Shown here piece after piece: positions 1-38,346 of a stretch of 38,346 bases of DNA. This DNA comes from a virus: the IMG/VR virus record IMGVR_UViG_3300008107_000401, positions 1-38,346 of that record; one strand, written 5' to 3'. The stretch's first letter is position 1, and every line of letters starts with the position of its first letter. The notes below the pieces were generated by a model. That model worked only from the letters and a program-made list of their open reading frames with translations. It did not search any database and was not told the DNA's origin. The position numbers and the translations under genes were made by a program.

Positions 1-1
1 A

Positions 2-127
2 TGTTGGAAAAAATTACAAAATGAAACAGATTTACCATGTAAACTAAATAAATATTTGCCTTGGGTAGATGATTCTGTTATAGTTAAAAAAAACAATGGA
101 AAAAATAGTTTTAATATCTCATTTTGA
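2..127 (+). CDS. 3' end of an unidentified gene (partial)
   Basis: An open frame of 41 codons enters from the left edge and ends at TGA 125-127. It overlaps the start of the next gene by 32 bases. The fragment contains a protein-like stretch (KYLPWVDDSVIVKK) but no recognisable domain. The following genes are glycosyltransferases and methyltransferases on the same strand, so it probably belongs to the same cassette; that is inference. It could also be a chance open frame, since no start lies in the window. Confidence 0.4.
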   Translation, partial: CWKKLQNETDLPCKLNKYLPWVDDSVIVKKNNGKNSFNISF

Positions 128-725
128 TTCAAATATTAATTGGTTAAATCAAATAAATGTACCGTTTGTTGTTTATTCTAAATCTATAAAAAATGAAAAT
201 TTTATAGATTTTAATAAAGGACAAGAAATTCCAATGTATTTAAAATTTATTATAGATTGGTATGATAAATTACCAGATAAAATTTTATTTTATCATGATC
301 ATTTAAATTCGCCTCATCAAGATTTCGATTCCGTCTTTATTATAAATAATGTTAATTGGGATTTAGATGATTATTTCTCGGTTAATAAAAGAGATTGGTA
401 TCAGACCATGAATAAATTTTCTAAAATAGAACCAAACGGAATAAATTGGATAAACGAAAATTGGTATCTTTTTGAAAACCACTTACCAAAACAGAATGAA
501 TTTGGTTTTTATAGTGGAGCGCAATTTGTAATAAACAAAGAATTGATTTTGCAATATGATAAGTCTTATTATAAATACTTATATAATTGGATAAAACAAA
601 CGGATTTATCCAATTATATAACTAGTAGAATATTTGAATATACATGGCATTACCTTTTTACAAAAAACCCAATAGAAAAAAAATATAATATTGAAAAAAT
701 TTTATTAACTAATAAAAAAAAATAA
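96..725 (+). CDS. DUF3431-like protein, probable glycan-related enzyme
   Basis: This 209-residue protein resembles the DUF3431 family. Residues 39-70 carry the family's N-x-G-x-E ... YL-x-FI ... Y-x-x-LPD ... F pattern (NKGQEIPMYLKFII, then LPDKILFYHDH). Residues 138-149 read FYSGAQFVINKE and 180-188 read FEYTWHYLF, both typical of the C-terminal half. The family is of uncertain biochemistry but often sits beside glycosyltransferases, as here. The ATG at 96 opens a beta-strand-like start (EKIVLISHF) and has no Shine-Dalgarno sequence. No signal peptide or membrane segment is seen. Family membership is fairly secure; function in surface-glycan modification is inferred from the neighbours. Confidence 0.72.
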   Translation: MEKIVLISHFDSNINWLNQINVPFVVYSKSIKNENFIDFNKGQEIPMYLKFIIDWYDKLPDKILFYHDHLNSPHQDFDSVFIINNVNWDLDDYFSVNKRDWYQTMNKFSKIEPNGINWINENWYLFENHLPKQNEFGFYSGAQFVINKELILQYDKSYYKYLYNWIKQTDLSNYITSRIFEYTWHYLFTKNPIEKKYNIEKILLTNKKK

Positions 726-758
726 ATATAAAATACCTAAACCATAAAAACGGAACTT

Positions 759-788
759 TTGAATACAGCATGACATATATTTTATAAT
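759..788 (+). promoter_or_regulatory. candidate sigma70-like promoter before the GT25-like gene
   Basis: TTGAAT (759-764) and TATAAT (783-788) are separated by 18 nt. The start codon at 810 is 21 nt beyond the -10 box. A second TATAAT at 802-807 has no matching -35 box. The match is by eye in AT-rich DNA, so a chance match is possible. Confidence 0.35.
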
Positions 789-809
789 AAAAAAACTTAA
801 TTATAATCA

Positions 810-1424
810 ATGAAATTACCAATATATATATTGCATCATAACTTGTTAAAATACAGAAAAACTTTTCTTTTAGATTTTTTTGATAAAAATAAATTAACAT
901 TTCCTATACACTGGGAAGAAAGATTTTTGCCCGAAGAAATTTTAAACACATCCAAAAATTTTAATATTTCTTTAAAAGAAATGTCTTTATCATTAAAACA
1001 TGAAAATACATTGATTAATCAGCTTGAACAGAATATAGAAACTATTATTATTTTTGAAGATGATATAGATGTAAACAGCATAGATAATTTGCAAGAATAT
1101 CTTAATAAATGTTTTTCAGAGTTTAAAGAAAATAAAGCAGATATATTATGGTTGGGAGGAACAAAATTACTTGATGTTCCCAGTAGCATGATTGAAAATG
1201 GAAAATATTGTTATTTTTCCTCCAAATTTACTAGTAGATGTACACATGCTTATATGATATCTTTAAAAGCTGCTAATATTGTTTTAAAAAATTATCATTA
1301 TAATTTACCAGTAGACCATTTATACAACGAAATAATAAAAAAAACTAATTTAATATCAGGATGGACTTCTCCATTTCTTTCACAAAAAACCGTAGACGGG
1401 ATTTGGAACTCTTCTATTAGATAA
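810..1424 (+). CDS. glycosyltransferase family 25-like protein
   Basis: This 204-residue protein has the hallmarks of GT25 (LPS-type galactosyl/glucosyl transferases). It starts with a short strand (LPIYILHHN), has SLSLKHENTL at 59-68, the acidic IIIFEDDID at 79-87, DILWLGG at 111-117, THAYMISLKAA at 145-155 and PVDHLYNEI at 167-175. The EDD region is the expected nucleotide-sugar/metal site. The C-terminus ends in DGIWNSSIR, like the Q...S-I ending of the family. It probably transfers a sugar to a surface glycan or phage-specified acceptor; the substrate cannot be read. It is the second gene of the left-end glycan cassette and has no Shine-Dalgarno sequence. Confidence 0.8.
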   Translation: MKLPIYILHHNLLKYRKTFLLDFFDKNKLTFPIHWEERFLPEEILNTSKNFNISLKEMSLSLKHENTLINQLEQNIETIIIFEDDIDVNSIDNLQEYLNKCFSEFKENKADILWLGGTKLLDVPSSMIENGKYCYFSSKFTSRCTHAYMISLKAANIVLKNYHYNLPVDHLYNEIIKKTNLISGWTSPFLSQKTVDGIWNSSIR

Positions 1425-1432
1425 TAATAAAT

Positions 1433-1461
1433 TTGACTTTTTCTTTTTATTATTGTATTTT
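1433..1461 (+). promoter_or_regulatory. candidate sigma70-like promoter before the DXD glycosyltransferase
   Basis: TTGACT (1433-1438) and TATTTT (1456-1461) are 17 nt apart, in the 54-nt gap between two genes. The start at 1479 lies 17 nt beyond the -10 box. The -35 box is good and the -10 box weak. Confidence 0.3.
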
Positions 1462-1478
1462 ATATTAAATAAAAAAAT

Positions 1479-2084
1479 ATGATAGAAGCTTATTCTTACG
1501 CTTATAATTCTTTATCAAAAGATGTTTTAATTTATCAAAAACAAATTTTTGATAAATTTGATTTACCCATAATACAGATTCAAGATAATTTAAACCATGG
1601 GCAATTTTTAACACATATTCTCAACACATCCAAGTCAAAATATGTTATGTTTTTTGATGCTGATGCTATCCCCTTAACTAAAAATTTTTACAATATAGTA
1701 TTAGAAGAGTTAGAAAAAGAAAAGTGTATAATTGGAATGGAACAAACAGGTATGCCTCGATATCATATTTATGCTGGTCCAGCATGTTTAGCCATGCCCG
1801 TGTCTTTATACTCAGAGATTAATTATCCTTGTTTGAATCAAACATTTAGAAGTGATATTGGGGAAGAAATTACTTGGTGTTGTGAGGAGAGAGCTATACC
1901 AGTAAAATTTTTAAAAATTTCACATGTGGAAAGTCCAAAGTGGAGATTGGGGTATGATAGAGAATTTGGAATAGGTTCTACATACTCTTACAAAAATCAA
2001 GATGTATTATATCATCAATTTGAAATACGATTAAATACACATAATTTTATAAAAAAATGCATAAATATCTTAGAAAATAAATAA
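1479..2084 (+). CDS. small GT-A-like glycosyltransferase
   Basis: This 201-residue protein has a GT-A-type sugar-nucleotide/metal motif, YVMFFDADAIPL (55-66) with D60-A-D62. It is preceded by a short Rossmann-like half and followed by a region with several aromatic and Cys residues (ITWCCEERAIPV). It is shorter than typical GT2 enzymes (about 250-300 residues), so it may be a minimal transferase. The neighbours (GT25-like upstream, two methyltransferases downstream) support a role in building or decorating a glycan. Donor and acceptor are unknown. The ATG at 1479 is the first start after the previous stop and lies in an A-rich context without Shine-Dalgarno. Confidence 0.65.
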   Translation: MIEAYSYAYNSLSKDVLIYQKQIFDKFDLPIIQIQDNLNHGQFLTHILNTSKSKYVMFFDADAIPLTKNFYNIVLEELEKEKCIIGMEQTGMPRYHIYAGPACLAMPVSLYSEINYPCLNQTFRSDIGEEITWCCEERAIPVKFLKISHVESPKWRLGYDREFGIGSTYSYKNQDVLYHQFEIRLNTHNFIKKCINILENK

Positions 2085-2087
2085 AAA

Positions 2088-2696
2088 ATGAAAACATTAA
2101 CAGAACTAGGTTTATATTACAATACAGATAAAGCAACATACCACCATTTTACAGAAATTTATGAAACATATTTTTCTACATTAAAAGAAAAAAAATTAAA
2201 TATTTTAGAGATTGGAATTTTTAATGGAGGTTCCTTGAGAACTTTAAAAGATTATTTTTATAATTCCAATATATATGGAATAGACTTTGATAGATCTAAA
2301 TGCTTTTCAGAAGATAGAATATTATCAGAATGTGGAGATCAAACAGATATTAATTTTCTTAATAATGTATTCTCAAATGTAAACTTTGATATTATTATAG
2401 ATGATGGAGGTCACACTATGCCTCAACAGCAAATATCACTTGAAACTTTATTACCAAGACTTAAGTCAGATGGAATATACATTCTCGAAGATTTACATAC
2501 TAGTTATTCATATGGTTACGGTTCAGAGAATGATTCTACAACATTGTGTTTGTTGGAAAAATTAAACATCCATGATTCAAATAATCATAGTTTTTTTATA
2601 AAAGATTTACATACAATTCAAGAAAATATTTTAGATGTAAAAATATATTATACCAATGATAAAACATCAGTCACTTCAGTTTTTAAGAAAAAATAA
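2088..2696 (+). CDS. class I SAM-dependent methyltransferase, sugar O-methyltransferase type
   Basis: This 202-residue protein has a Rossmann methyltransferase core. Motif I is ILEIGIFNGGSL (39-50), the acidic residue after beta-2 is in IYGIDFD (62-68), and post-motif residues include DIIIDDGGHT (101-110) and YILEDLHTSY (131-140). The opening pattern TDKATYHHFTEIYETYF (13-29) and the DDGGH/EDLHTSY pair are typical of the macrocin/MycE-like and rhamnosyl O-methyltransferase group that acts on sugars. It starts 4 nt after the preceding gene. Methylation of a glycan made by the adjacent transferases is a reasonable inference. Confidence 0.8.
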   Translation: MKTLTELGLYYNTDKATYHHFTEIYETYFSTLKEKKLNILEIGIFNGGSLRTLKDYFYNSNIYGIDFDRSKCFSEDRILSECGDQTDINFLNNVFSNVNFDIIIDDGGHTMPQQQISLETLLPRLKSDGIYILEDLHTSYSYGYGSENDSTTLCLLEKLNIHDSNNHSFFIKDLHTIQENILDVKIYYTNDKTSVTSVFKKK

Positions 2697-2699
2697 TTT

Positions 2700-3260
2700 A
2701 TGAAACATATATATGAAAATATAAGCGGTTGGTTTACTTTTCCAGAACTATATCGAAATATAGTTTTACTTTATCCTAATAATTCACATTTCGTAGAAGT
2801 TGGAACTTGGCTTGGTCAAAGTGCTGCATATATGGCAGTAGAGATTATTAATTCTAATAAGAATATAAAATTTGACTGTGTAGATACTTGGAAAGGTAGC
2901 GAAGAACATATAAACGAAAAAGTTATTTTACAAGACACTTTATATGAAAATTTTCTATCAAATATAGAACCTGTAAAAAGTGTAGTAAATCCTATAAGAA
3001 ATACCTCTATCGAGGCTTCTAAATTATATGAAGATAATAGTTTAGATTTTGTTTTTTTAGACGCAGCACATGATTATGAAAATGTAAAAAACGATATAGA
3101 TGCATGGTATCCAAAAGTAAAATCCGGTGGTGTATTGGCTGGACATGATTATAGTAGTGCTTGGCACGAAGTTGTACATGCGGTTAATACTTTTTTGAAA
3201 GAAAAGAATTATAGTTTGTATATACAACAGGAACTTTGTTGGGGTATTCTAAAAAAATAA
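2700..3260 (+). CDS. class I SAM-dependent methyltransferase (Methyltransf_24-like)
   Basis: This 186-residue protein has motif I FVEVGTWLGQSA (31-42), an acidic residue after beta-2 in FDCVDTWKG (58-66), LDFVFLDAAHDYENV near 120, and KSGGVLAGHDY further on. The FLDAAHDYENV and GGV-x-GHDY pair is characteristic of the Methyltransf_24 group, often found in glycan and secondary-metabolite clusters. It is a different family from its neighbour, so the two probably modify different positions. It starts 4 nt after the preceding gene, suggesting a common transcript. The acceptor is unknown. Confidence 0.78.
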   Translation: MKHIYENISGWFTFPELYRNIVLLYPNNSHFVEVGTWLGQSAAYMAVEIINSNKNIKFDCVDTWKGSEEHINEKVILQDTLYENFLSNIEPVKSVVNPIRNTSIEASKLYEDNSLDFVFLDAAHDYENVKNDIDAWYPKVKSGGVLAGHDYSSAWHEVVHAVNTFLKEKNYSLYIQQELCWGILKK

Positions 3261-3266
3261 TTTTTA

Positions 3267-5072
3267 GTGAAAAAAATTAAATTTAAAAATCTTTCGATTC
3301 AAAATTTTTTGTCAGTTGGTGAAGAAAAATTAAATTTAAATTTTCAACAAGGAATTAATTTAATTACAGGTATCAATAATGACAAAGACAGTAAAAATGG
3401 ATGTGGTAAAACGACAATTCTAGATGCTTTATATTGGTCTATCTTTGGAAATACTATTAGAGATATTAAAAAAGATAAAATAGTACATAATCATTCCGAT
3501 TCAAAATGTAAAGTTGATTTGTTTTTTTCTATATCGGATAATGATAAAAATGAAATTGAATATAAGATTGAAAGGTCTTTAAATCCAAGCAAGGTGTCTT
3601 TATTCAAGAAAGAAGAAGACACAACATATTCTACTATTCAAAAAACAGACGAAGCTATTAGAGAGCTTATAGGAGCAAACGAAGAGTTGTTTAGAAACTC
3701 TATCGTAATGTCATTGGACAACACTCTTCCTTTTATGGCTCAAAAGAAAGTAGAAAAAAGAAAATTTATTGAAAGTATTCTTCAAATAAATGTTTTTAGT
3801 GAAATGCTTTCAAAAGTTAGACAAGATTACAATGATTCTAAGAAAGAATATGATATTTTTACAAACCAATTTACAGACAAGCAAAGAACTATTTCTTTTT
3901 TAAAAGAACAACAGCAAAAAGAAATAGAAAACAAACAAAACAAGATAAATTTAATTCAAGAAAAGATAAAAGAAACAGAAAATAAACTCAAAGAAAACAA
4001 AAGTACTGAATTATTAAACCAAAAAACAAAATTAGAGAGTTCTTTGACTAAAACAGATGAAGCAATTCAAAAGATCGAGAAAAAAATAACAGAAATATCT
4101 GATTCTTTATTGGAAAAAACGAAGGTAGAAACAAGAATCCAAAATGAAATTGAAACATTTGAAAAAAATATCAAATCTTTTAAAAATAAAACAGGTAATT
4201 GTCCAACATGTAAAAGGAAATTGTCTGATGAGAATGATGAATCAATCAAAACTCACATAGAAGAATTACAAATCCAAATAAAACAAAAAGAAGAAGAATT
4301 TAACAATGCAATTTCTGAAAAAAACAAAATAGTTACAGAAAGAACAAATACTTCAAAGAAAAAAACAGAATTAACACTTCTTTGCAATGATTTGAAGACA
4401 AAAATTAATAAATTACAAATTTCTATACAAGAAAACAACAATTTAAGTCAAAAAATAGAAGAACTAAACATTTCAATAACCGAAATCCAAAATGAAAAGT
4501 CTTCCTATATCGAAAAAATAGAAGAATTTGAAAAAGAAATCAAAACTCTCGAAGAAAAGTTAACAAATCAGCAAAAACAACTCAATATTTTAGAAAATTC
4601 CAAATTAATTGTTTCAGAAGAGGGTGTTAAGACACATATTATTAAAAAACTTCTTGTTTTCTTCAATAATAAATTGAATTTTTATCTTAAAAAATTAGAA
4701 GCACCTTGTACATGTACCTTTGATGAATATTTTGACGAAACAATTACAAATGAGAACAAAAAAGAATGTTCTTATTTTAATTTTAGTGGAGGAGAACGGA
4801 AAAGAATAGACCTAGCTATTCTTTTTACATTTCAAGACATACTAAAATCACAGTCCGGTATATATTATTCACTTAATATGTATGATGAATTGTTTGATTC
4901 TGCTCTGGATGAAGCAGGAGCAAATAAAGTTTTAGAAATATTGAGAGAAAAAACAGAAAAATACAATGAATCCGTGTATATTATATCACATAATTCTGCT
5001 GTATCTAAGAATAACATAGATAACACAATTCAGCTACAAAAAAATCAAGGTAAAACAACAATAGTAATTTGA
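3267..5072 (+). CDS. 46: gp46-like recombination nuclease ATPase subunit (SbcC/Rad50 family)
   Basis: This 601-residue protein matches T4 gp46 (560 residues), the ATPase partner of the gp47 nuclease in recombination-dependent replication and DNA end processing. The Walker A motif is NGCGKTT (44-50). A long Lys/Glu/Gln-rich coiled coil spans about 190-470 and is broken by a zinc hook with CPTC at 312-315. The ABC signature FSGGERKRID is at 506-515 and the Walker B region LNMYDELFD at 536-544. Translation starts at GTG 3267, six bases after the preceding stop; the resulting N-terminus (KKIKFKNLSIQNFLSVG) is typical of the family. No gp47 gene is present in the window. Confidence 0.95.
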   Translation: MKKIKFKNLSIQNFLSVGEEKLNLNFQQGINLITGINNDKDSKNGCGKTTILDALYWSIFGNTIRDIKKDKIVHNHSDSKCKVDLFFSISDNDKNEIEYKIERSLNPSKVSLFKKEEDTTYSTIQKTDEAIRELIGANEELFRNSIVMSLDNTLPFMAQKKVEKRKFIESILQINVFSEMLSKVRQDYNDSKKEYDIFTNQFTDKQRTISFLKEQQQKEIENKQNKINLIQEKIKETENKLKENKSTELLNQKTKLESSLTKTDEAIQKIEKKITEISDSLLEKTKVETRIQNEIETFEKNIKSFKNKTGNCPTCKRKLSDENDESIKTHIEELQIQIKQKEEEFNNAISEKNKIVTERTNTSKKKTELTLLCNDLKTKINKLQISIQENNNLSQKIEELNISITEIQNEKSSYIEKIEEFEKEIKTLEEKLTNQQKQLNILENSKLIVSEEGVKTHIIKKLLVFFNNKLNFYLKKLEAPCTCTFDEYFDETITNENKKECSYFNFSGGERKRIDLAILFTFQDILKSQSGIYYSLNMYDELFDSALDEAGANKVLEILREKTEKYNESVYIISHNSAVSKNNIDNTIQLQKNQGKTTIVI

Positions 5073-5096
5073 TTTTTATAAAATATTTGATATAAT
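5069..5096 (+). promoter_or_regulatory. candidate sigma70-like promoter before the GT-B gene
   Basis: TTGATT (5069-5074) and a perfect TATAAT (5091-5096) are 16 nt apart. The start codon at 5105 is only 8 nt beyond the -10 box, so the predicted leader is at most a few bases. The -35 box overlaps the end of gene 46. Confidence 0.45.
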
Positions 5097-5104
5097 ATAT
5101 AAAT

Positions 5105-6406
5105 ATGGCATTGAAAATAAAAAAAGAAGAAAACTTAAATAAAAGAGTTACATACGGGTTTTCTGTTGTTAGAAAAGAAATTCCACTCCCGCCTGTAGGA
5201 ACAAATCATAATTTATTAAATTATTTTTATATCCATCTTTTTCCGGTAAACATTCCAGCACCAGCACCTATCGAAATGCCAGAAGCAAATCTTCCTAGAG
5301 TCTTAAATTATTATGCCGACTATGGTGGTTGTGGATATTGGAGAATGATATGGCCTGAGTATCTTTTAAATTTTTATCAAAAGGCTGTTTGCTCTGGTAT
5401 GACACAAATGATCCTTGATGTTAGGTTTTATCAATCTTTAAAGGCTGTTAGATTTCAAAGACAGGCAACAGAACATCAATTGGCCTTTATTAAAGAACTT
5501 AATAAGATTAAAAAAGATTTTGGTCTTAGATTGTTATATGAAGTTGATGATATTGTCTTCAGAGAAGACATTCCTGATTACAACAGATGTAAAGATGCGT
5601 TTAATGATGATAAGATTGTAAAAAATATTCTAGAAATCATAGGAATGATGGATGAAATGACCGTTACGTGTCAGTTCATGAAAGATTATTATATAGAAAA
5701 AACAGGAAACAAAAATATAACAGTTATTCCTAATTATGCACCAAAATTTTGGCTTGATAAGCTATATAATGCAGAAAAACTTCTTAAAAACTTTGAGAAA
5801 AATAAAAAAAGACCAAGAGTTCTTTATTCTGGATCAGGTACACATATAGATGTATTGAATAGAACAGGAATGAAAGATGATTTTAATCATGTAGTGGACG
5901 AAATCATCAAAGCAAGGAAAAAATTTAAGTTTGTATGGAAGGGTTGTTACCCATTAGCAGTAAAACCGTTCATAGATAACGGAGAAATGGAATATTTGGA
6001 CTGGTCTGTGTTACCAGAATACCCACAGGGGTTGGTTGATGCTAATTGCAATGTTACATTTGCACCATTGATTGATAACATCTTTAACAAATCAAAGAGT
6101 AATATTAAAATGATAGAATCGGGTGCTCTTGGAATGCCTGGTGCATACCAAGACATGTGTACGTATGAATTGTCACCGAATAAATTTAAGTCAGGAAAAG
6201 ATTTGATTGGTCTTTTGGAGCATATGACATCAGATGTGAACATTTATATGAAAGAATCCAAAAAAGCCAGAGAATTTGCAGAAACAATGTGGTTAGAAGA
6301 CCATATGGATCTATACGAAGGTCTTTACTTGACTGGTTGGGGTTCAAAAGAAAGAAATGAACAATATCCGAACTTGATTTTACTAAATAAAGATCAGATA
6401 ATGTAA
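5105..6406 (+). CDS. GT-B fold glycosyltransferase
   Basis: This 433-residue protein looks like a GT4-type retaining transferase. The N-terminal half includes a nucleotide-fold-like region with LRLLYEVDD (141-149). The C-terminal donor-binding half begins with RPRVLYSGSGTH (236-247) and carries the typical motif APLIDNIFNKSKSNIKMIES (320-339) followed by GALGMP (340-345), where the conserved Glu of the family falls at 338. It sits between gp46 and DNA polymerase rather than in the glycan cassette, 9 nt before gene 43. Its role could be surface-glycan synthesis or glucosylation of modified DNA bases as in T4; no hydroxymethylase is in the window, so the second idea is only speculation. Confidence 0.72.
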   Translation: MALKIKKEENLNKRVTYGFSVVRKEIPLPPVGTNHNLLNYFYIHLFPVNIPAPAPIEMPEANLPRVLNYYADYGGCGYWRMIWPEYLLNFYQKAVCSGMTQMILDVRFYQSLKAVRFQRQATEHQLAFIKELNKIKKDFGLRLLYEVDDIVFREDIPDYNRCKDAFNDDKIVKNILEIIGMMDEMTVTCQFMKDYYIEKTGNKNITVIPNYAPKFWLDKLYNAEKLLKNFEKNKKRPRVLYSGSGTHIDVLNRTGMKDDFNHVVDEIIKARKKFKFVWKGCYPLAVKPFIDNGEMEYLDWSVLPEYPQGLVDANCNVTFAPLIDNIFNKSKSNIKMIESGALGMPGAYQDMCTYELSPNKFKSGKDLIGLLEHMTSDVNIYMKESKKAREFAETMWLEDHMDLYEGLYLTGWGSKERNEQYPNLILLNKDQIM

Positions 6407-6414
6407 GCCAAATC

Positions 6415-9003
6415 ATGGCTTATCGAAATATAGCATATAATAACCAAGAAGGTTGTATTCATTTATGGACTTGGGATGAAGACGGCAATAGAGTAAAATA
6501 TGAAACAAGTTACGAACCCAGTTTATATATTGAAAGTAATGAAAAAAACGATGCACTTTCTATTTTTAACACACAGTTAAAAAAACTTACATTTAAAAAC
6601 AATTATTACAGGAATAAGTTTGTAAATGAAACCCCTATAAAAAGAATTTTTCAAAATTTGAATGTAGAACAGGATTTTTTAATTAATACATTCAGAGAGG
6701 ATGAAAAAAAGAATGATTTATCAGGATTTCCTTTAAAAATCTACTTTTGGGACATTGAAACTTACAGCCCAAATGGATTTCCAGAACCTTCTAAGGCAGA
6801 AGACCCTATAAATTTAATAACAATTTATGATTCATTAAAGAAAAAATATTATAGTTGGGGTACAAAGAAATATTCTTCAAAAGAATCAAATGAAATTTAT
6901 TACTTTTGTGAAAATGAATATGAATTACTAGAAAAATTTCTTCAATTTTGGGAAAAAGATCCACCAGATATAATGTGTGGATGGAATACAGAAACTTTCG
7001 ATGTTCCTTATCTAATAAACAGAATAAAACAATTTAAAGGAGATGAATATACCAGACTTTCTCCTATTCAGAATGTGTATTGTAGAGAAGGTGTTGTTAT
7101 AAACAAATATAACAAGCCATTTGACAAGTGGTATATATCAGGAGTTTCAAATTTGGACTACATGATTATATATAAAGCATTCTCAAGAGGAGATTCTGAA
7201 TCATATAGTCTTAATTTTATTGCAGAAAAAGAATTAAAAGAAGGAAAAATTGACTTTGGAACAGGAAATTTAGCAGAATTAGCTAATTCTGATTGGGATA
7301 CCTTTGTAAGATACAACATCCAAGACGTAAGACTTCTTGTAAAACTCGAAGAAACATTAAAATACTTGGACTTGGTTAGAAACTTGTCATATAAAGGATT
7401 TATTCCTTTTGAGAAAGCAACAGGAAAGGTTTCGATGATTACAGGAGCAATCGCGCACGAAGCATTATTACAAGGCAAAATGATTCCTACATTTAAATCA
7501 GATCATGAAAAACAAGAATATGTGGGGGGTTATGTACATGATCCAGAAAGAGGATTACAAAAGTCATTAGTTAGTTATGATGCTAATAGTCTATATCCAA
7601 ACACTATTATAACTTTAAATATATCACCCGAAACTAAAATAGGAAAAATTTTAGAAAAGACAGAAAATGAATACAAATTATATTTAATAAATGGAAAAAT
7701 AATTTCTTTATCAAAGGAAAAATTTTTAAAACTAGTTGATAAAGAAAAAATTTGTATTTCAGATTATGATGTTTTATATACACAAAAAACAAAAGGAGTA
7801 GTGCCTTCTTATATTGATAAATTATATAAACAAAGAGTAGATGCCAAAAATGAAATGCAAAAATATCAGAAAAAACTTTCTGATGTAACCGAAAAGGGTG
7901 AAAAGCAAAAAATTAAACAAAAAATCCAAGATTTGGATACTCAACAAAATGTTTACAAACTTGTTTTGAACTCTATTTATGGAACTTTTGCTCAAAAATT
8001 TTCACCACTTTATGATATAGATCATTCAGCCAGTGTAACAATGACTGGTCAATCTGTAATTAAAAAGGCATCTGATATTGTTTATGATTACATGAAAGAA
8101 AATGGATTTACTGGTGAAAAAAGCGGTGTCTATCTTTATTCTGATACAGATAGTATTTTTTTTACAATAGATCCTCTGTTAAAAAATCAAAACGCATCAC
8201 TCCTGGACAATAAAAACAATGTAACACCAATTGCAAAAAAAATAATAGACGAAATAGATCAAAATTTAAACAAAGAAATTATTGATTGGTCAAAACAGAA
8301 ACATAATTCAATAGATCCAAGGTTTGTGTTTAAAAGAGAAACAATTTGTGATAAAGGATTATTTCTTGAGAAAAAAATGTACATTCTTCATGTAATTGAC
8401 AAGGAGGGGACAGTACCAAAAAAACCTTTTGTTTATAAAGGCGTCGAATTAGCGAAATCAACAATGTCGGGTGAAGTTAAGGATTTGATCAGAAATGTTG
8501 TTGAGTCTATTATTTTATCAGAAGATAAAAAAGAATCCGATAACATTTTTATAGATTCATATAAAAAATTTTTAGAAATGGATACTAATTTAATATCTAC
8601 AAGAAAAAAAATTACAGATATTACAAAGTATGAATCTAGAACAGTTGGTTTTAAAACACCAAAAGGAACACCTAATCATGTAAAAGCATCAATATTTTTC
8701 AATAATCTTTTGAAAAATTACAATATAGAACATTTATATGAAAAAATTTCTAGTGGAAACAAGGTTAAAATTTTTTATGTTTCTAAAAACAAATATAACA
8801 TAAATGTTATTTCTTATAATGAAATATTTCCAGAAGAGATAAAAAAAGATATTGTTCCTGATTACGAAAAGATGTTTAAAAAAACTGTATCTCCTCCATT
8901 AGAAAGAATTTATTCATGTATAGGATGGAATTTCCCTTCTCTTACTTGTAATTATGAAACAGATATAACATCTCTTTTTTTAGAAGATTCTGATGAATTA
9001 TAA
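6415..9003 (+). CDS. 43: DNA polymerase, family B (gp43-like)
   Basis: This 862-residue replicative polymerase has proofreading 3'-5' exonuclease activity and compares with 898 residues in T4. Exo I is FWDIETY (D113, E115), Exo II NTETFD (191-196) and Exo III YNIQD (300-304). Polymerase motif A is YDANSLYPN (388-396), motif B KLVLNSIYG (515-523) and motif C YSDTDS (575-580). All catalytic acids are present, so the enzyme should be active. The start at 6415 lies 8 nt after the previous stop, without Shine-Dalgarno. It would work with the gp45-like clamp and gp32 encoded downstream. Confidence 0.98.
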   Translation: MAYRNIAYNNQEGCIHLWTWDEDGNRVKYETSYEPSLYIESNEKNDALSIFNTQLKKLTFKNNYYRNKFVNETPIKRIFQNLNVEQDFLINTFREDEKKNDLSGFPLKIYFWDIETYSPNGFPEPSKAEDPINLITIYDSLKKKYYSWGTKKYSSKESNEIYYFCENEYELLEKFLQFWEKDPPDIMCGWNTETFDVPYLINRIKQFKGDEYTRLSPIQNVYCREGVVINKYNKPFDKWYISGVSNLDYMIIYKAFSRGDSESYSLNFIAEKELKEGKIDFGTGNLAELANSDWDTFVRYNIQDVRLLVKLEETLKYLDLVRNLSYKGFIPFEKATGKVSMITGAIAHEALLQGKMIPTFKSDHEKQEYVGGYVHDPERGLQKSLVSYDANSLYPNTIITLNISPETKIGKILEKTENEYKLYLINGKIISLSKEKFLKLVDKEKICISDYDVLYTQKTKGVVPSYIDKLYKQRVDAKNEMQKYQKKLSDVTEKGEKQKIKQKIQDLDTQQNVYKLVLNSIYGTFAQKFSPLYDIDHSASVTMTGQSVIKKASDIVYDYMKENGFTGEKSGVYLYSDTDSIFFTIDPLLKNQNASLLDNKNNVTPIAKKIIDEIDQNLNKEIIDWSKQKHNSIDPRFVFKRETICDKGLFLEKKMYILHVIDKEGTVPKKPFVYKGVELAKSTMSGEVKDLIRNVVESIILSEDKKESDNIFIDSYKKFLEMDTNLISTRKKITDITKYESRTVGFKTPKGTPNHVKASIFFNNLLKNYNIEHLYEKISSGNKVKIFYVSKNKYNINVISYNEIFPEEIKKDIVPDYEKMFKKTVSPPLERIYSCIGWNFPSLTCNYETDITSLFLEDSDEL

Positions 9004-9012
9004 AAAAAATTG

Positions 9013-9040
9013 TTGATTTTTTTATAAACTTATATAAGAT
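9013..9040 (+). promoter_or_regulatory. candidate sigma70-like promoter before the Sm-like gene
   Basis: TTGATT (9013-9018) and TAAGAT (9035-9040) are 16 nt apart, and the start codon at 9053 follows 12 nt later. The spacing matches the candidates before 5105 and 9537. TATAAG at 9033 is an alternative -10 box. Confidence 0.35.
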
Positions 9041-9052
9041 ATAAAGTCTAAT

Positions 9053-9436
9053 ATGAGTGATACAAATAAAAAACTAACAGTCTTTCTCGATTATGTAGGA
9101 AGAACAATTCTTGGAGAACTTTCATCTGAGGATGAAATAAAAATAAATGTTAAGAATCCTGTGGTATTATCCACGGTTCCAACACCAGATAATAGAATGT
9201 CAATTCAATTGTTTCCATTGTTCTTTAGAGAATTCTTAGCAGAAAAAGAAGCTGATGTTGTTATTTCTTATAATAAGAATACAATAACAACTACAGATAT
9301 TGAGGCATTAGATTTTAGATTACAGGCTCAGTATGCTCAAATTTTCAATAAGAATAATATTTATGTTCCGTCTGGTCAAGGAATCTCAACTCCTGAAAAT
9401 AAAGGACCCGACGTCATTAAGTTGTTCGATGAGTAG
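9053..9436 (+). CDS. conserved small phage protein, possibly Sm/LSm-like
   Basis: This 127-residue protein recalls small proteins of T4-like marine phages that have an Sm-like beta-barrel pattern. The N-terminus has a short strand with a polar turn (TILGELSSEDEIKINVKNP), then VVLSTVPTPDNRMSIQLFPL, the characteristic val-pro-thr-pro segment followed by a strand. The C-terminal part is polar and ends in an acidic tail (VIKLFDE). A role in RNA or DNA binding is suggested only by this fold guess. It lies between DNA polymerase and uvsX and is closed off by a strong terminator. Confidence 0.55.
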   Translation: MSDTNKKLTVFLDYVGRTILGELSSEDEIKINVKNPVVLSTVPTPDNRMSIQLFPLFFREFLAEKEADVVISYNKNTITTTDIEALDFRLQAQYAQIFNKNNIYVPSGQGISTPENKGPDVIKLFDE

Positions 9437-9459
9437 AATTTAGTGTTGATAAAATAGGT

Positions 9460-9495
9460 AACAAAAAACCCGATGTAAAAGTCGGGTTTTTTGTT
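9460..9495 (+). terminator. rho-independent terminator between the Sm-like gene and uvsX
   Basis: A perfect 14-bp stem pairs 9460-9473 with 9482-9495 around an 8-nt loop. Its core is CCCGA/TCGGG, and the right arm itself contains a run of six T. It lies 24 nt after the stop of the preceding gene and just before a promoter-like sequence. The mirror A-run means it could also work on the opposite strand. Confidence 0.88.
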
Positions 9496-9497
9496 TC

Positions 9498-9525
9498 TTG
9501 CTTTTACTAAAAAAAACTTTATAAT
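9498..9525 (+). promoter_or_regulatory. candidate sigma70-like promoter for uvsX
   Basis: TTGCTT (9498-9503) and TATAAT (9520-9525) are 16 nt apart, directly after the terminator. The start codon at 9537 lies 11 nt beyond the -10 box, giving a predicted leader of only about 5 nt. A promoter immediately after a strong terminator makes functional sense. Confidence 0.55.
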
Positions 9526-9536
9526 GTTACACAACT

Positions 9537-10685
9537 ATGGCAAAAACAAAAAAAGAAACAAATCAAGAAAATGAACACACAGGATACATTGAAGATGCAT
9601 TCAAAGTTTTGGATGATCTCAATCCAGATGCTGCATTTTTAAATGAAAATACATTATCAACAGTTAAAGAATGGATTGATACTGGTTGCATGGCACTTAA
9701 TGCTATTATTTCTGGTTCTCTTTATGGAGGAATTCCTGTAGGAAGAATTACAGGGTTTGCTGGACCTCAAGCATGTGGAAAGACATTGATGGTTAATAAA
9801 ATTATGGCTAATGCACAGAAGAAGGGTATGCATGTTGTTTACTTTGATACCGAAAATGCTCTTGATCCAGAAACAGCAATAAGTCTTGGTTGCGATCCAA
9901 AGAAAATTAAACACTGTCCAACAGAAATTATAGAAGATTGCAGAAATCAAATCGTTAAGTTCTTAAAAACAATTATTGAAAAGGGACTACAAGGAAAGGT
10001 TCTTCTTGCAATTGATTCTTTGGGTAATTTAATCTCAGCAAGAGAAGCAAAGGTAATTGAGGATGGAAAGGATTCTGCTGATATGGGTGCTAGGGCTGTA
10101 GCTTTGAAATCTATGTTGAGAGCAATTACACATGCATCAGCAAAAGCAAACTGTCCTGTGGTTTTTACAAATCATATTTATGACAATCCAGGTGCCATGT
10201 ATCCAACTCTAGTAAAGAACCAAAGCGGTGGTTCTGGTCCTCTTTATATGTCGTCTGTTCTAGTTCAAATGGCTACCAAACAAGAAAGAGTAGGAAAATC
10301 TGATAATAAAAATGCTAGTGATGATGTCACTCCTCTGTCAAAAGATGTAAACGGATTAACCATGAGAGCATTAACAACCAAGAATAGATTTGTTCCGCCC
10401 TTTTTAGAATGTGAAATGTATCTTAATTTTAGAACAGGGTTGTCGAAGTATTCTGGACTCTTAGAGATGGCAGAAGGTTACGGAATTATCCATAAACAAG
10501 GACATAGATATGCAGTTGGTGAGGAAGTTTTAGGTTTTTATAAAGACTGGAAGGATGATGATTCTATTTGGGAATCAAAAATTTTACCACAATTAGAGGA
10601 AAAATTAAAATATGAACTTAAATTTAAAAATGAAGCAAATATTGTTTTAAAACAAAAATCAGAAAAAGTTCTTCTTGAAGAATAA
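9537..10685 (+). CDS. uvsX: UvsX, RecA-like recombinase
   Basis: This 382-residue strand-exchange protein compares with 391 residues in T4. The Walker A motif is GPQACGKT (76-83), preceded by the family's GGIPVGRITGFAG, and Walker B is VLLAIDS (155-161). Further RecA-core features are VVFTNHIYDNPG and GGSGPLYMSS in the L2/ATP-sensing region. It would form filaments on single-stranded DNA and drive recombination-dependent replication with gp46. It starts a new unit after the terminator, and gene 41 follows after 2 nt, so they are probably co-transcribed. Confidence 0.96.
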   Translation: MAKTKKETNQENEHTGYIEDAFKVLDDLNPDAAFLNENTLSTVKEWIDTGCMALNAIISGSLYGGIPVGRITGFAGPQACGKTLMVNKIMANAQKKGMHVVYFDTENALDPETAISLGCDPKKIKHCPTEIIEDCRNQIVKFLKTIIEKGLQGKVLLAIDSLGNLISAREAKVIEDGKDSADMGARAVALKSMLRAITHASAKANCPVVFTNHIYDNPGAMYPTLVKNQSGGSGPLYMSSVLVQMATKQERVGKSDNKNASDDVTPLSKDVNGLTMRALTTKNRFVPPFLECEMYLNFRTGLSKYSGLLEMAEGYGIIHKQGHRYAVGEEVLGFYKDWKDDDSIWESKILPQLEEKLKYELKFKNEANIVLKQKSEKVLLEE

Positions 10686-10687
10686 TT

Positions 10688-12070
10688 ATGGGAGATTCTA
10701 TTGACTTTGACTATGACCTTTTTGAAAAGGTTGTGGCATATAACTGTTTTTTTGATAGTTCTTATTTTGAATCAATATATGAACATTTAAATCCATCATT
10801 CTTTTCTGATGAAAAGAATAGAACGTTTATATCTATACTATGTGATTTTTATAGAAATCACAAAAAGATACCGAACATTACTGAATTAAAATTAAATGTT
10901 CTAGATGAGTCTAAAAGAAAAATTGTAAAAGAAGTTTTTTTAAGTTTTTCAGATATTGATAAAAAATATAACAAAGATCTTCTCACAAAGAACACGGAAA
11001 AATTTTTAAAAGAAAAAGCTGTTTTTAATACTGTTTTAAAAACAAGCTTAAATATTCAAAGTGGAAACATAAACACTTCTGAAATTTTAAAGTCTTTTGA
11101 AAAAGCATGTTCTATATCTCTTGTAAGTGATAATGGATTTGATTATCTTGAAAACATAGATACACATTGCGAAGAACTTCAAAAAACGTTTACATATATA
11201 CCTTCTGGTTGGAAATGGTTGGATGAAAGAATTGGTGGAGGTTTTCTTGCTACTGGAAGAGCATTATATGTCTTTTATGGTGTAACAAACGTAGGAAAAT
11301 CAATATTTTTAGGAAACATTGCAACGAATATTTTAAATCAAAATAAAAATGTTGTTTTGATTTCTATGGAGATGTCTGAACAAGTTTATGCAAAAAGAAT
11401 AAGTTCACAACTTTCACAAATTTGTATGGATGATCTTTCTTCTCAGATTACTCTGTTAAAGGACAAATTAAACACTTATAAAATAAAACATAAAAATTCA
11501 AAACTTATAATCAAAGAATTTCCACCTAAAACAGTTTCTTGTTTTCATATAAAAACATATATAGAAAAATTAATTGCATCAGGAATTAAACCAGATGTTA
11601 TTATTTTGGATTACTTAAACCTAATTGCTCCAAGCGAGAAAGGTGTCTCGTCTTATGAGGCTGTTAAGGAAATAACAGAGATGGTTAGAGCGATGTCTTA
11701 TCAATTCGAATGTCCTGTAGTAACAGCAACGCAGACCAACAGATCTGGTTATAACCAACAAAATCCAGGTCTTGAAACTACAAGTGAATCTATGGGTCTT
11801 TCACATACAGCGGATGCCCAATTTTCTATCTGGACAGAGGAAGAAGATGTTGAATTAGGAATAATTCATCTAGGAATTACAAAAAACAGATTTGGACCTA
11901 GAGATTGTCATACTGTATTGGAGATAGATTATCCAACTTTAACATTAAAAGATCCAGATAACGTTTCTACTTCATTTATTGTTCCTAGTAAAAAAACAAA
12001 CAAAAATGAAAAAAGTGAAGTTTCTGACACAATAGGATTATTGGAATCATTGGGGGATGATATTGATTGA
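10688..12070 (+). CDS. 41: gp41-like replicative DNA helicase (DnaB family)
   Basis: This 460-residue protein is close to T4 gp41 (475). The N-terminal helical part is less conserved. The RecA-like motor begins near 170 with PSGWKWLDERIGGGF, has Walker A GVTNVGKS (198-205) and Walker B DVIILDY (303-309), then the H3-type ATATQTNRSG and a final KNRFGPRDC segment typical of DnaB helicases. It unwinds the fork ahead of gp43. It follows uvsX by 2 nt. A separate gp59-like loader is encoded downstream. Confidence 0.95.
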   Translation: MGDSIDFDYDLFEKVVAYNCFFDSSYFESIYEHLNPSFFSDEKNRTFISILCDFYRNHKKIPNITELKLNVLDESKRKIVKEVFLSFSDIDKKYNKDLLTKNTEKFLKEKAVFNTVLKTSLNIQSGNINTSEILKSFEKACSISLVSDNGFDYLENIDTHCEELQKTFTYIPSGWKWLDERIGGGFLATGRALYVFYGVTNVGKSIFLGNIATNILNQNKNVVLISMEMSEQVYAKRISSQLSQICMDDLSSQITLLKDKLNTYKIKHKNSKLIIKEFPPKTVSCFHIKTYIEKLIASGIKPDVIILDYLNLIAPSEKGVSSYEAVKEITEMVRAMSYQFECPVVTATQTNRSGYNQQNPGLETTSESMGLSHTADAQFSIWTEEEDVELGIIHLGITKNRFGPRDCHTVLEIDYPTLTLKDPDNVSTSFIVPSKKTNKNEKSEVSDTIGLLESLGDDID

Positions 12071-12089
12071 TATGGATATAAGTATATTA

Positions 12090-12980
12090 ATGTCAAATAA
12101 ATTGTATAAAGTTTTCACTCATGGTGATCTCGATGGGGCAGTAAGTCTTCTTTGTTTTCTCTGGACAAGACCAGATGCAACAATAGAGTATGAGGAATTA
12201 TTTAATAATACTATTGAGGATAGATTGGTTTTGTATAAAGAAAAAACCATAAACAAACCAACAACTCTTGTTATGGATTTTTCTTTAAGAGAAACTTTTT
12301 TAAATTTCGATATTCCAGAATTTGTTTTTATAGATCACCACAAAAGATCAGAAATTTTTGTTAAACAATTCAAAAACTCAAAAGTAGTTTTTAAAGAAAC
12401 AACATCAAATACCGCATTGATGTATAATACATTCTTAAAGGAAAATAATAATTTAACAAAAGATCAAAAATACTTAATAGCATTGGCTAATGATTTTGAT
12501 TGTTATGAATTAAAACTTAAAGACTCTTATGATCTAAATGTTTTATTTTGGTCAGAATATAGAGGTAATTTTTGTAAATTTATAGAAGATTATAAATTAG
12601 GATTTAAACCATTCACAGAATCTCAAAGAAGATTAATTGAAAATGAAAAGTACTTGGGATGTAAATTAGCTGAATCTTATCAAAAATTTTTTGGTGAATT
12701 AAAGATAAAAGGTCAAAGTTATAATACTATTGCTGTTATTGGAGAAAAGTATAATTTACTTGCTATTGATTGCCTTATCAATAAGTATGATCCAGATATG
12801 TTCTTTTTTATAAACATAAAAACAGAAAAAGTAAACATGAGAAAAAAACCAAGTATCAAAGATTTTAATATTAGTGATTTTGCAGAAAAATTTTGCGAAG
12901 GTGGTGGTAATTCAAATTCCGCAGGAGGAAAATTGACACCTGTTTTTATGGAAATGATGAAAAACTTGAAACCAGAATGA
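12090..12980 (+). CDS. DHH/DHHA1 family phosphoesterase
   Basis: This 296-residue protein has the DHH-family metal motifs: FTHGDLDGA (9-17, with H11, D13, D15), VMDFS (61-65), IDHHK (81-85) and ANDFDCYE (133-140). A C-terminal DHHA1-like motif reads GGGNSNSAGG, where the usual form is GGGHxxAAG, so the first His is Asn. Families with these domains include RecJ exonuclease, NrnA nanoRNase/pAp phosphatase and related enzymes; this short form is closer to NrnA-type. The ATG at 12090 is preferred over 12057 because the motif begins right after it, it avoids overlapping gene 41, and it sits in the TTAATG context common here. Confidence 0.8.
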   Translation: MSNKLYKVFTHGDLDGAVSLLCFLWTRPDATIEYEELFNNTIEDRLVLYKEKTINKPTTLVMDFSLRETFLNFDIPEFVFIDHHKRSEIFVKQFKNSKVVFKETTSNTALMYNTFLKENNNLTKDQKYLIALANDFDCYELKLKDSYDLNVLFWSEYRGNFCKFIEDYKLGFKPFTESQRRLIENEKYLGCKLAESYQKFFGELKIKGQSYNTIAVIGEKYNLLAIDCLINKYDPDMFFFINIKTEKVNMRKKPSIKDFNISDFAEKFCEGGGNSNSAGGKLTPVFMEMMKNLKPE

Positions 12981-13267
12981 TTATAACATCGTATCAACAA
13001 ATAGAAAAATTAATAAATCCATCAAATTCGTTGGATGTTAATGAATTTGAAGAAATAACGCTTAAATTTGGAGCGTATATAAGCATTTGTCAGAATAAAA
13101 AATTAAATTTTTTAAATTTACTTAAATTAATTATTGAAGATAAAGAAATCCAAAAACTATACTGTGATCTTTTGGGTGAATATAATCTACAATATGTTAT
13201 TAAAACATATATAGACAATATACCTGGGTTTTACAAAAAAATATTTCGTTCAAAATTTAACAAGTGA
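12977..13267 (+). CDS. hypothetical protein, 96 residues
   Basis: This small gene starts in an ATGA overlap with the DHH gene and ends in a GTGA overlap with the next gene, so translation is likely coupled. The protein is hydrophobic-helical with many Ile/Leu/Lys residues and three Cys but no motif I recognise. Its place between the DHH phosphoesterase and a helicase-loader-like gene suggests a replication-accessory role, which is inference only. Confidence 0.6.
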   Translation: MIITSYQQIEKLINPSNSLDVNEFEEITLKFGAYISICQNKKLNFLNLLKLIIEDKEIQKLYCDLLGEYNLQYVIKTYIDNIPGFYKKIFRSKFNK

Positions 13268-13905
13268 CCGACATAACCGAAAAACAAAAACAAATATACA
13301 ATTGTTATTTGAAATTTTCTAGGAATGGTGAACCATATAATCCAAGAAAAAACTTTGATAATACCAATTCATCTACTAGAATTGAATTGTATAAATTAGA
13401 GAACTTTTTTAATAAATTTAAACATATAAATTTAAATTTTTTCTTTGAATCTTTTTATTTTGTATACCCTAATGAAAAATATCCTCCTCTTTCATTTTTT
13501 ACATCAAGAAAAGCAATAAAATGTTTTTCTCTGTATAAAGAACACAAAGAGAACTCTTCACCTGATTCTCAATTAGACGAAATAAAGAACAGTATTATAT
13601 TTTTAGGTTCTTTCTGCCTACGAGAGAAAATTAATATAGAAAAATATATTAAACACAAAACTCTTTGTATGCCTACATGGGTTAAACACTATAAAGAAGG
13701 TAAAATAAATATATATTCTTTAATAGCATTAGGTATTTCATCAGAGTTATTTATGCTTCAAGAAGATGAAAGAGACATTTGGGTTCCAAATCTATTAAAA
13801 AACATAGAATCTTACAAAATAAGATTTAATAATTGTCAATCAAAGACAAAAATATTACTTTGGGTTGATAAAACAAAAGATTTTGTCAAAAAGAATTTGA
13901 CATAA
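13264..13905 (+). CDS. probable helicase loader, gp59-like
   Basis: This 213-residue protein has the same length as T4 gp59 (217), the protein that loads gp41 onto gp32-coated DNA, and lies just before gene 32 as in T4. By eye it shares the gp59 layout: an N-terminal YxxYL segment (IYNCYLKFSRNG), then a FF-K stretch (LENFFNKFKHINL), and a C-terminal half with an SYK segment after a W-containing helix. It starts at GTG 13264 overlapping the previous TGA. Sequence identity is low, so context carries much of this call; another replication-accessory protein is possible. Confidence 0.5.
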   Translation: MTDITEKQKQIYNCYLKFSRNGEPYNPRKNFDNTNSSTRIELYKLENFFNKFKHINLNFFFESFYFVYPNEKYPPLSFFTSRKAIKCFSLYKEHKENSSPDSQLDEIKNSIIFLGSFCLREKINIEKYIKHKTLCMPTWVKHYKEGKINIYSLIALGISSELFMLQEDERDIWVPNLLKNIESYKIRFNNCQSKTKILLWVDKTKDFVKKNLT

Positions 13906-13925
13906 CAAAAAAAATAAACTAATAT
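13897..13925 (+). promoter_or_regulatory. candidate sigma70-like promoter for gene 32
   Basis: A perfect TTGACA (13897-13902), overlapping the stop of the previous gene, is 17 nt from TAATAT (13920-13925). The start codon at 13941 follows 15 nt later. This is the best -35 box seen in the window, in front of a gene whose product is needed in high amounts. Confidence 0.5.
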
Positions 13926-13940
13926 CACAGTCTGAAAATT

Positions 13941-14837
13941 ATGAACAAATACACTAGTAATCTATTCGAATCCATCAAGGATGCACTCAACAAAAAAGCT
14001 CCAACTGAAAGTAATTTCAAGGACTTTATGAAAATGGAAACAGGAAAAACGTATGTTGTTAGGCTTCTTCCAAACGTTGAAGCACCAGATAGGACATTTT
14101 TCCATTATTATCACCATATGTGGAAGAGTATTGTTTCAAATAATATGATTTCTTTCCTATGCCCCACAACATATGGCGAGAAATGTCCTATTGAAGAATA
14201 TCGTTCCAGAATTTATCGCTCAAAGAACGAGGCAGAGATTGATAAGACAAGACCAATCAAAAGAAACGAGTCTTGGCTCGCAAATGTATATGTTGTGAAA
14301 GATCCAACCAATCCAGAAAACGAAGGAAAGGTAAAAATCCTCAGATATGGAAAACAACTAAGTAAAATCATTACTGATGCGATTTCTGGTGATGAATCTG
14401 ATGAATTTGGTGCAAAGGTATTTGATCTGTCCGAAAACGGTTGCAGTTTCAAGATCAAAGTTGAACAAAATGAGGGAGGATACCCAACGTATGTTAGTTC
14501 CAAATTTATGTCCCCTTCAAAGCTTGAAGGAATTGATGATATTGATGAAATTTACACACAAGTTAAAGATTTGGACAAGATTTTTAACCATAAAACATAT
14601 GGAGAGATTAAAGAATTATTAGATTTTCATTTTTTAGGTCTTGAAAAGGGTTCACAAGACACACAAGAACCTTTATCTACTAATGAAGATGAAAATTATG
14701 ACAGTATGGTTGAAATCGAATCAAATGCTGGTATCTTTGAAAAGAAAAAGGTAGCAGAACAGAAAGTTCTTAAAGAAGAATTGGATAACTTTGATGATGC
14801 AGATGCTAAAATTGAAGAAATTCTTAAAGATCTTTAA
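13941..14837 (+). CDS. 32: gp32-like single-stranded DNA-binding protein
   Basis: This 298-residue protein matches T4 gp32 (301) in length and plan. There is a basic N-terminal region, a core beginning GKTYVVRLLPN (35-45), a His/Cys region with FHYYHHMW (54-61), C74 and KCPIEEY (81-87), and a strongly acidic C-terminal tail (279-298) of the kind that contacts partner proteins. T4 gp32 binds zinc with one His and three Cys; here only C74 and C82 are seen, and the fourth position has Glu, so zinc binding is uncertain. It coats single-stranded DNA at the fork. No leader pseudoknot was recognised. Confidence 0.9.
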   Translation: MNKYTSNLFESIKDALNKKAPTESNFKDFMKMETGKTYVVRLLPNVEAPDRTFFHYYHHMWKSIVSNNMISFLCPTTYGEKCPIEEYRSRIYRSKNEAEIDKTRPIKRNESWLANVYVVKDPTNPENEGKVKILRYGKQLSKIITDAISGDESDEFGAKVFDLSENGCSFKIKVEQNEGGYPTYVSSKFMSPSKLEGIDDIDEIYTQVKDLDKIFNHKTYGEIKELLDFHFLGLEKGSQDTQEPLSTNEDENYDSMVEIESNAGIFEKKKVAEQKVLKEELDNFDDADAKIEEILKDL

Positions 14838-14841
14838 TATC

Positions 14842-15678
14842 ATGCCTGAAAGAAAGAAAGAAAGTGATATTTTATACGTTTCCAAAAACGTATCAGGTAA
14901 ATCTCCACATCCAGTTTCTATTGGGTGTGGAGACTTATTCATACCCGTAAAGATTTTAAACAAATCTGGAGAATCATATACATCTCCATGTCATATAAGG
15001 ATAGAATCTTCACTTAATAATAAAACAAATGGTGCCAATTTGAACAAGATCTCTGATTATTTCTTAGCAAGAACATCTCTAAATATAGATGAGTTGTTTA
15101 ATGATGTAGAAAATAATTTTATTAATGATTTTGAGTCGCAGAATTTAAAATTAAAGGTAGATTTTTCATATTTTTGTACAAAACAAACACCTGTTTCGTT
15201 AAAAAAGTGTTTATATAAATATAATTCTTCTGTTACTTTATGTGTAACAGAACAACAAAAAACCTATTTTCTAGAAACAAACCTGCCATACTCATCTCTT
15301 TGTCCAGCATCAAAGGAAATATCTGATTACGGTGCTCATAATCAGAGAGGAAATGCTTATTTTAAATTAGAATTTGACAATATTAATAATAAAAAAGCAT
15401 TTTGGATTGAGGATTTGATAAGTTTAGTGGATAACTCTTGTTCAAGTCCTGTATTTAACATGACAAATCTACAAGATGAGGCATACCAAACAGAATTAAT
15501 GTATGAAAATGCACTCTTTATAGAAGAAATAGTAAAGAATATGGATGAAAAGTTACAAAAACACATTAAAGAAAAACATATTAAGAATTATTTGGTAGAG
15601 CTTTCTCAAAAGGAAAGCATAAACACATACGAAACATTTGTAAAAATAGAATATGGAGGAAAACACAATGATATCTGA
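14842..15678 (+). CDS. folE2: GTP cyclohydrolase IB-like protein (FolE2), divergent
   Basis: This 278-residue protein is recognisable as FolE2 from SLCPASKEISDYGAHNQRG (152-170), which is almost the family signature. C154 and H166 keep the spacing of the catalytic Cys and a metal-binding His. WIEDLI (188-193) and the DEAYQTE segment (212-218) also match. Known enzymes convert GTP to dihydroneopterin triphosphate, the first step toward folate and 7-deazaguanines. Odd points: the usual ESIHxH near the C-terminus is ESINTY (258-263), and the usual GTHMSR is GANLNK (64-69), so two to three ordinary His residues are missing. The ATG at 14842 is chosen because it lies 4 nt after gene 32 and matches the family start. 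The gene end overlaps the next gene by 11 nt. Confidence 0.85.
   Translation: MPERKKESDILYVSKNVSGKSPHPVSIGCGDLFIPVKILNKSGESYTSPCHIRIESSLNNKTNGANLNKISDYFLARTSLNIDELFNDVENNFINDFESQNLKLKVDFSYFCTKQTPVSLKKCLYKYNSSVTLCVTEQQKTYFLETNLPYSSLCPASKEISDYGAHNQRGNAYFKLEFDNINNKKAFWIEDLISLVDNSCSSPVFNMTNLQDEAYQTELMYENALFIEEIVKNMDEKLQKHIKEKHIKNYLVELSQKESINTYETFVKIEYGGKHNDI
14874..14893 (+). other. hairpin within the 5' coding part of folE2
   Basis: A perfect 8-bp stem (ATACGTTT, 14874-14881, with AAACGTAT, 14886-14893) encloses a CCAA tetraloop, 32 nt after the start codon. It is the first of two adjacent hairpins. No T-run follows, so it is not a normal terminator. Confidence 0.5.
14902..14933 (+). other. second, GC-richer hairpin within the 5' coding part of folE2
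   Basis: An 11-bp stem pairs TCTCCACATCC (14902-14912) with GGGTGTGGAGA (14923-14933) through one T-G wobble, with a 10-nt loop. More than half of its pairs are G-C in a very AT-rich genome. It lies 8 nt after the first hairpin. Function is unknown. Confidence 0.5.
15655..15660 (+). promoter_or_regulatory. canonical Shine-Dalgarno GGAGGA deciding the 15668 start
   Basis: GGAGGA ends 7 nt before ATG 15668. It favours that start over ATG 15653, whose first codons would contain the site itself. This is the only clear Shine-Dalgarno sequence I saw in front of a gene in the window. Confidence 0.7.
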
Positions 15679-16075
15679 TCAAGAAGAAGCAATGGAAGCA
15701 GCACTTTTAGCCGGTATGGTTAAAAGTAAAATGAGAAACATAGATTCTATGATGGAATCTAGACCAGATGTTCCAGCTGATAGGATAAATTTACATGAAT
15801 TTGTAAGAGGAGCAAAGCAAAATCAATCAATACCAACTAATACAGAACAGACACATCAAAATTATCAAATTCACACTATCCCACCTGTTCAGAATAATCA
15901 AATTCAGAATAATTTTCCAACTCAAACACAAAATACTATAAGCTCATATGATGGTTTAGAGTCTGATATTAAGAATATTAATACAAATTTGGAAAAAATT
16001 AATAATAATTTAACAAAATTAACAGGAATGTTTGGAAAAGTTTTCCAAAACATGAATAAATCAAATCAAAAATGA
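15668..16075 (+). CDS. hypothetical protein with Asn/Gln-rich linker and coiled-coil end
   Basis: This 135-residue protein has an acidic helical N-terminus (SDQEEAMEAALLAGMVKSKM), a short ordered part (DVPADRINLHEFVRG), a low-complexity Asn/Gln/Thr-rich middle, and a C-terminal heptad-like helix ending in GMFGKVFQNMNK. It overlaps the end of folE2 and the start of the clamp gene (ATGA at 16072). T4 has the small late co-activator gp33 near genes 59-32, and this gene is in a comparable position, but no sequence match supports that identity. Treat it as unknown, with gp33 analogue as a weak idea. Confidence 0.65.
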   Translation: MISDQEEAMEAALLAGMVKSKMRNIDSMMESRPDVPADRINLHEFVRGAKQNQSIPTNTEQTHQNYQIHTIPPVQNNQIQNNFPTQTQNTISSYDGLESDIKNINTNLEKINNNLTKLTGMFGKVFQNMNKSNQK

Positions 16076-16818
16076 TAAATATTACTGTTGAAAAGTCTTT
16101 TCTTCAAAGATTTTTAAAGACTATTGGAAGATTATGTGATAGTTGTACTGTAAAAATAGAAGATGATCAAATTTATTCAATAAGTTCATCTTCTGATAAC
16201 ATAGTTATTCTTTATATAAAAGGAATTCTACCAGAAAAGCAAGAACAGCCATATAAATTGAATATTATAGATATTCAAAGGTTTTTGTGTGGTCTTGATT
16301 GTTTAGATTCTGCTTTTATAGAATTAATAATCAATGAAAATTATTTAAAATGTCAAACAAAGGATATTCCAGATAAAACACACTTTAAATATCACTTGGT
16401 TGATGATAGTGTGATGTCAAAAACACCATTTAGTCTTAAAAAGATATCAAATTTAAAATTTGACACAGAATTTTCTATACCATTACCGTGTCAGAATAAA
16501 ATAATGTCTGCTTATTCATTTTCACCAGATGTCTCTAAAATATATTTTAAAGAAAATAACGGTTCTATATTTGCAGAAATAAATGATCTAACACAATACA
16601 ATAAAGATAGTGTTGAATTTAAAGTATCTGACAAATATATCGGTGATTTAATTAAACAACCAACACCAATAAGCATAGAATTATTTAAAAACTTAATTTA
16701 TACTAAAAATAGCAATATAAATGTAAAAATAAATAACGAATATAAAGTTTTTGTATTTAATGTTAAAGAAGATGAATTTATTGATGTGAAATATATAACA
16801 TCAGCACTTGTTAAGTGA
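16072..16818 (+). CDS. 45: probable sliding clamp, gp45-like
   Basis: This 248-residue protein is close in size to T4 gp45 (228). It shows the two-domain clamp pattern. The first domain runs from a helix FLQRFLKTIGRL through alternating strands (KIEDDQIYSISSSSDN) to the IIDIQRFLCGLDCLDSA segment, which parallels the YDLNGFLGIL region of gp45. A central linker contains KTPFSLKKI. The second domain repeats the strand pattern and ends in acidic strands. The clamp would tether gp43 and, in T4, also activates late transcription. Identity is low and rests on pattern, size and context. It starts in an ATGA overlap. Confidence 0.7.
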   Translation: MINITVEKSFLQRFLKTIGRLCDSCTVKIEDDQIYSISSSSDNIVILYIKGILPEKQEQPYKLNIIDIQRFLCGLDCLDSAFIELIINENYLKCQTKDIPDKTHFKYHLVDDSVMSKTPFSLKKISNLKFDTEFSIPLPCQNKIMSAYSFSPDVSKIYFKENNGSIFAEINDLTQYNKDSVEFKVSDKYIGDLIKQPTPISIELFKNLIYTKNSNINVKINNEYKVFVFNVKEDEFIDVKYITSALVK

Positions 16819-16844
16819 AATAATTGTAATAATTATATATTAAT

Positions 16845-17168
16845 ATGGCAAAAACTAAGATAACAACGGTAGGTTATTTTCTTAAAAGACTAAGGGATAG
16901 TGGTTATGTAGCCGATAAGCTATATACTGATTATAAAGAAAGTGATTCTAGAAGCTGGACTGTAATAGTTGACCCAGCAAATACATCAATATTCATAACT
17001 TGTTTTAATAATAAAAGTTATTTGGGAGAAGAATTTTTTGAAATTTATGATGGGGGGCAATATATTCCTGAAAATTTTAGAATTAAAACATCGTCAATAG
17101 AAATTGTTGTTGAATATTTGGTTAAATTTAACATTAATAATAAATCATCAACATACAAAGGAAATTAA
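16845..17168 (+). CDS. conserved hypothetical phage protein, 107 residues
   Basis: This is a small basic alpha/beta protein. Notable segments are TTVGYFLKRLRDSGYV (8-23), SRSWTVIVDPANTSIFITCF (35-54) and FEIYDGGQYIPENFRIKTSS. The WTVIVDP...SIFITCF and IYDGGQ parts look strongly conserved in style, and I have the impression of similar small proteins in T4-like marine phages, but no function is known to me. It starts in the TTAATATG context, 26 nt after the clamp gene. Confidence 0.65.
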   Translation: MAKTKITTVGYFLKRLRDSGYVADKLYTDYKESDSRSWTVIVDPANTSIFITCFNNKSYLGEEFFEIYDGGQYIPENFRIKTSSIEIVVEYLVKFNINNKSSTYKGN

Positions 17169-17170
17169 TA

Positions 17171-17542
17171 ATGCCTCCAAATAAAAAAAGGACTAAAAAT
17201 CCAAAGCAAATACAATCAACAATGCCAAATTTATCATCATCACCAGCAACAATCGATGATATTGAAAATAAAATATACGATGCACTGAATACTGTTGAAT
17301 TAAAAAGAAGTATGGATAAATGGTTAAAATCAAATGAAGGAAAAAATTCTGTTGTTATTAGAGATTTAACGATTTTAAAAGGTCTTATTGAAGAATATTT
17401 AAATAGCTTTCTTCTTTTGGGGTATACTATGGATGGTGAGAGAGTTATTTTACAAGGGTTTTCTTCACCGAAAGATAAAGACGCAATAATGGAATTTCTT
17501 AAAAATGTTTTTATACAACAACATCAAGGTGAAATTGAATAA
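17171..17542 (+). CDS. hypothetical protein, 123 residues
   Basis: The gene begins 2 nt after the preceding stop. The N-terminus is basic and disordered-looking (PPNKKRTKNPKQIQS), followed by a helical part (DDIENKIYDALNTVELKRSM) and a C-terminal segment DRLTILKGLIEEYL-like with FLLLGYTMDGERVILQGF and DAIMEFLKNVF. The pattern suggests a small DNA-associated or structural protein, but no family was recognised. It is probably co-transcribed with its neighbours. Confidence 0.6.
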   Translation: MPPNKKRTKNPKQIQSTMPNLSSSPATIDDIENKIYDALNTVELKRSMDKWLKSNEGKNSVVIRDLTILKGLIEEYLNSFLLLGYTMDGERVILQGFSSPKDKDAIMEFLKNVFIQQHQGEIE

Positions 17543-17557
17543 TATATAATTAAATAT

Positions 17558-18361
17558 ATGAGTAATTCTAGTAAACCATTAAATCCAGATACATGTGAGA
17601 TTCCACCATTACCAAATTTAACAAAACCACAAAATCTTACAGTAGAAAACATAACTCCCTTTCTTTGTGAAGTTATAAAGTTAGCCAAAAGAGATGATAT
17701 TGATCCTGTTTTAATACCAGGTCCGTCTGCTTTTGACATAAGTCCTTGGATTGAGTCGTTAACAAGCATAACAGAGGTTGGAGATCCAAGATTAAGTTTA
17801 GGTGAGCTAATGAAAAAGACATTAGATAAATATAAGCCGCTTCTTGAAGTAAAACTTTCCATTTTACAAGACGGTTGTAGATTGCAGGAAGACATAATAT
17901 GTGATCCTTCGGGAAAAGAAGTTTATAATGTAAAACAAATTTGTGGACAAGGTGGATTTGATGTTTCTGATATCACTGAAGATATAACACTAGAAAGTTT
18001 AAAAAAATTCACATACGACATTTGGAACGAAAAAGTAAATAAATCTTCTGAAGATTTTGCAGAATTTATAAAAAATAATTATTTACTTAAAGGTTGGAAG
18101 GTAGAACTAATATCATACAGTACAGGTAATTTGGAAAAAATCAAATATGGAAGAGAGCTTGCATTATTTGTAGTTCGAGTTGAAGAAATATCAAAAAAAC
18201 AAATAAAGTATTTTAAATATTATTTTGATTCAAGAAATATTGTTGCAACCAAACTTAATTTAAAATTACAAATTAAAAATGTTAAAGATTTAAGATCATC
18301 ATTTGATATGGATTTAGTTGATGCTCTTTCTGGTCCTTTTTGGCCGAAAATCATAGATTAA
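17558..18361 (+). CDS. hypothetical protein, 267 residues, last gene of the plus-strand module
   Basis: This protein has a Pro-rich N-terminus (CEIPPLPNLTKPQN), a middle with several Cys (DGCRLQEDIICDPSG and VKQICGQGG) and a C-terminal alpha/beta part (KGWKVELISYSTGNLEKI, then RELALFVVRVEEI). The FWPKII end is aromatic. I do not recognise the family. It may be virion-associated rather than replicative, because the next gene is the hub spike, but it is on the opposite strand. Its stop codon shares TTAA with the stop of the convergent gene. Confidence 0.65.
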   Translation: MSNSSKPLNPDTCEIPPLPNLTKPQNLTVENITPFLCEVIKLAKRDDIDPVLIPGPSAFDISPWIESLTSITEVGDPRLSLGELMKKTLDKYKPLLEVKLSILQDGCRLQEDIICDPSGKEVYNVKQICGQGGFDVSDITEDITLESLKKFTYDIWNEKVNKSSEDFAEFIKNNYLLKGWKVELISYSTGNLEKIKYGRELALFVVRVEEISKKQIKYFKYYFDSRNIVATKLNLKLQIKNVKDLRSSFDMDLVDALSGPFWPKIID

Positions 18362-21300
18362 TCACAAGGATTTTCGTTTAATTTTATATTAACAGATCCG
18401 TCTTTGTTGTATGTTATTTTGGTGTTGTTTTTATTTATAACATTACCATAAAAGTTATCTAACTCATTATCCAAACCAAAAGAATTTAATTTTGCTTTTC
18501 TTCCACCAGAAGAACCTCCCCAACCACCAAAACCACCGCAACCAGCTAATGATTTTGGTCCACCTTCTGGTCCTAATCCATGTTTTCTTGCCCTTGTAGG
18601 AACCTCATTGGGTTCAACCGCGGAGTCATTAACACCAGCAATATCATCATAATAGGTTCCTTTGGGCATAATATAGTCATGGTGATGCGGTTTAGGATCT
18701 TCCGTATGATTGTGATGGAAATTTTGAACATATCCCCACGATGTACCTGGTCCAGCTGAATTAAGACAAAACCCATAATAAATTCCTGTAATACTTGGTT
18801 CAATAATTGTATTTGTAAGAATTGTATTATATAATTCCATTACATATTTTATAATATTAGAAAGCAATAAAAGAGCACCAGGCATAAGATAGTGTGTTAA
18901 TACAAGTCTAGTTGAATTTGCAGTATCATTTGATTGACAAGAACCAATTGCCCAATTAGCGAAAGGAATACGTTGATCAGGTGACATACCATCATCACAC
19001 TGCATCCTTTGAGAAACTGTATTTAAATAGGGAATTGATAACTCACCATCAATCCTAGCTCCTCCTTTTATACCAACATCACCTGTTGCAGTAAATCCTT
19101 TACATATCATATGAGGAGAATTTATATTAACACCACCAGATTTTGTTTTATCATTTGCCGATATTGTAACAACCTTACCACTTAATGTTGTGTGATTTTT
19201 AGATCCTAATAATAACTGACCATCAGATGATAATATTTCTATGGAACCACAATTTAATGAAATTTTTCCTATAGTATCCAATTCTATACCAGGTGCTCCA
19301 GCAATTATTTTTACAGAATTACCACCTTTAAGAAGTATATTACCACCAGGATATTCTACGGGAGGTATATATGGAACAGTTTTTAAGTCCTTTGCAGATC
19401 TTGCTCTTATTGTCTGTGTACTTCCTTTTCCGTCTTCTCCCTTTGTCTGTCCACCAATTGGTTCTGAAATATTTGTTGTTTTTGCAAAGCATTTCGCATC
19501 ATTCATTGGTCCACCAGCAGAAATAACAACATCTTTTAATGCTGTAACAGAATAACATCCACCACTTCCTAGTTTTTTTTCTAATTCACCTATTTCTTTT
19601 TGTTTTGAAACTAATTTTTCTGCTGCCTTTTTATTTGCATCTTCTATTGGTTTTTGTGGAGAAGGAATCATACCATTTTCACATTCTTCGTTTCCACATT
19701 TGCCTAATGCACTACCAGGCACGATTGAACAAAAAGGAACAACCAAAACATTTGTTATAAAATTTACAACATCAACTACATAAGAAAAATAAGGAATTTT
19801 TAATATTCTACTTAAAAAAGTAATAACTTTTTTAGCAAATGCACTTGCTCTATCAACAGCGTGTGAAGTAGAACACAAAGGACATGGAACCTTTTCTCCG
19901 TTTTTTGCATTAGCTTCAATATCTTTTATTTTTTCTTCTTGAATTTCTTTTGAAATTTTATGAATATCTTCTTGAGCTTTTATTTTTTCATTTATTTCTT
20001 TTTCTGTCCCATTTAGTCCAGCACTAAAATTAAGATCTTCCGATGATAATTTGTAATCCATTTTTACGTTTCTAATTTCATGACCAAGAGATTGGCTATG
20101 ACTATCTCCGTAACAGGTAGATGATTTACCCGCAGCAGCTATTTCGTGAACAATGGCTCCTACCTGATACAATGATCCTTGTTTACTAAATGCAGCCATT
20201 TGTTCCTCCACAGGAACTCCGTTAATGTTTCCAAACATGTTTGTTGTATTAACAGGGCCGTGTACCTCATTTGTTCTATGTATTTCTTTACCTGTTACTT
20301 GAACTTCTGGACTAGATACAGATTGAGCTTTTTGATATGATTCCTTCTCCAACAAACCAGCAAAATAAATTGGTTTTTGAATATCACCAGCCAAAAAGAA
20401 AACAAAAACCTTTGCACCTATTTTTGGTGTAGAAATAAATCCAGATGGTTGCGCTCCAGCAACACCAGCAGGAATTACTGATGAATTAAAATTTGGTATA
20501 GGATTCACCATCGGAGAATTTGGATCATTTGAAATATAAGATTGACCTGATGTTTTTTCAAAAGTATTTTTATCAACTTCATTTAAAACTAAATTTTTTT
20601 GAGAATATGGCTGAGATGATCCTCCATCATTTACATCTCTATCAAACGGGATATCGAATCTTGATTCTCCTTTCCCCACAAAAGCACCACCTCTATCATG
20701 AACAGCAGCAGGAACGTTTTTTGAAACTATAGTTTCTCCGTTTTTATTTTTCCATGTTATTTCTGGTATTATATATGTTTTTCCTGAAATATTATCATCC
20801 GCAGCTAATGTAATGTATTTTGAACTTCCATCATAAAAATCTTGTAATGTTCTAACTTGATTTTTTCCGTCTGGTCCTTTTTTTGCACTCTCATACCCTC
20901 CCTCCATAGAATCTCCGCCAAATTTAGGACTATATGCGGTTAATTTTGGTTGTATTTGTTTTATTGGTGTATATGAAGATGTGCTTATGTCAGTAGGTTC
21001 AAAATCAGATGATTTTGGGTTTTTTGCTGTATTTACTGTTGCTCCAGCAACTTCTGCTGCATCAACTGCTGTTTGTGTAACTTCATTTGGTGATAATCCT
21101 TTTTTTAATTCTAAATTAGCAAATTTATTATATCCTCTATTTCCTCCGCGAGTTTCAACAGGTTCAAAGTGCCATTTTTCACTTATGCTTTCTACTTCTC
21201 CTGTATCTGGATGCATAGGTTGCCATAATCCATGACTCTCTGCTAAGTCTCTAAATGCTTGTGTGTCTTTATTTTCTACTTTATCCTTACCTGGATTCAT

Positions 21301-21894
21301 TGTAGTAATATTAACTTCTCCATAAGCACCATTTCCTGTAATTTTTAAATCAGCTGCTATTCCACTATAATGTGCAGATCCTGTTTTGTCACCAGCGTCT
21401 GCCCTTGTACCAGATGTTATAGTAACATTATAACCAGCTTTTTTTAAATCAGAATAAAAACCATTTAATCTATTAGCAAATTCTGGATTTAAATTTCTAT
21501 TAATATCAAATTCATCACCAGGATCGGTTGGTATTAATAATGTATCACCATAATCTTGGGTTCTTCCTGCAAAAGTCCTATGAGGATTTGTATCTGTTAT
21601 CCCCGTTGATGGATTATATGTTGCAGATGTTCCGCCACCCATAATTGGTCCAGCACATTCTGCCCAAGGCAAAACATTTTTTAATTCTTCTACTAATTCA
21701 GGAGTTAAAGCACCAGATTCATGTACATGTTTAAATGTTTTGTCTTCAAGTTTATCATTCCAACCAGAATGTAATGTATTTGATAAATAAGGAATCCATA
21801 CCTGAACTCTTCCTCTTTGTTCAGGATCAAAACTTGCATCGTTTACGACAATTCCTAGATGATTTCCATAAATTGGATCTTTTACATAACTCAT
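18358..21894 (-). CDS. giant baseplate hub spike with peptidase M15 and 3D/RlpA-like domains
   Basis: This 1178-residue protein is about twice the length of T4 gp5 (575). Residues 1-85 are a gp5-type OB-fold start (GNHLGIVVND, RGRVQVWIPYL, LPWAECAGP). An M15 D,D-peptidase-like domain follows, with SAHYSGIAADL (H175, D182) and EKWHFE (E239, H242), all expected zinc/catalytic residues. Residues 317-435 resemble a 3D/RlpA double-psi barrel (LTAYSP; DRGGAF with D400; RFDI). The OB fold then seems to resume at 486-513 (FISTPKIGAKVFVFF, GDIQKPIYFAG). After a Cys/hydrophobic segment (670-737), a repetitive beta-helix-like stem spans about 845-955, and a His-rich segment (1059-1071) lies near the tip end. 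It should puncture the envelope and cut peptidoglycan. Confidence 0.88.
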   Translation of the reverse strand: MSYVKDPIYGNHLGIVVNDASFDPEQRGRVQVWIPYLSNTLHSGWNDKLEDKTFKHVHESGALTPELVEELKNVLPWAECAGPIMGGGTSATYNPSTGITDTNPHRTFAGRTQDYGDTLLIPTDPGDEFDINRNLNPEFANRLNGFYSDLKKAGYNVTITSGTRADAGDKTGSAHYSGIAADLKITGNGAYGEVNITTMNPGKDKVENKDTQAFRDLAESHGLWQPMHPDTGEVESISEKWHFEPVETRGGNRGYNKFANLELKKGLSPNEVTQTAVDAAEVAGATVNTAKNPKSSDFEPTDISTSSYTPIKQIQPKLTAYSPKFGGDSMEGGYESAKKGPDGKNQVRTLQDFYDGSSKYITLAADDNISGKTYIIPEITWKNKNGETIVSKNVPAAVHDRGGAFVGKGESRFDIPFDRDVNDGGSSQPYSQKNLVLNEVDKNTFEKTSGQSYISNDPNSPMVNPIPNFNSSVIPAGVAGAQPSGFISTPKIGAKVFVFFLAGDIQKPIYFAGLLEKESYQKAQSVSSPEVQVTGKEIHRTNEVHGPVNTTNMFGNINGVPVEEQMAAFSKQGSLYQVGAIVHEIAAAGKSSTCYGDSHSQSLGHEIRNVKMDYKLSSEDLNFSAGLNGTEKEINEKIKAQEDIHKISKEIQEEKIKDIEANAKNGEKVPCPLCSTSHAVDRASAFAKKVITFLSRILKIPYFSYVVDVVNFITNVLVVPFCSIVPGSALGKCGNEECENGMIPSPQKPIEDANKKAAEKLVSKQKEIGELEKKLGSGGCYSVTALKDVVISAGGPMNDAKCFAKTTNISEPIGGQTKGEDGKGSTQTIRARSAKDLKTVPYIPPVEYPGGNILLKGGNSVKIIAGAPGIELDTIGKISLNCGSIEILSSDGQLLLGSKNHTTLSGKVVTISANDKTKSGGVNINSPHMICKGFTATGDVGIKGGARIDGELSIPYLNTVSQRMQCDDGMSPDQRIPFANWAIGSCQSNDTANSTRLVLTHYLMPGALLLLSNIIKYVMELYNTILTNTIIEPSITGIYYGFCLNSAGPGTSWGYVQNFHHNHTEDPKPHHHDYIMPKGTYYDDIAGVNDSAVEPNEVPTRARKHGLGPEGGPKSLAGCGGFGGWGGSSGGRKAKLNSFGLDNELDNFYGNVINKNNTKITYNKDGSVNIKLNENPCD

Positions 21895-21900
21895 AATAAA

Positions 21901-23433
21901 TTAACCTGATGTGTTTGGATTTCTTTCTCCATCACCAAATCCTAGATTATTTGTTCTTTGATTTAAAGAACCAAGACCAAAGGTATCAGAAACACCCTGA
22001 CCAACATCATAAACTCCTTGATCTATTGTGTTGGTTAATTTTTCTGTTGATCTACCCAAACTATCAAATGTTTTTTTAACATTCTTTCTAGTCTCTGTAA
22101 TAATTGCGGGTAAAACAACATTTGGTGAAGGTTCATTAGGATCTGTTAGTTGTATTTTTCCAGAAAATCCATATTTTTTCATAATACCTGATATTGGATA
22201 TAAAATAGGTGCTTGAGATCCAAACTGATCAAGAACTCCACCCATTATATCTCCCTCTAAATATTTTGCCATATAAGAATACCCATATTCAGTTAAAACG
22301 TCTCCCAAATAACCCATAGGGTCATTTGCAACACTTTCTGCTATATCAACTATGTTTTTAATATCATCTGGAAGAAAAGACTTTAATGAATTTACAGGAT
22401 CACTCAAAAAATTTGCAATACCAGGATCACCTATATTAAATGCTTTCAAAACATCAGATATTTTTAAAGAATGAGAAAAGAAATTTGTTATAAATGTTAA
22501 ATCACCTGCAAATAAAGATATAATATCTAAAATCAAACAAATTATTTCTAAAGGAATAATCCTATCAAGCAATGATAACAGAGTTTGCATTATCATTCCC
22601 ATAATAGAATCAATTGCTGCAATAAATTCCCTTATAGCTTTTAAGGCACCTTGATAAATTTCATTTATCTGTTGTGCAACAGCTGTAACAATTCCATTTA
22701 TATAGCTTATGGCATATTGAATTGAACCTAAAAACCCAGATGGAAGTGCCAAATATACCTTTCCCTTTAAAACATTTACATATTTTTCCAATTCTTGTGA
22801 AAATTTAGGATGAATTTTATTTAACATTCGTTCAACCAACGAAGGAGTGTGTTTTGAAGAACCCGACAATGGATTACTTGGCAATCTTTCGCTATTTGCA
22901 AGAATTGTTGTTCCAGCTTCTCCAATATCTTCAAAAAATTTATCTTTAAATGCTGGAGTTTTTTTAAAAATTTTTGTAATTCCCTTGTGAAAATATCCTT
23001 TTACAATAGAATTTCCTTTTGTCCACATATACATCAACATATTTCCAGAAATAGTAATAGGTTGATCGTTTATATTTGGATTATTTTCCATACTAACCGT
23101 CTTATTAACAGCACCAGAACCATTATACAAAAGATAAACCCATGCTGCTAACAAATTCAAATTAGTAGGACCAGAAACATATGTTGAAAGAGCAAGAAGA
23201 TCGTTTAAATTAAGTCTTGCAGCTTTACCTACATCCACAATGTTTATTGAAACATTACCAGCACTACCACCAATTTGTTTTTCTTTTGTAGGATCTGATG
23301 TTTTATTTGCTATAGCGTCTACTGTTTTAGGATCGCTATTTACTTTTTTATCTTTTTCCCCATTTTCAGTATTTGGAGAAGAGGGAACTGTACTTTTATT
23401 AGTAGATTCTGTTGGATTATTAGATAAAGCCAT
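21901..23433 (-). CDS. structural protein with long hydrophobic helical region
   Basis: This 510-residue protein has a low-complexity Ser/Thr/Asn/Lys-rich N-terminus (1-60), then an ordered part with NVSINIVDVGKAARLNLNDL, and a long hydrophobic stretch at roughly 225-330 (AISYINGIVTAVAQQI, MGMIMQTLLSLLDRIIPLEI, CLILDIISLFAG). The C-terminal 60 residues are again polar. I do not recognise the family. It lies between the hub spike and the Cys-rich small protein in the late operon, so a baseplate or tail-tip component is likely. The hydrophobic part could be a membrane-active or packed helical region. It starts in a TATAATATG context. Confidence 0.65.
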   Translation of the reverse strand: MALSNNPTESTNKSTVPSSPNTENGEKDKKVNSDPKTVDAIANKTSDPTKEKQIGGSAGNVSINIVDVGKAARLNLNDLLALSTYVSGPTNLNLLAAWVYLLYNGSGAVNKTVSMENNPNINDQPITISGNMLMYMWTKGNSIVKGYFHKGITKIFKKTPAFKDKFFEDIGEAGTTILANSERLPSNPLSGSSKHTPSLVERMLNKIHPKFSQELEKYVNVLKGKVYLALPSGFLGSIQYAISYINGIVTAVAQQINEIYQGALKAIREFIAAIDSIMGMIMQTLLSLLDRIIPLEIICLILDIISLFAGDLTFITNFFSHSLKISDVLKAFNIGDPGIANFLSDPVNSLKSFLPDDIKNIVDIAESVANDPMGYLGDVLTEYGYSYMAKYLEGDIMGGVLDQFGSQAPILYPISGIMKKYGFSGKIQLTDPNEPSPNVVLPAIITETRKNVKKTFDSLGRSTEKLTNTIDQGVYDVGQGVSDTFGLGSLNQRTNNLGFGDGERNPNTSG

Positions 23434-23465
23434 ATTATATTAATAATTAGCCTTGAGTAACGATT

Positions 23466-23780
23466 TTACCACTTACCAACAGGACATTTTTCTGCTTTTA
23501 AGTATGTCTTTACAGAAAGAAAACATCCACATTTAGAACATCTTTGTGATAAAGACTCGAAAAAAGGACATCCTTTACAAATAGAAAGCCTTCTATTTGC
23601 TTCTTCTGGTGTTAATCTAAAATCATTTCCTTGAACAACACTAACAGCATTGTTAACAACACTTCTTCCTAAATTTCTTGCCATTTGACCAGCAGAAGGC
23701 ATGGAAAGATTTTTATTTGATGATTGAAGTTGTCTTTGTCTTGTTTCTTCTAGTCTTCTTTTTAAAAAATCAGAATTCAT
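23466..23780 (-). CDS. small Cys-rich zinc-ribbon-like protein of the hub operon
   Basis: This 104-residue protein has a basic, Gln/Arg-rich helical N-terminus and a C-terminal cluster of six Cys: CKGC, then RCSKCGC, then KCPVGKW at the end. This is a likely zinc-binding fold; the spacing and the final C-P-x-G-K-W resemble small phage-encoded ribbon proteins found beside tail genes. Its role could be as an assembly factor or as a small hub component. It lies between the gp27-like gene and the hydrophobic structural gene, with short gaps, and starts in a TTAATATG context. Confidence 0.7.
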   Translation of the reverse strand: MNSDFLKRRLEETRQRQLQSSNKNLSMPSAGQMARNLGRSVVNNAVSVVQGNDFRLTPEEANRRLSICKGCPFFESLSQRCSKCGCFLSVKTYLKAEKCPVGKW

Positions 23781-23791
23781 ATTAATAATAC

Positions 23792-25381
23792 TTAATACTT
23801 TTTATCTAAAACATCCCAATGTGGTTGAATTCCATCAAATTTATTTGAATAAACATCAGTAACATACATATTCTGGTCAAAATAATGTATTACCTTTGTT
23901 ATAAACCATTGTCCTAAAAATTTATCATTAAATAAATTTTTATCACTTGCATCTAATTTATCCACAAATATAAAGTTACCAGGAGTTCTTAATGTTAATC
24001 CTTCATTTTGAAAATATAAACTTTGATTTAAGAACAACATGTCTTTTGTCATTCTGACAGAATTTAACAAAGGTGAACCCTGTGTTAATAGTGTATTTTC
24101 TACAGAAATTCCTTCTCTTTTGGTTTTATTTATATTCATCCAAACTTGAGCTTTTCCGCCAGTAGAGGAGAATGAATAAAGTTCACCAGAGGAGCATATT
24201 TCTTTAAGATTTTCATAAAAACTTTCTAATTTATTATCTTTAGCATGAATATTATATGTTCCTGTAGAAAAATCAAACATATGTATTGGTCTGTTTGTGA
24301 ATCTAAAATCATCAACTGGGGCCATTTGAGAAAATTTATAGTTATTTATTAATGAGGCTCTAGGAGAGGTAAAATTTATTATTTTTTTATCATCTTTTTG
24401 TATCGGTGCTCTACCAACATATGCAGTTGATGTAGGAGCAACACCATCATTTAAAAGCAATTGTTCTAATTGTTTAGCTTGTTTAAAGTAATCTTTTAAT
24501 GATAATAATTCCCAGTTTTTATCATATCTACCGAATTTTAAAAAAATAGGATCTTTTTTGTCACCAACAGCATGATTTAGCATAAAATCTAGATCATCTA
24601 TTACTGTTGAATTGGATGGAGAAGTATAAAAAACATTATAATCAGGAGAAGAATTTCCTTTATTCCACAAATCATTGTTTATACTGTTTAAAGGAATGTC
24701 CGGTTTATCTATAGATCCAAATTCATAATCATAACCTACCTTTATTTCACCTTCATTTATGGAATTTGTGAAAGTGTTGCAAGACGCTGTATTTATTATT
24801 GATTTTATTGCATCACATGGATTCATTTTCCTTTGACTATCGGGTAAAGACCAAACAGGACTCCCAGACTTCGCAGCATCCCCATGAGTAGATGTTGACC
24901 ACGGAATATTTCTTTCAGAAAAAATTTGATATCTTTCATCAATAAAATAAAATTTCTTTGATTTTTTAATGGAATTTATTGATTCCATGTCTTCTACATC
25001 ATAAACAACAAAATCATAATCCATCGTCCAAAGTTTTTCATCATTAATACCATCAGATATCGTTGATATTCTTATGTTTATTTTATTTCTACCATCATGT
25101 CTAAATTTATAAATATAACTTTGTGATTTAGAAGAATTTTTTTCTTGATCCGAAAACAGATCAAGATTAGCTCCTTTCTCCAAAACCTCAAAATCATTTT
25201 GAAGAATAATCCATCCTTTAGTCCACCAATTAATCATAGTTTCTTCTATAACTAACCCCATTACAACTTTATATGGTATAAAAACAGGTTTATCCATGTT
25301 ATTATACATTGTTATTCTTATTTGGTATAATTGATTTCTTAAAGTAACCAATTCACCATTAATTTTATCATATTTTGTCAT
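23792..25381 (-). CDS. baseplate hub protein, gp27-like
   Basis: This 529-residue protein has the layout of the gp27/gpD/VgrG N-terminal hub fold. It opens with long strands (LVTLRNQLYQIRITMYNN, then VFIPYKVVMGLVIEE). The C-terminal end GNFIFVDKLD ... LGQWFITKVIHYFDQNMYVTD ... is the barrel-closing pattern typical of hub proteins. T4 gp27 has 391 residues, so this form carries extra material in the middle. The gene overlaps the tube-like gene upstream by 14 nt and lies upstream of the spike, as expected for a protein that holds the spike on the tube. Confidence 0.72.
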   Translation of the reverse strand: MTKYDKINGELVTLRNQLYQIRITMYNNMDKPVFIPYKVVMGLVIEETMINWWTKGWIILQNDFEVLEKGANLDLFSDQEKNSSKSQSYIYKFRHDGRNKINIRISTISDGINDEKLWTMDYDFVVYDVEDMESINSIKKSKKFYFIDERYQIFSERNIPWSTSTHGDAAKSGSPVWSLPDSQRKMNPCDAIKSIINTASCNTFTNSINEGEIKVGYDYEFGSIDKPDIPLNSINNDLWNKGNSSPDYNVFYTSPSNSTVIDDLDFMLNHAVGDKKDPIFLKFGRYDKNWELLSLKDYFKQAKQLEQLLLNDGVAPTSTAYVGRAPIQKDDKKIINFTSPRASLINNYKFSQMAPVDDFRFTNRPIHMFDFSTGTYNIHAKDNKLESFYENLKEICSSGELYSFSSTGGKAQVWMNINKTKREGISVENTLLTQGSPLLNSVRMTKDMLFLNQSLYFQNEGLTLRTPGNFIFVDKLDASDKNLFNDKFLGQWFITKVIHYFDQNMYVTDVYSNKFDGIQPHWDVLDKKY

Positions 25382-25988
25382 GACAATCTACCTTACAATC
25401 ATTTACATTATGAACCATTTCAATATGAAGTTGGTTATAAGCAAAGGAAACAGACCCAATTATCTCTGCTCCATCTTGATGTGAATAGCTTATTCCTCCT
25501 AAATTTGTTATAAACGCATCTTCATAAGATATATTCATTAATTTATTATTATATTCGTCCATTATAATTAAATTTAAATTAGTTACATAATCTGAGAACA
25601 TATTTTTCATATCGGATTCACCAATATGTGGAATTTCTTGTGTTGTAACAATGTCGCTTACTGAGTATTTTGAATCATTAAATTGATTTAACCATGACCA
25701 CAATATATAATAATTGTGATATCCATTATCTATAAAAAATTTTACTTCCAATGGACTATAATCTGGTCTTGAAAATGAACTAGTTTTATATGTTTGACCA
25801 CTAAACCCTAGTGAAATTGGTGGAATTATTACATCAGGAACAGATAAACCGAATATACTTAATTCCACTTTATTATCATTAAAATCACTCATTAAAACAG
25901 GATCAATCTTTTGTTTTATACCAACAGGTAATCCAAACAAAAGTGCGAATTTATCATTTCTTGATTTATTTAAAATAGATTGGTTCAT
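25368..25988 (-). CDS. tail-tube-fold protein, gp54/gp19-like
   Basis: This 206-residue protein has the tube-fold pattern: NDKFALLFGLP near the start, a conserved middle EVKFFIDNGYHNYYILWSWL, then LNLIIMDEYNNKLMNISYED AFITNLGG and a final beta strand SVSFAYNQLHIEMV. In T4 the equivalent position next to the hub is held by gp54, the tube initiator, which has a gp19 fold. It is the third tube-like protein of the window and overlaps the gp27-like gene by 14 nt. The exact role (initiator or hub ring) is inferred. Confidence 0.62.
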   Translation of the reverse strand: MNQSILNKSRNDKFALLFGLPVGIKQKIDPVLMSDFNDNKVELSIFGLSVPDVIIPPISLGFSGQTYKTSSFSRPDYSPLEVKFFIDNGYHNYYILWSWLNQFNDSKYSVSDIVTTQEIPHIGESDMKNMFSDYVTNLNLIIMDEYNNKLMNISYEDAFITNLGGISYSHQDGAEIIGSVSFAYNQLHIEMVHNVNDCKVDCHDKI

Positions 25989-25991
25989 TTC

Positions 25992-27830
25992 TTAAAAAAG
26001 GCATATAGGATTTTGTGATTCATCAGAATCTTTATTTTTATTGTCTCCTGTACTATTTATACTTGGATTCCTTTCCCATAGATTGTTAAGCCAAAACATA
26101 AGATCTAATGATTCGTTAGTATCTACACCACCATCTTCATCCATACCTATATAATTCATAGGTCTATGATTGCTTTCTGTTTTTCTATAAACACTTCCTT
26201 TACCAGAAAAAAGAGGACTTTTCTTTAATAAATCTGAATTATTAACAAAAGGTTTTATTAATAAAGGTCTTCCTTGCTCATCTAAATTATTAACATAAAA
26301 ATACTTTTCAACAACAGATGGTTCCAAAATAAACATTGCCCAAATCAACGCAAATACTCTATCATCAAAATCTTCATTTGTTCTTTTACTATATGTATAA
26401 TTTGGATGTTGGATAAAATCATTTATTTCTAGTAATGTATCTAGATCATAAAAGGAAATTGCATTTAAAGAATTAACCCAATATCTAAAATTTGATGTTC
26501 CTCTATATTTTGTATTTGTATGGTTATGAATACCCAATCTATTTTCATTTTTATATTGTTTGCTCATACCTTCACTATAGTATGAAACTATATTTTCATA
26601 GTTATGAATCTTACCTAAAACATCTAATACTTGTTGACCGCTATTATTATTTTCGATCAAGACAGGAGGTCTACCCCAATCATCCAATATACCCATCAAT
26701 CTTGTTCCAAAATGATATGGACTTATTTGATTATTAACATATATAGCAGCTTGTTTTATGGATGTTAAATCAGAAACATTCATTATCTGAACAACAGTAT
26801 TTGACCTACCGATTCCTTCCCCAACATCCACACCTACAACAAAAAAATCATTTTCTTTAGGAAAATCAAATATTTTATAACAACCTTCATCTAAAACTAA
26901 AACAGGTTCTTTACATTTTGTTTTTAATTCCTCTAAAAGTCTTGGATCAACTATAGTTTTTCCTTTTGTAAAAAATTGATTACCAAATTCTTGCTCAAAA
27001 TCAGCTTCTGACCCAAGTTGTTGTATAGTAGAAACTTTCCAAGATTCATCTCTACCAGGAACATCCTGCCAATGAACCATTTCTAGATTCCATTCACTGT
27101 TTGGTTTTTGTGCCTCCTTATATAATTCATAAAATTTATTGTCAGTTCCGTTAGGAGTACTAATAACAATTATTTGAGAATTTTTAGAAGATGAAATAAT
27201 AGGAATAGCTGACTTCCAAAGTTCTTTCATAACCTCATTTGGACAGTGAGCCATTTCGTCTATTAATAAGAGGTTACTTGTAGAACCACGAGGACCAGCA
27301 GATGAAGTTGTACTAACCTGTATTGCCGATCCATTAGCCAAATTAAATCCATTTTTTCTCCAAGATTTAACCGAAGGTTTTAAATAAAGCGGTAATCCTT
27401 CAAATGCCAATCTTATTCTTCCAAATATTTCTTCAGCAGTATCAGCTTTATTTGCAACAATTGTTATTCTTTTATCATCAAAAAAACAAACTAACCAAAG
27501 TGCATACATTGTTATACAAGTACTTTTTCCAACTTGTCTACTAGCACAAACAACATTAAATCTATTTGTTTTAAAAGACTTTAATAATCTTTTTTGAAAT
27601 TTATATAATTCTATTTTTCTTTTTCCTTCATCAAGAGTAACAATATAAAAATGACTTTCAGCAAAATGTAGAATACTTTTTCTACAAAGCTTTAAATCCT
27701 CCTCCATCTCTTTTGTCCATTTTAATGTAGCATTTCCTCTTAAAAGATTCTCATTTCCTTTAAAAAAATCACCATCAACAACCATCTCTTCATTGGTTAT
27801 TTCTATAGGAGGTATTATTTTTTTAGGCAT
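25992..27830 (-). CDS. 17: terminase large subunit, gp17-like
   Basis: This 612-residue packaging motor and nuclease equals T4 gp17 (610) in length. The ATPase has Walker A SRQVGKST (97-104), Walker B LLLIDE (187-192) and a coupling STPNGTDNKFYE. The RNase H-like nuclease has acids D335 (GVDVGEG), E393 (ENNNSGQQV) and D489/D490 (FDDRVFALIWA), all expected positions. It translocates DNA into the prohead and cuts headful lengths. Unusually it lies among baseplate genes (gp53-like before, gp54-like after), rather than next to gp16 and gp18 as in T4. No small subunit is seen. Confidence 0.97.
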   Translation of the reverse strand: MPKKIIPPIEITNEEMVVDGDFFKGNENLLRGNATLKWTKEMEEDLKLCRKSILHFAESHFYIVTLDEGKRKIELYKFQKRLLKSFKTNRFNVVCASRQVGKSTCITMYALWLVCFFDDKRITIVANKADTAEEIFGRIRLAFEGLPLYLKPSVKSWRKNGFNLANGSAIQVSTTSSAGPRGSTSNLLLIDEMAHCPNEVMKELWKSAIPIISSSKNSQIIVISTPNGTDNKFYELYKEAQKPNSEWNLEMVHWQDVPGRDESWKVSTIQQLGSEADFEQEFGNQFFTKGKTIVDPRLLEELKTKCKEPVLVLDEGCYKIFDFPKENDFFVVGVDVGEGIGRSNTVVQIMNVSDLTSIKQAAIYVNNQISPYHFGTRLMGILDDWGRPPVLIENNNSGQQVLDVLGKIHNYENIVSYYSEGMSKQYKNENRLGIHNHTNTKYRGTSNFRYWVNSLNAISFYDLDTLLEINDFIQHPNYTYSKRTNEDFDDRVFALIWAMFILEPSVVEKYFYVNNLDEQGRPLLIKPFVNNSDLLKKSPLFSGKGSVYRKTESNHRPMNYIGMDEDGGVDTNESLDLMFWLNNLWERNPSINSTGDNKNKDSDESQNPICLF

Positions 27831-27831
27831 A

Positions 27832-28182
27832 TTAAAGTATTTGCTTTTTTATTTCATTTAATACTAAACCTACATACTCGCCTTTTAATACTTTCAATAC
27901 GGTTTTTGATTTTAATGGTGTGAATGGATTTATTGTTTCATTATATAAACAAACTAACCACCAAAGATTTAATGTACCATATTTTTTATGAGAAATAGAA
28001 TACCAAGTATCTGTTCCATCTGTTATATATTCCTCCTCTACCTCACTATTATTTGATGGAAATATAGATATATTTTTTAATAAATTAAAAAATCTATAAC
28101 CTTTATCAGTTTCGTATATATTGAAAAAATTTTCAAACTTAAATGAACTATCTGATATTTCTAATATATCTGTTTTTTTCAT
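27832..28182 (-). CDS. 53: baseplate wedge protein, gp53/LysM-like
   Basis: This 116-residue protein carries the gp53/LysM-type signature TWYSISHKKYGTLNLWWLVCLYNE (part), followed by NPF and a basic KVLKGEYVGLVLNEI end. Small phage gp53 relatives with the D-T-W-Y-S-I ... Y-G-x-x-x-L-W-W-L pattern are baseplate wedge parts that hold the ring around the hub. T4 gp53 has 196 residues, so this is a short form. It ends one base before the terminase start. Role is inferred from this pattern and neighbours. Confidence 0.7.
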   Translation of the reverse strand: MKKTDILEISDSSFKFENFFNIYETDKGYRFFNLLKNISIFPSNNSEVEEEYITDGTDTWYSISHKKYGTLNLWWLVCLYNETINPFTPLKSKTVLKVLKGEYVGLVLNEIKKQIL

Positions 28183-28196
28183 AATTTTTTTTTATA

Positions 28197-29240
28197 TTAA
28201 AACTTACCAGTATCTACTATTGGTGTTGTTACTCTATTTACAACTGATCTTAAAGCGGATTCATCTCTACTTATTACTTCAACTTTATTACCACCCATAA
28301 CTTGTTCAAAAATGTTTGTAGATTGTGATATTAGTTCTCTAAGTGTTATTGTAACAGAATATGCTTCGGGTATTAGCAAATTTTGTCCTAAAACTATTTC
28401 ATCTGTTTTTCTAACAGTTCCTATACTTTCTATTTTAAGATCTTCAACAACCGCAATAGGCATATAAAACCCACCAACAGTATCTTTACATGTTACAGTA
28501 TAAACAGAAGGAGGAACATATGTAACCATAGATGTTCTGTTTTTTAAATTTTGAAATGTTATTAGATTTACAAAATCAAAATTTCTTCTGGTAGAAGAAA
28601 CATCAACCGTGTTATATAAAGGAAATTTTATTGTTATAGAGTATTGTTCTGTTTTTGAAAATGTATAAATTGGTTCCATTCCCCAACCTGGAGATACTGA
28701 ACCAGCAACCAAACCAGCAGCAAGACCAATAAGTTTTTCAGAAGAACTAGGATTGCCACTATTGGATGAACTAGTTGCGCTATTTCCATTCATATCATTC
28801 CAAGTATTTCTAATAGCTCTTATAGTTCCACCAGAACCCAATAACCAAGGTAAATGATATAAAAAATTTTTTCCATTGGATGAATCTTCAACTTGATACA
28901 TTACACCATATGGATCAGATAATGCTTCTTTAAAATTACCAGTATTTATAATTCTACTAGCGGTGTCATATATGTTTTCAAGAGTTTTAGCAACTCCAGA
29001 CATAGACAAGGTTCTTTCTTCTAAAGTAATAGTAGGAACTTCTGAGGTATCCAAACCTCTGTTTTTCCAATCAAAATCATTTACAATATCTATTGCTTTT
29101 TTAGGGAAAAGTCTTGTTCTTTTTAATATACTAGATACTGAAACCTTATCAGTCTCCGAAGTACTTACAGTATCATCATCAACAGAAAAAAGTTCACTAT
29201 CTTTTAAATATGATATAGTTTTTAATTCTATTTTTTTCAT
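28197..29240 (-). CDS. 48: baseplate tail-tube cap, gp48-like
   Basis: This 347-residue protein is close to T4 gp48 (364), which caps the baseplate and starts the tube. The N-terminal half is helical and polar, with a Ser/Asn-rich loop near 155-170. The C-terminal half has the tube-fold pattern: YSITIKFPLYNT, then VTYVPPSVYTVTC and QNLLIPEAYSVTITLREL. The PPSVY and PE-x-Y-x-V-x-I-x-L-x-x-L features are characteristic. Its ATG overlaps the stop of the tape measure gene, implying coupled translation. Assignment rests on pattern and order. Confidence 0.68.
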   Translation of the reverse strand: MKKIELKTISYLKDSELFSVDDDTVSTSETDKVSVSSILKRTRLFPKKAIDIVNDFDWKNRGLDTSEVPTITLEERTLSMSGVAKTLENIYDTASRIINTGNFKEALSDPYGVMYQVEDSSNGKNFLYHLPWLLGSGGTIRAIRNTWNDMNGNSATSSSNSGNPSSSEKLIGLAAGLVAGSVSPGWGMEPIYTFSKTEQYSITIKFPLYNTVDVSSTRRNFDFVNLITFQNLKNRTSMVTYVPPSVYTVTCKDTVGGFYMPIAVVEDLKIESIGTVRKTDEIVLGQNLLIPEAYSVTITLRELISQSTNIFEQVMGGNKVEVISRDESALRSVVNRVTTPIVDTGKF

Positions 29241-32182
29241 GTATATGAAGTTCTATTATATGAATTGTTTCTAATGTAATCATACCTTGCCAACATGTTT
29301 TGATCTCTGGTAGAAGACATATCCAATTTGTTTGTTGATTGAGACGTATTGTTATTATTTATAATTGTAGGTGATTGGTTGTTGTTACTCATGTTTTGTT
29401 GTTTTAGTGCCAATGCAGATATTTCATTTGTAACACCTAACATTTTTTCTGTTAATTTTTCTATATTTTTATTAAGTTTATTAAATGTATCATTTATTGG
29501 TCCCTTTTCATTAAAAGATGTTATTTTATCGTCTTTTGGAAGAAAAACAAATTTACCAGAATCAAAATTAGGAGAGGGACTTGGTTGATAAGAAAAGTCT
29601 TTTTGTTTTATTGGTAAATTAAACATATTATTTTCATCAAAATCATTCGCATGAACAGAGTTTGTTAATTGTTCTATCTCCTTTTTTAAAGATGTTATTT
29701 TTTCTAATCTTTTTGGATCTCTTGATCTTTGATTTTGTATTTCTGAAAGTTCTGCTACCTTCTCTTGTAATTTTGATTTTAAAATATCTTTCTCTGATGT
29801 ATCATCACCAGTTGATAAAATATCTTTCTCTGATGTATCATCACCAGTTGAATTTTGAATTGGTTTTCCTTCTCTTAATTCTTTTTGTCTATCGATTTGA
29901 AGTTGTAAATCATGTCTTTCTTTATCAAGATCTTCTAAACTTTTATTTAGTTCTTCTATTTTTTTATTTTTTGAACTTGCTTCTGACCTATCTCTAACTG
30001 GTAGTTGTTCAACAGAAGCCTTATCAGCTTCTATTTTTTTTCTCCTAGACATAATATCTTTATCTTGTTCTATTAATTTGTCTTCTTCTTCCTTATTATA
30101 TTTTGTTGGAAGATTTTCTATTATTTTTTGTGTGTTAGGAGTCTTAAATGATTTAGATGCGTCTAATGTTGGAACATTTTTTGTATCTAAATTTAATGCT
30201 TTTCCTATTGATTCAAACATTCCACCAATTAAAGGAATATTTGATAATGTTTTAAATGCTCTAGGCATATCACCCATAAAAACAGCTTCTATACCATCAT
30301 ATAAATCAAAAAAAGCTTTCATAACAGGTGTTTCTTTAACCCATTCCCAAACTTTAGAGAACCAATCACCAACAGCTTCAAATCTTGTTTTTCCTGATTC
30401 TGTTTTTGTAGACATTAAAGTGTTTAACAAATCCACACCTATAGAAAGCCCAGTTCCAACACCGGGAAACAAATTAGCAATACCAGAAACAAGATCTAAA
30501 GAACCTGACATTATATTACCATTATTAAAATTATCCCATGCATCGGCAAAACTTAATAAACTTCCAAGTAAAGGTAATCTTTTAAAGAATGGTTTACCAA
30601 GTTTTGTAGTAAATTTTAAGGCTTTGAGTGCCATTTTAGCAAAATCAAATCCGGTCTGTTGAACTCCACTTTCTTTTGCTTCTTGTGTTCCAATAATAGA
30701 ACTTAAAATATCTAAACCTATGGATATAGGTAATCCAACACCAGGTACAAAAGCAGCAATACCAGAAGCAAGATCCAATGTACCACCTAAAATATTATTT
30801 TGTTGATATTTTTCCCATGCATTAGAAAAATTAAATAAAGATCCTATAAATGGAATTCGTTTTAAAACCGGTCCACCCATTAATTTAGCATAAACACCAA
30901 CAGCTTTTGTTAACATTCCCGCCACATTTAATGTTTTCTGTATTAATTCTTTTTTTTCTTCAGGACTTTTAAAGTCTATAATAGCATTCATAACACTAAG
31001 ACCTATGGAAAGCCCCGTTCCTATACCTGGAACAAAAGCAGCCAATCCTGCACCAATATCAATAATACCCTGAGCATATTCACCCTCCTTGAAACGACCC
31101 CATGCATCTGAAAAACTAATAATAGAACCAATTAAGGGAATTGCTTTCAATGCTGTTTTTGATAATCCCTTAAATAAAAGAGATCCTCCGGTTTTTAATG
31201 CATTCCCTAAACCCTTTCCTATAGTGCTTCCTACTGCGTTATCAGCGGCACTAGCACCTATACCCAAAAGATTATCAAATATACCACCAAATATTTTTAT
31301 AGCACCACTAGCAAAATCATCAGCAACTTTACCAAGCAAAGACCCCAACGTTTGAAAGGTTTTCCCTACGGTTACTTGAAGACCACCGACTGATAAAAAT
31401 TTTCCTAATGCATTTATAGTACCTTGAAATTGGTCAAATACTTCTGCTGCTTTATCACCGAATTTTTCACCTATATATTTCTTAATTTCAGGCCAAAACA
31501 TACCAGCAAGTGCAGATGCGCCACCAATAGCAGCGAACATAAGAGGCAAAGACTTGGCCAAATCTAGTATATTATCTAAAAAACTGCCTTGTTTTGTTTG
31601 TCCAATGTTTAATTTTTTTAAATTCTCTGCATTATCATTTGATAATTTGTTTATCCATTTTTCTATCAAACTTATAGTTGGTAAACTGAAAGAAATAATA
31701 GTTTCTGGTGTTTTTTTCTCTATTAATTTCTCTTCTGTGGGAGAATCAGATTCACTTAAAACATTTTGATAGCTTAACTGGTCATTATTGTTTTGAGTAA
31801 TTGGATTTTGTCGAATATTTTCAGATTTATTTTGATTAGAATAAACATTTTTAATTTCTTCTATAGTATTATTAAACTTTTTGTTGTTGTTGTTAACAAT
31901 ATTTTTTGTTTCTTCTTCAAAAGCAGAGAAAAATTTATCAATTTTATTAAAAACATCTGAGGTTTTTAATGCATTTTTATCAATATCTTTGCTTAATTTT
32001 TCCCAAGATTTTAATAATGGTATCAAATATTTTCTTTTAAATTCCTTTTGAATAGATAAAACTTCTGGATCATTTTTTGTTAAAAAATCAAAAAATGAGT
32101 TAAGAATGGTTGATGGATTTTTTAAATTATCACCAAAAACCTTTTGAATTTCAGAAACTACTCCTGCTACATCTGTTGCCAT
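29237..32182 (-). CDS. tail tape measure protein
   Basis: This 981-residue protein has a helical N-terminus with many Lys/Asn, then a hydrophobic central region with Gly/Ala-rich segments and three copies of an about 94-residue module (near 345-405, 440-500 and 533-592), each with A/R-I/L-P-L-I-G-S, a D-A-W or N-A-W, and a GIG/GVG-T/L-G-L-S-I-G stretch. The C-terminal third is coiled-coil-like (KIEELNKSLEDLDKERHDLQ) with a duplicated TGDDTSEKDIL. This length, repetition and position between the tail chaperones and the tube cap fit a tape measure. At about 1.5 angstrom per residue it would set a tail near 150 nm. Confidence 0.85.
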   Translation of the reverse strand: MATDVAGVVSEIQKVFGDNLKNPSTILNSFFDFLTKNDPEVLSIQKEFKRKYLIPLLKSWEKLSKDIDKNALKTSDVFNKIDKFFSAFEEETKNIVNNNNKKFNNTIEEIKNVYSNQNKSENIRQNPITQNNNDQLSYQNVLSESDSPTEEKLIEKKTPETIISFSLPTISLIEKWINKLSNDNAENLKKLNIGQTKQGSFLDNILDLAKSLPLMFAAIGGASALAGMFWPEIKKYIGEKFGDKAAEVFDQFQGTINALGKFLSVGGLQVTVGKTFQTLGSLLGKVADDFASGAIKIFGGIFDNLLGIGASAADNAVGSTIGKGLGNALKTGGSLLFKGLSKTALKAIPLIGSIISFSDAWGRFKEGEYAQGIIDIGAGLAAFVPGIGTGLSIGLSVMNAIIDFKSPEEKKELIQKTLNVAGMLTKAVGVYAKLMGGPVLKRIPFIGSLFNFSNAWEKYQQNNILGGTLDLASGIAAFVPGVGLPISIGLDILSSIIGTQEAKESGVQQTGFDFAKMALKALKFTTKLGKPFFKRLPLLGSLLSFADAWDNFNNGNIMSGSLDLVSGIANLFPGVGTGLSIGVDLLNTLMSTKTESGKTRFEAVGDWFSKVWEWVKETPVMKAFFDLYDGIEAVFMGDMPRAFKTLSNIPLIGGMFESIGKALNLDTKNVPTLDASKSFKTPNTQKIIENLPTKYNKEEEDKLIEQDKDIMSRRKKIEADKASVEQLPVRDRSEASSKNKKIEELNKSLEDLDKERHDLQLQIDRQKELREGKPIQNSTGDDTSEKDILSTGDDTSEKDILKSKLQEKVAELSEIQNQRSRDPKRLEKITSLKKEIEQLTNSVHANDFDENNMFNLPIKQKDFSYQPSPSPNFDSGKFVFLPKDDKITSFNEKGPINDTFNKLNKNIEKLTEKMLGVTNEISALALKQQNMSNNNQSPTIINNNNTSQSTNKLDMSSTRDQNMLARYDYIRNNSYNRTSYT
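29781..29852 (-). repeat. 36-bp tandem duplication in the tape measure gene
   Basis: Two units, 29781-29816 and 29817-29852, are identical except for the last base. They encode the 12-residue segment STGDDTSEKDIL twice in frame. The near-identity at DNA level points to a recent slippage or duplication, unlike the older hydrophobic repeats of the same gene. Confidence 0.95.
30407..31150 (-). repeat. three diverged copies of a hydrophobic tape-measure module
   Basis: Residues 345-592 contain three modules of about 94 residues that align over IPLIGSIISFSDAW, IPFIGSLFNFSNAW and LPLLGSLLSFADAW, then a polar spacer and FVPGIGTGLSIGL, FVPGVGLPISIGL and FPGVGTGLSIGV. Divergence is too high for recent duplication, so the repeats have been kept under selection. 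Confidence 0.88.
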
Positions 32183-32187
32183 AATAC

Positions 32188-32195
32188 TATTTATG
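32188..32195 (-). promoter_or_regulatory. T4-late-type promoter box before the tape measure gene
   Basis: CATAAATA on the minus strand lies 5 nt before the tape measure ATG. It matches NATAAATA, the T4-like late box. The predicted transcript would start at or near the ATG. Confidence 0.4.
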
Positions 32196-32217
32196 GCTAA
32201 ATATTAAAATTAAACAA

Positions 32218-33033
32218 TTACATTAAGAACAATAAGTTGTCTAATGTTATTGTTTTCTTGTAATTTCCTTCTTTAGATGGAACTTCTAAGATATTATCTA
32301 ATGTTTTTTTCCAATCAGATATCTTTTCTAATATGTTTTGTGTTAAATCTGCTGTTAAAACCTCGCAAATTTTAATTCTTTGATTAATTGTAAAGTTTTT
32401 AAAATCAATTTCTTGTGAATTAAAAGTAATTTTACTAATAAATTTTGATACTTCACCAATAAAGACATCAGACAAAACAGTTCCCATTTCGTTGATATTC
32501 TTGATATTTTCCATTTTTTTGGTTGTTTTAGTGATTTCTGATTCGTATTTTGCTTCCAAAGACATACTAGGAACAGTTAATTCAACATTTAGAATAGAAT
32601 CATTTTTAACTATATTAAAACTTTCAGATACAGGATGATTATATGTTTTAATTTTTTCTATAATAGGTGAAATATCTATATTTTCCGTATATACAGGATT
32701 TTCATTAAAAATAACATTTAAACTTTTTGATATTTTTGACCTTAAAAAAAGACCAATAGCAATTTTATCATATATAGTAAAATTATCTGCATTAATATTT
32801 TCTGTTATTAAATTTTCTTTTATAATATCTAAAAAAACTCTTGAAAATTCAGTTTTATAAACAGAAGTATCTGTTACTGTTTCTAGTAATTTTTTTTGTT
32901 GTCTTGTATTAAGTTCTTTAAATTGTACATTTTGATTCAAAGAAGGTATTTTTACATCTATTACAAATGTATTAGTTAAAGATGTTAATTCATTTAGTAA
33001 TTCGTTGAATGAAATATTTGTATTATCGCTCAT
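32218..33033 (-). CDS. tail assembly chaperone, gp26-like
   Basis: This 271-residue protein shows the T4 gp26/gp51-type pattern: VKIPSLNQNVQFKELNTRQQKKLL (part) near the start, where L-N/T-x-x-Q-x-x-L-L is the marker, then FLDIIKENL, a DK-x-x-I-G-L-FLRSKISKSL segment, and a later set of acidic strands. A second similar motif, IDFKNFTINQRIKICEVL, occurs in the C-terminal half. Position directly before the tape measure gene supports a chaperone that keeps the tape measure soluble. T4 gp26 is listed as a hub component, so a virion role is also possible. No Shine-Dalgarno sequence is seen. Confidence 0.65.
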   Translation of the reverse strand: MSDNTNISFNELLNELTSLTNTFVIDVKIPSLNQNVQFKELNTRQQKKLLETVTDTSVYKTEFSRVFLDIIKENLITENINADNFTIYDKIAIGLFLRSKISKSLNVIFNENPVYTENIDISPIIEKIKTYNHPVSESFNIVKNDSILNVELTVPSMSLEAKYESEITKTTKKMENIKNINEMGTVLSDVFIGEVSKFISKITFNSQEIDFKNFTINQRIKICEVLTADLTQNILEKISDWKKTLDNILEVPSKEGNYKKTITLDNLLFLM

Positions 33034-33050
33034 TTTATTATTTAATTAAT

Positions 33051-33071
33051 AAAAAAACTTGAAAATCAAGT
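33051..33071 (-). terminator. weak hairpin-plus-T terminator between the two chaperone genes
   Basis: On the minus strand a 6-bp stem (ACTTGA with TCAAGT), TTT loop, is followed by six T. The stem overlaps the TGA stop of the upstream gene. With only two G-C pairs, termination would be partial, giving lower expression of the downstream chaperone and tape measure. A late box at the tape measure gene would restore it. Confidence 0.4.
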
Positions 33072-33944
33072 AGATTGTTCTTTTGCTGATTGTATAAGAT
33101 AATTTATGTAATTATTTTTTTGTCGAGGTGTCATATTATATATTTCATTCATATCAAAATTAAACTTTTTAAGAAAACAAACCTCTGCTATTTCCGAGTC
33201 TTCACTTCCAGCAAATAAAAATCTTATAATATCTTGTATTGTTGCATTATAAAATTCTAACTTGTATTGATTAAAATCTTCTAAACCAAACAAAGTCATT
33301 TCTGACAATTCTTTTAAAAGAGATAATATATTTGTTTGTAAAATATTTTGAATAGAAATAGGTAAAGAATCTATCAATTCTTTTTTTTGTTCAAAATTAA
33401 GATTTTTAAAATCAAAAGTTTTATTTTTTATAACAATATTATCAACAAATAAAGGAATAGAATTAATAAATTTGTTGAATTGATCATCTTCTATTGAATT
33501 TAGAAAAAAAATCTCATGATTTAATAATGGCCAACATAATGACAATTCAATATCATCTAATTTTATATTTTTATAATTTTGTATTATATTTGTTGATTCA
33601 AAAACATTTGCCATTAAATCATAAAAATTTATATTTATTTTTACATTTTGATCATTTTTTTTTCCAGCTTCCAGTTCAACATTTGCTGATATAGACAATG
33701 ATCTTAATCTTATACAAAACATTAAAAATTCTAAAATATTAAGATTGTATATATTATCCTTTTCCTTTATACAATCTTTTAGTATATTAACGAGTTGAAT
33801 ATGATACTCTGATCTATTTTCAGAAGAAGCTGGAAAAATATTATTTATTTTTATTAATGAATGACATTGCTCACATGTTAATTCTTTAAAATTTAATACT
33901 GTATTTGTAAATGGAAATTGAAGTGTATGAATATAATAAGACAT
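33066..33944 (-). CDS. second tail assembly chaperone-like protein (gp26/gp51 family)
   Basis: This 292-residue protein shares the layout of the next gene: LQFPFTNTVLNFKELTCEQC near the start, NILEFLMFCIRLRSLSI (part) in the middle, then IDDQF-like acidic segments, and a second motif DFKNLNFEQKKELIDSLP (190s). The two genes therefore look like paralogues with low identity, as in T4 gp26 and gp51. A conserved CEQC near residue 24 is an odd detail. It starts 6 nt after the preceding gene, and a weak terminator lies at its end. Function as a tail or hub assembly helper is inferred. Confidence 0.62.
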   Translation of the reverse strand: MSYYIHTLQFPFTNTVLNFKELTCEQCHSLIKINNIFPASSENRSEYHIQLVNILKDCIKEKDNIYNLNILEFLMFCIRLRSLSISANVELEAGKKNDQNVKININFYDLMANVFESTNIIQNYKNIKLDDIELSLCWPLLNHEIFFLNSIEDDQFNKFINSIPLFVDNIVIKNKTFDFKNLNFEQKKELIDSLPISIQNILQTNILSLLKELSEMTLFGLEDFNQYKLEFYNATIQDIIRFLFAGSEDSEIAEVCFLKKFNFDMNEIYNMTPRQKNNYINYLIQSAKEQST

Positions 33945-33950
33945 AATTTA

Positions 33951-34676
33951 TCAGGAATTGTAATATGTTCTTTCTAAATTTGCATAAGAGTGCGTATCTC
34001 TTACATAGTATTGATCATATACAAAGTCAACTGATGTGGTCTTCATATCATCTGATAAATATGAATATTGTTCTCCGTTTATACTAATAGGAACGATATT
34101 TTGAAATCTATAAGATTTCCTAGAATCTTGTGGGTTTTTTGATCCTGTTCTTGCTAAAAAATGCACATCACAAAATGTACATTTAATATTTTTCTCGCTA
34201 TCTTGTCTTCTAGACATCATTCCATAATATGATGCTAAAACCAACCAAGGTTTAATAACAAAATCTACAAACGAAGCATTTGTTTCTAAAAACGTAACAC
34301 TTAGCTTATTATATTTTGTTCTAGTATTTGATGTTGCTGGAGGAAGCCATCCACCATAACTTAACCCATCATTACCGGCCTCAAATGATTCAGTAGGCAA
34401 ATTTACCTGTTTTGCGAAAACACAACCCACATTTTTTTTAAAATGATACTCATAATCTGTAAGTTTGGAAATTGTTTCGTCATTCACATACCAACCTTCC
34501 CCTAAACCAAAATTGCCTTCAAACTTATAAAGAGTTTCACTTAATTTGTTTTTAAGAGCATTTACACTGGCTATATCAAACCACAAAAACCATTGATTAG
34601 AAGAACCTAAAGCTGTAGGCCATTCAGATAATGTTCTTAGGTAGTTTTCATAGGGACTAGATAATTCATCCGCCAT
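33951..34676 (-). CDS. second tail-tube-like protein
   Basis: This 241-residue protein has a tube-fold layout. Segments include WFLWFDIASVNALKNKLSET, VGCVFAKQVNLPTESF, KLSVTFLETNASFVDFVIKPW and a final DFVYDQYYVRD strand. A CTFC motif occurs in the middle. The LPTESF (as ATLPSKTI in gp19), FLETNASFVDFVIKPW and the last strand parallel the tube protein encoded upstream. T4 has one major tube protein and gp54/gp48 relatives, so this may be a tube initiator, a minor tube ring or a tail terminator. It follows gp19 after 28 nt, and a late-type box precedes it. Confidence 0.6.
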   Translation of the reverse strand: MADELSSPYENYLRTLSEWPTALGSSNQWFLWFDIASVNALKNKLSETLYKFEGNFGLGEGWYVNDETISKLTDYEYHFKKNVGCVFAKQVNLPTESFEAGNDGLSYGGWLPPATSNTRTKYNKLSVTFLETNASFVDFVIKPWLVLASYYGMMSRRQDSEKNIKCTFCDVHFLARTGSKNPQDSRKSYRFQNIVPISINGEQYSYLSDDMKTTSVDFVYDQYYVRDTHSYANLERTYYNS

Positions 34677-34682
34677 ATGATA

Positions 34683-34690
34683 TATTTATC
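34683..34690 (-). promoter_or_regulatory. T4-late-type promoter box before the second tube-like gene
   Basis: GATAAATA on the minus strand lies 6 nt before the start codon in the 28-nt gap after the tube gene. It matches NATAAATA. Confidence 0.4.
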
Positions 34691-34704
34691 AAACAATACA
34701 GATA

Positions 34705-35244
34705 TTAGTTTCCTCTTACTCTCCAATATTGGTAAGCAATAGTGGCTGGAGCGGTTACTATATCGCCAGCAGTACCTATGTTTAAGGTAAATTCTCCTAA
34801 ATTTGTTAAATAACAACCGAATAAATCATATGTTCTTAGTGTGTTTCCTTTTTTATCCAAAAGAAGAAGGGTGGTAATTCCATCATCTCCATCAGGAATA
34901 CTATAATCTCCGGTGCTATCTCTATCATCAAAAATATTAGTCATCCAGCCTTCTAGTTTTTCCCTTATTTCCAAACCAGCATCCATTCTTATATTAATAG
35001 ACCAGGCATTACTATTTGGATACTGTACAGTACCAGGAACATTAAACTGTAATCCCATATAAGGAACTGCTATATTATTAATTGTTTTACTAGGGAGGGT
35101 TGCTGATTCTATATAAATTAATTCATCTTGATCTAGGACATTTCCACCAAAATTTATAATTCTAAAAAGATTTTGTCTAAAAAAATCTTTTCTACCAGCG
35201 ACTTCGTGAAAGTTTCTAATACCTTGTTGTGTTAATATTGACAT
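34705..35244 (-). CDS. 19: tail tube protein, gp19-like
   Basis: This 179-residue protein is close to T4 gp19 (163), the major tail tube subunit. It shows FRQNLFRIINFGG near the start, YIESATLPSKTINNIAVPYMG (part), WSINIRMDAGLEIREKLEGW with the helix that packs between rings, then LLLLDKKGNTLRTYDLFGCYLTNLGE (part), which is the typical tube strand pair, and a final IAYQYWRVR strand. It lies directly after the sheath gene, the T4 order 18-19. It is expected to be among the most abundant late proteins. Confidence 0.92.
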   Translation of the reverse strand: MSILTQQGIRNFHEVAGRKDFFRQNLFRIINFGGNVLDQDELIYIESATLPSKTINNIAVPYMGLQFNVPGTVQYPNSNAWSINIRMDAGLEIREKLEGWMTNIFDDRDSTGDYSIPDGDDGITTLLLLDKKGNTLRTYDLFGCYLTNLGEFTLNIGTAGDIVTAPATIAYQYWRVRGN

Positions 35245-35245
35245 A

Positions 35246-35259
35246 TATTTATATTTACC
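35246..35259 (-). promoter_or_regulatory. overlapping late-type boxes before the tube gene
   Basis: On the minus strand GGTAAATA (35252-35259) and TATAAATA (35246-35253) overlap, 7 and 1 nt before the ATG. The closer one matches the T4 late consensus exactly but would start transcription inside the gene. The farther one has spacing like the other late candidates here. Confidence 0.35.
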
Positions 35260-35272
35260 TTTCTATATTAAA

Positions 35273-37990
35273 TTATCCTATAAGATCATCAAGATCTACG
35301 CCAGTTCTTGTAGCAATGAAGTCAGCTAATATGAATTCTGCTGTTCTCACAGGCTGTATATAAACAGCTAATCTTAATTCATTCCTATCAATTACATCTG
35401 GTGTATTATTTCTTTCATCACATATTAGTCTATAATCATAGATACCTTGACGTGTTTTTGCTCTTTCGAAAAGAGGTGTTAATCTTAAAATAACTCTGTT
35501 TCTTGTTGGTATTGTATTTGGTTCAAATACAAATCTATCCAATATTCTAGTTGATTCTTTTTCCAAATGTAAGAACAGATTTCTAACATTTAATCTATCA
35601 AATGCTGTTTGATAATTGATAAATGTTTTTTGACCATAAACAACCATACCTTCTCTTGGGAAGTTTACAACAGGGTTGTATGCAGACCTGTAAAGAATAT
35701 CTCTTTGTCTTTGATTTGGGTTTACGGCCAAATCAGCAACGCCAGAAAGTCTTCCATAATTAAATCCTGCTGGTGCAGTCCAAGGTGCTCTCTTCTTTGC
35801 ATTAAGCATAATTCTTCCAACAAAACCAGAAGGAGGAACCCATGCAAATTCATCAGAAGAAGCATCATACCTTCTCATCCAGTTTGCATATACAGACATA
35901 TATGTTGATCTTCCAATTCTTGCATAAGAATTTTGTAATGGTCTAAAAATATCATCAACAAAATTAAATGCTTTTCTATCTGAAGTTTTTGAGTTAATTC
36001 CTTTTACAAAGATATATCTTAAAGGATCTGATATAAAGACGTGATTTTTTCTTTGTTGAGCAACAGTTCTAAATCTTCTAACAATATCTACATAAGAATC
36101 TCTGACAATATCCGGTGTTTGTAGATATTCTCTATAATTTTTTGGAATAATTTTTAAGTTAGAAATATCAACAGGAATTGTATCATCAAATGTTTCTTGA
36201 TCTATATTTCCTGTAATATTTTCTTGATATTTAACACCAGCATGAATTGTTCCTAATCCTGCTTCACAAACAATATCAAGATTTTTTGTCTCATTTTCGG
36301 TTAATTCATACATTTGGAATGTTCTATCTAATTTTAACATTAAATTTCCAATTCGTTTATTTTGACTAGTTACAGTACTTGGTGTATATATACCAGTAGC
36401 CCAAAGCGATTTTGCTGCATCAGAGATTATTACTCTCTTTGTTGGCATAGCAAAAGAATCAGTCCATGTTCCAGATTCAGAAATATTTGGATTTACTACC
36501 ATTCTAATTCTTGAATTTGAATTATTTTCAACTTTATTTTCGATAAAGAAATTAACAAGTCTACCACCATTAGGATTATTCTGTTTTCTTTGTGAATATA
36601 AAGAACCAACATAAGCTTCTACTGTTGATGGAGTATTTAATGTAATAGCATCTTGTAAATTTGTTGATGTATTAATTCTGAATACAAACAGTTTCAAGCA
36701 ATCATTAAATGAATCTTGTGAGAAATCATATGAGGGCCATCTTGCCATTCTTTCAGAAACACTCTGAAAATTAATACTGGAATAAGGTTCTGATAAAGTG
36801 AAATTTAATCTTTCTTCTGGAACTGTGAAGAATGTTTGAATAGCTTTGTTTGAATCTGAAAGAGGCATTCCATCAATAGCAGAAATAGAATTAACAGCCT
36901 GTAATGAAGTAACTGCATTAAAATCTGTATAAGGAGTATCATCAGAATTATCTGTTAATCCAATATAAAATCCTTCGAATAAATCATTGTTTCTTACTTT
37001 ATCACTATTAACAATTATTATTCCTGCTTTATTAATATCATCTATGCTATTAATTGTGAATTTATCAACGTTATCAGCGTAATCTGTTAAATAATTTAAA
37101 GTATAATTAATAGGAATATTAAAATTATTTCTGGTTGAACTTTTTGCGGAAAGCTGTTCAGCATAGCTTGTAAGTGATAAATTAGTAGTCACAGAAGCCC
37201 AAGCAGTAGGAACACCAAATGCTTCTTTTTTCAATTGATTTGTTTCGTTGTTTGATTCATATGCCAAACTATCAATTTTGTCGTTTATTCTTTGTTCAAA
37301 TAATCTCTGAAGATTAAATGACGTCAATGGTCTGGATAAATTTAATTGTGTTGGTAAAACAACAGGTCCAGTATAAACAGTCTCCGATGGACCAAAATAA
37401 CTGTTTACAAATGAAACATCAGTAACACTCAAATCATTAACTATATCTAAAAATATAGCACTTGCTTGATCCCATGTTAAACTAAATGTTTTGTTTGCTA
37501 CTGATGAAACTTGAAAACCATTTGTCCATGCAATGTTTCTATCTTTAATTTGGTTTTCATATGCATCTTCACTTAAAAGAACAGATTTTGGTGGAAGCAC
37601 ATAATATGTCTCGGCTTCACCATATGTTTTTCCGTGAGGAATAATAGGGAAAAATAATGCACTATAATAGTTTTGAATCCCTTCTCCAGCATTTTTACCA
37701 TAAGGAAGTCTTGTAACAAGAACATCTGATCCAGTAGAAGCTAACTGTTCAACAGTGTGTGACAAATATCTTTCAGCAGCTGTTTCTGGTAAACCAAAAA
37801 CAGTATTAAATTGAGCCATACTTGTTATTCTAACAATTTCATCAGTTGGACCTTGAGGAGCGAAGCCAGCAACCATAGCGGCTGGTCTTCTTGGTGCTAG
37901 TCCGGCTGGTCTTCTTGTTAGGTCAATTTCAGTGATTTGAACGCCTGGTGATTGTATTCTTCTAGGTGATTGTATGATTTTTGTAGCCAT
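35273..37990 (-). CDS. 18: tail sheath protein, gp18-like
   Basis: This 905-residue contractile sheath subunit is longer than T4 gp18 (659). The N-terminus has the conserved SPGVQITEIDLT (14-25) and FAPQGPTDE pattern, and the C-terminus (about 869-905) has RNELRLAVYIQPVRTAEFI, which forms the inter-subunit strand. FINYQTAFDRLNVRNLFLHL and ARIGRSTYMSVYANWM also fit sheath domains near the C-terminal half. The extra about 250 residues probably form outward-facing insertions. The first residues contain two short duplications (QSPRRIQSP and RRPAGLAPRRPA). It starts the late minus-strand module. Confidence 0.95.
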   Translation of the reverse strand: MATKIIQSPRRIQSPGVQITEIDLTRRPAGLAPRRPAAMVAGFAPQGPTDEIVRITSMAQFNTVFGLPETAAERYLSHTVEQLASTGSDVLVTRLPYGKNAGEGIQNYYSALFFPIIPHGKTYGEAETYYVLPPKSVLLSEDAYENQIKDRNIAWTNGFQVSSVANKTFSLTWDQASAIFLDIVNDLSVTDVSFVNSYFGPSETVYTGPVVLPTQLNLSRPLTSFNLQRLFEQRINDKIDSLAYESNNETNQLKKEAFGVPTAWASVTTNLSLTSYAEQLSAKSSTRNNFNIPINYTLNYLTDYADNVDKFTINSIDDINKAGIIIVNSDKVRNNDLFEGFYIGLTDNSDDTPYTDFNAVTSLQAVNSISAIDGMPLSDSNKAIQTFFTVPEERLNFTLSEPYSSINFQSVSERMARWPSYDFSQDSFNDCLKLFVFRINTSTNLQDAITLNTPSTVEAYVGSLYSQRKQNNPNGGRLVNFFIENKVENNSNSRIRMVVNPNISESGTWTDSFAMPTKRVIISDAAKSLWATGIYTPSTVTSQNKRIGNLMLKLDRTFQMYELTENETKNLDIVCEAGLGTIHAGVKYQENITGNIDQETFDDTIPVDISNLKIIPKNYREYLQTPDIVRDSYVDIVRRFRTVAQQRKNHVFISDPLRYIFVKGINSKTSDRKAFNFVDDIFRPLQNSYARIGRSTYMSVYANWMRRYDASSDEFAWVPPSGFVGRIMLNAKKRAPWTAPAGFNYGRLSGVADLAVNPNQRQRDILYRSAYNPVVNFPREGMVVYGQKTFINYQTAFDRLNVRNLFLHLEKESTRILDRFVFEPNTIPTRNRVILRLTPLFERAKTRQGIYDYRLICDERNNTPDVIDRNELRLAVYIQPVRTAEFILADFIATRTGVDLDDLIG
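37879..37917 (-). repeat. 15-bp direct repeats in the first codons of the sheath gene
   Basis: CGGCTGGTCTTCTTG occurs at 37879-37893 and 37903-37917, encoding the two RRPA segments. A second pair, GGTGATTGTAT, lies at 37947-37957 and 37965-37975, encoding the two IQSP segments. Confidence 0.9.
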
Positions 37991-38002
37991 ATTTTATAGA
38001 AA

Positions 38003-38010
38003 TATTTATC
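38003..38010 (-). promoter_or_regulatory. T4-late-type promoter box before the sheath gene
   Basis: GATAAATA on the minus strand lies 12 nt before the sheath ATG, in the 75-nt divergent gap. It matches NATAAATA and has the most ordinary spacing of the late candidates. Confidence 0.5.
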
Positions 38011-38049
38011 TTTCAATAATACCAATTTAAAAAAAAAATAAAAACTTAG

Positions 38050-38057
38050 AGTAAATA
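38050..38057 (+). promoter_or_regulatory. late-type box before the divergent gene
   Basis: AGTAAATA lies 8 nt before the ATG at 38066. It differs from NATAAATA by one base. The mirror box on the other strand serves the sheath gene. Confidence 0.3.
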
Positions 38058-38065
38058 ATAATAAT

Positions 38066-38346
38066 ATGATACCACAAAATTTTGATAATTTGGTTTCTTC
38101 TTTATTGGAAGAAGCTGCTAAATGTACAGGTCCAACAAAGAAAGCGTCTAGTGATAGAAAAGGTAAAAAATATATGCAGTGTGTAAAAAATCCAAATGGC
38201 AAAGGATATAAAAGAGTACATTTTGGACAAAAGGGTGTTAAAGTTACTGGGAAATCAGGAAATACAAAAAGAAAAAAAAGTTTTCGTGCAAGACACGGAT
38301 GTTCAAAAGCAAAACCAGGCACAGCCAAATACCTGAGTTGCAAAAA
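38066..38346 (+). CDS. small basic phage protein, 5' part (partial)
   Basis: The frame begins at ATG 38066 and runs off the window after 93 codons. The protein is basic and Gly/Lys-rich, with an acidic helical start (DNLVSSLLEEAAKCTGPTKK), then KKYMQCVKNPNGKGYKRVHFG (part), and a RKKSFRARHGCSKAKPGTAK stretch. Cys at 19, 39, 80 and 92 and the R-x-R-H-x-C pattern recall small basic structural or DNA-associated proteins in large phages and viruses, but I cannot name the family. It diverges from the sheath gene across a 75-nt gap. The opposite-strand open frame across this stretch is judged not real. Confidence 0.7.
   Translation, partial: MIPQNFDNLVSSLLEEAAKCTGPTKKASSDRKGKKYMQCVKNPNGKGYKRVHFGQKGVKVTGKSGNTKRKKSFRARHGCSKAKPGTAKYLSCK

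Follow-up and report, generated by a model that had tools for sequence, protein, structure and literature searches.

T4-type late boxes lie so close to the start codons of late genes in this virus and its relatives that, judging from the genomes, they are very probably gp55-type late promoters producing leaderless or near-leaderless late mRNAs. The position of the box with its sharp edge, its specificity for late genes, its conservation, the gp55 homologues and the boxed genes free of a Shine-Dalgarno (SD) site are all seen directly in the sequences, and we infer where transcription actually starts, that gp55 uses the box and how ribosomes enter. The phage late sigma would recruit the host RNA polymerase to (N)TAARTA, transcription would begin about 6 nt past the box, and the spacing to the gene would bring +1 to the A of the ATG or to a position a few nt upstream. 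Late mRNAs would then be leaderless or have leaders mostly under about 12 nt, leaving no room for an SD site, and ribosomes would probably initiate at the 5'-terminal or near-terminal AUG. In T4, a textbook system, late mRNAs have leaders with an SD; in these widespread, uncultured aquatic viruses of bacteria, promoters of that type seem to be placed so that virion mRNAs would have no leader.

Late boxes in the window

The window is the whole stretch analyzed, positions 1 to 38,346 of IMGVR_UViG_3300008107_000401 (38,346 nt, GC 28.7%). Gap denotes the number of nt between the end of a box and the ATG, and starts were taken from a simple longest-ORF caller that accepts ATG only. A sequence-only reading had placed ATAAATA 12, 1, 6 and 5 nt before the sheath, tube, second tube-like and tape measure starts, and our search of the window recovered all four, on the minus strand (Table 1). 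Over the whole window the motif occurs 33 times against 37 expected, showing no excess; it is its position, rather than its overall count, that is unusual. Boxes at gap 0-15 precede 4 of the 14 minus-strand genes, beyond chance: when these upstream regions were shuffled with dinucleotides preserved, the mean was 0.48, and 3 of 2000 shuffles reached four. The 21 plus-strand genes have one such box against a shuffle mean of 0.70, which is the chance level. Among 21 permutations of the same letters, ATAAATA ranked first at gap -1 to 15 (6 of 35 window ORFs; runner-up, 4). Variant boxes overlooked earlier precede two more minus-strand genes, and with these included a box lies at gap 5-12 in 6 of the 14, which none of 2000 shuffles matched.

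Several of these placements recur in relatives: the sheath box at gap 12 (L011, L020, L021), that of the second tube-like gene at gap 5-6 (L011, L013, L017, L019) and that of the tape measure gene at gap 5 (L011, L015, L019, L020, L025). ORFs of 269-271 aa with N-termini similar to that of the 271-aa product lie near a box in L019, L028, L035 and L038. The name tape measure is that of the earlier reading, presumed from the position of the gene downstream of the tube genes.

For the tube gene the earlier reading stands in part: ATAAATA does sit 1 nt before the ATG, but it is probably not the working box. L011 and L012 (tubes 94% identical) lack the 1-nt box yet retain GGTAAATA at 7 nt, and thus the 1-nt box is probably incidental. 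The 7-nt box is retained in L009-L013, and most other tube relatives have ATAAATA or TAAGTA there; the form CTAAATA also occurs among the tube boxes of relatives. TAARTA is found at gap 5-17 in 80 of 81 tube genes, a tally that counts the window too and is not dereplicated.

Table 1. Promoter elements and genes of the window
Feature	Position	Strand	Remarks
Late box ATAAATA	38003..38009	-	12 nt upstream of sheath ATG; predicted leader 7 nt
Tail sheath gene, 905 aa, gp18-like	35273..37990	-	ATG at 37990; PHROG 23, E 1.3e-57
Probable working tube box TAAATA	35252..35257	-	Preceded by G (GTAAATA); gap 7; predicted leader 2 nt
Tube box ATAAATA of the earlier reading	35246..35252	-	Gap 1; probably incidental
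Tail tube gene, 179 aa, gp19-like	34705..35244	-	ATG at 35244; PHROG 45, E 3.6e-28
Late box ATAAATA	34683..34689	-	6 nt upstream of second tube-like ATG; predicted leader 1 nt
Second tube-like gene, 241 aa	33951..34676	-	ATG at 34676; PHROG 45, E 6.7e-5
Variant late box TAAATA	33039..33044	-	5 nt upstream of 32218-33033 ATG; predicted leader 0
271-aa gene	32218..33033	-	Flanked by hub-like and tape measure genes; without PHROG match
Late box ATAAATA	32188..32194	-	5 nt upstream of tape measure ATG; predicted leader 0
Tape measure / tail protein gene, 981 aa	29237..32182	-	ATG at 32182; after tube genes; PHROG matches weak only
Variant late box TAAGTA	23789..23794	-	8 nt upstream of 23466-23780 ATG; predicted leader 3 nt
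Sliding clamp gene, PCNA fold, candidate gp45	16072..16818	+	AlphaFold2 mean pLDDT 87.4; top Foldseek match A. fulgidus PCNA
Sigma70-like promoter TTGA...TATAAT	5069..5096	+	8 nt upstream of ATG of glycosyltransferase gene 5105-6406

Spacing edges in the relatives

We then surveyed 8 large records, taken whole from 17 relatives (1834 ORFs); G014, whose listed sites are common to it and G015, is among the relatives outside the eight. ATAAATA occurs 0, 37, 40 and 21 times at gaps 4, 5, 6 and 7, an abrupt onset followed by decay. The consensus is (N)TAARTA, relaxed compared with that of T4. At gaps 0-4 TAARTA is as frequent as in shuffled upstream regions (33 against 30.2 expected), and over gaps 5-9 it is elevenfold more frequent (328 against 29.4). 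The comparison with shuffled regions proposed in the sequence-only reading gave an excess near start codons in both the window and the relatives. Inside genes the box is much rarer, at 0.79 per kb compared with 35.7 per kb over gaps 5-9, and equal frequency is excluded. ATAAATA stands well above the permutations of its own letters in the relatives (54 of 80 loci kept, a locus being dropped if it shared more than 20% of 21-mers). TAATTA rises slightly at gaps 5-6 without being specific to late genes (2 of the 87 late ORFs, none of the 86 early ones). ATAAATA was fixed beforehand, and TAARTA and the sigma70 pattern described below were picked after viewing these upstream regions, making the p-values of the latter two optimistic. 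The base composition of the window and the unremarkable total of ATAAATA would agree with a chance occurrence of AT-rich sequence upstream of start codons, an explanation of negligible probability and already refuted by the comparative counts: shuffles rarely reproduced the boxes of the window, the excess at gaps 5-9 is large, and nearly all tube genes are boxed.

The T4 late box TATAAATA is given as occupying -13 to -6 (PMC1524935), so that at gap 5 the transcript would begin with the A of the ATG. At this gap a pyrimidine immediately precedes the ATG in 80 of 91 cases against a baseline of 60%, which is what a start site would give; at gaps 6 and 7 of the box class the preference was not significant. 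Only ATG is enriched after TAARTA, 2.6-3.1-fold at gaps 5-6, with GTG, TTG and CTG at 0.7-1.25. AGGAG was found in none and AAGGA in 8 of the 178 boxed ORFs of the relatives, and in the tube examples AAGGA sits immediately upstream of the box. An artefact of the ORF caller, in which TAA in the box biases the first in-frame ATG toward gaps 3, 6 and 9, was rejected because the peak has gaps 5 and 7, not 0 and 3.

A second, sigma70-like promoter class showed an edge of its own. In the relatives TTGAC-N16-19-TAnnnT occurs 1, 25 and 17 times at gaps 5, 6 and 7; the edge at gap 6 agrees with the -12 to -7 geometry of sigma70, a shift of 1 nt relative to the late box, as that geometry predicts. The base before the ATG at gap 6 is a pyrimidine in 18 of 25 cases (baseline 64%), which is not clear. 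As a spacing control with the loose -10 element (TAnnnT), spacings of 12-15 and 20-23 gave 35 sites each, with no edge at gap 6, compared with 84 at 16-19; a stricter -10 gave 1 and 6 ORFs versus 21. In the window, TATAAATA at 5098-5105 overlaps the ATG of the glycosyltransferase gene and is probably incidental.

The two classes serve different genes. Among ORFs of the 8 relatives, ATAAATA lies at gap 5-17 in 25 of the 87 that have T4 late homologues and in none of the 86 early ones (p = 5e-9), and TAARTA in 57 and 1, respectively; the sigma70-like class precedes 9 of the 86 early and none of the 87 late ORFs. These results bear on the alternative raised in the sequence-only reading, a signal for translation start. 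The AT-rich box would then act in the RNA, Kozak-like as in SD-lacking Bacteroidetes, and not as a promoter. The lack of SD in boxed genes would fit such a signal, as would the reported link of some far-T4-like viruses to Bacteroidetes (PMC7198788) and the reported dependence of initiation in Bacteroidetes on A at -3 (PMC6847099). However, ATAAATA is absent from the early genes of the same genomes, its distribution has a one-sided edge and tail instead of a symmetric optimum, it is far ahead of permutations of the same letters, and the sigma70-like class has its edge 1 nt farther out. That two promoter types both have an edge, and each at a different spacing, is what transcript starts would give and a translation motif would not; we therefore regard the translation signal as very improbable.

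The late sigma and its partners

A homologue of gp55, the late sigma, is encoded in all 8 large relatives, and the three tested each matched PHROG 234 (late sigma factor); no gp55 match was found in the window, a 38-kb fragment. With T4 gp33 and gp45 as queries, phmmer gave no match in the 8 relatives. The product of the clamp gene of the window had A. fulgidus PCNA as its top Foldseek match (E 7.2e-13), making it a candidate gp45 as far as the predicted fold goes, and 16 of the 17 relatives have a sliding clamp gene. The C-terminal clamp-binding epitope of T4 is not visible in an alignment of the 8 gp55 homologues inspected by eye; attachment sites in the gp55 family may vary, according to a review (PMC2988020). 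A gp55 and a clamp candidate are thereby supplied for phages that may be of the far-T4 type, a type for which a previous report describes T4 core genes for transcription regulation as not detected (PMC4360716). The ribosomal protein bS21 was rejected as a general partner: HTVC008M and 3 of the 17 relatives carry its gene, whereas the window, Syn33, S-PM2 and KVP40 lack it, and with so patchy a distribution it is not a necessary part.

Taken together, the gap-5 edge, the late specificity, gp55 and the sigma70 shift argue for the earlier proposal of late promoters whose transcripts would start at or just before the ATG. It could be that the promoters are of gp55 type but that initiation lies elsewhere or that most late genes are translated from longer read-through mRNAs, leaderless transcripts being a minor fraction. 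Several late genes follow one another on the same strand at short distances, 30 of the 87 late-class ORFs lack TAARTA at gap 5-17, and ATAAATA was found in none of 7 gp23 capsid genes, some of which have an SD-like sequence instead. Nevertheless we consider a minor role improbable, as the edges coincide with the start-site geometry of T4 for late genes and of sigma70 for the other class, and boxed genes lack SD.

Known systems, hosts and pelagimyophages

The present viruses share with T4 the box sequence, late-gene specificity, a gp55-type sigma and a PCNA-like clamp gene, and the group of relatives has replication and tail genes of the T4 superfamily. In T4, however (compared over three stretches of the genome outside 50-74 kb), boxes lie 12-35 nt, rarely more, from the ATG, mostly with an SD between, whereas here the distance is mostly 5-9 nt with no SD, the consensus is relaxed to TAARTA and the gp55 clamp epitope is not recognizable. 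Late promoters described for cyanophages S-PM2 and Syn9, NATAAATA, resemble the box in sequence (PMC2984593), but in Syn33 and S-PM2 ATAAATA is mostly 18-38 nt from the ATG and never at 5-9 nt. KVP40, like T4 and the two cyanophages, has longer leaders. The first base of the box varies also in Aeh1, with late promoters given as CTAAATA (PMC1524935). Bacterial leaderless genes are reported to have no SD and a TA-like -10 box about 12 bp upstream of the start codon, placed for transcription to start there (PMC3160421, PMC9031893); the elements in those cases resemble the sigma70 -10 box, whereas the box here is of the kind read by a phage late sigma and precedes virion genes. RM378, a cultured far-T4 isolate from Rhodothermus, was rejected as a control member, as the pattern is absent from it.

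Clues to the host were few. Some far-T4 and bS21 phages have been tied to Bacteroidetes (far-T4: PMC7198788), but the Bacteroidetes-type promoter TTG-N-TAnnTTTG precedes 6 of 1869 ORFs, against 1 for the reversed motif and 83 for TTGAC-N-TAnnnT, and being so rare lends such a host no support. A FolE2 search of the genome contigs gave no match. A search with the bS21 of G017 confirmed 116 loci, and each of the 80 that were listed bears a Verrucomicrobiota name, in nearly every case Opitutia, with an identity of 43-54%; we do not take them as a host call because the search was seeded by exact 8-mers (NEPIDRAL shared) and most loci have 55-70% GC. The gp23 of a relative is 33-35% identical to cyanophage-type capsid proteins, the nearest isolates among the matches listed, which is uninformative as to the host.

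Pelagimyophages showed the same layout: ATAAATA occurs 0, 45 and 4 times at gaps 4, 5 and 6 in 36 dereplicated loci (of 80, dropped by the same 21-mer limit), and SD was found in none of 50 ORFs boxed at gap 5-7 versus 61 of 292 unboxed. By sequence this appears to be an independent recurrence. The cultured marine pelagimyophage HTVC008M has ATAAATA exactly 5 nt upstream of the ATGs of its tape measure, DNA end protector, tail tube cap and baseplate genes, and in a few other genes the box is 18-19 nt away; it differs in belonging to another lineage (Kyanoviridae), in keeping SD leaders on some boxed genes and in having sigma70-like promoters that are not at the leaderless spacing. We suggest, tentatively and with considerable doubt, that leaderless late mRNA is a deliberate strategy, acquired or retained by two or more lineages of the T4 superfamily, in which late promoters, and here also those of sigma70 type, are placed for virion mRNAs to start at AUG; these mRNAs would bypass SD selection and be translated late on ribosomes, or under conditions, disfavoring leadered host mRNAs, perhaps aided by phage bS21 where present. 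Late-promoter prediction in pelagimyophages has been described as unsuccessful (PMC7029224), and the simple rule of a box, 5-9 nt and an ATG should make late genes findable in uncultured genomes. Since HTVC008M is cultured, how virion proteins would be made in quantity from leaderless mRNAs becomes a testable question.

Late boxes before the tail genes of the window

The window is a 38-kb IMG/VR-type virus record with genes of the T4 superfamily. Its plus strand encodes gp46-like, DNA polymerase, UvsX, gp41-like helicase and gp32-like proteins; its minus strand encodes the sheath, three tube-like proteins, a baseplate hub-like protein and terminase. Protein-level matches of its proteins to isolates stay below 60%, the capsid protein (gp23) of a relative is 33–35% identical to the cyanophage-type proteins among the matches listed, and the window is probably of the far-T4 kind. 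All three tail-tube-like genes match PHROG 45. The last part of the gp32-like gene and a FolE2-type GTP cyclohydrolase ORF overlap in different frames.

The sequence-only reading placed NATAAATA at 12, 1, 6 and 5 nt before the sheath, tube, second tube-like and tape measure genes, and all four ATAAATA sites, the core of the T4-type late promoter, were found at those distances. In the whole window ATAAATA occurs 33 times with 37 expected from shuffling, so there is no overall excess. Within 15 nt of the ATG, however, it precedes 4 of the 14 minus-strand genes versus a mean of 0.48 in shuffled upstream regions (at least 4 in 3/2000 shuffles), while at the 21 plus-strand genes the same test gave chance level. 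Near starts it topped 21 permutations of its own letters, lying at a gap (nt between box end and ATG) of −1 to 15 in 6 of the 35 window ORFs (runner-up, 4).

Box position and the predicted transcription start

With the tube gene as query we retrieved 80 related loci, 54 after dereplication (646 ORFs), in which ATAAATA lies at gap −1 to 15 in 105 ORFs, at 16 to 40 in 13 and in a 31-position intragenic stretch in 6. In eight large related records (130–227 kb, 1834 ORFs; as in the other ORF sets, start codons were assigned by a simple caller) the counts at gaps 4 to 9 were 0, 37, 40, 21, 12 and 13, followed by a decaying tail. Because inspection of late upstream regions revealed the variants GTAAATA, CTAAATA and ATAAGTA, the motif was widened post hoc to TAARTA, which in 1831 upstream regions equalled the shuffles at gaps 0–4 (33 vs 30.2 expected) and exceeded them elevenfold at gaps 5–9 (328 vs 29.4). 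Equal frequency inside genes had been named beforehand as an outcome that would count against promoters, and it was not seen: TAARTA reaches 35.7 per kb at gap 5–9 but 0.79 per kb intragenically.

The T4 late box is placed at −13 to −6 in the available text of PMC1524935, so that a box ending 5 nt before the ATG would put +1 on its A, and the edge of the box distribution coincides exactly with gap 5. The box position points to transcription starting at or near the ATG. The box could instead be a translation-start motif, an alternative already raised in the sequence-only reading, but such a motif would predict a symmetric optimum and use by early genes too, and it fits poorly with the one-sided edge and the gene classes. 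When ORFs of the window and the eight records were classed by phmmer homology to T4 and RM378, ATAAATA at gap 5–17 preceded 25/87 late-class and 0/86 early-class ORFs (p 5e-9), and TAARTA 57/87 and 1/86. The initial proposal of late promoters whose transcripts would have very short leaders or none is thus favoured by the gap-5 edge, the late-only boxes and the separate edge of a second promoter class.

Three further features support this reading. After the box, ATG is enriched and GTG, TTG and CTG are not; the base preceding the ATG is a pyrimidine in 80 of 91 gap-5 cases (baseline 60%); and AGGAG was found in 0/178 boxed vs 34/1639 unboxed ORFs. At gaps 6 and 7 the pyrimidine preference does not reach significance. 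A near box is missing in 30 of the 87 late-class ORFs. ATAAATA precedes none of the seven gp23 genes, some of which have a Shine-Dalgarno (SD)-like sequence, so that some late mRNAs probably do carry leaders. The gp23 genes of three related records (G004, G008 and G010) lack a late box but have an AGGAG/GGAG-like SD, unlike most genes in these genomes.

In the window, two boxes precede the tube ATG: ATAAATA 1 nt away and GTAAATA 7 nt away. The 1-nt box is gone in two related loci (L011 and L012), both of which retain the 7-nt box. TAARTA stands at gap 5–17 in 80 of 81 tube genes, a set that was not dereplicated and reaches down to 43% identity. Because relatives keep the 7-nt box and the T4 geometry would start RNA from the 1-nt box within the gene, the tube leader is predicted from the former.

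Predicted leaders of boxed genes and other features of the window
Feature	Coordinates	Strand	Predicted leader	Basis or match
Sheath	35273-37990	minus	7 nt	box position and T4 geometry
Tube	34705-35244	minus	2 nt	7-nt box and T4 geometry
Second tube-like	33951-34676	minus	1 nt	box position and T4 geometry
Tape measure	29237-32182	minus	0 nt	box position and T4 geometry
Extra boxed gene	32218-33033	minus	0 nt	box position and T4 geometry
Extra boxed gene	23466-23780	minus	3 nt	box position and T4 geometry
Third tube-like	25368-25988	minus		PHROG 45
FolE2-type GTP cyclohydrolase	14791-15678	plus		PF02649, E 3e-41
Clamp	16072-16818	plus		A. fulgidus PCNA (structure match), E 7.2e-13

A sigma70-like class and comparison with named phages

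The pattern TTGAC-N16-19-TAnnnT, picked post hoc from uvsX upstream regions, lies upstream of 83 of 1869 ORFs, with 1, 25, 17 and 7 at gaps 5, 6, 7 and 8. The sigma70 −10 element is located at −12 to −7, which places the edge one nt further out than that of the late box, as seen. A stricter −10 gave 21 ORFs, versus 0–5 with scrambled −35 controls and 1 and 6 with altered spacings; with a loose −10, altered spacings gave 35 sites each vs 84, without the gap-6 edge. The pattern precedes 9/86 early and 0/87 late ORFs. These positions suggest that mRNAs of the sigma70-like class may be leaderless too in the related records G002–G017, where early and unclassified genes have such promoters with the −10 box 6–8 nt before the ATG.

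In T4 the boxes lie 12–35 nt from the ATG, mostly with an SD between, and two sites are further out (145 of 169 kb covered); in Syn33, S-PM2 and KVP40 (200 of 245 kb) they lie mostly at 17–42 nt. The pattern is absent from RM378, with 4 scattered sites in 143 ORFs. In Pelagibacter phage HTVC008M, 12 boxes were found within 25 nt of an ATG. Seven of them are exactly at gap 5, among them those of the tape measure, DNA end protector and baseplate genes; three are at 18–19 nt, and each of these has a GGAG- or AGGA-like stretch ahead of the ATG. The sigma70-like sites of this phage do not have leaderless spacing, so only the late class is leaderless-spaced there. In pelagimyophage-type loci (a separate set of 80, of which 36 remained after dereplication; 363 ORFs) the counts at gaps 4, 5 and 6 were 0, 45 and 4, in which a few orthologous genes dominate because the loci were retrieved with a single gene; an SD was found in 0/50 gap-5–7 vs 61/292 unboxed ORFs.

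In the accessible parts of the sources, bacterial leaderless genes have a −10 box about 10–12 bp before the start (PMC3160421), the AR9 authors describe phage transcripts as often leaderless (PMC5312081), and T4-type late boxes are catalogued for T4, KVP40, S-PM2 and Aeh1. Leaderless bacterial genes and T4-type late boxes are therefore known. What would be new is a T4-superfamily phage whose late mRNAs lack leaders, as predicted here, since no report of this turned up in the open-access literature searched.

Candidate late-transcription machinery

A homologue of gp55, the T4 late sigma, was found in all eight large relatives (phmmer, E 5e-12 to 3e-5), and the three compared with PHROGs fell into the family of late sigma factors (E 2.4e-25, 3e-25 and 1.1e-17). 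The T4 C-terminal clamp epitope is unrecognisable in the alignment of the eight homologues. The coactivator gp33 and the sliding clamp gp45 of T4 gave no phmmer match in the window and the eight records. A window gene downstream of the gp32-like and FolE2 genes has a predicted PCNA-type clamp fold (pLDDT 87.4) and was found in 16/17 relatives; it has no Pfam or PHROG match.

Ribosomal protein bS21 is phage-encoded in 3/17 relatives (loci L220, L221 and L222, of G017, G004 and G003) and in HTVC008M (L219), and is absent from Syn33, S-PM2 and KVP40; both bS21-bearing lineages show predicted leaderless late boxes. Three related loci (L090, L149 and L160) carry tmRNA genes (RF00023), two of them with unusually long predicted tag peptides of 33 residues.
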